Translations under genes and position numbers: made by a program
DNA from: Corbicula japonica
Lineage: Eukaryota; Mollusca; Bivalvia; Venerida; Cyrenidae
Assembly: GCA_038501625.1 (NCBI GenBank)
Contig: JAZAYU010000052.1
Span: 3,935,955-3,999,954 of the forward strand
DNA: 64,000 bases
Reading direction: 5' to 3'
In this document: one piece after another, positions 1 to 64,000 of the stretch
How the letters are laid out: each line of letters opens with the position of its first letter
How positions within the stretch are numbered: the stretch's first letter is position 1
The notes under the pieces: generated by a model
Told to the model about the DNA's origin: nothing
What the model saw: only the letters and a program-made list of their open reading frames with translations
The model's database searches: none

Positions 1-1190
1 ACTAAATGGCACTTGCCTGCCACCGCGCGAACAAAATGTACCCGCCCTGCCACCTGCCGATTTGCAAAAATAGAAAAAATCGCCACGACGTCAGAAATTT
101 AACTTTTTCTTAAAATCTCAGCTGCTTGCTGGCGACGTCTAAAATGCCGACTGCCGCCGGACGATCGTAACTGCCGCAGTCTTGCCACCGGCCGATATTT
201 AGTGAAAATTGACATTTACAACGTCGGCCGGTGGCATTTAGTGATTTGTGACGAAAGTTTTAGACCTGAAATAATCATTAAAGGGGCGTCTCCGGTTTTC
301 CTTATCCTGCCACAAAAAAGGAATGTCACGTCCTAATATGCAATAATTTAGTAAGAAAACAAAAAACATAACGTTTCATTTTTAAATATGTACGGCATTT
401 TTAAACTGTCGTCACAAATCACTAAAGTGACAGGCGGGGCGCAGGGCGATTTTTCCTCCGCGATCGAGACCTCAAGAGTCCACAGAAATCGACCGGTGAT
501 TGCTAGAAACTAACTGCCACTCTCCAGCACCCGGCCTGCCACCGACATGCCACCGCCCGATTTCACTTTATCGGCCGGTGGCAGAGCGGAGGCTGGGAGG
601 CGGCAGTCAATGTCGGTAGGTGGCATCTGCCGATTTCAGACTAACAGACATTAGTTCATAATGAATTGACTATTACCATACATAACAGTTCATATGGCGT
701 TTTAAATTGCACCAGATCGACTAAGAGACTTAAGAATAGCCCTTTCCCTTATTAACATTGACCTTCGACCGCATATTGTGATGTTACAACTTTTACCACT
801 ATGAGAAATCAAGACCACAAGGTATGATTTATATATCAACCGAAAATCGGCCTGCCACCGTCAGATTATCGGGCGGGCGCAGATCGGTGGCAGCTAGATC
901 GCTCAATCGCCGGCCGGCGGCAGTTGTAAATGGGCTGTCCCCCGCCAGGTGGCAGGGCGGTGGCAGTTTAATTCTAGTTGCCGCCGCCCTGCCACCTTAC
1001 TGCCACTTGCAGGATATTTTGGGGAGTCACGTTTCCCGCGAGCCTTTGAAACCAACTGCCACCGACAGGCGGCATTTTGTTGGCAGTTATATGTGACTGC
1101 TCTCAGCGATGTGTAAACAATCGACCGGCGGCAGCCAACTTCACGACTCTGCCGATGTCAAAATTGGCCGGCGGCATTTAGCAATTGTGA
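1..1190. mobile_element. GC-rich element with many TGCCACCGGCCGAT-like motifs (left copy, partial)
   Basis: A GC-rich island packed with short motifs of the type TGCCACCG and CGGCCGGTGGCAG in both orientations. The word gtcgtcacaaatcactaaa also appears directly and inverted. The right arm of an inverted repeat is at about 739-864; its partner would lie left of the window. A complete version is at 17395-18790. No transposase is visible. The 90-residue open frame at 824-1096 runs straight through these motifs and is not a gene. Transposon class unknown. Confidence 0.6.
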
Positions 1191-1256
1191 CGCTAATTTA
1201 GCTAGGTTATACCACCGTGTCGGTGTTTAGACCCTATTTCTCTATGATATGAGATA

Positions 1257-1389
1257 AAGGTTATAAAATTTAGATTGGAAACCAGTCTCAATTCTCAAGC
1301 ATCTGATTGGCTGAAATGGCGTCTAGTCGCCATTTCAGCCAATCAGATGCTTGAGATTTGAGGCTGGTCTCCGTGATTGACTTTTAAAG
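1257..1389. mobile_element. Palindromic MITE (aaggttataaa family), left-duplicate copy
   Basis: A near-perfect palindrome centred on ggcgtctagtcgcc, with arms containing ccagtctcaattctcaagc and catctgattggctgaaatgg and their reverse complements. The right end is diverged (ccgtgattgacttttaaa). The same element recurs at 18859-18991 in the right duplicate. It is one member of the most numerous small repeat family in the window. No coding capacity. Confidence 0.85.
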
Positions 1390-1689
1390 CCGAAAGTAGA
1401 CGTGAAGAAACTTCTTCTCGAGTTTATGCAGTTTTTTTCTTTAAGTGCAAGTTTCACCTCTAAAATTCACAAATCTTGTGATTGTATGTTGAGTACTGTT
1501 CACAATATAAGTAAAATACTATTCAGATTAGGGATTGTAATAATATGGTCTAAGATTTGCTCATACTTAAATAAATAGACTTTCTTAGACACACTTCTAT
1601 CAACAGTTTGATAACATATACCTCTCTAAATGACTTTACAAAATTCATGGAATGTGAGGATTTAAGATAAGTTTTTTTAAGTTTTGATT

Positions 1690-2170
1690 AACCCTTTCCT
1701 CCATATATACGCATTTTTATGCATGTGCGAACCCTCCCAAAAGTTTTAAATTTGCCTTTGGCGTTCTCTGCGGTCGGCAGGACATGCAGTATTTGTATTT
1801 CAGATCCCTTGTCAAAATTCTATTTTATTCAGCTCCGTCGATTGTTTCTCGTTTAGGACAAACCCATTATTTTATATGGGGACATTACGCCGCTGAACAT
1901 TAAATGGTATTAATCTGAATTTACCGCATAAAAGGTTTCATGTTTACCGTCATATACATACCATCGTTTTGGATGGATCTAAGTTGTGCTGTTTACAACG
2001 TTCTTGTGTACATGTAAATAATGAGTTGCGCACAACTAGGCGGCGTGGGCAGTAAAATTATTACCATTACTGTCAGTGAACAGGATTAATCAAACTGAGC
2101 CTGCAATAGTTTATTTTTGTCGGGTTTGGTTACTTGCAAAGTTTCCTTTTCTTCTATCCCAAGTATCATG
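1690..2170. repeat. AACCCTTT terminal fragment joined to dispersed repeat D
   Basis: 1690-1733 is one end of the AACCCTTTCCTCCATA foldback family (fuller copies at 9848-10084 and 55410-55636). It is followed by about 420 bp of dispersed repeat D, recognised by tttgcctttggcgttctct, cgccgctgaacat, aatgagttgcgc and gagcctgcaatagttt. Related copies of D are at 13843-14630 and 34826-35183. The whole block recurs at 19292-19772. No open frame of note. Confidence 0.65.
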
Positions 2171-3081
2171 TCTGAAACCCCTTAAATAAAAGTAAAAATA
2201 TGATTTAACTTTGTAAGAATTACTTATTCTAAAGTTAACCCTGGTAGGTCTGCAGGTTTTACTTTCACTGTTGATATATTAACCTATATATTCCTGCATG
2301 AAGTTTTACAATATATTGATTATGTTAGAGGCCGACAAGTTTAATATCGAATCAAATATTCTTTGTAATCTTAACAAAACGATTGACTTCAAATATTTTG
2401 AATTTGCACTCGGCAATAATCAGGTGACCGCTATGATCTACTGATCTATCGAATTTCTAATTGTTAAAATTCATAATTTATAGATTCTCTGGAAACCAGA
2501 TACAAACGTTCAGATTCATCGATTTAATATAAGGTCATTAATATCAAACAAAGGGAATATTGTCGTCTGCGGAATAATAGAATAAAAATGCGCTTTAGGT
2601 CAGATTGCGTTATTTCGATTAATCGGTTACGGTTCAGTTTAGGTGTGGTTCTAAGTCCTTTCTTGAATTATTTAGCAAAACATCAAAAGGGCAACGGATA
2701 CATGTTACTTTGTAGATCAGTCAAAAGAAATTAATCGTTCATTGAATACAGAACAACAATTTTATCAGAAACAAAACAGGCAAAACTATTAAAATTTAGC
2801 TTGTTACAGTACCTACTTAGAACCTAGCTGATTTATTGGCCAAACTGGCGTTCTTCCCCTTTTACCGGGTAATACTAGTAACACACAATTTAAATTATGT
2901 TCATTTCAAACAAAAACCACCTGTTTTCGTAAGAATACAACTTTTTTACAAACTGTCATCGAGAATAATGAAAAATATCGACATTTCTTCAACGGCAAAC
3001 TGCAGTTAATATAAATTTGCAAAAATCAATGTCATACGACGGTTGCTGTAGTTTCCGCTTTTACAACGCTGTATATGATAG

Positions 3082-3425
3082 TGTATATGAAGATGTTTCT
3101 ATAGAAAATAGAATCCGAAATGAATGCAGCAAGTGCATTCTATTTTCTTTTTTTTATGTCGCCCTTCATTTGTAGTCAATCAGAAGCTATGAAAATTCAA
3201 ATTCCTCGCCGATTTATTACAATAGAACTACTTTCTATTTTCTATTTTACAATGAACAAAATAGATCAATCTATTTTCAAATGCACATGTGCATGGCTAC
3301 AAATGTATGGCGAAATTTAAGTCGGATAGATTCTATAAAGACGTTTCAATAGAAATAGAAGCCTGCACTCGTTGCTCTCGTTTCGGCTTCTATTTTCTAT
3401 AGAAACGTCTTAATAGACGCTCTCC
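3082..3425. repeat. Inverted repeat with ctatagaaaatagaa arms
   Basis: The left arm near 3090-3116 (gatgtttctatagaaaatag) is inverted at about 3385-3412 (ctattttctatagaaacg). A further partial copy (agacgtttcaatagaaatag) lies at 3339-3360. Probably a small foldback or MITE. The short open frames at 3120-3320 and 3456-3647 fall in or next to it and are not supported as genes. Repeated in the right duplicate at about 20684-21027. Confidence 0.45.
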
Positions 3426-3922
3426 TATACTTAACGTGCTCATCTCATTATAAATTTGCAAACTCGGTCGATGACTGAAAAACGAAAGTCTCTGCGTTTG
3501 TCAACTGATTACAAGGTTAACATTTCTTTGAAAAAAAAACAACATTTCGACAAAGATATTAACTATGCAAACGGTGCAGACCTAAAATTTATAATGCTGT
3601 TAAATCGGAAACTAACGCCTTTATTTTTTATAAGTAAAGAAAAGTAAGAACATCAAAGAAAATAGCTAGACCTCAAAATTTCTTAAAATTATATTTACAT
3701 CCAAACACAAAAAAGCAAAACAACATTAGACACCATTTTAAATGCCCACACGTGTATTATGATACTGTACAAAATTATGCTGTAAACTTCGAGAAACTGC
3801 AGTCTTCTTTACGCCCAAAATCTTTTCTCTCGAAAAATAGTTACCCATCCGAAATTTGCACGCAGCTTAACAATTTCCAGCTTAGAGATATAAATTTCTG
3901 ACATTTGCTTTCTGCTTTTCAG

Positions 3923-4058
3923 GTTATCAACAAAATATTGTATTCCGGAAGCTCCGATCATACCGGAAGAGCATGGGTGACTGAATTCGGGGACTGCACT
4001 CGGATTTACAAAGGCCATAAGCACACCGTGAGTGTGATCAAAATGAAGGACGGGCTTG
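3923..4058 (+). CDS. Extra copy of WDR86-like exon 2, upstream of exon 1
   Basis: It is identical in reading to the exon at 21526-21661. It is preceded by a pyrimidine-rich tract ending in cag and followed by gtaagt. It encodes the second half of WD repeat 6 (core YSGSSDHTGRAW) and the start of repeat 7 (YKGHKHTV). It lies 11 kb upstream of the only exon 1 in the window, with an N gap between, so it cannot be used by that gene in this orientation. Most likely it is the other allele in a retained haplotig. If the duplication is real, it could belong to a second gene copy whose exon 1 lies left of the window. The exon shows no disabling change. Confidence 0.8.
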
Positions 4059-4221
4059 GTAAGTTGGATTTGTTATCCGGTATCATTGCCATATATTCGA
4101 TATTTAGAAAGTTGTTATCAAGTAAATGTCATTTACAAATATTCGGGTTCTATAACAAATACCACAAGCTGTTTTGAGTTATTAAAACCGACGGGAAAAC
4201 ATAAACACATGAAAACAAATA

Positions 4222-4425
4222 CTGTGGTATCATTTAACTCCGCTGGAACGAATTTTCGAGCAGAATAATCAAATTGCATTTTCGCGTGGACGAAATTCGC
4301 ACAGTTGTATGCTTTTATGAGACACGCTTTAAAATTGTTAACTTCAGCTAGGATTTTTATTCACACTATTTCTCTTTGAGAAATACTCGAAAATTTAATA
4401 TGCGCGAAATTAAATAATACCACAG
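4222..4425. mobile_element. MITE with CTGTGGTATCATTTAA termini and TA target duplication (left copy)
   Basis: The termini ctgtggtatcatttaa and ttaaataataccacag are imperfect inverted repeats and are flanked on both sides by TA, the Tc1/mariner-type target. The inside is made of cgcgaaatt/gaatttcg words. The right-duplicate copy is 21825-22028, in intron 2 shortly after exon 2. A related half-element lies at about 17285-17372 in intron 1. Non-autonomous. Confidence 0.65.
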
Positions 4426-4605
4426 TAATAGCCATAATAAGACAAAATGATATAAAACAATAAAACTGCAAAAACAAACCTCGAAGTTAAAACGTGAAAA
4501 AACACAGACATTTCTAAATAAAAACAAAATTAAATTCTAAAATAAATAAGACATAACAACAATACATGTTTGACATATTTTATATCACTTACAGTCAGCT
4601 ATAAT

Positions 4606-4859
4606 GAGGCACGCCACGGGAAAAGTTACCTTCGGCAGTTCACGTCAATCCTTGAAACGACGTCATAAAGTTGAGCAGAAGACATTAATTATTATGCAAT
4701 TCGCGGTAAAAATACCATTTTATTGTCAAAATGTGTAACAAAATCACTATTTTTGTTATGAGAAAAATAATAGAAATTTGAAAGTTCTTTCTAAATATAG
4801 TAACAACAAAAATGACACAAAAAAAATGACCGAAGGTACCTTTTCCCGTGGCGTGCCTC
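4606..4859. mobile_element. MITE with gaggcacgccacgggaaaag termini (left copy)
   Basis: Terminal inverted repeats of about 30 bp: gaggcacgccacgggaaaag at the left and cttttcccgtggcgtgcctc at the right, enclosing AT-rich sequence with no open frame. The right duplicate carries it at 22209-22461. A diverged relative is at 43243-43480. I could not fix the target-site duplication. Confidence 0.75.
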
Positions 4860-5360
4860 AAATGTAACTATTCAGTGCACATAAGCTTAACAAACGAAGT
4901 ATTCCGAAGCTAGACAGGATCAGTCTAGAGGTTGCTGAAAAAAAATCAAAATGAAAAAAAGTACTCCGCTACTTGAAAAATTAGTTCGGAAACAAAAAAA
5001 TATTTAAAAATGGTGAACAGGGTTTGCTTTGTTCGGTTGAAAAATCTGGACCCCAAATTTTCAAATCCAAACTTGCAAACATAAAAAATGCTGACCAAGT
5101 CGACTTATCTGATTCAATGTTGTTGGGACTTGTTTAATATTGCTTATGATTATGTTGTTATTATTTATACAAGAATCGTGACACGACTAATTTTCTTTAA
5201 GCATAAACTCGAATTGCCCACTTTAATGCTGTTGCTTATGCAAGAATCCCCAATTTAACCTGTGCAAACCAGTCATGCAGGTACTCAAACGACATTCGAA
5301 GTTGAAATTTCGATGGCTAAGTGCAAAAATGGACTATATTCTTATACATCTTAAGAGTTG

Positions 5361-5468
5361 AAGGTTATAAAGCTGAGATTGGAAACCAGTCTCAAATCTC
5401 AAGCATCTGATTGGCTGAAATGGCGACTGAGATTTGAGACTGGTTTCCATACTCAGTTTTATAACCTT
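5361..5468. mobile_element. Palindromic MITE, one arm shortened (left copy)
   Basis: Starts aaggttataaagctgagatt and ends cagttttataacctt. The second arm lacks the segment catttcagccaatcagatgc, so the palindrome is asymmetric and only 108 bp long. The right-duplicate copy is at 22962-23069, in intron 2. Confidence 0.85.
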
Positions 5469-6080
5469 GTTCATAGGACTTAGACCATTATTGCAACAAC
5501 ACTTTTATTTGACTTGCTAATTAGTTCCCGGTGCTTTTCTAGAAGAATACCTTTAAAAATGTATTGGGATCGAAATAGCATTATAGTAGAGCAGCTAATG
5601 AAAAAGTACTTCAATGTATGATAAACGCGTGACATGATTCTCGTGTGTTTTAAATGGCATTATATGTGATTTTCGACATTCGTAAAAAACCCTTCTTGCG
5701 GTTGAAGGGGTTTACCGAAGATGTCACCATATCCTGATTAGTTTGCATTAGGTCGAAACATTGATTGTGTTCGTGCTGTTTATTACAATGAGGGCAAATT
5801 AGATATAAGTCAATTTTATTGATTTTCAAACAGAAAAGGTATAATTTTTACTTTTAAACAAATCTGCCAGGGAAAAGAACATACAGTTTATAAAACAATA
5901 AACATTTAAATAAAATAAAGCATCTAAAAACAAGAAAAGATCATATGGAAAAACAAATATTGTACATTTGTCTTACATGACATTTAGAACATTTTATTCG
6001 CGATAAATTCTGCAAAGAAAACACTAGCATAACTTCACTATATCTAAAGTCCACAATCACCATGAATATATTAAAAGTAC

Positions 6081-6658
6081 AAGTTTTAGCTTTCCAAAAA
6101 GCTAGTCGGTCAGTAGCTCAACCTTTTAACAAGACGGCAGAAAAGTTTAAATTTTAAGCCACTTTTATGGGATGCCATACAAAAATGTAAGTTTACTTAT
6201 AGGTATTTCCTCTTTCGAGTGAGATGTATTTAACCTGGTGATAAATCTAACCCTGTTTGCGAACAAGTTACCGGTAATAATTTCTCTGGAAGTAAACCAA
6301 AATGGAAAAGTTTGTCAAACAATATTTTTGTGTCAGAAAGTGTTAGAAAGCAACGGTTATCAAGCTGTAAATATATATCAAAAGCTACAGAATATGTTAA
6401 AAAAACAAAGTTTTTTCACAGTCATAGGGTGGGAGAGAAAAACGTGAACAGTCTGTCAGGGACTCACAGGTATGATAAAATTGTTCTTTCTGATCTAGAA
6501 CAATATTGTTAGAATGTTAGAATGTTGGTATTCACTTAGTATGTCTCATGACTTCGAATAACAACCTAACACATTGATTTCAAAAGTATGCACTACAGCG
6601 CCGTCTTTGTTAAAAAGTAATGCTAATGACCGACTAGCTTTTTGGAAAGCAAAAGTTT
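6081..6658. mobile_element. ~578-bp element with inverted termini agctttccaaaaagctagtc
   Basis: About 35-bp imperfect terminal inverted repeats: agctttccaaaaagctagtc plus ggtcagtag at the left, and its complement with ctaatgacc at the right. The interior contains open frames of 60-70 codons in two frames with no recognisable domain, so I treat it as a non-autonomous DNA element. It is immediately followed by a degenerate tandem duplication of about 128 bp (6653-6875). The right-duplicate copy lies at about 23684-24260. Confidence 0.6.
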
Positions 6659-7435
6659 GTATTGTCTATTATTGACAGTTGCATGACCCGATTTGATACT
6701 TCTGCAGAAGTATGTGTGTTCGCATGTTCCAAAGATTATTTTGTTGATTCAAAACCAAATTACAACTAAGTAAAGCCTAAACTTGTAGTGTCTACTATTT
6801 TCAGTTTCATTACCCGATTTAAGATTTCTGCAAAACTGTGTGTTCTGGTGTTCCAAAGATAATTTTTACATTCAAAAACAGGAAAATTATCAAGAAAGTA
6901 CCGACGGATGTATCCATATCAAGCTAGCTAAACCTTGTAAAACATTCCCTTGGATACCTCTGATCCCCGAGTTTCACAAAATGCTGCACAAGTTCGTAGA
7001 TTCGTTGTCAGCAAAATAAGTAGCTAATCTCTGTTCAGTGTTCTCTACACATTTTATTTGCTTTGATTTAATAAATTTATAAGCTGTGCATCTTTTGTTT
7101 ATCATAAACAGTGTACATTTACTAGACAAAATCCATGTACATGTATATGTTTATTGTTCGTTGTCGGAAATATCTTTGTGAGTAATAAGCCGAGCTGATA
7201 AGAAGCTGGAGATAGGATTTAAGAATAGGTACAGACACCAAATGTGACGTTCTTCAACAGCCAATAAGAGGTCTCTAGGTTTTTATAGATAACGACTGAG
7301 TAAGAGTCTATCCATAAATAACGACTGAGTAAGAGTCAAATTATCTAAATTATCCGTTCCGTCTGGAACGTGATCTTTCCTTTAAATCACTGTTAACCGG
7401 TGTTCAGGTAGAAAGCTCAAGTTTGGTCGATTATA

Positions 7436-7907
7436 GGTTGAACCAAGGTAAATCCAATTTTCATAGACCTTAATGTTAAATTCCCAATATTCAATGCACA
7501 TTTAACATGATTTCTATCATCTTAATTTCTAGACAACCATATATGACTGTGAAGATCTACATTTCATCTATTGAAAAACACACAGCAAATGGGGGGTTAA
7601 CTTACTTGTAAGAAAATTACTGATCTCTAACCGAACAGACCCTATTTTAAACGCGGTATCGCAAAAACGGTGCCAAATATATACATCCGCTCTTCCGGAA
7701 CTAGTGCGCCTCTACCAAACGAGATATAGGCATGAAATTGCTTTCATTTATTTTCCTGACATGTTATTCCTGCAAACAAGTCACAACCAGGTCGATTTCT
7801 AACGGATAAGAGGCCCCCAGATGAAGAGAAAAAAATAGCATATAATGAAACGGACTTCATTCGAATGGACCACGGAGGAATACTGAGTTATTTACCTTAA
7901 TACAACC
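7436..7907. mobile_element. 472-bp TIR element, first of a pair (left copy)
   Basis: Bounded by GGTTGaaccAAGGTAAAT and its near-complement ATTTACCTTaataCAACC. Flanked by TATA on both sides. It is about 97% identical to 8413-8885 in the same orientation, with about 500 bp of unrelated sequence between the two. No coding capacity. Right-duplicate counterpart: 25033-25504. Confidence 0.75.
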
Positions 7908-8412
7908 TATAAGAAAAACTTGAGTTTCCAAATGTAATGATTATGATATTATTTCATTGTGTTGTTTATTTGTAATATACTGTAGAAATTTCAACTTGAT
8001 ATCTGCTCTAAAACTCGACTTATAAGGGTTCAATGAGGCCCGCCCATATATGAAAAATTCGTCAAAATTTCCAGTATATTTCTGTAAAATTGCTTAATTT
8101 CAGACAATTTTTTCAATTTTTATATTAAAAGCAACTATTTTTAATAGAAGAAACTTGTTGAGTCTGATTTTCAACACAAACACGTGCTAATGCTATCTTT
8201 TGTATGAAGACGGGATCCCACAGGCAACTCAATTGTGTAAAAGTTAATACCGAATAGGGTCCGGTGCCCAAAATTAAGATTTTTTTCAATTCAAAAACAA
8301 GATTTTTGACAAATAGTATTTTAAAACCTAAAACCCAATCAAACTTAGCCGATTTCAATCACCGAAATCAAGTTTTGTCGACTTCGACATTTCCGAGGTT
8401 TTGAATCTTATA

Positions 8413-8885
8413 GGTTGAACCAAGGTAAATCCAATTCCCATAGACCTCAATGTTAAATTCCCAATATTCAATGCACATTTAACATGATTTCTATCATCTT
8501 AATTTCTAGACAACCATATATGACTGTGAAGATCTACATTTCATCTATTGAAAAACACACAGCAAATGGCGGGTTAACTTACTTGTAAGAAAATTACTGA
8601 TCTCTAACCGAACAGACCCTATTTTAAACGCGGTATCGCAAATACGGTGCCAAATATATACATCCGCTCTTCCGGAACTAGTGCGCCTCTACCAAACGAG
8701 ATATAGGCATGAAATTGCTTTCATTTATTTTCCTGACATGTTATTCCTCCAAACAAGTCACAACCAGGTCGATTTCTAACGGATAAGAGGCCCCCAGATG
8801 AAGAGAAAAACATAGCATATAATGAAACGGACTTCATTCGAAATGGACCACGGAGGAATACTGAGTTATTTACCTTAATACAACC
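8413..8885. mobile_element. 473-bp TIR element, second of a pair (left copy)
   Basis: Same termini as 7436-7907, flanked by TTATA on both sides, which supports an independent target duplication of 4-5 AT bases. Right-duplicate counterpart: 26010-26482. A short perfect hairpin, tgtcggtcaggatgaccgac, lies just downstream at about 8895-8914. Confidence 0.75.
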
Positions 8886-9113
8886 TTATAATATGTCGGT
8901 CAGGATGACCGACAAAAAGCCGCCGTTCTTGCTGAGTAACAAATCTTGATTTTCAATGGATGTATGACAAGTATATAGTATATTACTGGAATGCAAATTG
9001 TTCGCAACATGCGATTCAAGTCAGTGGGGTTATCAATTCCTTCCGTGTGTTCAAACTCATTTCAAAATTTAAAATTGAAGTTGATTTTATTCTGATTTTG
9101 TTGATACAATGTA

Positions 9114-9655
9114 CAGGGGGTCCAACGTATTTGGGTTTTTTCGGAAAAGTAAGTGAGGGACATGTTCTCTGCGGAACAAAATGGCGGAAAATTGTGTGTT
9201 TTGGTGCATTTCAGGAGATATTTTGACCTGGTAAGTAGTTTTATATCAATGTTATCGTAATATAAATACGCCTACCCGGAGGCCAGATGTGTAAGCTCCA
9301 CTCGGTTTTTTAACTTATGTTTCTAGAGGCCTAAACAAAAAAGTTATTGAATGTATAAACTGAAAGATTGTTTGTTTACAAAGTGAAAATAGAAAATTGT
9401 GTGACTTAAAACTGTGTTTTTAGTCAAAATATACCGTTCTTGGACCTATTTTAGCGAAATATATTTTTGCATATATTTCTTCACGGCGGCTTTTGCACTT
9501 TACATGGGTACTTTATGGCCAATTTTTTTATGTTCAAACACCTTTAATGTTTGGCGTGGAAGTGGTAAGCATGTTTTTGTTCGGTGCAGAATCTGAATAT
9601 CACACTCATACGCGTTAATATAAGTGAAAGTAAGACACCAGCTGACAAATGTTAA
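9114..9655 (+). repeat. ~540-bp dispersed repeat starting cagggggtccaacg (left copy)
   Basis: Begins cagggggtccaacgtatttg and ends near gaaagtaagacacc. The right-duplicate copy is 26711-27252. A third, independent and reverse-complemented copy is at 29889-30442. Short open frames (8960-9226, 9414-9596) lie in it but differ between copies and lack known motifs. Family unidentified. Confidence 0.8.
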
Positions 9656-9847
9656 TCAAAGTACTGAAAGTACAGAAAACCAGCGAAGCGATTTTTCTTC
9701 TTGAGAATAACCAGTGCCATGATTCTCATACATGTATCCATTTACGAAAAAGCAAAAGAACTTGTTTCACTCGCAAAGACCTTCATCTTGTCTATATGAT
9801 AGTGAAAATAAGGGTTTCCATGTATTATCTGGATGAAGGTTTCTGTT

Positions 9848-10084
9848 AACCCTTTACTCCATAGATATACCTTCATAGCTTGGGCGAACAGTTCAGATCC
9901 ATATCAGCTGGCACATCTTTGCGATCTGATTTGGATTTAAAATGTTCGCTTTGAGAATCATTAATTTTTTCCAACCAGTAATCACAAATTTTAGATCCAG
10001 ATCAGATGGCACTATTGTGCCAGCTGACTGGGACCTGAACTTTTCACCTATGTGATGAAAGGCGTATATATTGAGTAAAGGGTT
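9848..10084. mobile_element. Foldback with AACCCTTT...AAAGGGTT ends (left copy)
   Basis: About 237 bp starting aaccctttactccatagata and ending tatattgagtaaagggtt. The interior holds inverted pairs such as cagatccatatcagctggca and gccagctgactgggacctga. Copies: 27445-27681 in intron 2 and 55410-55636; end fragment at 1690. Non-coding. Confidence 0.7.
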
Positions 10085-10423
10085 TTAAGCAAGAAATTAT
10101 AATAGTGAAATCTGTGTACTGACTACTGACATCCCAAAGACAGAATGAACACGAAAAATGATATAAAAAGTGAGACCCGATCGATGGGAATGATTATGCA
10201 TTTATTTGAAATAAGAAGTATATAATCGTTTCCTTCATTGTGAATAACATGTAAAGGAAATCATAGAATTGAGAATCCTACAAGATAAAACAACCGAGAG
10301 TCATAACATTGCCGAAAGCATTGGAATTTAATGCTAGATAACACACATGTAAAATTGAAGACAATTTCAGAGGAAAATGAATTACTATAGCTTATACCAT
10401 AAATTTCCACCGTATTAAGTTGT

Positions 10424-10923
10424 NNNNNNNNNNNNNNNNNNNNNNNNNNNNNNNNNNNNNNNNNNNNNNNNNNNNNNNNNNNNNNNNNNNNNNNNNNNNN
10501 NNNNNNNNNNNNNNNNNNNNNNNNNNNNNNNNNNNNNNNNNNNNNNNNNNNNNNNNNNNNNNNNNNNNNNNNNNNNNNNNNNNNNNNNNNNNNNNNNNNN
10601 NNNNNNNNNNNNNNNNNNNNNNNNNNNNNNNNNNNNNNNNNNNNNNNNNNNNNNNNNNNNNNNNNNNNNNNNNNNNNNNNNNNNNNNNNNNNNNNNNNNN
10701 NNNNNNNNNNNNNNNNNNNNNNNNNNNNNNNNNNNNNNNNNNNNNNNNNNNNNNNNNNNNNNNNNNNNNNNNNNNNNNNNNNNNNNNNNNNNNNNNNNNN
10801 NNNNNNNNNNNNNNNNNNNNNNNNNNNNNNNNNNNNNNNNNNNNNNNNNNNNNNNNNNNNNNNNNNNNNNNNNNNNNNNNNNNNNNNNNNNNNNNNNNNN
10901 NNNNNNNNNNNNNNNNNNNNNNN
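10424..10923. other. Assembly gap, 500 N
   Basis: A run of exactly 500 undetermined bases, a conventional scaffold-join length rather than a measured gap. The base before it is the last base of the left duplicate. The base after it starts unrelated sequence. Open reading frames across it are meaningless. Confidence 1.
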
Positions 10924-11420
10924 GGGATTCGTCTCATTAGTTTCCTAAAGTGATTTTCTTATAATAGCAAAATGAGGATCCCGCCATTTTTATCTATCCG
11001 AACATTAAATATGTATTGTTTTTGCGTTAACAGTACAAAACAGTACAATTTTTTCTGTCGTTATACACTCAACATTGAATATCATAAGCTAAAAAGCTTT
11101 TTACCGGCAATGACACTTCAACATTTTACACACACACAACACATTTTGCATTTTTATCAAATCAAACATTAAATATTTATTGTTTTGCTTTTACAGTACA
11201 ATACAATGTACAAAGCAATTTTTCGTCGGTATACTCTCAACATTTAACAGCACAAGATAAATAAAGCTTTTGACCAACATAAACGCAATAACATTTATAC
11301 ACGTTACACATTTTCCAACACAATTAACCGTGAAAAGATCATTGAAAATGTTTAGTATTACAGAACAAAACAGAACAGCTCTGTTCTGTTCTGTTTAGAG
11401 TTACAGGAAATGTTTAATAT

Positions 11421-11884
11421 ATACTTAAGGACAATGAAAACTCACGGTCGGGATAATTGCTTTTAACAAGGAAAATATATTTATTATAAAGACTTTTTCA
11501 CAGTTCCATAAAACCGAAGGCATTGCGGTCATTCAGATACCAAAATTGTGAAAATCGATTGCATTATAAAATGTTATTGCGTAATAAAGACAATACCGCA
11601 AAAATCAAAAGTAACACTTTTGGCTAATTGTGACAATGAACAACAGGAAACAGATTGAACCAATTCATTGTCAACACTAGCCAAATGTGTTACTTTTGAT
11701 TTTTAGGGTACTGTCTTTATTACGCAATACCTTTTTATTATACAATCAATTTTCATATTTTTGGTATCTAAATGACCGCAATGCATTCGGTTTTATGAAA
11801 CTGTGAAAAATATTCATAAGAAATATATTTTCTTTGTTAAAATGCAATTATTCCGACCGTGCGTTTTCATTGCCTTTAAGTATA
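11421..11884. mobile_element. 464-bp foldback (long palindromic MITE)
   Basis: Almost the whole element is an inverted repeat with arms of about 210 bp. The left arm begins atacttaaggacaatgaaaa; the right arm ends ttttcattgcctttaagtat. Internal pairs include gttattgcgtaataaagac with gtctttattacgcaatac, and aaaagtaacacttttggcta with tagccaaatgtgttactttt. The unpaired centre is about 40-50 bp. The ends sit in TA-rich flanks, so a TA target is possible but not provable. Confidence 0.75.
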
Positions 11885-12235
11885 TTTTGGTCGTAATTAA
11901 AAATCCTCGATCAATCCTAGTTCAACGACATCGGCACGTGCGCCCGCAGAGTACTATGAACTCTCGGGATATCACAAACATCGGCACGCAGACTTATTTT
12001 GAATCGTAACATTAAAGTTTGTTTTTTTTACTTAGTTAAGTGCGAAACACGATTATTTATTTACTTCCAATATTATTACACTAAGAAGACACTGACTAAA
12101 CTTTCGAGTTTACAGCAATTTTATTTCACAATAAGTTCCAAAAGTACTGTGTCAATAAGTAAGAGAATAATTCTTTAAAACTACGTATATCACACTTTTT
12201 TCATCAAAAAATGATCGTGACTCAAAACTGTGCCC

Positions 12236-12371
12236 AAGGTTATAAAACTGAGCATGGAAACCAGTCTCAAATCTCAAGCATCTGATTGACTGAAATGGCG
12301 ACCAGTCGCCATTTCAGCCAATCAGATGCTTGAGATTTGAGACTGGTTTCCAATATCAGCTTTATAACCTT
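12236..12371. mobile_element. Palindromic MITE, full length
   Basis: 136 bp from aaggttataaaactgagcat to its complement ending tttataacctt. The arms meet at tggcgaccagtcgcca. The best full-length representative of the family in the 5' flank. Confidence 0.9.
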
Positions 12372-13842
12372 CAGCCCAGGTCATATAAAGTTCTTATAAG
12401 AACCAAACCTAATAACGTTGACTACAAATGGCGGGTATCTTGCGCGCGTGAAATGTGATTTACAAGTACCAAATAAACGGATCCAGGATATCATAACACG
12501 TAGCGTGCAGATTTTATCAAATGTTTGACGTGAAAGTAATTCAAATTTAAAATGCGCCGTAAACAAATGAGAACAAAGTAAATTCTTAATTCATCAGGTA
12601 TTCACATAAATTACTTGTTAGTTCAATATTGACGGATTTAAAGAAAATTTTGCTAAACCGCCGCCAAATATATCAAACTTACGACAAAACATAGAAATGC
12701 GCACCGGAACATTTCAAAATCAATATTCACGATCAAATACTATCCTATTTTTTTAAATAACTCAATTTCAGAGAATGTGCAACGCGTTAGCACAAAAGTT
12801 ATTTTGAAACATCAAAATAACAGACCGGAACAGAAGAAAACAAATATTTATTTATTTCAGACATGTACAGAAATACATCATCTTGCCAGACTGTATGTTC
12901 ATATTATTTACAACAACGTCACTAAATTTGTACAAATTATGTTTTTTTGTTTTTGTTTGTTGATAATTTTATATTTTAAAACGACATCTTTACCGTAACA
13001 AAGTTAATCACAAAATGTTATAGTGAGGATTGTCATAACTGAATAACAGAGCTTCCTTAAGGGCTCACTACTCTTCTCCCCTGCACTTTCGTCGATAAAG
13101 AGAACATTTTCAAAGTCTCAATCATGGATTTCTCTTTTAGTAGCTAAAAGTTCTTTACAAAGTACACAAAATTTTCTTGTCAGTATCATTACACTCACGT
13201 GGGAATTTAAAATTTGGTTTTGTATTGTATAGTTTTTGTGAATTTATGTAAATGGAATTTAAAGCAATTTTAAGGTCTAGCTTATTTTCTTTACTTTTCT
13301 AAAGTGCCTTACTGTATGCAAATTAAACATACATTAGTAACATTCATTTGTGCAAAGTATCATTGAGCGACATTTTAATTTTTTGAGATTTTGATAATTT
13401 TTCTTTTTAAAACGATAAACGTTCAGAGGAGGAGTGTAGTGGGCCCTTAACATGTTGTTATTCTTTACATATTATAGCAAATATTTACATGAAGCTGTAT
13501 TGTGTCTATACATTCATACCAGGAAACACTTTGAAGAAACTTTGAAGAAACTCACAGAAACTAAACACAAAATTTAATTACAATGTACCAGCTTGCCACA
13601 ACCAAACCTTTTTTGAACTTTGAATAAAACAATTGAATGATTTGAAATGTAAAGGATAAAAAGACATAATCAAAGGTTATGTCTGTGACGTTAATCAAAA
13701 TTATGAGCAGCAAAATAAAATGCACTTTACAAGTCTCTTCGTGAACTATACTGAACTAACTTTAACGGAATACTGCAGACATTTTTCCATCTTTGAAGTT
13801 AATAATTGTTGTTAAAAAGTCTTTTCTGTCTGTTTTAGATCC

Positions 13843-14630
13843 CCTGTCAAAATTCAACTCTGTTTAGCTCTGCCCTTTTTTTTCTTGTTTAGGTCAACCC
13901 CATTTCATTAGGTGACCCAAACGACTTTAAACATGAAATAGTATCAGGGTGGCTATACCACGTGACTTTTTGGATGTCGTGAACACATAAAAACCACTTC
14001 CTTCAGGAACGTTTCTGCTTATTTCTCAGTAATTTCTGGACCGATTTCGATCCAATAAAGAGCACCGCACTCCTGTTAAAAAGCATTTGGCTGCCGTTTT
14101 GTCAAACATTCAAAGACAAATGGTTTGAAAGTGTGATGTCGATGTAAATGCTTTTTAACAGGGGTACGGTGCCCAAGATCATAAAGCAAAATCTGTAGAT
14201 CAGTCTCAAATCTCAAGCATCTGATTGGCTGAAATGGCGACGGTTTGAAATCGGTCCAGAAATTCACACTGTGACTGTGAAATAAGCAAAACCTGTCTGA
14301 AGCAAGTGATTTTGTGTGAGCACGACATCATAAAAGTCACGTGGTATAGCCACCCTGAGTATTAATCTGACCCAAAAAACGCATTGAAGGCTCCATGTTC
14401 ACCGCCATATGCATACCATCGTTTGGGATAGATCTATATGTTACTGTTTACTTAACGTGTAAATATTATGTTGCGATCAAACCGGGGTTAGGCGGAGTAG
14501 TCAGTAATATGCATTTCTGTTACTGCCCATGAACAGGCTAGATCAAACCTAGCCTTCAATATTTTCATATTTGTCGTGTTCGGTGCCTTATAAAGTTCCG
14601 TTTTTATCTATTTCTAAGATAACAGTCCTT
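13843..14630. repeat. Dispersed repeat D, interrupted by a nested transposon
   Basis: The left part (tttagatcccctgtcaaaat, to 13944) and the right part (from 14358, tattaatctg... and caaacctagccttcaatatt) align with the uninterrupted copy at 1752-2170. The interruption at 13945-14357 is a separate element. Removing it and one target repeat restores gaaatagtattaatctg, matching taaatggtattaatctg of the intact copy. Confidence 0.75.
13945..14357. mobile_element. 413-bp TIR element with 5-bp target duplication AGTAT
   Basis: The ends cagggtggctataccacgtg and cacgtggtatagccaccctg are near-perfect inverted repeats. AGTAT flanks it at 13940-13944 and 14358-14362. A subterminal pair (gaccgatttcgatcc near 14039; gaaatcggtccagaaatt near 14246) extends the palindrome. 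The middle itself contains another inverted pair (gttaaaaagcattt / aaatgctttttaac) and half of a palindromic MITE (14174-14240), so at least three insertion layers are stacked. No transposase. Confidence 0.8.
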
Positions 14631-15327
14631 AGATTAAATGTAAAAAATGTTTCACCATATTGGTTTAAAATTTTGCGATTTTAATACTAAAATTTTTAAT
14701 TCGTTTCGTTTATTAGGAAATTCGGCATAATCAATTCCAATGTCAATTTATAGTTAGAAAAAAATATGTCCTCGGCTATTTAATTCTTTTGCAAATCAAA
14801 AAAAGTAAGATATTTCAATTTATGTTCAATGTAATTTTCTTGAAGCAGCAAAACCCGAAATGCTTATATTAGGGGAAAACCTTGAGCTTTCATGAAACGA
14901 AGGAGATTTTAAACGAAAAAAATGTATAAGCCATCAATATAGAAATACACTGCCCTTCAAAAGTAATTATTGCAAAGCCTATAACAATGGCGTGTTCCTG
15001 GGCTAGACAAGTTTGCCTGAATCTCTTTAATGTCATGTTGCCGTGAAAACCACCCTTGTTGTTGTTGTTTTTGTTGTTGTTGTTTTTCACGTCGAAATAC
15101 TAATCATATCGTAATGATTTCAGAATACCGTAGTTCTATGAAATCTCGTGTTATGATTTTATCTTAAGTTTTTATAAGCTGAGGCTTCAAAGAAATGGGA
15201 AATGAAGAATTTGATCTCCAAACATGTTGTTACGGATACAATTTTTTTCTAAATTACCCACAAATAAATCTTTCTGACTTAAATCTAATTAAATTTTTAT
15301 TATAACTTCTACGATTTTTCATTTCAG

Positions 15328-15383
15328 AAAAAATGATCCAGTCTAAAACTGTTATGTGATGTAAACAACAAAACTAATCAACA
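15328..15383 (+). promoter_or_regulatory. Possible 5' UTR with a short upstream ORF
   Basis: A plausible splice acceptor (tttttcatttcag, ending at 15327) precedes the start codon by 56 bases, suggesting an intron in the 5' UTR. Within the putative leader, ATG at 15333 opens an eight-codon frame (MIQSKTVM) closed by TGA at 15357-15359, 24 bases before the main ATG. If transcribed, it could reduce initiation at the main start. No promoter or transcription start was identified. Confidence 0.35.
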
Positions 15384-16139
15384 ATGGGTTGCTGTGGATC
15401 AAAAGCAGACAAATCGAAAAGTTACCTTCTCCAAACATTGTCAGGCCATGAAGCAGGCGTCAATTGTATGGCTCTGAGCGAAGATGGAAGTGTGCTAGCA
15501 ACCGGAAGTGAAGATAAAACTGCGCGTCTTTGGAGCGCAAAAACGACACCATGTGAATGTATAGGGATATTACGCGGGCATGAAGAATACGTAAACTGTA
15601 TTCTTATCGAGGATTGCTTTTGTATTACCGGAAGTGCGGACAAGACAGTCAGGAAGTGGGATGTAAGCACCTGCGAATGCGTACTCATTATGCGCGGGCA
15701 CACATCAGTTATTTATAGAATGATTTGTACCGGAGATTTTATATTCACGAGTTCGTATGATAGAACGGCGAGATGTTGGGACTTTGATAACGGAGAGTGT
15801 ATCCGAGTGTTTAGGGGTCATAAAAGAGGGGTCTATCCCTTAATATTCATACCAGGGGATGATGAAGGCAACGACGACATTGACAATTATGACGGGTCTA
15901 GAGATATTCTGCTGACTGGTTCGGCAGATTTTACTGCCAGATCCTGGAACTTTGAGACGGGACAGTGCCTTAAAGTATTTAAGGGTCATACAGGGGCGAT
16001 AACTTGCATGGCCGCTGATTCTATGGGCAGAGTACTCTTTACAGGAAGTACTGATAACAGCATTCGTTCTTGGAATCTGATAAAAGGGGAACAACTCAAG
16101 TTATTTTCTGGCCACCAAGGATCTGTTATTTGCATACAG
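15384..16139 (+). CDS. WDR86: WDR86-like WD40-repeat protein, exon 1 (N-terminus and WD repeats 1 to 6a)
   Basis: 252 codons, phase 0 at the end (ata cag, then gtgaga donor at 16140). Starts MGCCGSKADKSK: Gly2 followed by Cys3-Cys4 is a typical N-myristoylation plus palmitoylation signal, so membrane anchoring is likely. WD repeats follow, each with a GH dipeptide and an S/T-x-D...W core: GHEAGV/TGSEDKTARLW, GHEEYV/TGSADKTVRKW, GHTSVI/TSSYDRTARCW, GHKRGV/TGSADFTARSW and GHTGAI/TGSTDNSIRSW, then GHQGSV opens repeat 6. Repeat 4 has an acidic loop (DDEGNDDIDNYD). Repeat order, spacing and many residues match my recollection of vertebrate WDR86 (about 376 residues). Family function is poorly known; WD propellers are binding scaffolds. 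The spliced product from exons 1, 2, one of 3/4, 5 and 6 is 398 residues. Confidence 0.92.
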
Positions 16140-17394
16140 GTGAGAAATAGAAGATTATTCTGTGTTTATAGACGATTGCTGTAGTTTTCGTTTTCACAAG
16201 GTTTTGAATTTTACGTGTTACCGTTTGCATAACACAATCGAAAACGGCAAACTCAGTCGTTGAAAAAAGTTGATTTACAAGTGTTATTTAGGAAAGAATG
16301 TCTCACCCTAGCCAAAAGATTACGCAATTTACAATTCCTTGAAACAAAACAACCCTAAAATGGATGTAAATATGAAACAGTGCTTTTGTAAATTCATAAC
16401 CTTCTGAAAACTGAAAATACTACCGCACTCTTCTTCAATCCATAAGGTCCCACAACAGATTAATTATTTGTGAAAACAAAATGGATGAATAGCGTTTAAC
16501 AAGATGCTACATTAAAAGCGTTAATGAGACATGTTGTCAATCCAAGAGAGTATTGACCATATGGTGAAACATTTCAGGAAAAACACAATTTTTGAAATTC
16601 CATTGCAGGTGCGAGTATTTGGGGTTACATGGGTTCTAAGAGTAAGTGCAGTCCCGTTTTGTTGAAAAAGGTGTGCTTTATCAAAGGGTGCTGCATTGCG
16701 CTAATTGACAATGTAGTCAGCAAATTACCCAAATTACCGTTGTTTATAAATTATTATTCCCGGCCACGTTTACCGGTTGCTTGCAAAACAACTTCATATG
16801 GTGTGCCTCTGTCATTTTTTCACAAGGCGTTCATTGTGTGCTTGTCTTGAAGTTGTTGGCGCTGTCAGTCATTTTGCTTGAATTTGATACGCAATAATAA
16901 AAGAAATGAATATTACACAAATCCGGGAAGTGTTTGGGGGTAAATACAACTTTGCAGAAACATATGCATTGCTACTACTGGGAGAAATTATGCTTACAGT
17001 GTAATGCCATTGGATAATAAACTTGCAACTGAAAGCGCCCATTTTCTTACCATTTTTTTAAATATTCAATTGTGCATCAAACGCAGTTCCCCTTATGAAG
17101 TGGAAGAGTAGCTATGAGTGACCTCACAAGTATAAATATGAAGCTCGACATGATGTCTCATTAACTGTTAAATTTTATTTTCGCGCGGGTTCAATTTTCG
17201 CTTATTTCGCGCTACGGCAAGAGCGCGAAGTTCAACCTCAGCGAAAAAAACATCTAATTGTTTTTTTATATATAGGAAAACACAGTTGCGCGAATTAATG
17301 TCCCGGCGAATTTGTTATTTACGGGTTTTACGCGAAAATTCGTCCCCGTGAAATTAAATGATACTACAGTACATGACAGTCGCAGGCAGGCACT

Positions 17395-18790
17395 CTGACG
17401 GTGGCAGGCCGATTTTCGGTTGATATATAAATCATACCTTATGGTCTTGATTTCACATAGTTGTAAAAGTTGTAACATCACAATATGCGGTCGAAGGTCA
17501 GTGTTAATAAGGGAAAGGGCAATGTATTAATATTGCTTCCATTTTCTTTACATGCAAAAATGACCCACATTCAGAATCTCATTAAAACTGTCGTCACAAA
17601 TCACTAAATGGCACTTGCCTGCCACCGCGCGAACAAAATGTACCCGCCCTGCCACCTGCCGATTTGCAAAAATAGAAAAAATCGCCACGACGTCAGAAAT
17701 TTAACTTTTTCTTAAAATCTCAGCTGCTTGCTGGCGACGTCTAAAATGCCGACTGCCGCCGGACGATCGTAACTGCCGCAGTCTTGCCACCGGCCGATAT
17801 TTAGTGAAAATTGACATTTACAACGTCGGCCGGTGGCATTTAGTGATTTGTGACGAAAGTTTTAGACCTGAAATAATCATTAAAGGGGCGTCTCCGGTTT
17901 TCCTTATCCTGCCACAAAAAAGGAATGTCACGTCCTAATATGCAATAATTTAGTAAGAAAACAAAAAACATAACGTTTCATTTTTAAATATGTACGGCAT
18001 TTTTAAACTGTCGTCACAAATCACTAAAGTGACAGGCGGGGCGCAGGGCGATTTTTCCTCCGCGATCGAGACCTCAAGAGTCCACAGAAATCGACCGGTG
18101 ATTGCTAGAAACTAACTGCCACTCTCCAGCACCCGGCCTGCCACCGACATGCCACCGCCCGATTTCACTTTATCGGCCGGTGGCAGAGCGGAGGCTGGGA
18201 GGCGGCAGTCAATGTCGGTAGGTGGCATCTGCCGATTTCAGACTAACAGACATTAGTTCATAATGAATTGACTATTACCATACATAACAGTTCATATGGC
18301 GTTTTAAATTGCACCAGATCGACTAAGAGACTTAAGAATAGCCCTTTCCCTTATTAACATTGACCTTCGACCGCATATTGTGATGTTACAACTTTTACCA
18401 CTATGAGAAATCAAGACCACAAGGTATGATTTATATATCAACCGAAAATCGGCCTGCCACCGTCAGATTATCGGGCGGGCGCAGATCGGTGGCAGCTAGA
18501 TCGCTCAATCGCCGGCCGGCGGCAGTTGTAAATGGGCTGTCCCCCGCCAGGTGGCAGGGCGGTGGCAGTTTAATTCTAGTTGCCGCCGCCCTGCCACCTT
18601 ACTGCCACTTGCAGGATATTTTGGGGAGTCACGTTTCCCGCGAGCCTTTGAAACCAACTGCCACCGACAGGCGGCATTTTGTTGGCAGTTATATGTGACT
18701 GCTCTCAGCGATGTGTAAACAATCGACCGGCGGCAGCCAACTTCACGACTCTGCCGATGTCAAAATTGGCCGGCGGCATTTAGCAATTGT
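17395..18790. mobile_element. GC-rich foldback-like element with subterminal motif clusters
   Basis: Arms of about 126 bp at 17395-17520 and 18341-18466 are inverted copies of each other, both including the words accgaaaatcggcctgccac and cgcatattgtgatgttacaa in one orientation. Between and beyond them lie dozens of GC-rich motifs (TGCCACCG, GCCGGCGGCAG) in both directions. The word tcacaaatcactaaa occurs at about 17594 and 18012, and inverted near 17838. It lies in intron 1 of the WDR86-like gene. Motif clusters plus inverted arms suggest a non-autonomous DNA transposon or foldback; I cannot name the superfamily. Confidence 0.6.
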
Positions 18791-18858
18791 GACGCTAATT
18801 TAGCTAGGTTATACCACCGTGTCGGTGTTTAGACCCTATTTCTCTATGATATGAGATA

Positions 18859-18991
18859 AAGGTTATAAAATTTAGATTGGAAACCAGTCTCAATTCTCAA
18901 GCATCTGATTGGCTGAAATGGCGTCTAGTCGCCATTTCAGCCAATCAGATGCTTGAGATTTGAGGCTGGTCTCCGTGATTGACTTTTAAAG
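18859..18991. mobile_element. Palindromic MITE in intron 1
   Basis: Right-duplicate counterpart of 1257-1389; sequence identical as far as I could see. Being inside an intron, it would fold into a hairpin of about 60 bp in the pre-mRNA. Confidence 0.85.
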
Positions 18992-21525
18992 CCGAAAGTA
19001 GACGTGAAGAAACTTCTTCTCGAGTTTATGCAGTTTTTTTCTTTAAGTGCAAGTTTCACCTCTAAAATTCACAAATCTTGTGATTGTATGTTGAGTACTG
19101 TTCACAATATAAGTAAAATACTATTCAGATTAGGGATTGTAATAATATGGTCTAAGATTTGCTCATACTTAAATAAATAGACTTTCTTAGACACACTTCT
19201 ATCAACAGTTTGATAACATATACCTCTCTAAATGACTTTACAAAATTCATGGAATGTGAGGATTTAAGATAAGTTTTTTTAAGTTTTGATTAACCCTTTC
19301 CTCCATATATACGCATTTTTATGCATGTGCGAACCCTCCCAAAAGTTTTAAATTTGCCTTTGGCGTTCTCTGCGGTCGGCAGGACATGCAGTATTTGTAT
19401 TTCAGATCCCTTGTCAAAATTCTATTTTATTCAGCTCCGTCGATTGTTTCTCGTTTAGGACAAACCCATTATTTTATATGGGGACATTACGCCGCTGAAC
19501 ATTAAATGGTATTAATCTGAATTTACCGCATAAAAGGTTTCATGTTTACCGTCATATACATACCATCGTTTTGGATGGATCTAAGTTGTGCTGTTTACAA
19601 CGTTCTTGTGTACATGTAAATAATGAGTTGCGCACAACTAGGCGGCGTGGGCAGTAAAATTATTACCATTACTGTCAGTGAACAGGATTAATCAAACTGA
19701 GCCTGCAATAGTTTATTTTTGTCGGGTTTGGTTACTTGCAAAGTTTCCTTTTCTTCTATCCCAAGTATCATGTCTGAAACCCCTTAAATAAAAGTAAAAA
19801 TATGATTTAACTTTGTAAGAATTACTTATTCTAAAGTTAACCCTGGTAGGTCTGCAGGTTTTACTTTCACTGTTGATATATTAACCTATATATTCCTGCA
19901 TGAAGTTTTACAATATATTGATTATGTTAGAGGCCGACAAGTTTAATATCGAATCAAATATTCTTTGTAATCTTAACAAAACGATTGACTTCAAATATTT
20001 TGAATTTGCACTCGGCAATAATCAGGTGACCGCTATGATCTACTGATCTATCGAATTTCTAATTGTTAAAATTCATAATTTATAGATTCTCTGGAAACCA
20101 GATACAAACGTTCAGATTCATCGATTTAATATAAGGTCATTAATATCAAACAAAGGGAATATTGTCGTCTGCGGAATAATAGAATAAAAATGCGCTTTAG
20201 GTCAGATTGCGTTATTTCGATTAATCGGTTACGGTTCAGTTTAGGTGTGGTTCTAAGTCCTTTCTTGAATTATTTAGCAAAACATCAAAAGGGCAACGGA
20301 TACATGTTACTTTGTAGATCAGTCAAAAGAAATTAATCGTTCATTGAATACAGAACAACAATTTTATCAGAAACAAAACAGGCAAAACTATTAAAATTTA
20401 GCTTGTTACAGTACCTACTTAGAACCTAGCTGATTTATTGGCCAAACTGGCGTTCTTCCCCTTTTACCGGGTAATACTAGTAACACACAATTTAAATTAT
20501 GTTCATTTCAAACAAAAACCACCTGTTTTCGTAAGAATACAACTTTTTTACAAACTGTCATCGAGAATAATGAAAAATATCGACATTTCTTCAACGGCAA
20601 ACTGCAGTTAATATAAATTTGCAAAAATCAATGTCATACGACGGTTGCTGTAGTTTCCGCTTTTACAACGCTGTATATGATAGTGTATATGAAGATGTTT
20701 CTATAGAAAATAGAATCCGAAATGAATGCAGCAAGTGCATTCTATTTTCTTTTTTTTATGTCGCCCTTCATTTGTAGTCAATCAGAAGCTATGAAAATTC
20801 AAATTCCTCGCCGATTTATTACAATAGAACTACTTTCTATTTTCTATTTTACAATGAACAAAATAGATCAATCTATTTTCAAATGCACATGTGCATGGCT
20901 ACAAATGTATGGCGAAATTTAAGTCGGATAGATTCTATAAAGACGTTTCAATAGAAATAGAAGCCTGCACTCGTTGCTCTCGTTTCGGCTTCTATTTTCT
21001 ATAGAAACGTCTTAATAGACGCTCTCCTATACTTAACGTGCTCATCTCATTATAAATTTGCAAACTCGGTCGATGACTGAAAAACGAAAGTCTCTGCGTT
21101 TGTCAACTGATTACAAGGTTAACATTTCTTTGAAAAAAAAAACAACATTTCGACAAAGATATTAACTATGCAAACGGTGCAGACCTAAAATTTATAATGC
21201 TGTTAAATCGGAAACTAACGCCTTTATTTTTTATAAGTAAAGAAAAGTAAGAACATCAAAGAAAATAGCTAGACCTCAAAATTTCTTAAAATTATATTTA
21301 CATCCAAACACAAAAAAGCAAAACAACATTAGACACCATTTTAAATGCCCACACGTGTATTATGATACTGTACAAAATTATGCTGTAAACTTCGAGAAAC
21401 TGCAGTCTTCTTTACGCCCAAAATCTTTTCTCTCGAAAAATAGTTACCCATCCGAAATTTGCACGCAGCTTAACAATTTCCAGCTTAGAGATATAAATTT
21501 CTGACATTTGCTTTCTGCTTTTCAG

Positions 21526-21661
21526 GTTATCAACAAAATATTGTATTCCGGAAGCTCCGATCATACCGGAAGAGCATGGGTGACTGAATTCGGGGACTGC
21601 ACTCGGATTTACAAAGGCCATAAGCACACCGTGAGTGTGATCAAAATGAAGGACGGGCTTG
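21526..21661 (+). CDS. WDR86: WDR86-like exon 2 (WD repeats 6b and 7a)
   Basis: 136 bp: 45 codons plus one base (G), so it ends in phase 1. Flanked by ttttcag and gtaagt. Encodes VINKILYSGSSDHTGRAW, the C-terminal part of repeat 6, then TEFGDCTRIYKGHKHTVSV, the start of repeat 7, ending KMKDGL plus a split codon. Its first residues continue smoothly from exon 1 (GSVICIQ). The next exon must start with two bases completing the split codon, and both 104-bp exons at 35218 and 35937 do so. A second copy is at 3923-4058. Confidence 0.92.
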
Positions 21662-24600
21662 GTAAGTTGGATTTGTTATCCGGTATCATTGCCATATATT
21701 CGATATTTAGAAAGTTGTTATCAAGTAAATGTCATTTACAAATATTCGGGTTCTATAACAAATACCACAAGCTGTTTTGAGTTATTAAAACCGACGGGAA
21801 AACATAAACACATGAAAACAAATACTGTGGTATCATTTAACTCCGCTGGAACGAATTTTCGAGCAGAATAATCAAATTGCATTTTCGCGTGGACGAAATT
21901 CGCACAGTTGTATGCTTTTATGAGACACGCTTTAAAATTGTTAACTTCAGCTAGGATTTTTATTCACACTATTTCTCTTTGAGAAATACTCGAAAATTTA
22001 ATATGCGCGAAATTAAATAATACCACAGTAATAGCCATAATAAGACAAAATGATATAAAACAATAAAACTGCAAAAACAAACCTCGAAGTTAAAACGTGA
22101 AAAAACACAGACATTTCTAAATAAAAACAAAATTAAATTCTAAAATAAATAAGACATAACAACAATACATGTTTGACATATTTTATATCACTTACAGTCA
22201 GCTATAATGAGGCACGCCACGGGAAAAGTTACCTTCGGCAGTTCACGTCAATCCTTGAAACGACGTCATAAAGTTGAGCAGAAGACATTAATTATTATGC
22301 AATTCGCGGTAAAAATACCATTTTATTGTCAAAATGTGTAACAAAATCACTATTTTTGTTATGAGAAAAATAATAGAAATTTGAAAGTTCTTTCTAAATA
22401 TAGTAACAACAAAAATGACACAAAAAAATGACCGAAGGTACCTTTTCCCGTGGCGTGCCTCAAATGTAACTATTCAGTGCACATAAGCTTAACAAACGAA
22501 GTATTCCGAAGCTAGACAGGATCAGTCTAGAGGTTGCTGAAAAAAATCAAAATGAAAAAAAGTACTCCGCTACTTGAAAAATTAGTTCGGAAACAAAAAA
22601 ATATTTAAAAATGGTGAACAGGGTTTGCTTTGTTCGGTTGAAAAATCTGGACCCCAAATTTTCAAATCCAAACTTGCAAACATAAAAAATGCTGACCAAG
22701 TCGACTTATCTGATTCAATGTTGTTGGGACTTGTTTAATATTGCTTATGATTATGTTGTTATTATTTATACAAGAATCGTGACACGACTAATTTTCTTTA
22801 AGCATAAACTCGAATTGCCCACTTTAATGCTGTTGCTTATGCAAGAATCCCCAATTTAACCTGTGCAAACCAGTCATGCAGGTACTCAAACGACATTCGA
22901 AGTTGAAATTTCGATGGCTAAGTGCAAAAATGGACTATATTCTTATACATCTTAAGAGTTGAAGGTTATAAAGCTGAGATTGGAAACCAGTCTCAAATCT
23001 CAAGCATCTGATTGGCTGAAATGGCGACTGAGATTTGAGACTGGTTTCCATACTCAGTTTTATAACCTTGTTCATAGGACTTAGACCATTATTGCAACAA
23101 CACTTTTATTTGACTTGCTAATTAGTTCCCGGTGCTTTTCTAGAAGAATACCTTTAAAAATGTATTGGGATCGAAATAGCATTATAGTAGAGCAGCTAAT
23201 GAAAAAGTACTTCAATGTATGATAAACGCGTGACATGATTCTCGTGTGTTTTAAATGGCATTATATGTGATTTTCGACATTCGTAAAAAACCCTTCTTGC
23301 GGTTGAAGGGGTTTACCGAAGATGTCACCATATCCTGATTAGTTTGCATTAGGTCGAAACATTGATTGTGTTCGTGCTGTTTATTACAATGAGGGCAAAT
23401 TAGATATAAGTCAATTTTATTGATTTTCAAACAGAAAAAGTGTAATTATTACTTTTAAACAAATCTGCCAGGGAAAAGAACATACAGTTTATAAAACAAT
23501 AAACATTTAAATAAAATAAAGCATCTAAAAACAAGAAAAGATCAAATGGAAAAACAAATATTGTACATTTGTCTTACATGACATTTAGAACATTTTATTC
23601 GCGATAAATTCTGCAAAGAAAACACTAGCATAACTTCACTATATCTAAAGTCCACAATCACCATGAATATATTAAAAGTACAAGTTTTAGCTTTCCAAAA
23701 AGCTAGTCGGTCAGTAGCTCAACCTTTTAACAAGACGGCAGAAAAGTTTAAATTTTAAGCCACTTTTATGGGATGCCATACAAAAATGTAAGTTTACTTA
23801 TAGGTATTTCCTCTTTCGAGTGAGATGTATTTAACCTGGTGATAAATCTAACCCTGTTTGCGAACAAGTTACCGGTAATAATTTCTCTGGAAGTAAACCA
23901 AAATGGAAAAGTTTGTCAAACAATATTTTTGTGTCAGAAAGTGTTAGAAAGCAACGGTTATCAAGCTGTAAATATATATCAAAAGCTACAGAATATGTTA
24001 AAAAACAAAGTTTTTTCACAGTCATAGGGTGGGAGAGAAAATCGTGAACAGTCTGTCAGGGACTCACAGGTATGATAAAATTGTTCTTTCTGATCTAGAA
24101 CAATATTGTTAGAATGTTGGTATTCACTTAGTATGTCTCATGACTTCGAATAACAACCTAACACATTGATTTCAAAAGTATGCACTACAGCGCCGTCTTT
24201 GTTAAAAAGTAATGCTAATGACCGACTAGCTTTTTGGAAAGCAAAAGTTTGTATTGTCTATTATTGACAGTTGCATGACCCGATTTGATACTTCTGCAGA
24301 AGTATGTGTGTTCGCATGTTCCAAAGATTATTTTGTTGATTCAAAACCAAATTACAACTAAGTAAAGCTTAAACTTGTAGTGTCTACTATTTTCAGTTTC
24401 ATTACCCGATTTAAGATTTCTGCAAAACTGTGTGTTCTGGTGTTCCAAAGATAATTTTTACATTCAAAAACAGTTAAGGAAAATTATCAAGAAAGTACCG
24501 ACGGATGTATCCATATCAAGCTAGCTAAACCTTGTAAAACATTCCCTTGGATACCTCTGATCCCCGAGTTTCACAAAATGCTGCACAAGTTCGTAGATTC

Positions 24601-25032
24601 GTTGTCAGCAAAATAAGTAGCTAATCTCTGTTCAGTGTTTTCTACACATTTTATTTGCTTTGATTTAATAAATTTATAAGCTGTGCATCTTTTGTTTATC
24701 ATAAACAGTGTACATTTACTAGACAAAATCCATGTACATGTATATGTTTATTGTTCGTTGTCGGAAATATCTTTGTGAGTAATAAGCCGAGCTGATAAGA
24801 AGCTGGAGATAGGATTTAAGAATAGGTACAGACACCAAATGTGACGTTCTTCAACAGCCAATAAGAGGTCTCTAGGTTTTTATAGATAACGACTGAGTAA
24901 GAGTCTATCCATAAATAACGACTGAGTAAGAGTCTAATTATCTAAATTATCCGTTCCGTCTGGAACGTGATCTTTCCTTTAAATCACTGTTAACCGGTGT
25001 TCAGGTAGAAAGCTCAAGTTTGGTCGATTATA

Positions 25033-26482
25033 GGTTGAACCAAGGTAAATCCAATTTTCATAGACCTTAATGTTAAATTCCCAATATTCAATGCACATTT
25101 AACATGATTTCTATCATCTTAATTTCTAGACAACCATATATGACTGTGAAGATCTACATTTCATCTATTGAAAAACACACAGCAAATGGGGGGTTAACTT
25201 ACTTGTAAGAAAATTACTGATCTCTAACCGAACAGACCCTATTTTAAACGCGGTATCGCAAATACGGTGCCAAATATATACATCCGCTCTTCCGGAACTA
25301 GTGCGCCTCTACCAAACGAGATATAGGCATGAAATTGCTTTCATTTATTTTCCTGACATGTTATTCCTGCAAACAAGTCACAACCAGGTCGATTTCTAAC
25401 GGATAAGAGGCCCCCAGATGAAGAGAAAAAAATAGCATATAATGAAACGGACTTCATTCGAATGGACCACGGAGGAATACTGAGTTATTTACCTTAATAC
25501 AACCTATAAGAAAAACTTGAGTTTCCAAATGTAATGATTATGATATTATTTCATTGTGTTGTGTATTTGTAATATACTGTAGAAATTTCAACTTGATATC
25601 TGCTCTAAAACTCGACTTATAAGGGTTCAATGAGGCCCGCCCATATATGAAAAATTCGTCAAAATTTCCAGTATATTTCTGTAAAATTGCTTAATTTCAG
25701 ACAATTTTTTCAATTTTTATATTAAAAGCAACTATTTTTAATAGAAGAAACTTGTTGAGTCTGATTTTCAACACAAACACGTGCTAATGCTATCTTTTGT
25801 ATGAAGACGGGATCCCTCAGGCAACTCAATTGTGTAAAAGTTAATACCGAATAGGGTCCGGTGCCCAAAATTAAGATTTTTTTCAATTCAAAAACAAGAT
25901 TTTTGACAAATAGTATTTTAAAACCTAAAACCCAATCAAACTTAGCCGATTTCAATCACCGAAATCAAGTTTTGTCGACTTCGACATTTCCGAGGTTTTG
26001 AATCTTATAGGTTGAACCAAGGTAAATCCAATTCCCATAGACCTCAATGTTAAATTCCCAATATTCAATGCACATTTAACATGATTTCTATCATCTTAAT
26101 TTCTAGACAACCATATATGACTGTGAAGATCTACATTTCATCTATTGAAAAACACACAGCAAATGGCGGGTTAACTTACTTGTAAGAAAATTACTGATCT
26201 CTAACCGAACAGACCCTATTTTAAACGCGGTATCGCAAATACGGTGCCAAATATATACATCCGCTCTTCCGGAACTAGTGCGCCTCTACCAAACGAGATA
26301 TAGGCATGAAATTGCTTTCATTTATTTTCCTGACATGTTATTCCTGCAAACAAGTCACAACCAGGTCGATTTCTAACGGATAAGAGGCCCCCAGATGAAG
26401 AGAAAAACATAGCATATAATGAAACGGACTTCATTCGAAATGGACCACGGAGGAATACTGAGTTATTTACCTTAATACAACC
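25033..26482. mobile_element. Pair of ~473-bp TIR elements in direct orientation (right copy)
   Basis: Elements at 25033-25504 and 26010-26482, both bounded by GGTTG...CAACC with AT-rich flanking duplications, separated by about 505 bp. The spacer contains no recognisable gene; the 77-codon antisense frame at 25722-25955 has no features. It could be a composite element or two insertions. Confidence 0.7.
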
Positions 26483-26710
26483 TTATAATATGTCGGTCAG
26501 GATGACCGACAAAAAGCCGCCGTTCTTGCTGAGTAACAAATCTTGATTTTCAATGGATGTATGACAAGTATATAGTATATTACTGGAATGCAAATTGTTC
26601 GCAACATGCGATTCAAGTCAGTGGGGTTATCAATTCCTTCCGTGTGTTCAAACTCATTTCAAAATTTAAAATTGAAGTTGATTTTATTCTGATTTTGTTG
26701 ATACAATGTA

Positions 26711-27252
26711 CAGGGGGTCCAACGTATTTGGTTTTTTTCGGAAAAGTAAGTGAGGGACATGTTCTCTGCGGAACAAAATGGCGGAAAATTGTGTGTTTTG
26801 GTGCATTTCAGGAGATATTTTGACCTGGTAAGTAGTTTTATATCAATGTTATCGTAATATAAATACGCCTACCCGGAGGCCAGATGTGTAAGCTCCACTC
26901 GGTTTTTTAACTTATGTTTCTAGAGGCCTAAACAAAAAAGTTATTGAATGTATAAACTGAAAGATTGTTTGTTTACAAAGTGAAAATAGAAAATTGTGTG
27001 ACTTAAAACTGTGTTTTTAGTCAAAATATACCGTTCTTGGACCTATTTTAGCGAAATATATTTTTGCATATATTTCTTCACGGCGGCTTTTGCACTTTAC
27101 ATGGGTACTTTATGGCCATTTTTTTTATGTTCAAGCACCTTTAATGTTTGGCGTGGAAGTGGTAAGCATGTTTTTGTTCGGTGCAGAATCTGAATATCAC
27201 ACTCATACGCGTTAATATAAGTGAAAGTAAGACACCAGCTGACAAATGTTAA
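26711..27252 (+). repeat. 540-bp dispersed repeat, + copy of an inverted pair in intron 2
   Basis: Same family as 29889-30442, which is its reverse complement 2.6 kb downstream. The two could pair over several hundred bases in the intron 2 transcript. Landmarks: cagggggtccaacgtatttg, aaatggcggaaaattgtgtg, cacggcggcttttgcacttt, gttcggtgcagaatctg. Confidence 0.85.
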
Positions 27253-28924
27253 TCAAAGTACTGAAAGTACAGAAAACCAGCGAAGCGATTTTTCTTCTTG
27301 AGAATAACCAGTGCCATGATTCTCATACATGTATCCATTTACGAAAAAGCAAAAGAACTTGTTTCACTCGCAAAGACCTTCATCTTGTCTATATGATAGT
27401 GAAAATAAGGGTTTCCATGTATTATCTGGATGAAGGTTTCTGTTAACCCTTTACTCCATAGATATACCTTCATAGCTTGGGCGAACAGTTCAGATCCATA
27501 TCAGCTGGCACATCTTTGCGATCTGATTTGGATTTAAAATGTTCGCTTTGAGAATCATTAATTTTTTCCAACCAGTAATCACAAATTTTAGATCCAGATC
27601 AGATGGCACTATTGTGCCAGCTGACTGGGACCTGAACTTTTCACCTATGTGATGAAAGGCGTATATATTGAGTAAAGGGTTTTAAGCAAGAAATTATAAT
27701 AGTGAAATCTGTGTACTGACTACTGACATCCCAAAGACAGAATGAACACGAAAAATGATATAAAAAGTGAGACCCGATCGATGGGAATGATTATGCATTT
27801 ATTTGAAATAAGAAGTATATAATCGTTTCCTTCATTGTGAATAACATGTAAAGGAAATCATAGAATTGAGAATCCGACAAGATAAAACAACCGAGAGTCA
27901 TAACATTGCCGAAAGCATTGGAATTTAATGCTAGATAACACATATGTAAAATTGAAGACAATTTCAGAGGAAAATGAATTACTATAGCTTATACCATAAA
28001 TTTCCACCGTATTAAGTTGTAATATCCGGTATATTAGTTTTAATATGTAAAATTTTACACATCTCAATAGTTTATTGTTTACTGTTCACGCTTATAAGTG
28101 GAAATCCAATATATAAAAATTTTCAGCAATGATGATTGCTTCATGTTCAGTGATTTACAACAATCATGAACGCCTATCATCAAATAATGAACAAATGTTC
28201 GCAATATATCTTGAAAATGTCAAATGAAAGCATTTGCGCATTTATTTCATAAAGTGGACAATTGAAGAAAATATGCTAAGATGGAAATTTATCATTATCG
28301 TTATTGTTAATGATAAAAATAAAAAAAACGTGAAACACAGTTTAGCAGCGGAACAAACGTCCAATATTGAAATGGTTTTAAAATGACAAAATAAAGAAAA
28401 TGTTGTCACTGTTATTTTGAGCTTCGAGTTAGCAGAAAAAGATATATATTTAATATTTCAGAATTAATATTAAGCTATTGTAATATCCTAACTTCGGGAA
28501 TATCGTTTATATCTCTACCTGAAGGTAACACATCTGTGGCTCGCTAAAGAATCCCTGGCGGCTACAACCCCTACATAAAATTGCTTTTCTGTTGTCGATT
28601 GTGTTCTGAATTAGGTACAGCGCAGTGAAGCAGTCAAGTATTCTTTTAGCGATACTAACGTGGCACGAGCCAACTTTAACACGTAACAGGAAACTTGGAC
28701 TACTTTGTTAGCTCTGATTACTCTGAAATGCGTAAATCGCCGGTTGCCAGTGCCTCGTTTTGGTTTGATACCGATTTCAGAACTGTGATTAGTAAAACCA
28801 GCTTCGCTGGTTAAAAATCAAACAAAAAGCCAATATTTACCCAAACACACGGATGTTCCTTTATATCTTCGCCCGAAAAATGGCTTTACCGAAAAAAGAA
28901 CTTCATATGTATTTATAATATCAA

Positions 28925-28992
28925 TTAGAATCTACCTACCCATTCTCGTGTTTGTGTGTGTATGTGCGTGTGTGCGCGTATATATAAATCTA
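28925..28992. repeat. TG/TA-rich simple repeat
   Basis: Low-complexity tract around gtgtttgtgtgtgtatgtgc followed by gcgcgtatatata. No other feature. Confidence 0.6.
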
Positions 28993-29460
28993 TACCCCGA
29001 TATAAATTTCTTACCAGTCCAGTCTCCTTTCTTATTCTTAGGTGGAATAATAAGTTGTATCTAGGGTTGCACTGTAGAACCGCAAGTTGATGCGGGATGG
29101 GTAAACGTCATTTCACTATGCTTCGTATGACGTTCAAGTCTGATTCCCAGGGCTCTTAACTTATTAAGGGTAACACGCTTTTGTAGCCTCCTTCAGAAAG
29201 CAAATTGACTTCCATAATCGTTTTTATTTAAAAAAAATTAAGATGCTTTCCTTTTAACGTACACAAATCTCTAAATATTGTAAATAAAAAACAGAATATA
29301 CCCAAACAACAATGCCGAGCATAGCATTCTGTTATAAGGGAATTCCGAGAAATTTTGGAAAGGATTATAAATATCTTGCATGACTGTGAGGTGAATATGG
29401 GCTTTCTTTATTTAACAGTTCACCTTTCCGATGAAATGAAGCCAGTTATTATGTAAAATT

Positions 29461-29770
29461 TTATACCGCAGAAAAGGGTCTTTTGCTTATCGCTAAATGT
29501 CGCAAAACTGTAAACTCGCTTCTTGCCAAAAGATAATGGCACTTGACTGTGTATTCGGCAAGCAAATGCCTTGTGGTCGTAATTAAGGGGTCAAAATAAG
29601 TGGCAATTGGGCATATAAGATTGTAGTAAGTGGTCGCATTATGGAATATGGAATAGCGGGGTGGTCGTATAATCGATGCGAGCGACCATTGAATTATATA
29701 GGAAAAAATTCGTTCTTTCAAAAAGTGCCCGTAACAGCGGGGTGGTCTTGAAATTGAGGTGGTCACAATG
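29461..29770. repeat. Segment with repeated 'gcggggtggtc' words
   Basis: Recurring words agcggggtggtcgt, agcggggtggtctt and gaggtggtcacaatg suggest a decayed dispersed repeat. The 101-codon antisense open frame across it (29461-29766) reads through these words and has no recognisable domain, so I do not call a gene. Confidence 0.4.
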
Positions 29771-29888
29771 CGGGAGTTTACTTATCAAGAGGTAAAATAA
29801 TATACAAGTATAATATGTGGTAGATAATTTTGCATAACAAATACGCGATATGTTCGTATTTGGGTAACAAATCGGCTTTTATTTTGAT

Positions 29889-30442
29889 TATTAACATTTG
29901 TTATCAGCTCGTGTCTTACTTTCACTTATATTAACGCATACGAGTGTGCAAATCAGATTCTGCACCGAACAAAAACATGCTTACCACTTCCACGCCATAC
30001 ATTAAAGGTGTTTGAACATACAAAAATTGGCCATAAAGTACCCATGTAAAGTGCAAAAGCCGCCGTGAAGAAATATATGCAAAAACTCGATAATAATTTC
30101 TCTAAAATAGGTCCAAGAACGGTATATTTTGACTAAAAACACAGTTTTAAGTCACACAATTTTCTATTTTCACTTTGTAAACAAACAATCTTTCAGTTTA
30201 TACATTCAATAACTTTTTTGTTTAGGCCTCTAGAAACATAAGTCAAAAAACCGAGTGGAGGCTTACACATCTGGCCTCCGGGTATGCGTATTTATATTAC
30301 GAAAACATTGATATAAATCTACTTACCAGGTCAAAATATCTCCTGAAATGCACCAAAACACACAATTTTCCGCCATTTTGTTCCGCAGAGAACATGTCTC
30401 TCACTTACTTTTCCGAAAAAACCAAATACGTTGGACCCCCTG
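29889..30442 (-). repeat. 540-bp dispersed repeat, reverse-complement copy
   Basis: Reverse complement of 26711-27252, diverged by several percent with small indels, e.g. an insertion near caaaaactcgataataattt. Ends ggaccccctg at 30442. Divergence from both duplicate copies shows it is an independent, older insertion. Confidence 0.85.
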
Positions 30443-30565
30443 ATGTAAGGCCATGCCGCTAACTTCGCGCATTCCAATAGGAATTTGACATTTCATTACA
30501 GTACTCGGAGAAAGCATTTAAAGGTCGATTCAATTATTCATTTTTCTTCATTCTCTACAGATGCC

Positions 30566-30700
30566 AAGATTATAAAGCTGAGATTGGAAACCAGTCTCAA
30601 ATCTCAAGCATCTGATTGGCTGAAATGGCGACTGGTCGCCATTTCAGCCAATCAGATGCTTGAGATTTGAGACTGGTTCTATGCTCAGTTTTACAACCTT
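30566..30700. mobile_element. Palindromic MITE in intron 2
   Basis: Starts aagattataaagctgagatt and ends cagttttacaacctt. The arms meet at ggcgactggtcgcc. Full-length family member, flanked by atgcc and aggca. Confidence 0.9.
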
Positions 30701-31260
30701 AGGCACAGATAGAAATGTGAATTGTCTGGGGGTCAAATGAACAGCTGACCTTCAAATATGTTAAAGGTCAATCATTCTTTTTATCATAGAACTTCGCGTT
30801 GACTTTGCGTTTCTATTCGCCACACCACCTGTTAAATGCATACTTATGGAAAATGTTCTGTCCGATACGGCGGTATGCTTTTACATAATAAATTTTAAAT
30901 GCGTCAAATGACGACCTTGAAATTTTGCCTTCTTTATAGGGCCAGTATTTTAAATCGGTTTCTAAATTTTGTTTGTCGTGTAAATGCATATAAATGTCCT
31001 TTTTCGTCTAAACCAAATTTATGAGTGTGCAATAAAACAATAAAGGTATTGTAGTTTTTGTAGACTTAAGTCAATTAGAAAATTTACTTTTAAATCATAA
31101 TTTTAAAATTAAAAATTAAGTGCTCTATTTGAAGTAGATGTGATGCATAAGAAGGGCATCGCGTGCGGAAAGGGCATCTGGCTTGCGCATGCGCATCCAA
31201 GAAGTTATCTCATGTGTTGATCTCCTGAGGAGACAATATTGTCAGGTCCGACTAGTTAAT

Positions 31261-32096
31261 ATGGTGGCTGATTTATGCCATTTCGTTATTCGTTATTTCG
31301 CCGCGAAATAACGCCAAGCGAAAAGACGAAATAACGAAAAAACGCCACGCGAAATAACGAAAAGACGCCACGCGAAAAGACGAAATAACGAAAAAACGCC
31401 ACTCGAAAATACGAAATAACGAAAAAACGCAAAGCGAAATAACGAAAAGACGCCACGCGAAAAGACGAAATAACGAAAAAACGCCACTCGAAAATACGAA
31501 ATAACGAAAAAACGCAAAGCGAAAATACGAAATAACGAAAAAACGCAAAGCGAAATAACGAAAAGACGCCACGCGAAAAGACGAAATTACGAAAAAACGC
31601 CACGCGAAAATACGAAATAACGAAAAAACGCGACGCGAAATAACGAAAAGACGCCACGCGAAAAGACGAAATAACGAAAAAACGCCACGCGAAAATACGA
31701 AATAACGAAAAAACGCCGAGCGAAATAACGAAAAGACACCACGCGAAAAGACGAAATAACGAAAAAACGCCACGCGAAAATACGAAATAACGAAAAAACG
31801 CCACGCGAAACAACGAAAAAACACCAGGCGAAATAACGAAATAACGCCGAGCGAAAAGACGCCAAGCGAAATAACGAAAAGACGCCAAGCGAAATAACGA
31901 AAAAACGCCAGGCGAAGCTAGAAAGAACGCTATTTTGTACAGTTAAATTGGCGTTTTATTGCACGGCGACTTTTCGTTATTTCGCGCAAAAATAGCGTTT
32001 TTTCGTTTTTTCGCGGGGCGTTCTTTCGTTATTTCGTCTTTTCGCGAGGCGTTTTTTCGTTATTTCGTCTTTTCGCGTGGCGAAATCAGCCACCAT
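31261..32096. mobile_element. hAT-like non-autonomous element filled with a cgaaataacgaaaa minisatellite
   Basis: Terminal inverted repeats atggtggctgattt / aaatcagccaccat, flanked by 8-bp near-identical sites tagttaat (31253-31260) and aagttaat (32097-32104). The left three quarters is an array of about 23- and 31-bp units (cgaaataacgaaaagacg, cgaaaatacgaaataacg with ccacg) forming an ~85-bp higher-order period. After a short spacer near 31920-31960 the same units run in the opposite orientation. Long open frames on the minus strand (31273-31888, reading as repeated FRYF/VFSLFR blocks) are by-products of stop-free repeat units. An 8-bp target duplication is typical of hAT elements. Confidence 0.75.
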
Positions 32097-32848
32097 AAGT
32101 TAATGTTTTATGACATTTTGATAATTCGAGAAGTCTTTGAGTCCAATTAGCACACTAAAAATATTCCGATCAACCTTGCAAGGCACATAGTTGTTTGTAA
32201 CCACGATCCTGATTATATAAGAGACATTTTGTTAACACATTTTGACACAAATTAGCAAAAGTATCATTTACAATGCACATTAACACATTTTTGGAATTTT
32301 TTTCCATAGCGATGAGAAAGCCACGATTTTCTCTTAACAGAATGCTATACAAGGTTATGGCTTAGGAATAATATATTTTATATAATGTTCGAAGTTATAA
32401 TTACAATGTTCGAGTTTATCTAAATAATCGATTTTTTAACAAAATGAACACAGTTGTAATCTACTTAATAACAGTTTACCAAATTCAATTTCAAATGCTT
32501 AAAAGACGTAAAGAAATTTTACGCCATTGCTAGCTACAGTTAGTTTTAACTGGTTACATACCTGCTGAGTTGGCAAAATGCACAGACTTGAAGAACAGTT
32601 TTAGAAGGTTGAGTTTTTTTTCAAAATAGCAAATAACTATATCGTTACAAAACTATTCGGAATAATTTGGTGCATATATTGTGTAAAGCACACAGTCCAA
32701 AAATTATAAATATAAGTTGGTTTTACATATAAAAAATGTCAATTCCTTTTCCATTCAAAGTACCGAATATCATATTAGCAAACGTAGCATGTGCAAGAAG
32801 TTGATCAATATATCCAACTTCATCATAATGAACGAGAATCATTTTAGA

Positions 32849-32909
32849 AATTCGATAATGACCTCCGGTATGTCTACTTATTCGATAATGACCTCCGGTA
32901 TGTCTACTT
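32849..32909. repeat. 27-bp tandem duplication
   Basis: Two adjacent copies of the unit containing cgataatgacctccggtatg with tctactt. Too short to be more than a local slippage product. Confidence 0.7.
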
Positions 32910-34124
32910 TCGGTTTCAAGGTCAAACATTTGTTTTCTAAACCGACATTAATAATTATTGTCAGTCCAATACAATGTGAAGAAAAATACCTGTCCTGCTG
33001 TTGTATTTTTGTTTACATTTTTGTGCTCAATCTATATGAAAGAACACTTTATTTACAAAGCGCAAACAAAAACAAAAAAGACTGAATAGATGTTGCATCG
33101 GAACTCTGGAATTGCTGTTTGAAACGTGTGTATAAAACAGATATCGATTTAACGCTTATAAATGAATTTAAAATATGCTACGTCATATTTTAAAATACAG
33201 TCAGGTTTAAAGATTATTAAGCAAATTGTTTTGCTATTTATTGACATATTTATGGAAATTCAGACAATTCCGAAGTCCAAGTGTTTCTGCAAACATGTTT
33301 ACAACGATAAGTGATTATATGTTTGTGTTGTAGATGCTTTAAAAGGTTGTTCGTCATGCGTATTTTCAGCGCCATCGTTCTTTAAGTATACTGCTGAAAA
33401 TTAGTAAACCAGGCAACTCCAATGGAAAGAACCCTTTAATTTTGTGACGAAACCCTTACCACACTTATTTGCAAATAAGTAAAGGTGTATTAATCTAAAT
33501 CATCGAAAGTATGAGAACTTTAATGTTATGAGACTCAAAAGGTTGCCCCCATGAATCATTTACAACAAAATAATGAATAAAAATACGTGTATTTTTATTG
33601 GTCATGATATATTATAATTATATATTAATATGAGTGTAAATGACAGATCTGAATGGATAATCTTTTCGTCCGTCGGAATATTAAAAGAAATTGGTTTGAT
33701 GACAGTAAACTTTAAGATAAGGGGCTTCACACACTTAAAACAAGTCAACTGTTGTTGTTGTTGTTTTTTCTACCCTGATTATCGCAATAATTTCCAGTCA
33801 ATCCTGAATTGTCTGTCCTGCTAGGGAAGGTCGAGTTTCTGTTATCATTTCTTATTTTATTAAAGTTTGAAGAAAACGCTGAAGTCTTGTTTTATTACTA
33901 TTATTTTCTTGGGAACAAAAGCTATTTCTTTCAACAAGATATTCTTGTTCTCAAATACATTGTTTATGCATTTAAAGGAAAATGTTATTGAATATCGTGT
34001 AGAAAAATTTATACTTGTACTATAAATTTTATAAACAACAAAGATATAAAAGGTAAAGCTGACTGATTTGCTAACTGGCATAGACTGACAATATCATCTG
34101 TGATTTGATATCTCAGGAAGGGTC

Positions 34125-34400
34125 TGTAAAAAGTATGTGTTTCCATAGGGGTTGCTAAAAATATGCGTTTCTCAGGAAGATACTGTATAAATATGTGTTT
34201 CCTTTGAGAATCCTGTAAAATGTATGTGTTTCAAAGAGAATAATGCATGATGTTATTGTTTCCCGTGACATTACTGTAAAATGTGTTTTTCATGTGAATA
34301 CTGTAAAATAACAGTGTTTCATATGATCTTACTGTAAAATGTACATTTCTTCCGAAAGAACTATGTAAAATATATTTGTTTGACAGGAGGACATTTATAA
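34125..34400. repeat. Degenerate tandem repeat of ~35-45 bp (actgtaaaatgtatgtgttt)
   Basis: Around seven to nine imperfect units built on ctgtaaaatgtatgtgtttc followed by a variable spacer. Located in intron 2, 0.8-1.1 kb before exon 3. Strongly diverged, so old. Confidence 0.6.
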
Positions 34401-34608
34401 TTGATGAACTTATGAGTTTCCAGGAATGTTAAAATGTATATGAATACTATATCGCAGTCCCGGGTGCATAAGATTGAACACAAATCTGAACTAATGTGGT
34501 CTTGGTCTCTCAGTGTTGTTAAAAGTAACGTTCGAAAAGGGTTTTCTAAAATTACTTTTGTTTGACTATTTCGGCCAGTTTTAAGATTGATGGTTTCAAC
34601 ATCCTGTG

Positions 34609-34750
34609 CCCAGGATCATAAAACTAAATCTGGAGATCAGTCTCAAATATCAAGCATCTGATTGGCTGAAATGGCTACCAGTCGCCATTTCAGCCAATCA
34701 GATCCTTGAGATTTGAGACTGATCTCAAAACTTAGTTTTATTATCCTGGG
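34609..34750. mobile_element. Palindromic MITE, second subfamily, 470 bp before exon 3
   Basis: Ends cccaggatcataaaactaaa and agttttattatcctggg, with arms containing tggagatcagtctcaaatat. This 'atcataaaactaaatctgga' type differs from the 'aaggttataaaactgag' type at the outer arm but shares the core tctgattggctgaaatggc. It would form a ~65-bp hairpin in intron 2 close to the exon 3 acceptor. Confidence 0.88.
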
Positions 34751-34825
34751 CTCAGGTCAATATGATTTTGGAGATTGTGCAATCACCTTAAAGATATACG
34801 CGTACTTCCTGCTTTTTTTAGTCGT

Positions 34826-35183
34826 TGCCTTTGACGTTCTTTGTGATATGCAGAATTTATATTCTCAGATCCCCTGAAAAATTATTTTTATGTCCAGTTC
34901 CGCCCATTGTATTTTCGTTTAGTGCAAACCTATTCTTTTATCTAGGACCATACGCCGCTGAACATGGAATATTATTTATCTCAAATTCCTTTTTACAGGT
35001 TCCATATGCACACCGTCCTTGGATCTAAACTGTTTTACGGGTGTAAATATTAGTTGCGCTAAACCAGGACATAGTTAGCATGGACAGAAATTTCCATTGC
35101 CATTACTGGCCAAGAACAGGCTCAATTAAACCGAGCCTGCAATATTTTCATATTTGTCTTGCTCTTCAAAGTTCCCGTTTCAT
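34826..35183. repeat. Dispersed repeat D abutting the exon 3 acceptor region
   Basis: Matches the copies at 1752-2170 and 13843-14630 (gttgcctttgacgttctttg, catacgccgctgaacatgga, gagcctgcaatattttcata). Recognisable similarity fades about 35 bases before exon 3, so part of the region upstream of the branch point may be transposon-derived. Confidence 0.65.
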
Positions 35184-35217
35184 GTGTTTTCACTAACTAT
35201 AAATTTGTCGTCTGCAG

Positions 35218-35321
35218 TGTTAACAGGATGTGGTGATGCCATAGCCCGACTCTACGCGGGAAAGTCCGGGACATTAGCTCGAGAGTTCAAAGGTCACGAA
35301 GGAGCAATCAACGCTTTACAG
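35218..35321 (+). CDS. WDR86: WDR86-like exon 3, candidate mutually exclusive exon A (WD 7b/8a)
   Basis: 104 bp, acceptor tcgtctgcag, donor gttata (weak match to consensus). Needs the single G left by exon 2: G+TG gives Val, then LTGCGDAIARLYAGKSG and EFKGHEGAINALQ, ending in phase 0 with CAG. It is homologous to the next exon (20 of 35 residues identical) and exactly the same length. The WD core is weak here: LYAG replaces the usual W/Y-D. If joined to exon 4 instead of exon 5, the frame hits TAG at 35961-35963 after eight codons. I infer alternative use, not joint use; a decaying duplicate is possible but the exon is fully open. Confidence 0.85.
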
Positions 35322-35936
35322 GTTATAAGAAGTAGTCGCATAACCAAAAAGCCTTGCACCCACCCATCATTAGCGTTCCCATAGTTATCGGAGCCTTACG
35401 TCAGTGTGACGTAGTTCTGACGTAGGCCTAACATTACTTTCCATTTCTAACAAAACTCTGCACCTCTCCTTTGCATCTCTTAGATTTTTCTGTGTGCTAT
35501 TCTTTCTCAGAACTAGTATAGACTTCCTTGTTTTGAGAGACTTTTTAGTTCATTGAATTCATTTTCCGTTGTTTTTTATTATTTTAAATATTTAGAAAAA
35601 ACGTAGAATGAAGGTAAATAGCTAACTTATTTATAAATAATATAACTTTTCTCCTATATCATGTAGACAGTACCATCTCTTACAGCACCATCCTTCAGTG
35701 TGTAGCAGAAAATTTTCAGCTATAAAATTCTCTGTTTTCACTCCCAACTGAACAGCAGCCTCTAAGAGTTATCTACGCTTGTGGTGTTTGTTGTTTGGGC
35801 GACACTTGAGAAATATGGGGACACGTCGATTTTTTTACCCGTAGTAGTAGATACCTAATTAGATGATAACCTTATTTACTTTTTTCGTTTTCTTATCATT
35901 TTATTAACGTTTCGTTTTTCTATTTATTTTCCTCAG
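35322..35936 (+). other. 615-bp intron between the two alternative exons
   Basis: GT at 35322, AG at 35936. Acceptor tract of exon 4 is long and pyrimidine-rich (gtttttctatttattttcctcag, here in two overlapping parts). Too long for simple steric blocking between the two exons, so exclusion would need another mechanism such as RNA pairing, or decay of double-exon transcripts. No gene, no MITE recognised. Confidence 0.75.
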
Positions 35937-36040
35937 TTTTCACAGGGTCCGGGGACAGTATAGCACGATGCTATGACGCTAAATCTGGCGCCGTTAGAAG
36001 AACCTTTGCCGGACATAATGTTGCTATTACCTCCCTTCAG
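35937..36040 (+). CDS. WDR86: WDR86-like exon 4, candidate mutually exclusive exon B (WD 7b/8a)
   Basis: 104 bp, acceptor tttcctcag, donor cag|gtatca. With the G from exon 2 it reads VFTGSGDSIARCYDAKSG then RRTFAGHNVAITSLQ, ending in phase 0. It keeps a YD at the WD position and SGD...R...SG..RR.F.GH, closer than exon 3 to the single equivalent segment I recall in vertebrate WDR86. Exon B is therefore probably the ancestral type and A the diverged one. It can splice only from exon 2, not from exon 3, and then to exon 5. Confidence 0.87.
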
Positions 36041-37193
36041 GTATCACAGTAACCGCTGCTTCTCGGTCGATCTACGAAATTCCGAATGTTTATTGAAAAT
36101 TTAACCAGACAGGATACAAAAGTTAGCAATAAATATAGTTTATTTATCATGAAGACTATTAAGATATCGTTTCCTTTATATTTTTACAATTATATAAAGA
36201 AAATTTGAAATTTGCTGCTAAAATCGTCGCATTCGTGCAAACACAATATATCTGCTTTTTATTTCAATGGCACTTATACTGGTTTTGAACTAAAGTGACG
36301 AAATGTGCATAAAATCGTAGATTTTTAATTGGATAATCGTAGAACGGAAGAGATTTGCGGAGTGAAAAAAAAACTCGACCAAAAGCTGCAAAAGTGTGAG
36401 TTTTTACAGGAATTTGTTAGGGTGTAACTTAGTTATTTCTTTTTAATTCCTTAGTTTTACAATACCATTATGTTTATAATTACCATAGAAAAAGAAAGAA
36501 TCTTTATATGTAGAGCGTTCTTATGTTTCTTATAAAAACTTAAGTATACAATCTGACACTTTATTTTAACCAAATTCAATTAAACCAATATCTGTGTTCG
36601 TACTTTCAAAACTGTTTTAGAATGTTACAATAAATAGTGATTAATACAAGTATAGGCCATCAAGGTGGCAATAATTTTCATTCGAAACCATTTCGTTTTT
36701 AAGAAATGACACCCGAAGTCACATAATTCAATAATATCATCAGAAAACCGAAATAGTCTCTAATCCGAATTTTACCAGGCCCGGAGGTCAACAGTTTAAG
36801 GGTGTTGTTATTGTATTACATTGGCATTTTAAAAGAATATGTTTTAATATAATAAATATAATATTGACAAAAAGATTTGAATGGAATACTTAGTTTCTTA
36901 TTCATTTTGTTTTTGTAATGTCAATTTAAAATTTAAATGTTCAGATAATTGCATTACATGTAATGATTCGATTAATCATATGCATTACATGTAGTGATTC
37001 GATTAATCATATGCATTACATGTAGTGATTCGATTAATCATATGCATTACATGTAGTGATTCGATTAATCATATGCATTACATGTAGTGAGTGATTCGAT
37101 TAAATCATATGATGCGTTCAAGAAAATGAGATTTTTATGTATTGCCTTAGTCAGCTTAATTTTTCTGTAAATTTATGTTGATTATCATAACAG
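36041..37193 (+). other. Intron before exon 5, with a 31-bp tandem repeat
   Basis: 1153 bp, AT-rich. No third copy of the 104-bp exon is visible. The only structure is the tandem repeat at 36951-37110. The acceptor (gattatcataacag) is pyrimidine-poor. Confidence 0.75.
36951..37110. repeat. Five tandem copies of a 31-bp unit (gcattacatgtagtgattcg)
   Basis: Units of gcattacatgtagtgattcg plus attaatcatat. The inner three are identical; the first has gtaatg and the last has an extra gtga and an extra a. It lies 84 bases before exon 5. Confidence 0.92.
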
Positions 37194-37281
37194 GTAGTGG
37201 ATGGAAGGCTCTTCACCGGGTCTTACGATGGTGGAGTGAAAATTTGGGACATAACAGGAATCAACGATGACACAGCTTTCG
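37194..37281 (+). CDS. WDR86: WDR86-like exon 5 (completes WD repeat 8)
   Basis: 88 bp, begins in phase 0 (GTA GTG GAT) and ends after one base of a codon; donor gtaatt. Encodes VVDGRLFTGSYDGGVKIWD then ITGINDDTAFG: the last WD core (TGSYDGGVKIWD), matching the final repeat of WDR86 in position. If both 104-bp exons were skipped, reading would shift and stop at TGA within this exon after 25 codons. Confidence 0.92.
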
Positions 37282-38009
37282 GTAATTTATTTATTTATGT
37301 TTCTGAAAAGTTGCAACAATTATTTATCCTTGCAGGTGTAGTGCCGTGTGTCGGATGCATAAAGTGTAGTTTTCAGTTTTAATTACCACCCTTGATGATA
37401 ATATGCTAATTTCAAGCCATGCAGAATGTCAATCATTGTGGTTGGCAGTATATAGGTATACTTGATCTATTCTTTTTAGGGGACATGGACAGTATGTTTT
37501 GTTTTTGTCTCTTGCGTGGTTGGATAGGCACTGCCGCCGTATCTGTATGACCTTAGGGTTATCCATACATCTGCACAATTAATTAATTATCCTTGCAATA
37601 GACTTATTTATATAAAGTGGTACGATGTTACATTACTATGTCACTACATGTTTATATCTTCGAAGCGATGTGGCCCATTATTGCTTGATAAGCTGTAATG
37701 GGACCTTTTGAGGAATAACAAAGTTTGAGAATATGTTCTTAGTTTTTGACACTAGAGTAGAATTCTATAATGAATTTGAACAAACATTTACACTTAGAAC
37801 TCTGGAAAAATATGTTTGATGCCTCAGCAGCATTGTCGTTATTTTAGAAAATGACTTTCCACCTACCAGTATTTTGATATCGTTTAGCAAACGACGTTGT
37901 AAGTTGTGTAAGTTTTATTTAAAAGTCCTCATGTAGCTGAAAAAGGCAGAGTAAGGCAGAGTTACGTCAAACGGAATCATTGTCTTATGAAGAGACTTAT
38001 CTTTTTTAG
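37282..38009 (+). other. Last intron of the WDR86-like gene
   Basis: 728 bp, GT at 37282, AG at 38009 after a cttttttag tract. No repeats or other genes recognised. Confidence 0.8.
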
Positions 38010-38122
38010 GAAAAGAAGAAGAAAAGAAGAAAAATAAAGACGAAACGGCAAACATAGAAAAGATCAGTCAGATGGACCAGAATCAGAACGGAATCGGCAA
38101 AAACAAAATAATGATCGATTAA
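38010..38122 (+). CDS. WDR86: WDR86-like exon 6, charged C-terminus and stop
   Basis: Two bases complete a Gly codon split after exon 5, then KEEEKKKNKDETANIEK and ISQMDQNQNGIGKNKIMID, stop TAA at 38120-38122. A hydrophilic, Lys/Glu-rich tail after the propeller, not a WD repeat. The frame match across the 728-bp intron and the immediate stop support it as the terminal exon. I see no clear AATAAA within several hundred bases downstream, so the 3' end is not defined. Confidence 0.82.
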
Positions 38123-38557
38123 ACTGCATCCATCCATCGGTCCGCCAGCGATTCGCTATTCGATTTTCCACATTTCCTTGAAAACATGCCACTCGCTTCC
38201 ATTGTGTTAAAATCGCATCGAAAAGAAAGAATAGGAAATGTCTGATTTGTTTAACTGATTGAATTTTGAAGCACACTCGATCATTATAAGATCATCTGAA
38301 GAACCATTTAATTTTATTAATTTGGTGTGGCCGTGTGGTACATCCGACAGAACTTCGCAAAAGATTCGTAAAATAGAAGTTTAAAGTCTTCATACATGTT
38401 ACAAGATAAAAAACGTAAATCGATTTTGACACTGAATGTGAAAGCTAGCATATTTCGGATTCGATAACAGGAAAACATTTATTTTGTTTTATATATTCAC
38501 ACTTAAGTTTATTGTATTTCTTATCATAATCGTTACTTACATTGTGATTATTTTATT

Positions 38558-39409
38558 CTAGCGATGTCAACGGATATCCGAATATTCGGATATCCGTTCT
38601 GATAATCGGATATCCGGATCGAATTTGGCATCCGGATATCCGTTTATTAAAAAAATTAAATTATTAATATTACTTTTATTTTGCTAAATTATCTTTCTGC
38701 AATGTCGGTATGTGTTTAAGCATTAGAATGTTAAACGGATTATCGAGAGGTGATGACATTCAGTAAATAGGGCTTCACAGGTTAAGAAATGTGTTAAAGT
38801 ATGACAGCATACATAAGAACTTGCTAATTAATGGTCGACGTTTGAAGTTAATCTATTTTGAGTAAGGAAAATTATCTTTAGTTCTGTGTGATCGGTTTTA
38901 TTGAGAAGGAATAGAGCTATAATTCTGTAGACAACAGGTTTGGCGGTCATAATTCAATTACTCACGTTTTGCCAGTTTGGTTATATCTATTACATTATTG
39001 ATGAATTCATTTTTTATTTGATCTCGCGATCTTGATTTATTAACATCTACGTTCTAAACAAATAATTTGTTATGCCTTCCTTTCTATAGTTCGCTGTTCG
39101 CAACATTTTGTGAAGTAAAATAATGATGAAAAAATACAGCAAATGTATAGTTCATTCACAGCTTTTTTATCGTTTTGATTCCAAACTTTTTGCAATATTT
39201 ATATAACAACTGAAAAAAGAAGAAAAAAAATGAGAATACCCAATGCTTTATTGGTTGTTATTTATTAAAATATTAAAGTTATGAAGCGTTTATGTCTATG
39301 GAAACGACATATTTCTATTAGCAAAGTGTTTATATTCGGATATCCGGATATCCGTTCGGATCGTTCAACGGATATCCGGATCCCAAACTCAGGATCCGTT
39401 GACATCCCT
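38558..39409. mobile_element. hAT-like non-autonomous element with CGGATATCCG subterminal repeats
   Basis: Perfect 8-bp target duplication ATTTTATT at 38550-38557 and 39410-39417. Ends ctagcgatgtcaacggat and atccgttgacatccct (inverted, with one or two changes). Both ends are packed with cggatatccg and ccggatatccg palindromes, as expected of transposase-binding subterminal motifs in hAT elements. The 850-bp interior is AT-rich with no transposase frame. Confidence 0.82.
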
Positions 39410-39602
39410 ATTTTATTCACTTTTCTATTTTGACATACGAGTACAATTGCTGATGTAATTGTCGACTTTAATAAGTCTTTTTTTCGTTTCGGGGACTTTA
39501 ATAAGGCTTTAATTGACTGGATTTAAATAATGACACCATATCATTAAATGTGTCATATTTTGTCGAATGCGAACACGTTGGTTATGTGCTTTGAATCTTG
39601 TA

Positions 39603-39662
39603 CCCAAGGTTATAAAGCTGAGATTTGAGACTGGTTTCCATGCTCAGTTTTATAACCTTGGG
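39603..39662. mobile_element. Palindromic MITE, internally deleted to 60 bp
   Basis: cccaaggttataaagctgag joined directly to gagatttgagactggtttcc and the complete right end. The whole central palindrome is missing. Confidence 0.85.
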
Positions 39663-41622
39663 CAATGGTTGAAACATGATTACATGAATCTACATGTAAC
39701 GTAACGTTTTCTCCACCTCAATGGAGTGCTAAGATTTTCTCCCTGTAAATGAAATAAAAACATTTAGTGATTATTCTTGTAAATCATTTTAACTAGAATT
39801 GAAGAAAAATTCATATGAGATGCTAAAAGTTTAAAAAGACAGCAGAAAGTACGAGACACTTACTCGTATGTCGTGCTTGCTTTATTTTCTTGAAGTCTAT
39901 GTGATATTTTAAATGTCTTGCAAGAATGGAAACGCTACATCATTTTTTTCTCATTAGCAACTATCCATAATACAGTAACATTAGTATCGGGTCTAATAGA
40001 CCATTTTTGTATTGTGTAATATCGTGATCTCTTTTTAGTGACTCAAACCACTTTCCATTAACGCGTGAGCACTATTGTTAAATTTTGTGTGTTTGGCATG
40101 TTTGATTAGACAAATTTGTAAGAATTAATTTTTAGAGTTTCAGATCAAATTTGGAAACAGAACTGGTTTTATTCCACCTTTATGTAATATTACGCCCGGC
40201 TGTGTGCAACTCGCACAATGTAAATGTGCTAATGAAAGCTTGGCAAGCGATTTTTGCTTCAAAGTATAACAACGTGGAAAACACTGGAATCTCAACTTTC
40301 ATAAATCAAACACAACTTTCAGATGATTTACTCTCTAACCAATCATTTAGAAAATTCTGTATTTTAAACCAAGAATGTGCAAGTGTATTCGCAAACATGC
40401 ATGATTTTATGTGCGTTAGATCTATTTTATTGTTGCTGTTGATCAGCGTGTAATTCTGAACATGTGATAAGCACGATGTTTGTTGTTGATTATTGCCCAT
40501 TTATAACATTAAGTGTTCTCAGTTAGAAACTGTATTATGGCAAGCGGTTTGCACAATTAAACTGATATAATTTCTATGGTTATCGACCAATAACTAAAAC
40601 TATCGGTCCGATAACCATAGTTATTTACGATAACTATGTTTAACGACCAATAACGGATTCATTGTAAACCTTTTGCCATACCGGTTTATACCGATACTAT
40701 TTTATACTTTTATTTTCATGCCGCTTTTGTTATCGCAATATAAAATATGCGCATTGTTTTTGTAAATAGTTTTCATGTAGTAGCAATATCATGATATATA
40801 CCTTCACACGTTTTATTTATTTGTTTTCTCTGGATGTATATGTAATCTCGGAACTTTTGTTTTAATATTTGTTTTCATATGACAGATGAGCATGGCAATA
40901 TAAAATTGCGTTATAAAGAAAATGACGTCATCGGTTGCAAGGTGCCCTTTAGACAAAGTGTTAACCCTTTGTTATATTTATTGTGTCTACGTGTATGTTA
41001 CTTATGTTAATTTTGATGATTTGCTGAAAATGGAGAAAGGGAAAGGAAAGCCACAGTCTAAGAAAACCTTCACGATTTTATGTAGATCTCCAAAATTGAA
41101 CTCAAATTTATTTGGTGTTTGCATGTATTTGATTCGGTGACTCCACCTTCATCTGTACCATATACATAAAAACATTTGGTGCAGAAAGTGTCGTAAAGAT
41201 CTACGAAATTCTGCTATATATAACTAATTTACCAAATTTTCGTCATATTCGATCTACACGTAATTAATTAACAGAAACTTTTAAAAAGTTTGAGTGTCAT
41301 TGTTCCACAAATACATGTCATTGCAAACACCCTTTTTTATTCTTACAATGTTTTTGTATGTTTCTTTTCCTTTTGTCCCATTCATTTAACACAATAAATA
41401 ACAGTGAAATCAGTTTTATTTTTTCTCGACATCAAAAAGCCCGAATTGAACCAACACTAATAGAATGGAATTAAATATGAAAGAGACATACGTTGCGTTT
41501 TAGCAATTATTCAAACGAGAAACGTTTTTTTTTAGCTTTTTCTGCGAAAGTATATGAAATATCGTGTTGAAAGGCTTTCGTTAAATATTTCGTAAAGACC
41601 AATTTCAGTTCTTATACAGATA

Positions 41623-41655
41623 CCCCCCCCCCCCCCCCCCCACACACACACACAA
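41623..41655. repeat. Poly-C followed by (CA)n
   Basis: About 18-19 C residues directly followed by about seven CA units. Simple-sequence tract; its length is likely uncertain in the assembly. Confidence 0.95.
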
Positions 41656-43242
41656 TTTAACTTTTTTTACAGAAAGTTACATAACATTCCTAATTCGGCG
41701 GTCACGTTAATTCATTTTATTTGAAGGAATATAAAAATCAGCAAATTTCAAAGAAGGGGCGGTGTATTCGCGGCGATGTGCTTTCGAGGACTTTCTATAA
41801 ATCTACCAGACAAAATGCGCTGATCGGAATAAGTCTGTGATAGAATGAATTTACGAACTACGTACATAACATGAATTTTACACACAAAAATGTTCCCCAG
41901 CGAATAATGATTTTGTTCATAGAATTGAGCTATCAAAACAAACAGATTACTTATTTTATGTTTTAATGTTAATTCAAATGGTCTATAAGTAACTACATTA
42001 CTGTGATACTTCGCTTAGGTTACAAATATATATTATATTTATGTAATAAACATCGTTAATTTTTTCCATGAGGTGTTGTTTTTATTTCGAAAACTCATCA
42101 TTGTGTGAAAGTGAAAATGCTCTATCTGGTTCTTTATTTTATATCACTTACAACCAATTCCAAAGTCTAAACATTCCAAAGTTTGGTCTTTGTCCACTGG
42201 TGGTCTTTGTTTACAAGTGGTCTTTAGCGCAGATTTGACTGTACAACATTTTAATTGAATTAAATAATTTAGAAAGCCATGATAAACAACAACTTGAGTT
42301 TAACAAGCAAAAATGAAAACACACTAATCGAGCTTGCAGATTCTGTTTTAAGGTTTCCCTAGAAACCTTTCTCAAGCTATCAAAACCCTGCCATCATCGT
42401 GCACACAAAGAGGTAAGCACAGATCAACTGTAGATGGGTAAATCAGCAAGAATGTAGCACCAGCGCTGTAAAACAAAGCACTAAGTGAAAACAGATTATC
42501 AAGTTACTTTTAACAAAGGAAATCTTTGCGACCAAGGTGCACAGTAAGAATTCGTTGGTATACCAATTATTTGCCTTGCCCCTAAAAACTTCCACATCTT
42601 AAATTTGTATATATGTATATATAAGAAACAATGCATCAAATTTATCACGACAATTCCACGTAGTGAAGTCGCCGTATAGTTTTAATAATGTAAGAAATGC
42701 TTTCTTGCATATGTTGCTTGATACTGTGGGTATGTAAAAGTCAAGCGAATGTTTCCATAGGTGAGAAAAAAGTGATGACACAGCCCATATAGCCAAAGCG
42801 TAGAGAAAAAAGAGGGCAAGAGTATGTAATTATCAAAATGATCAATTTATCAGTTAAAAAAAGAATAGAAGAACGAATCGAGAGCTCCATAATTTACCGC
42901 CTTGTAACTGTCAGCAAGAATGTGTATTCCCATGGTGTGCGTGTGAGGGGGGCGGGGGTAAACCAGGTTTCTTGGCCACAAACCTCACGTTTTCCCCCAT
43001 CACGTGCATATATGAACAAAAAAATAGTTTAAGAAACAAGTACCAGTTGCCATTGTGAATTAACTCAAGCTGTGCCGGCTGATTTGGATCTACACTGGTC
43101 GGTCTACACTGTTCGACGATTCCATAAAGGGCTATATATGGAGCAAATGGATAAGAAAAATATTTAAAGGAAGTATTTGCGGTTTTCAGTATCAATATGA
43201 GGCCATAAATAATGTTGACTGTAACGTTTAGTCAAATTAGTT

Positions 43243-43861
43243 ATATCACGGGAAAAGATACATTCGGAAAATTGGCATCAGATCTTGATATGACGTCATA
43301 AAGTTGAGCAGACGTAATTGCTTATTGTGTATTTCTCGGTAAAATATCATTTTATTGTCAAAATCTGTAACAAATATCCAATAAGTTATGTAAAAAATAA
43401 TAGATGATTGTAGGTTCTTTCTTAATATAATAACTACTAAAATGGCGAATAATATGACCGGAGACAACTTTTTCCCACAGACACCTTTTCTGGCCAGTAT
43501 GTCAGAAGAGCTATATAGGCTTAAAACAGAGCTCTAGTATCAAGTTTGGTCAAGATCAGCTAATAAATGAGCGTTCTGTATCACGATATGCAACTTCAAT
43601 CACCCAGAACACAAAATATCCCCGTTTTCGGAAAAAACATATTTCTTGTTATACTAAATAACTAAAGATAACAAACTAAACAGATCTCGGAAACATACAT
43701 CATCCCAGTTGCACACCTATTTCAAAGACAAAATCGCAACTTAGCTGATCTTGACCAAACTTGATACTAGAGCTCTGTTTTAAGCCTATATAGCTCTACT
43801 GACATAATGGCCAGAAAAGGCCCTCTAAACAGGTGTCTGTGCTTTTTCCATGGCGCACCCC
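43243..43861. mobile_element. Diverged gaggcacgcc-type MITE beside or around a foldback
   Basis: 43243-43480 is a diverged relative of the element at 4606-4859 (shared gacgtcataaagttgagcag and ccattttattgtcaaaat-like words). Next to it, arms at about 43478-43561 and 43737-43839 are inverted copies (ggcttaaaacagagctctag / ctagagctctgttttaagcc; ttggtcaagatcagcta / tagctgatcttgaccaa). After the second arm, gctttttccatggcgcaccc resembles another MITE end, suggesting nested or adjacent insertions. Confidence 0.6.
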
Positions 43862-44984
43862 ATAGTGTTTGCTTTCTTGTGACACTATGTTTAACCTCGT
43901 CGTTGAATGGTACATGAAAATTACTAGATTTATTTGAATATTCTTTACATTTTCTATAAATAGTATTTTAGTGTTCTCCACTGCCATTGGAACGGTTGTC
44001 AAATAAGTCTGCTTCGACCTAATGAAAAACATCGCTATCGCTCCGTTTTGCCGGAATTTTGATGCTGTGCGTAAAGTACTTGTTTTTCGTCGAGTTCACA
44101 TTGCATTGTCATCGGATAGTTAAGAAAATTGCTTTACACAAAATTTATTTTACAACGTCGGACGCAAGTAATCTGTACAGTGTGCACAGTCGTCGGCACA
44201 CCATCTGTAACATGTCAGACCCTACAACTTGCAACAACAACCTGAAACAGGATGCTGTCTTTATTTGTCAAGAAACCACTAAATGCTGAAAGCAGATACT
44301 TTCTAAGGTGATTTGCTAATTTTGACTAAGAAAGATACGTTGTATTATTTCTATACAAGATGTTATTTGATAGATGGATATTAAAAAGTTTTAAATGTTT
44401 ACTTGAAAGTGCACGAATAAGTTTGAAATTGTCACAAAAAAGTTGTATTTTACATCATTGAAACAAAACCACAAATGGATTAGACCTTACAATGATTTAA
44501 CAGTCTCTAAGCTATTGTAAACAAATGAAGATAAGCTACTAAACACAAATTCCAACTCTTTACCAACTCCTGAATATTCCGTGAAACATTGAAACTCAGT
44601 ACAAGCATTCTCGTTTTAAATGTCGGTCAAGGCAAAAATCGCTTTAACGTCCAGCCGAAAGTTCATATTTGGAAGTACACTCACGTGATTAGTTTACTAT
44701 ATAGCGTAATGTGACGTCACAGGGAGATAATCGCTACTGTCACATATGCGACAGCATCATGTCACCCTCGCGTGGATCTAAAAATAAATATCTTGGAAAT
44801 CCGATTACAAATTAACTTCTACGCATGCGTAATTGACCAAGGGAGATAAACGCATTTTGATCATTATTTGTAGCCGATTATTGAGCATTATTGATTTTGG
44901 ACTTCCGGCGCTTGATTTTGTTCCCAAACGAAATTTGGTCATAGTCAAGATCTCTAAAAAAAACAAATGTTCGGTGTAATAAAA

Positions 44985-45127
44985 TAAATATCACATCCCA
45001 TTGGGGGAAACAGTACGAAATGTTAACCCTTGAGAAGGTAATGTCAACAACGGCTAACGCCTCGGTTGACATTACTTCTCTCGGGTTAACATTTCGTAAT
45101 GTTTCCCCCAATGGGATGTGATATTTA
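44985..45127. repeat. ~143-bp palindrome (hairpin)
   Basis: Arms aaatatcacatcccattggg, acgaaatgttaaccc and gtaatgtcaac pair with gttgacattac, gggttaacatttcgta and cccaatgggatgtgatattt. The loop is about ten bases around ggctaacgcc. Only a few mismatches. A different family from the common palindromic MITE. Confidence 0.8.
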
Positions 45128-46035
45128 TATACTACTCGGTTTCGGAGATCTCCTCATCATCTGAGCATCCGCAGTCGTGTGTGGGTTGAGATGTCAATTG
45201 TCGCATATGACGCACGAAATCGCACAACAGTAAATTGAAGGTGCACCTACATAAAAAAATTACAGGTGCACCTGTAAATTTATGCGTTGGACGTATAAAT
45301 TTCCGCATCTTCGGCACGGTCGACACCGTACCTCCTCTTCCACGATGTCGGCCATTACCTGGCAAGCCAAGTGCCACATGACAATGTTCATCGATAAAGT
45401 AGAAAACTCATTTTTATAGTCTTTCTGAGCGCGATTTTAGCCAATCAGATGGCTTGATATTCGAGACTGGTTAGAGATATTGGAGACGGGTCTACAATCG
45501 TAGTTTTATGATCTTGAGCCCTGCAAACGAATTCCTGAACGTTTGAATTTTTTATTTAAAAATGTTCGATTAAATATTTATGATTTTACAAATATGAGAG
45601 CAATATTTGATCGGTAGTTATAAAACCATTTTTCAATATTTCATCTTCTGTCAAACGAACTGATTCCTGCAGATAAGGAATATAAAATATTAAAACACTA
45701 ATTACTTGTCATTCTACATAAAAATTAATATGGATAAAAAGTTCCTTTGTTGACATACTTTCCCATGAGATCCTGTTTTATCACGCGAGATGATGTTTTA
45801 TCCCGCGAGATCCTGTTTTTCTGCACATGTTCAATAACCATGAATAGTGCATTCAAGATCGAAACTAATCACGTTTTAATACTGTTTAAGAATCTTATTG
45901 ACGGTTCTTCCGTTTAGAAAATATGGTAAACCTTGTATGTTTTCGGATACGACAATAAAACAGGAAGCAATGATTCTTTTGGTCGCACAGTCTGGGGTTT
46001 TCATGCTATGCAGAAGAATAGCAACGATTCCAGGG

Positions 46036-46168
46036 CTGAAAGTTTTAAAACTGAGTTTGGAAACCAGTCTCAAATCTCAAGCATCTGATTGGCTGAAATG
46101 GCGACCGATCGCCATTTCAGCTAATCAGATGCTTGAGATTTAAGACTGGTTTCCATGCTCAGTTTTGT
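46036..46168. mobile_element. Palindromic MITE
   Basis: Runs from aaagttttaaaactgagttt to catgctcagttttgtac, with core ggcgaccgatcgcc. Full-length but with both extreme ends degraded. Confidence 0.87.
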
Positions 46169-46655
46169 ACATGTAACACGTGAAAAGGAGATGTTGCTTA
46201 TCACTGTAGAATTGTAATAAAACATACTGTATGCTTCTAAAGTCGAAGTCAAAGTCTTCTGACTTTGGCTTTGACCTTTTACTCTGAAATCCGTTAAACT
46301 TTATTGTACACGAGATCCTGCGGAAACCAATGATGAAGGACATGTAAATGATTGTTAACTTAAATGGTGACGAGTTTCAAAGAAATGGCAGTCGATTTGA
46401 ATAAAACCGGACGTAAGTTTTTTTCTGAGACTCTTCTGTATTCAATTGTGTTTGAATTGGCCCAAGCATCATTTGTGCAAAGTTTCATATTTTGTCAACT
46501 TGTGTAGTAGTTTAATATTTTTGCTGTGCTATTTGGAGCCGGGTATTGTTTTATAGATGCCAATGTCAACCCTCGGTTACACATATAACTACCTATTATA
46601 TACTTAAAAAAATTATAATTCGTAGGATACTAATTTTCGTGAATTTCCAGTGCTG

Positions 46656-46923
46656 AAGGTTATAAAACTGAGCATGGAAACCAGTCTCAAATCTCAATCA
46701 TCTGGTCGCTATTTCAGCCAATCAGATGCTTGAGATTTGGGACTGGTTTCCATGCTCAGTTTTATAACCTTGGGCACTGGGCCCAAGACCATAAAACTAA
46801 GTTTTGAGATCAGTCTCAAATCTCAAGCATCTGATTGGCTGAAATGGCGACTGGTCGCCATTTCAGCCAATCAGATGCTTGAGATTTGAGACTGATCTCC
46901 AGATTTATTTTTATGATCTTGGG
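46656..46923. mobile_element. Two palindromic MITEs of different subfamilies side by side
   Basis: The first (46656-46771) is the aaggttataaaactgagcat type with a central deletion. The second (46782-46923) is the cccaagaccataaaactaag type. Ten bases, containing gggcactg, lie between them, and a similar gggcactgggc follows the second element. The repeated ttgggcactggg suggests either a target duplication or part of the element ends. Confidence 0.87.
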
Positions 46924-48167
46924 CACTGGGCAGATTGATCGAAGAGTTTAAAACCACCAGGAAATAAAGAATCGAATATAAACATAGTTTAGAAAATTGA
47001 ATTCCACGAAATTAAGAACCCACGAAAATACTGTATTATGAAAAAAAACACGAAATGTTATACCCACGAATATGTGTATCCACAGTATTGCAAACTCTTC
47101 GGTTCCTTTTTATGTTAATGAATATAATAAATTAAGTATTGGCAGTGTAATCTTATTTCACTGGTTTATGGCATTCGGGAAAGGTTGCGATTACTGCACG
47201 TGTATTTTCCTGATAACGGTACATGTATTTGTTTATTACCTTAAACTTTTGTTGAGTGCATTTACGTGCCACGTGATGAGCATCTAAACCATCTGGGAGT
47301 GAACAGTGAATTTCAGGAAAGCAGGTGCTAATTAGGAGCTAAAGTCTAAGACCACTTGTTGTGGAAACCTTAGGCCCGAGGTTATTAAAGTAAACCGACG
47401 GACTGTAAATCACATGCATGACGCTGTGGATAATATCAAGTTTTCACACACTTTTTAAAATACAATAACTGATATCTCACCCACTTGAAACAAATGTTAG
47501 AGATGATGCTTCATTTGGTTTTAAGAGCCGTCTACAGTCGCCATTGCACTGTTGATAACTTTTATTATGAAAAGAGAAATCAACGTTTTTATTCATTTGA
47601 CTTTCCTTTCGCGACCAGGAAAGTCAAGGTCAAACACAGTTTCTCATGTTGTATACAGTTGTTAGTCAAAATGACCACACGTATTGTAGTCAGTATCATA
47701 TTACTCATATTACTCACGTGGGCATTTCAAACAAGTAAACAATTCAGGCCTATAGGTTTCCCCAAGATTCTGAACATCTCTGCACAGCCATAAAACTAGG
47801 CTTTACTCATTATCTATTAGCCGGAACAGATTGTAATTGACAGCTAATGATTCTCCACTGACCACTGTGAAATTTGATAGCCCTTTACCTTAATAATGTT
47901 ACCACAGATGTTTTCTGCTAGTGAATACATAAATGCAATGTTTTGATGGGAATCCTTGTTAAACACTCCTGTTATTGTTTTCATATTTAATAAATTTAAA
48001 AGAAAACAAATTATTATCACAATCATTTATTCAAAACATGTAATTGCATTATTTATCGTAATTTAAATCCTTGGTAATACTTCATATAATTATACAGTTT
48101 TATATAATTCATTACAGTTATACATGTATTACATTCAACACTGCTCAAGACCACATTAAACAGATGT

Positions 48168-51100
48168 CCGTGAAGTACGCGGGGTAACGGGCTAGCGGTG
48201 TGGCGGGCTGGCAGTGTGAACTGGGCGGGCTAGCAGTCTAGCGGGCTAACAGTGTGAACTGAGCGGGCTAGCAGGCTAACGGGCTAACAGTGTGAAGTGG
48301 GCGGGCTAACAGTGTAGCGGGCTAGCGGAGTGAACTGGGCGGGCTGGCGGACCAGCGGGCTAAACTTAAACACTTCATTGAATCAACATGAAAACGTTAT
48401 GAAACATTTCCGTGAAGTACGCGGGATAACGGGCTAGCGGTGTGGCGGGCTGGCAGTGTGAACTGGGCGGGCTAGCAGTCTAGCGGGCTAACAGTGTGAA
48501 CTGAGCGGGCTAGCAGGCTAACGGGCTAACAGTGTGAAGCGGGCGGGTTAACAGTGTAGCGGGCTAGCGGAGTGAACTGGGCGGGCTGGCGGACCAGCGG
48601 GCTAAACTTAAACACTTCATTGAATCAACATGAAAACGTTATGAAACATTTCCCAGCAGTGTGAAGTGAGCGGGCTAACAGTGTAGCGGGCTAGCAGAGT
48701 GAACTGGGCGGGCTGGCGGGCCAGCGGGCTAAACTTAAACACTTCATTGAATCAACATGGAAACGTTATGAAACATTTCCCAGCAGTGTGAAATGGGCGG
48801 GCTAACAGTGCAGCGGGCTAGCAGAGTGAACTGGGCGAGCTGGCGGGCCAGCGGGCTAAACTTAAACACTTCATTAAATCAACATGAAAACGTTATGAAA
48901 CATTTCCCAGCAGTGTGAAGTGAGCGGGCTAACAGTGTAGCGGGCTAGCAGAGTGAACTGGGCGGGCTGGCGGGCCAGCGGGCTAAACTTAAACACTTCA
49001 TTGAATCAACATGGAAACGTTATGAAACATTTCCCAGCAGTGTGAAGTGGGCGGGCTAACAGTGCAGCGGGCTAGCAGAGTGAACTGGGCGGGCTGGCGG
49101 GCCAGCGGGCTAAACTTAAACACTTCATTAAATCAACATGAAAACGTTATGAAACATTTCCCAGCAATGTGAAGTGGGCGGGCTAACAGTGTAGCGGGCT
49201 AGCGGAGTGAACTGGGCGGGCTGGCGGACCAGCGGGCTAAACTTAAACACTTCATTGAATCAACATGAAAACGTTATGAAACATTTCCCAGCAGTGTGAA
49301 GTGGGCGGGCTAACAGTGTAGCGGGCTAGCAGAGTGAACTGGGCGGGCTGGCGGGCCAGCGGGCTAAACCTAAACACTTCATTGAATCAACATGAAAACG
49401 TTATGAAACATTTCCCAGCAGTGTGAAGTGGGCGGGCTAACAGTGTAGCGGGCTAGCGGAGTGAACTGGGCGGGCTGGCGGACCAGCGGGCTAAACTTAA
49501 ACATTTCATTGAATCAACATGAAAACGTTATGAAACATTTCCCAGCAGTGTGAAGTGAGCGGGCTAACAGTGTAGCGGGCTAGCAGAGTGAACTGGGCGG
49601 GCTGGCGGGCCAGCGGGCTAAACTAAAACACTTCATTGAATCAACATGGAAACGTTATGAAACATTTCCCAGCAGTGTGAAGTGGGCGGGCTAACAGTGC
49701 AGCGGGCTAGCAGAGTGAACTGGGCGGGCTGGCGGGCCAGCGGGCTAAACTTAAACACTTCATTGAATCAACATGGAAACGTTATGAAACATTTCCCAGC
49801 AGTGTGAAGTGGGCGGGCTAACAGTGTAGCGGGCTAGCGGAGTGAACTGGGCGGGCTGGCGGACCAGCGGGCTAAACTTAAACACTTCATTGAATCAACA
49901 TGAAAACGTTATGAAACCTTTCCCAGCAGTGTGAAGTGGGCGGGCTAACAGTGTAGCGGGCTAGCAGAGTGAACTGGGCGGGCTGGCGGGCCAGCGGGCT
50001 AAACCTAAACACTTCATTAAATCAACATGAAAACGTTATGAAACATTTCCCAGCAATGTGAAGTGGGCGGGCTAACAGTGTAGCGGGCTAGCGGAGTGAA
50101 CTGGGCGGGCTGGCGGACCAGCGGGCTAAACTTAAACACTTCATTGAATCAACATGAAAACGTTATGAAACATTTCCCAGCAGTGTGAAGTGGGCGGGCT
50201 AACAGTGTAGCGGGCTAGCAGAGTGAACTGGGCGGGCTGGCGGGCCAGCGGGCTAAACCTAAACACTTCATTAAATCAACATGAAAACGTTATGAAACAT
50301 TTCCCAGCAGTGTGAAGTGGGCGGGCTAACAGTGTAGCGGGCTAGCGGAGTGAACTGGGCGGGCTGGCGGACCAGCGGGCTAAACTTAAACACTTCATTG
50401 AATCAACATGAAAACGTTATGAAACATTTCCCAGCAGTGTGAAGTGAGCGGGCTAACAGTGTAGCGGGCTAGCAGAGTGAACTGGGCGGGCTGGCGGGCC
50501 AGCGGGCTAAACTTAAACACTTCATTGAATCAACATGGAAAAGTTATGAAACATTTCCCAGCAGTGTGAAGTGGGCGGGCTAACAGTGCAGCGGGCTAGC
50601 AGAGTGAACTGGGCGGGCTGGCGGGCCAGCGGGCTAAACTTAAACACTTCATTAAATCAACATGAAAACGTTATGAAACATTTCCCAGCAGTGTGAAGTG
50701 AGCGGGCTAACAGTGTAGCGGGCTAGCAGAGTGAACTGGGCGGGCTGGCGGGCCAGCGGGCTAAACTTAAACACTTCATTGAATCAACATGGAAACGTTA
50801 TGAAACATTTCCCAGCAGTGTGAAGTGGGCGGGCTAACAGTGCAGCGGGCTAGCAGAGTGAACTGGGCGGGCTGGCGGGCCAGCGGGCTAAACCTAAACA
50901 CTTCATTAAATCAACATGAAAACGTTATGAAACATTTCCCAGCAATGTGAAGTGGGCGGGCTAACAGTGTAGCGGGCTAGCGGAGTGAACTGGGCGGGCT
51001 GGCGGACCAGCGGGCTAAACTTAAACACTTCATTGAATCAACATGAAAACGTTATGAAACATTTCCCAGCAGTGTGAAGTGGGCGGGCTAACAGTGTAGC

Positions 51101-51470
51101 GGGCTAGCAGAGTGAACTGGGCGGGCTGGCGGGCCAGCGGGCTAAACCTAAACACTTCATTAAATCAACATGAAAACGTTATGAAACATTTCCCAGCAGT
51201 GTGAAGTGGGCGGGCTAACAGTGTAGCGGGCTAGCGGAGTGAACTGGGCGGGCTGGCGGACCAGCGGGCTTAACTTAAACACTTCATTGAATCAACATGA
51301 AAACGTTATGAAACATTTCCCAGCAGTGTGAAGTAAGCGGGCTAACAGTGTAGCGGGCTAGCAGAGTGAACTGGGCGGGCTGGCGGGCCAGCGGGCTAAA
51401 CTTTAACACTTCATTGAATCAACATGAAAACATGGGCGTGAAGTGGGTGGGCTTAAAGTGTAACGGCCTG
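48168..51470 (+). repeat. 127-bp satellite array with higher-order structure
   Basis: From the first cccagcag junction at 48652 to the last at 51319 there are 21 intervals totalling exactly 2667 bases (21 x 127). Each unit has a GC-rich half built on gcgggct words (gcgggctaacagtg, gcgggctggcgggccagc) and an AT-rich half (acttcattgaatcaacatga, aacgttatgaaacatttccc). The array starts with two 242-bp units that contain extra gcgggctagc blocks. Unit variants (gcggag/gaccagc versus gcagag/gggccagc) alternate, pointing to dimer-scale amplification. No open frame. Confidence 0.95.
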
Positions 51471-53964
51471 ACTTCTCGTTGTCATGGCAACACCACATAT
51501 CAAAATATTTATTTTAGTATTTTTCTTGGACAGTAGTAAAATGATAGTTGTTTGTTTATCCGAACATGAAATAAGAATGTGACAAATATACTGACAATAA
51601 GATTTCTCAATCAACATACTGCTGTCATTGATTCCCAGTTTTGCGGCATTTTCCACAATTTCTGAATCTACATCACTAAGATAAAATCTGCCGTAAATCA
51701 GTAGGCCTAATGGTTGGGGCTAAGAACCTACAATTATGGGATTTCCTTTACGAAATTTCGCACATTCCAAAAATGAAAACATCATTTTTGATCATCAGGA
51801 CTGATTTTTAACCTCTCCTCCGTTTTGTACGATTCAGACCTCATGTGCCATTTCGGACAACTTTCAGGCTCAGACGGGCGCCAGTCCTTGGTATAACCAC
51901 CCACATTTCTCAAGCTAGTTGGTTAGCTTCCTTACATGAAAATATTGACTATGGTAGGCCTCGAACTCAGAGCTGCAAGGGACAATTAATTCCAGTCGGA
52001 AACTTTAACAAAGTTATTTTATGAGGGTCAGTTTGTAGCGTTGTCAACTGATCCCCATAGAATAATGATCCCCCAGTCATTATTTTACATAGAATAGTGA
52101 CTCCCTGGTCATAATACTATGACCGGGAAGTTATAACATTTTATAGATCAAATCGGGTGAGGGGTCATTATTTAATGAGGTGTCAGTATTTTCAGGAGTC
52201 ATTATTCTATATTTAATAATTACAGGGGAGGTCATTATTCTATGGGGTCAGTATACAACGTTAAATTCGCCTTCAGCATGGTACTGTTGGGGCGGTCTTC
52301 ATGCCGCAATCTTCTTCATCGTCTTCATCCTGGTTTCCATCCATCTAAATAGCTCCTGGATCGATTACCCCGGCAAAACGTTCCTAGCTCCCGGGTGAAA
52401 TCACAAAATCGCCGACACCGCCAGGCAAGCCTGGCTTCCGACTGAAATAACAGACCAGGGGCGTTGGCAAGTTTTGGATATTGGGGCGGCGATTTTTTAA
52501 GAGATTTAAAAAGTGAAAGATTAAAACTAGAGGTGCACGAACTATTATTTGGTTTGACAATCAAATTAAAAATAAATTGTTTGTTCTTGCATTTCGAATA
52601 TCAATGAATAATTAAAAAATAACAACATAATTATTTCATGGTATGAACAGATCGTAGCTGACATGATCTGTAAAGAAACGAAGCCAACATACACATATAA
52701 TGTCATTGTGGCGCAGAAGAGGTGACCAAGACTTGCTGCAAATAAAGAATCGAAACTGGTCGTCTGCGTCAGTGTCTGATTTCAGAATATTTTTGATAGT
52801 TCATTATTTAAAGTTTAAGCACAGCTCTCACAGCTCGCTTTTAGAAATGCAACATTCTTTGGTTGATCAGGGTCTTAGATTAAAAAAAAACTGGGTTGAT
52901 TAGAAACGTCCATATCTGATCACATGTAATTATGGATTAAGAAAAATGTTTCTAATTTTTATGATAAATAAATTACTTGACGAAAAGATTGAACACAATA
53001 TAAGATAACGTTGTGTGTATTTCCATTTATGTATCGTCGCTACCGGAAGCCCATATGAGCGAAGCCTAGTGTTAGTTATTTTAGGTTTTGGAGGATAGTG
53101 CAAGATACAGAGGATCGTCTCTGGTTATTTTATGTGCCCGTTGTAAAGCACCATTACACTGGACCTCGGTTTTAAGTCCCATCCAAACGACTTATAGTTA
53201 TTTTAGATGGAGTAGCAGAGGATCAAATCAACGATCCCTGGAATCAAACCAAACGCACGAACCACTGCGCTAATGATCCGCTGTTAAAGATAACATGTTA
53301 CCAATCATCATTTTAATTGACATTACATAAATACAATAAACAAAATCGAATTCTTATTTCCAAGACAGCGTCCTTGTGCAATCAAAACACAATAACAAAA
53401 CGTGCTATTAACACCATGCGGTCATTTGCAGTCGTTAATCCCCTGTCCTGCGCAGCAAACTGATGCCTGTCATCAGCGAAGCCTTAACTTGAGGCGACAC
53501 AAAAATGTTTGGAGCGACAAGACTAAAATATAACGGCAGCTAGTCGAAATATTGGGGCGGCGGCCGCCGCCGCTGCCACCCCATTGACTACGCCTTTGAG
53601 ACACCGCTAGGCACCCTAGCTCCTGAGTTCACCTCCCAGAGCTGACATTAAACCGCTGATTACTCGTTATTAAAGAAAGTGTAAAAATAAGAGAGAGGTT
53701 TTCGGAATGCTAACTCAAGTTCAACTAGCCAAGTCGCAGCGGTTGGACTTTAGTTACTATTCGGAACATTACAGTAGTGTTTCCACCCCTTCATTGCTGA
53801 AAAGGTACCAGAGAAACCAGTCCATAGTTCAACTATCTTGCGTTCTGTTTTCAACTTCAGTGACCTTAGTAAATGATCGAACTCGCCCAATATATCACTA
53901 AACCGCGCTCACTTTAACCATTAAGCTAAATAAACCATTTGGTTGATCAACACTAAACGGCTTT
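51471..53964. other. Spacer between satellite arrays; MITE and SINE-like fragments
   Basis: Contains a MITE at about 52034-52264 with inverted ends built on ccccatagaataatga / tcattattctatggggtc, and a SINE-like stretch at about 53040-53275 (ggttattttatgtgcccg near its middle; the same words occur near 62330). No supported gene; frames at 52180-52398, 52325-52564 (minus) and 53707-53901 lack features. Confidence 0.5.
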
Positions 53965-55015
53965 CAGATGTGTGAAGTCAGCGGCCTAGCGGCCTGGCGG
54001 CGTGAAGTTAGCGGCCTAGCGGCCTGGCTGCCTGAAGTTAGCGGCCTAGCGGCCTGGCGGCGTGAAGTAAGCGGCCTAGGCGTGAAGATGGCTGCCTTTA
54101 TCACAATTTAGCCTGATTTTAAAAGCGGATTGAAATTTATTTTACAGCAGATTATGCAGGGCTGTATAAGCAAGTTATCAACATGATTTATCTTTATTTT
54201 TTAAAATAAATTATTTAACAAAGTTCTAGCTTATCTGCAAAGACGACTCGGAGTCTCTTTGTACATTTACTCTCATGTACTCTTTGTAAATGTTCATTTC
54301 AGGGATGATTAAGTAAAATATCAACAAGAACTAGCTTTGATTTTTTTTTCGAAGCCGGGTGGCCTATCGGCCTGGCGGCCTAGCGGCCTAAACTAAATAT
54401 TTATCATAATTTATGTTTATCTTAAAAACGTCTTGAAATCGGTTTTTCAGCATGTAATGTACATTTCAGGGTGAATAAGCAAAATATCAACAAGAACTAG
54501 CTTTGATTTTTTTAAAGTTTTCGAAGCTTGGCGGCCTAGCGGCCTGGCAGCCTAGCGGCCTGGCAGCCTAGCGGCCTGGCGGCCTAAACTTAATATTTAT
54601 CATAATTTATGTTTATCTTTAAACCGGATTGAATTCGATTTTTTACAGCATGCAATGTACATTTCAGGGATGAATAAGCAAAATATCAACAAGAACTAGC
54701 TTTGATTTTTTTAAGTTTTCAAAGCCTGGCGGCCTAGAGGCCTAAACTTAATTTTTATCATAATTTATGTTTATCTTAAAACGTCTTGAAATTGATTTTT
54801 TAGCATGTACATTTCAGAGGTGAATAAGCAAAATATCAACAAGAACTAACTTTGATTTTTTTTAAAGTTTTCGAAGCCTGGCGGCCTAGCGGCCTAAACT
54901 TATTTTTATTATAATTAATGTTTATCTTAAAAAACGGCTTGAATTCGATTTTTACAGCATGCAATGTACATTTCAGGGGTGAATAAGCAAAATATCAACA
55001 AGAACTAGCTTTGAT
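53965..55015 (+). repeat. GGCCTAGC-rich variable tandem array, units 150-199 bp
   Basis: Five anchors of caagaactagctttgatt at 54325, 54491, 54690, 54840 and 54999 give spacings of 166, 199, 150 and 159. Each unit has a GC block of gcggcctagcggcctggc decamers (variable number, hence variable length) and an AT-rich block (tttatcataatttatgttta, acatttcagggatgaataag). At the left end the GC words also carry gtgaagttagc, recalling the gtgaagtgggc of the 127-bp satellite. Confidence 0.88.
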
Positions 55016-56189
55016 TAATAGATTTCATCTGCCGCGGTCATGTACTAATTGAATTCTACTCAGAACACTGTCAGCCAAAGCATACTTTGTTAGGTAGGGA
55101 GTGGAGACAAATGTCACAAATGACGAAAACTGGCTATAATTTCAAAATGAATTACAAGAAAAATACATTTCAAACAGCGATTCCAGTGTTTTGATGCAGA
55201 AGGTATTTCCTTTTTGTATGTGTCAGCGCTACACATATATAATACTATTTCAAGTTTTTTGAATTCAGTCTCGGGACAAAAAAATTCTAACGTTTATTTG
55301 GCTGGCAGTGAGAATTGAAAAGATGCAGCACAAATATTTTGCTCTAGAAACCGGAAGCAGACATAAATTGAGATATTTTTCTCGAATTTCTTAAGCTGGT
55401 TTTTCATGTAACCTTTCCTTGATGTATACGCATTTTTACGCATGTGCGACCAGTGTAGATCCAGATCAGCCGGCATATCCTGATAGGATCTGCACTTGTC
55501 GTATTTTGTCAGAAATAACCTAATGAATCAAAAAGCGAACAGTTTAGATCCTGATCAGATGGCATGGATGTTCCGGCTGATCTGGATCTAAACTGTTCAC
55601 CCTAGCAATAAAGGTGTATCTATACAGGAAAGGGTTAAGTTTTTGTCAACAACACAATCACTGTATATAAACCGATTGTATCATCTACCGGATATAGCGA
55701 GCTGATTGTCACAAAACATTATAGACAGTTCAAAAGTGAGTGGAGTTTTTATCTTTTGTAATTAGAAATCAAATCGACATATATATGTTTCAAGGGCGAT
55801 TGTTGTAGTCCTTGTTATGAACGATATTGTTTCCCATTGTATACGATACACTTTTGAAAAAATAGCTCAAGTCACTCACACAAAGTACCGTTTGCACTGC
55901 GTACTGTTCTAAATTCAGGGTAAATGTTTATATTGTAACATTTAGACGTATTTTCTTGCTAACGCTGATGTAACATATAAGTTTTATTCTTACAATAATC
56001 ATATTGCTGTGTCTCATCAATTAAATATTAATACATTAGACCAAACTTACAAGCAGGTTCGATCCAGACTCATTAATGAACATCTTTACTCAATCTTAAA
56101 TGTATTTCTATCGTGATCTGTATGTATCAGTTAATATAGATTATTTAAAGATGGTTTCAATATATTTTTCGGATTTAAGAAAGGTGTGT
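55016..56189. other. Spacer with one AACCCTTT-type foldback
   Basis: 55410-55636 is a foldback: ends aacctttccttgatgtatac and ctatacaggaaagggtt, with internal pairs cagatcagccggcat / gccggctgatctggatc. The rest is AT-rich with no gene. A 20-bp word, ttgtatgtgtcagcgctaca, at 55214-55233 recurs inside the 65-bp array at 57237-57256. Confidence 0.65.
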
Positions 56190-57315
56190 GAAGTTGGCAG
56201 TGAGTAATGAGTAGGGAATTGGATATTCAATATCCACCTGAAATTGAATCCACTGCCAGCTGTGAGTTGGGTATTCGCTTTACACAAACAGCTAATACCC
56301 TAATGAGATCGAATTCGCTGCCAGCTGTGAGTTGGGTATACCTTCTATACTGACAGCGAATACCCTAATGGGATCGAATCCACTGCCAGCTGTGAGTTGG
56401 GTATTCGTTCTATACTGACAGCGAATACCCTTATGGGACGAATCTACTGAGAGCTGTGAGTTGGGTATTCGTTCTACACTGACAGCGAATACCCAAATGA
56501 GATCGAATTCACTGCCAGCAGTGAGTTGGGTATTCGCTCTACACTGACAGCAAATACCCTAATGAGATCGAATCCACTGCCGGAAGTGAGTTGGGTATTC
56601 GCTTTACACTGACAGCGAATACCCTAATGAGATCGAATCCACTGCCAGCAGTGAGTTGGGTATTCGCACTCCACTGACAGCGAATACCCTAATGAGATCA
56701 AATCCACTGCCAGCAGTGAGTTGGGTAATCGTTCTACAGTGACAGCAAATACCCTAATGAGATGGAATCCACTGCCAGCTGTGAGTTAGGTATTCGTTCT
56801 ACACTCACAGCGATTACCCTAATGAGATCGAAATCACTGCCAGAAGTGAGTTTGGTATTCGCTCTACACTGACAGCGAATACCCTAATGAGATCGAATCC
56901 ACTGCCAGCAGTGAGTTGGGTACTCGCTTTACACACACAGCGAATACCCTTATGAGATCGGATCCACTGCCAGCAGTGAGTTGGGTATTCGCTTTACACA
57001 AACAGCGAATACCCTAATGAGATCGAATCCACTGCCAGCAGTGAGTTGGGTATTCGTTCTACATTGACAGCGAATACCCTAATGAGATCGAATCCACTGC
57101 CAGTGGTGAGTTGGGTATTCGTTCTACACTGACAGCGAATATCCTAATGAGATCGAATCCACTGCCAGCAGTGAGTTGGATATTCGCTCTACACTGACAC
57201 CGAATACCCTAATGAAATCGAATCCACTGCCAGCAGTTGTATGTGTCAGCGCTACAGTTGGGTATTCGCTTTACACAAACAGCGAATACGCTAATAAGAT
57301 TGAATCCACTGCCAG
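56190..57315 (+). repeat. 65-bp tandem array, each unit carrying a stem-loop
   Basis: About 17 units at a regular 65-bp spacing (anchors ctgccagc at 56251, 56316, 56381 and so on). Each unit contains gggtattcgct, about ten loop bases (ctacactgac), then agcgaataccc, an 11-bp perfect inverted repeat in most units. The linker is ctaatgagatcgaatccact plus gccagcagtgagtt. The penultimate unit has an insertion of about 15 bp. Not CRISPR: the spacers between repeats are themselves repeated. Confidence 0.93.
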
Positions 57316-57319
57316 TTAT

Positions 57320-60300
57320 TGGTTAACATTAAGTCGTCCTATATTTCCGCCATTTAATGATCAGTTGTCATGTTTTACCGTTCCACTCGCAATAACGAGA
57401 TCTTAAAGGGAGATGTGCAGGGCCGAGCAGGTGTACTCGGCAAAATCGTAAACAGATCAATCTATGTAATACTTACGTGTACTTTTCACTAAACTCTACA
57501 TTTCAAACCCTACAGGAGGAAGTTTTCTGTTAATTTTACCATTTCACCGGACCTGAAAACAATCCGCTGAAGAAATCCCTATACAAAAATACATTCTATA
57601 TTTATCGATCATTCTATATTTAGCTCATCGCTGAGCTTACTATTCGTGGTGGCCCTAGTCTCAATCATTCAGACGCTCTGATTTCGCAAAGGCGATCAGT
57701 ACGTCTGATGACAGTGTTCGTTAAAAAACCAGACACTCCAAAACGAGGCGTGTAATTAGGACATTAGTATGGAACGCCGTTGTTGTCTTGTGAAAACTGT
57801 TTTTTAGACCGTCGCCCTGCCAGCTAGAAATCAAAAAGACATATCATACGGCGACACGCATTTTTTAACTGTATTATTGCGCCCACAGGCGTGTTCAAGT
57901 AAGCTGAGTTCTGCGGTTACCAAGAGATCTGCTAAAAAAGTTTATACAGATATTGCAAGCACAATAGCTACCTTATGCAACCTTAGAAATATTTTAGAAA
58001 GAAATCATTTCAATAAGAAAATCATATTTTTCTCTAAATTTGGACCTTTTTGGATCAAAATTTCGTCTGTAGTGAAAAACTTTGCCCTACAACCATTTTT
58101 TTTTTAATTTCTTAAGATAACTTTAAAAATTCTTTGGCATACCCTAATGGCGATCTTAGAAACATTTAACAGTGAAATCACTAAAATTTAATTTAAAAAA
58201 GTCAATAAATTCCCAATTACGAAAAGACAAAAGTGTTTAGACAATTTAGAACAGTAAAGAAAAAATAAAGCTTGAAAATCCCTAAAATTCTATTTGCGAT
58301 CAAACACAAAAACGAAGCATTGCAAAACAAAAACAGTTCAAATGCCCACATGATCAAAATGATAATGACAATATCCAAGATTCTTTGAGAGAACTTTTAA
58401 TTATACAGAGAGAAAACAACAATTTCTTGTCATCCATTTTCGCAACCATGAAATTAACGTTCTAGACAAACTTTTACAAATACCTCTTACTGTATACATG
58501 TGTTAGACAAGGTGATCTTAGATTTTGTTGTTAGTAACTCATTATTCAGGAAGGCATTTAAATTGATGTTCAGTATTGCTTTGTTTTTGTGTTTGGCTGC
58601 AGAATTTAGGGACTTTTTAGGTCAAACTATTTTTCTTTACTGTTCTAACTTTTCTTGACGTATAAATAATAAACATACATAATAAGATTTATTTATTATT
58701 ACTGCATTTTTCCATTAGAGAGATTTTGATATTCTTCCCTTTTTATCAATAACCGTATAATGACAACTGCCATACCCTACAACGTGACAGTCTAAAACCA
58801 TTATCACGAAGAGGCAGCAACGGCCTACCATATATTTGCATTCATTTATGTAAAATGGGCTAGGCAAGTACTAAACGTCCTTTGTTTTATAAACCATTTA
58901 CCTGATTTTGTAGCTCGATATCATATTACCTAAATTTCACTTTGCTCAGAATGGGAGAAATATGGCTAAAGCACTGTAAACAAATTTCATTGGAAATCGC
59001 GATTGATTTTGGATTGGTTTACCATACAAAAGCGCCATCTGTCGGTCAGACTTTTTATATAGCGATGTCTCTAGACGTTCGTCAGAGCAGTGTGACACTG
59101 ATCAATGACAGAACGTCTAGATGATCTAGACTATGGTGGCCCAGGAATTTTGAAACAAATGGCGACGTCGATAGTCGGCAAGTTACACCGAATGCGTATT
59201 TTTGTTGAAGTGATCACGTGACAATCCCAAAAACCATCGCGGCATTACGCGGGAAATACAAAAATAGCTAACCTATGCGCGTGGAATAGGATAGGAAACA
59301 ACATTTATATATCTTTTTATAAAATATTGGTTTGATATATTTCGGGCGCAAATCAATATTTGAGCACCAAATAATGATATTCAACTGATTAATAACCCTT
59401 TTCGAAAATCTGTTCCATTCATCAATCCTGCACATCTCCCTTTAATATTGTTCTGCAGGCCTGAGGAAATTTAACTAAAGCGATGCAAATAAATAAAAAA
59501 CGTGGGGCTCGAAACCGAGTCTGGTCTCGATTTCTGAGTTCTCTTTTATTTCAAATAGGTACAGATCACTATGATAGGCATACATATTTGCGAGGGTTGA
59601 AATTCTGGTTCCAGTCATGTATGAATTGTTTGGCCAGATTAGAAGACTGTACAGATCCGAGCCTCCGTAATTGCGATTATATGCAGAATATGGATTTGTT
59701 CTATTGTTAAACGTTACGTCGTCCTAAATCTCCGCCTTTTTATGGACAATTTTTATGTTTTATATACCATTTTAATCGCAAGAACGAGGTCTTACATTTT
59801 TTCTGCATGCTGGAAGAGATCGCAACAAAGGAATCCAGGTTAAAGCGAAAGCAGGAGGGTTTTTATCCGAGGTTGGTCTCGGTTTCTGATATATTTTTTC
59901 TTTAAAATAGGGACATATCGTAAAGATAAACATACATATTTTCGAAGGTTTAAATTCCGGTTCCAACCATGTATGGATTGTTTGGCTAGCTTAGAAGACT
60001 GTCCAGATCCGAGCCTCCGTAATTGCGATTATATGCAGAATATGGCATTTTTTCTATGGGTAAACATTACGTCGTCATAAATCTCCGCCATTTTTTGGAC
60101 AGTTGTCATGTTTTATATACCATTTTACTCGCAATAAAGAAATCTGAAAATTATTCTACAGGACTGAAGAGACCGCACTAATTCAAACCAGGTTAAAGCG
60201 AAAGAAGTAGGGCTCGAATCCGAGGCTGGTCTAGGTTTCTGATATTTATTAAATGGAAAGAGTGACATATCGTAACGGTAAACATACATGTTTGTGAGGG

Positions 60301-61545
60301 TTTAAATTCTGGTTCCAACCATATTTAGATTGTTTTGCCAGCTTAGAAGACTGTACAGATCCGTGCCTCCGTAATTGCGATTATGTGCAGAATATGGATT
60401 TGTTCTATTGTTAAACGTTACGTCGTCCTATATCTCCGCCATTTTATGAACAGTTTTTATGTTTTATATACCATTTTAATCGCAAGAACGAGGTCTTAAA
60501 ATTTTTCTGCATGCTGGAAGAGATCGCACCAAAGCAATCCAGGTTAAAGCGAAAGCAGGAGGGCTTTAATCCGAGGTTTGTCTCGGTTTCTGATATATTC
60601 TTTCTTGAAAATAGGGACATATCGTAAAGATAAACATACATATTTTCGAAAGTTTAAATTCCGGTTCCAACCATGTATGGATTGTTTGGCTAGCTTAGAA
60701 GACTGTCCAGATCTGAGCCTCCGTCATTGAGATTATATGTAGAATATGGCATTTTTTCTATGGGTAAACATTACGTCGTCATAAATCTCCGCCATTTTTT
60801 GAACAGTTGTCATGTTTTATATACCATTTTACTCGCAATAAAGAAATCTGAAAATTATTCTACAGGACTGAAGAGACCGCACTAATTCAAACCAGGTTAA
60901 AGCGAAAGAAGTAGGGCTCGAATCCGAGGCTGGTCTAGGTTTCTGATATTTATTTAATGGAAAGAGTGACATATCTTAACGGTAAACATATATGTTTGTG
61001 AGGGTTTAAATTCTGGTTCCAACCATATATAGATTGTTTGGCCAGCTAAGAAGACTGTACAGATCCTTGCCTCCGTAATTGCGATTATGTGCAGAATATG
61101 GATTTGTTCTATTGTTAAACGTTACGTCGTCCTAAATCTCTGTCATTTTAAGAACAGTTTTTATGTTTTATATACCATTTTAATCGCAAGAACAAGGTCT
61201 TAAAATTTTTCTGCATGCTGGAAGAGATCGCACCAAAGCATTCCAGGTTAAAGCGAAAGAAGGAGGGTTTTAATCCGAGGTTTGTCTCGGTTTCTGGTAT
61301 CTTTTTTCCTTAAAATTTGAACATATCGTAAAGGTAAACATACATATTTTCGAAGGTTTAAATTCCGGTTCCAACCATGTATGGATTGTTTGGCCAGCTT
61401 TGAAGACTGTACAGATCCGAGCCTCCGTAATTGCGAGTATATGCAGAATATGGCATTCTTTGTATAAGTAAACATTACGTCGTCCTAAATCTCCGCCTGT
61501 TGATGAACAGTTTTCATGTTTTATATACCATTTTGACTGGGTCAA
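57320..61545 (+). repeat. ~352-bp tandem array with a 704-bp dimeric period, interrupted once
   Basis: The anchor aggttaaagcgaaag falls at 59837, 60190, 60541, 60894 and 61245: steps 353, 351, 353, 351, and exactly 704 between every second one. Odd and even monomers differ (caggagggttttaatccgag versus gtagggctcgaatccgaggc). Shared landmarks: agactgtacagatccgagcc, cctccgtaattgcgattat, acgtcgtcctaaatctccgc. The first unit begins at about 57320 and is split by the 57407-59441 insertion. Short minus-strand frames through the array are not genes. Confidence 0.92.
57407..59441. mobile_element. 2035-bp insertion flanked by TTAA (piggyBac-like, non-autonomous)
   Basis: Inverted ends agggagatgtgcagg and cctgcacatctccct lie between TTAA at 57403-57406 and TTAA at 59442-59445. 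Removing the insert and one TTAA gives gatcttaatattgttctgca, which aligns with the intact units' ggtcttaaaatttttctgca, so the empty site is visible in the neighbouring repeats. TTAA duplication is the hallmark of piggyBac elements. No transposase recognised; frames of 60-76 codons inside (57877-58107, 58942-59124) are unassigned. The agacgttcgtcagagc and cagaacgtctaga words near 59073-59120 are a local inverted pair. Confidence 0.72.
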
Positions 61546-62599
61546 ATGTATTCCAGATTTTGAGAAATTTTTTAATGAAAATATACTTAGTTGTTTCAAA
61601 TAAAAGAATATTTGTTTTCGTTCCAATTCTAAGATGTCAGAGATTCTTACACCCTGTTTCTCTACGATACGAACTGGTGTAGTGAAATCCCCTCTGGCAC
61701 GCAAGAATGCTACAATCATAGCTTATATTTGTTTGGCTGGCTTTGCTCGCCAACTTTAACACCTTAGTTTAAACTTATTTTTTTTACATCGATTGTGAAA
61801 CAAGTTATTCCAACTTATATTAATCACCTTATATATTAACAAACATTACATTTCTGTCAGAAATCTATAATTAGCTAATATTTTTTTTACTGGCCGCTGC
61901 GCACGTCATGAGAATTTTCGTCTGATTTTCAAAATTAGTATATCAGTGGAAGGCTCATTGGCTAAACCTTTGATTGAGTTATAATTTAATATATCTATTG
62001 ACACCAGGGGTGTTAATAGTCTTACCACATTTCAGAACTTTTGCATACGATTTGTATTGAGCGATACGTACAAGCTTGTATTTACTCGCAAAATAAATCT
62101 ATAAAATATCACAGCAATTGCTCCATGAAGTACTGAAACCAAAACTGTTATACTTCAAGCCCAGCCAATTCCACGTAATATCCCCATATAGTGAGGACAC
62201 TCAGATGTTACATCTCTCGGTATCGATATGTGCCGTTGCTTTGTGGTTTTTCACAATTTGACATTCGTATTAGATTTGTGAAGATAATGCAGGAAGTACA
62301 GAAGATGGCCCATTTCAGAAGCATACCTGGATCTTTTATGTGCCCGGTAAAAATGGTGTCAAGTCACTAATATTATTCCATTCTATCAAAATATGCGAAA
62401 ATACACCGTCAAAATCGTATTCTAAAAAATATATTTCTAAGTATATAACTGAATTATATACTTAGAAATATATTTTTTTTTAGAATACGATTTTGACGGT
62501 GTATTTTTGTATTTACTTATTTTAAAACATTTAGTGTACATATTTGTGACAATTCTCAATGAACAGAGTATCGTGTATACTATATGAAAAAAGAATTGT
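61546..62599. other. Spacer between satellite arrays, with one palindrome
   Basis: AT-rich. Contains the palindrome at 62398-62508 and, near 62325, the words ggatcttttatgtgcccggt shared with the SINE-like stretch near 53130. No gene seen. Confidence 0.55.
62398..62508. repeat. ~110-bp near-perfect palindrome
   Basis: Arms of about 50 bp: aaaatacaccgtcaaaatcg and ttctaagtatataa at the left, with ttatatacttagaa and cgattttgacggtgtatttt at the right; loop ctgaa. The poly-A/T part differs in length between arms. Confidence 0.88.
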
Positions 62600-64000
62600 T
62601 AGCCCGCCGAGATCACACTGCTAGCAAATGCATCATAACGTTTTAGTGTTAAAATAATTAAGTATGGAATTTAGACCGCTAGACTGCTAGCACGCTGAAT
62701 TTGTACTTCTAGCCCGCTACACTGTTAGCCCGCCAACTTCACACTGCTAGGAAATGTTTCATAACGTTTTCATGTTTATTCAATGAAGTGTTAAAGTTTA
62801 GCCCGCTGGCCCGCCAACCAGCTCAGTTCACACTGCTAGCCTCTACACTGTTAGCCCGCCCACTTCACACTGCTAGGAAATGTTTCATAACGTTTTCATG
62901 TTGATTCGATGAAGTGTTAACGTTTAGCCCTCTGGCCCGCCAACCCGCCCAGTTCACACCGCTAGCCCGCTACACTGTTAGCCCGCCCACTTCACACTGC
63001 TAGGTAATGTTTCATAACGTTTTCATGTTGATTCAATGGTGTTAGTTTAGCCCGCTGGCCCGCCAGCCCGCCCAGTTCACACCGCTAGCCCGCTACACTG
63101 TTAGCCCTCCCACTTCACACTGCTAGGAAATGTTTCATAACGTTTTTATGTTGATTCAATGAAGTGTAACAGTTTAGCCCTCTGGCCCCCAGCCCGCCCA
63201 ATTCAAACTGCTAGCCCGCTACACTGTCAGTCCGCACACTTCACACTGCTAGGAATGTTTCATAACGTTTTCATGTTGATTCAATGAAGGTTTTAAGTTT
63301 AGCCCGCTGGCCAGCCAGCCCGCCCAGTTCACACCGCTAGCCCGCTACACTGTTAGCCCGCCCACTTCACACTGCTAGGAAATGTTTCATAACGTTTTCA
63401 TGTTGATTCAGTGAAGTGTTAGAGTTTAGCCCGCTGGCCCACCCAGTTCACACTGCTAGCCCGCAACACTGTTAGCCCGCCCACTTCACACTGCTAGCAA
63501 ATGTTTCATAACGTTTTCATGTTGATTCAATGAATTGTTAAAGTTTAGCCCGCTGGCCCGCTAGCCCGCCCAGTTCATACCGCTAGCCCGCTACACTGTT
63601 AGCCCGCCCACTTCACACTGCTAGGTAATGTTTCATAACGTTTTCATGTTGATTCAATGAAGTGTTACAGTATAGCCCGCTGGCCCGCCAGCCCGCCCAG
63701 TTCACACCGCTAGCCCGCTACACTGTTAGCCAGCCCACTTCACACTGCTAGGAAATGTTTCATAACGTTTTCATGTTGATTCAATGAAGTGTTAAAGTTT
63801 AGCCCGCTGGCCCGCCAGCCCGCCCAGTTCACACCGCTAGCCCGCTACACTGTTAGCCCGCCCAGTTCACACCTCTAGCCCGCTACACTGTTAGCCCGCC
63901 CACTTCACACTGTTAGCCCGCTAGCCTGCTAACCCGCTCAGTTCACACTGTAAGCCCGCTAGACTGCTAGCCCGCTCAGTTCACACTGTTAGCCCGCTAG
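62600..64000 (-). repeat. 127-bp satellite, inverted and diverged array, continues past the window
   Basis: Same unit as 48168-51470 in reverse complement: gcccgctggcccgccagccc, ttcacactgctaggaaatg, tttcataacgttttcatg. Spacing of the cataacgttttcatg anchor varies from about 120 to 132, so it is less homogeneous than the first array. From about 63850 it changes to gctagcctgctaacccgctc and gctagactgctagcccgctc blocks, the reverse complement of the extended blocks at 48220-48300. Confidence 0.92.

Follow-up and report, generated by a model that had tools for sequence, protein, structure and literature searches.

Results

The locus and its exons

The DNA analysed here, a window of 64,000 nucleotides from Corbicula japonica, holds on its plus strand a complete gene of the WDR86 type with six exons, which codes for 398 amino acids when one of the twin exons 3 and 4, but not the other, is used; on recomputing the frame this length was obtained with exon 3 alone and with exon 4 alone. 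The features of the gene, in window positions, are as follows.

15384-16139, plus strand: exon 1, 756 bp, open frame, aligned to homologues
21526-21661, plus strand: exon 2, 136 bp, enters in phase 0 and leaves one base
35218-35321, plus strand: exon 3 (alternative A), 104 bp, peptide VLTGCGDAIARLYAGKSGTLAREFKGHEGAINALQ
35322-35936, plus strand: intron separating the twin exons 3 and 4, 615 nt
35937-36040, plus strand: exon 4 (alternative B), 104 bp, peptide VFTGSGDSIARCYDAKSGAVRRTFAGHNVAITSLQ
35961-35963, plus strand: TAG, met when exons 3 and 4 are both included
37194-37281, plus strand: exon 5, 88 bp, enters in phase 0 and leaves one base, blade 8
37268-37270, plus strand: TGA, met when exons 3 and 4 are both skipped
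38010-38122, plus strand: exon 6, 113 bp, C-terminal tail ...DQNQNGIGKNKIMID, then TAA

Exon 1 carries the ATG and the N-terminus MGCCGSK, codes for blades 1-5, reaches into blade 6 and has the donor CAG/GTGAGA; exon 2 has a TTTTCAG acceptor and a GTAAGT donor. The splice signals of exon 3 are the acceptor CTGCAG, a branch-point-like CACTAAC and the donor GTTATA, and those of exon 4 are the acceptor TTTTCCTCAG, a branch-point-like TATTAAC and the donor GTATCA. Exon 6 was located by its likeness to the tail of the Potamilus protein, after which its frame and stop were checked. Rfam (at gathering cut-offs) and ARAGORN returned no matches in the window.

The assignment to WDR86, made in a first-pass annotation of this DNA, is upheld by similarity over the whole length to proteins that their sources call WD repeat-containing protein 86, and identity to seven lophotrochozoan homologues ranges from 66 to 81%. 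The N-terminus, MGCCGSK in the window and MGCGASK in unionid mussels, has a lipidation-like pattern that may mark a lipid anchor.

Positions 1-10423 are 99.67% identical to 17603-28020, and the first of these blocks ends exactly at a gap of 500 N (10424-10923); the window consequently has a second copy of exon 2, at 3923-4058, lying ahead of exon 1. The block is probably an assembly duplication, an unmerged second haplotype. A dispersed repeat at 34825-35181, which resembles 1752-2151 (duplicated at 19354-19753) at about 67%, ends 36 bp before exon 3, and a near-perfect 31-bp tandem repeat (36950-37090, 4.5 copies, 99% matches) lies about 100 bp upstream of exon 5, within the intron. Elsewhere, one 127-bp tandem repeat forms two satellite-like arrays, 48188-51431 and 62597-64000, which run in opposite directions and whose copies are 86-96% alike both inside each array and across the two, and further tandem arrays occupy 56239-57315 (unit 65 bp), 59442-61534 (unit 352 bp) and 31304-31916 (unit 31/85 bp).

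Frames of the twin exons

The first-pass annotation had described exons 3 and 4 as homologous exons that can be used only one at a time, and its account of lengths, phases and stops was reproduced in full on recomputation. Each exon is 104 bp long with AG/GT ends, each begins with the final two bases of a codon that the intron interrupts and ends in phase 0, and the two peptides are identical at 20 of 35 residues. Exon 2 leaves one base and exon 5 begins in phase 0 at 37194; the joins 2-3-5 and 2-4-5 are open, the join 2-3-4-5 meets TAG at 35961, by which in-frame joint inclusion is rejected, and the join 2-5 meets TGA at 37268, after 25 codons. The frame is thus broken by joint inclusion and by joint skipping alike, in a pair of neighbouring internal exons that resemble each other in sequence, length and frame, contain no in-frame stop and have GT-AG ends.

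Chance and repeat structure were both considered as sources of this likeness. Segments of the form AG-104-GT number 415 on both strands of the window, 63 of them open in the required frame, and the best match to exon 3 or 4 among the other 61 is 7/35, against 20/35 between the two exons themselves, which rules out chance frames as the source of the pair. The exons score 97 against each other with BLOSUM62, whereas either scores at most 66 (14 identities) against any other ungapped 35-mer of the protein, as is expected of a duplicated exon and not of two successive blades; that they are merely two neighbouring WD repeats is rejected on the same scores.

Constraint on both exons

Between exons 3 and 4 the first, second and third codon positions are identical at 24, 25 and 7 of 35, respectively, and the Nei-Gojobori method gives pS 0.93 and pN 0.31 (dN 0.40). 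Since synonymous sites are saturated and pN is only 0.31, both exons look to be under coding constraint. In a neutral simulation of 20000 copies, which started from exon 4 and had no indels, none retained 20/35 identity at 1 substitution per site and 0.4% retained identity and an open frame at 0.5 substitutions per site. At 0.25 substitutions per site 32% of the copies were still similar and open, so the argument for constraint hangs on the saturated synonymous sites.

Homologues and the two exon types in mussels

The protein searches yielded 66 matches, one match for the exon-3 segment alone and, in a further search, the best 120 of 997. We retained as homologues 74 of 164 proteins, those with at least 30 of the 35 positions covered and an alignment score of at least 500, and excluded the remainder. 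Clustering of the database at 90% means that isoforms from one species would collapse.

The single match to the exon-3 segment is a protein of Potamilus (P0001), a mussel of the same family, Unionidae, as Sinanodonta (P0017). These two proteins are identical at 317 of 328 positions outside the exon slot and at 18 of 35 inside it (Fisher p 9e-13), from which it appears that their models carry different exons. The Potamilus protein resembles exon 3, matching it at 25/35, including the last 14 residues REFKGHEGAINALQ, against 22/35 for exon 4; the Sinanodonta protein resembles exon 4 (19/35, against 14/35 for exon 3), these being protein models of two separate species. Quartet sites pair exon 3 with Potamilus and exon 4 with Sinanodonta by 3:0:0. 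The Asp of the WD motif falls at position 14, where 51 of the 74 homologues have D, 18 have E, 4 have N and 1 has A, and the one Ala besides that of exon 3 is in Potamilus. Exon 4 nonetheless matches Potamilus better than it does Sinanodonta, so the case for orthology depends on few sites, and the Sinanodonta model lacks exon 2 and is partly wrong; orthology of the window exons with the unionid exon types is, on these alignments, likely rather than proven. Among the protein models we found no unionid with both exon types, nor any named WDR86 model with both exons in the clustered database, which may hide isoforms of one species.

The slot has no length difference from 35 residues in 67 of the 73 proteins that span it. 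The six others are Nucella P0006 (+8), P0031 (+15), P0142 (+8), P0144 (+2), P0150 (+2) and P0068 (-3). The eight extra residues of the gastropod Nucella fall in a slot that reads CRVFDAKS and then ARCFDART, like two versions of one stretch, and may reflect two exon copies fused by the gene predictor; its parts favour neither exon 3 nor exon 4 (scores 48/51 and 70/74), so we treat it as a hint and leave it uncounted.

A 30-row tree of exon 1 places the window within a group of 21 rows whose named members are all molluscs (95/90); a fork of 16 rows holds the window and all four named bivalves (85/90, drawn open), and the window is sister to P0074 (97/87). Four scallop proteins (P0143, P0147, P0148 and P0151) are WDR86-like and strongly diverged, at 47-48% identity to the window isoform; the two of them included in the tree share a long branch (2.12), and the four probably represent a fast-evolving paralogue.

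Position of the swapped segment in the propeller

As a stand-in for the window isoforms we used an AlphaFold model of Potamilus P0001, made from an alignment of 39 and with a mean pLDDT of 87. It has 32 strands, which we interpret as eight four-stranded blades with the first strand closing the propeller, and its top six matches in the PDB are to Tako8, a designed eight-bladed protein, with TM-scores of 0.95-0.97 by target length; on this model the WDR86-type protein is an eight-bladed WD40 propeller. The swapped segment, residues 305-339, covers strands 7c and 7d completely, together with the greater part of 7b and five of the seven residues of 8a. The placing of the swap in the outer part of blade 7 and the first strand of blade 8, proposed in the first-pass annotation, therefore agrees with the eight-bladed Potamilus model. 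Ten of the 15 differences between exons 3 and 4 lie in strands (positions 2, 5, 12, 14, 20, 21, 23, 25, 32 and 33) and five in loops (positions 8, 15, 19, 28 and 29).

Splice sites and the choice between exons

Energies of pairing with U1 are -11.1, -9.1, -5.6, -7.2 and -5.3 kcal/mol for the donors of exons 1 to 5, and 10 of 17 bases upstream of exon 3 (a short tract) and 15 of 17 upstream of exon 4 are pyrimidines. Exon 4 has better splice sites than exon 3. The donor of the constitutive exon 5 is as weak as that of exon 3, so weak donors do not single out the twin exons.

Known routes to exclusive splicing were compared with the locus. Steric exclusion would call for a donor less than about 50 nt from the branch point, or for a branch point far from its acceptor and close to the preceding donor; the spacing of about 585 nt between the exon-3 donor and the likely exon-4 branch point argues against it, and the AG-free zone upstream of exon 4 measures 72 nt. 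Nor is there a sign of incompatibility of U2 and U12 sites, no U12-type donor RTATCCTT being present on the plus strand in 35000-38200. As for competing RNA pairing of the docking/selector kind, complementary stretches in the introns stay within the range of shuffled sequence: in this single species, with the last 1500 nt of intron 2 scanned, the longest stems are of 14-16 pairs with GU allowed, against 13-20 in 8 shuffles, and of 10-11 Watson-Crick pairs, against 9-13 in 20 shuffles.

The reading frame would then be the only safeguard that we see against joint use of the two exons. We infer that the splicing machinery selects one exon per message, the choice being made by competing splice sites together with trans-acting regulators and the frame acting as the safeguard. 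By the general rule of nonsense-mediated decay, which turns on the distance from stop to junction, messages with both exons should be degraded, since two junctions follow their stop, at distances of 77 and 165 nt. Double skipping would give a protein of 322 residues without most of blade 7 and blade 8; its stop is just 11 nt before the last junction, so this message would possibly be spared decay.

Discussion

We consider it highly probable that exons 3 and 4 go back to an old tandem duplication, in which a single exon of a WDR86-type gene was copied, and that they are spliced mutually exclusively, one per message. This reading is supported by an equal length that is not divisible by three, the same phases, a single slot in the protein, apparent constraint on both exons and the two matching peptide types met in two other bivalves. 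The first-pass annotation's proposal of an exon duplication whose copies are unusable together accordingly appears sound as far as sequence can tell, with the frames and stops, the constraint on both copies and the separate occurrence of both types in two unionid mussels all pointing to it.

The strongest competitor, which we nevertheless judge unlikely, is that one exon only is used and the other is a relic or very rarely spliced. It would fit exon 3, with its short pyrimidine tract (10/17), its weak donor (-5.6 kcal/mol) and the loss of the WD-motif Asp, but frames and splice sites are intact in both exons and nonsynonymous sites have been kept though synonymous sites are saturated. The consensus of the 74 homologues is matched by exon 3 at 24/35 and by exon 4 at 23/35, so neither is a degenerate copy; the Pfam WD40 profile gives the exon-3 isoform 181.4 bits against 178 for the exon-4 isoform, and each exon type occurs in a mussel gene model.

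The unionid proteins come without gene structure and their quartet support is three sites only, so they might be products of two gene copies rather than of alternative exons, the window pair being a separate local duplication. Identity at 317 of 328 positions outside the exon is hard to square with old copies that are half different inside it, and Ala14 is common to Potamilus and exon 3 only; we regard this account as very improbable. An artefact of assembly might be suspected in a window that has a probable false duplication beside an N gap, but the duplicated block does not reach exons 3 and 4, which share 55 of 104 bases, against 99.67% identity in the block, and we give this explanation almost no credence.

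With mutually exclusive splicing of a duplicated exon as the preferred reading, the gene can probably make two protein forms, distinguished by a portion of one blade and the first part of its neighbour, and the swap would retune one sector of the eight-bladed propeller, perhaps with the change of partner binding that the first-pass annotation proposed. More tentatively, and with somewhat less than even confidence, we can picture an ancient switch that predates the split from the unionids and perhaps goes back to early molluscs. In such a switch the exon-3 form would have given up the acidic WD-motif residue of blade 7, and a lipid-anchored WDR86 would exist in two regulated forms that dock different partners by tissue or stage. 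If evolution has preserved the exon swap, it would single out blade 7 strands b-d and the adjoining start of blade 8 as important to WDR86, and the two natural isoforms could be compared in the search for partners of this little-studied protein.

Among the matches listed, the literature on WDR86, on mutually exclusive exons (with WD40, propeller or tandem duplication) and on molluscs or bivalves held no report of the exon pair. The search for WDR86 with alternative splicing gave no paper with WDR86 in its title or abstract, that for 'WD repeat-containing protein 86' with isoform gave no matches, and a text search in a paper on human tandem exons (PMC9741552) found no WDR, WD40 or propeller passage. 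As far as this literature goes, the WDR86 pair would be a new case of a known phenomenon. In the WDR86 of other animals the order of the protein is the same, with one 35-residue segment in the slot in most of the 73 spanning proteins.

The human tandem-duplicated mutually exclusive exons are neighbouring homologous exons of equal length and frame (PMC5740500), and the window pair is like them in each of these respects; the human set was checked by splice-junction reads, whereas the window pair comes from genomic sequence. Few WD40 propellers seem to contain mutually exclusive exons, and the sole case found in the literature searched is coronin-1D (CORO6) of tetrapods, where exons 5a and 5b provide a precedent for alternative exons in a propeller (PMC3203266). 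That is a different, vertebrate protein, and its exon spans almost the whole fourth WD repeat, whereas the pair described here would, on the structural model, span blade 7 from strand b to strand d and then the greater part of strand a in blade 8.
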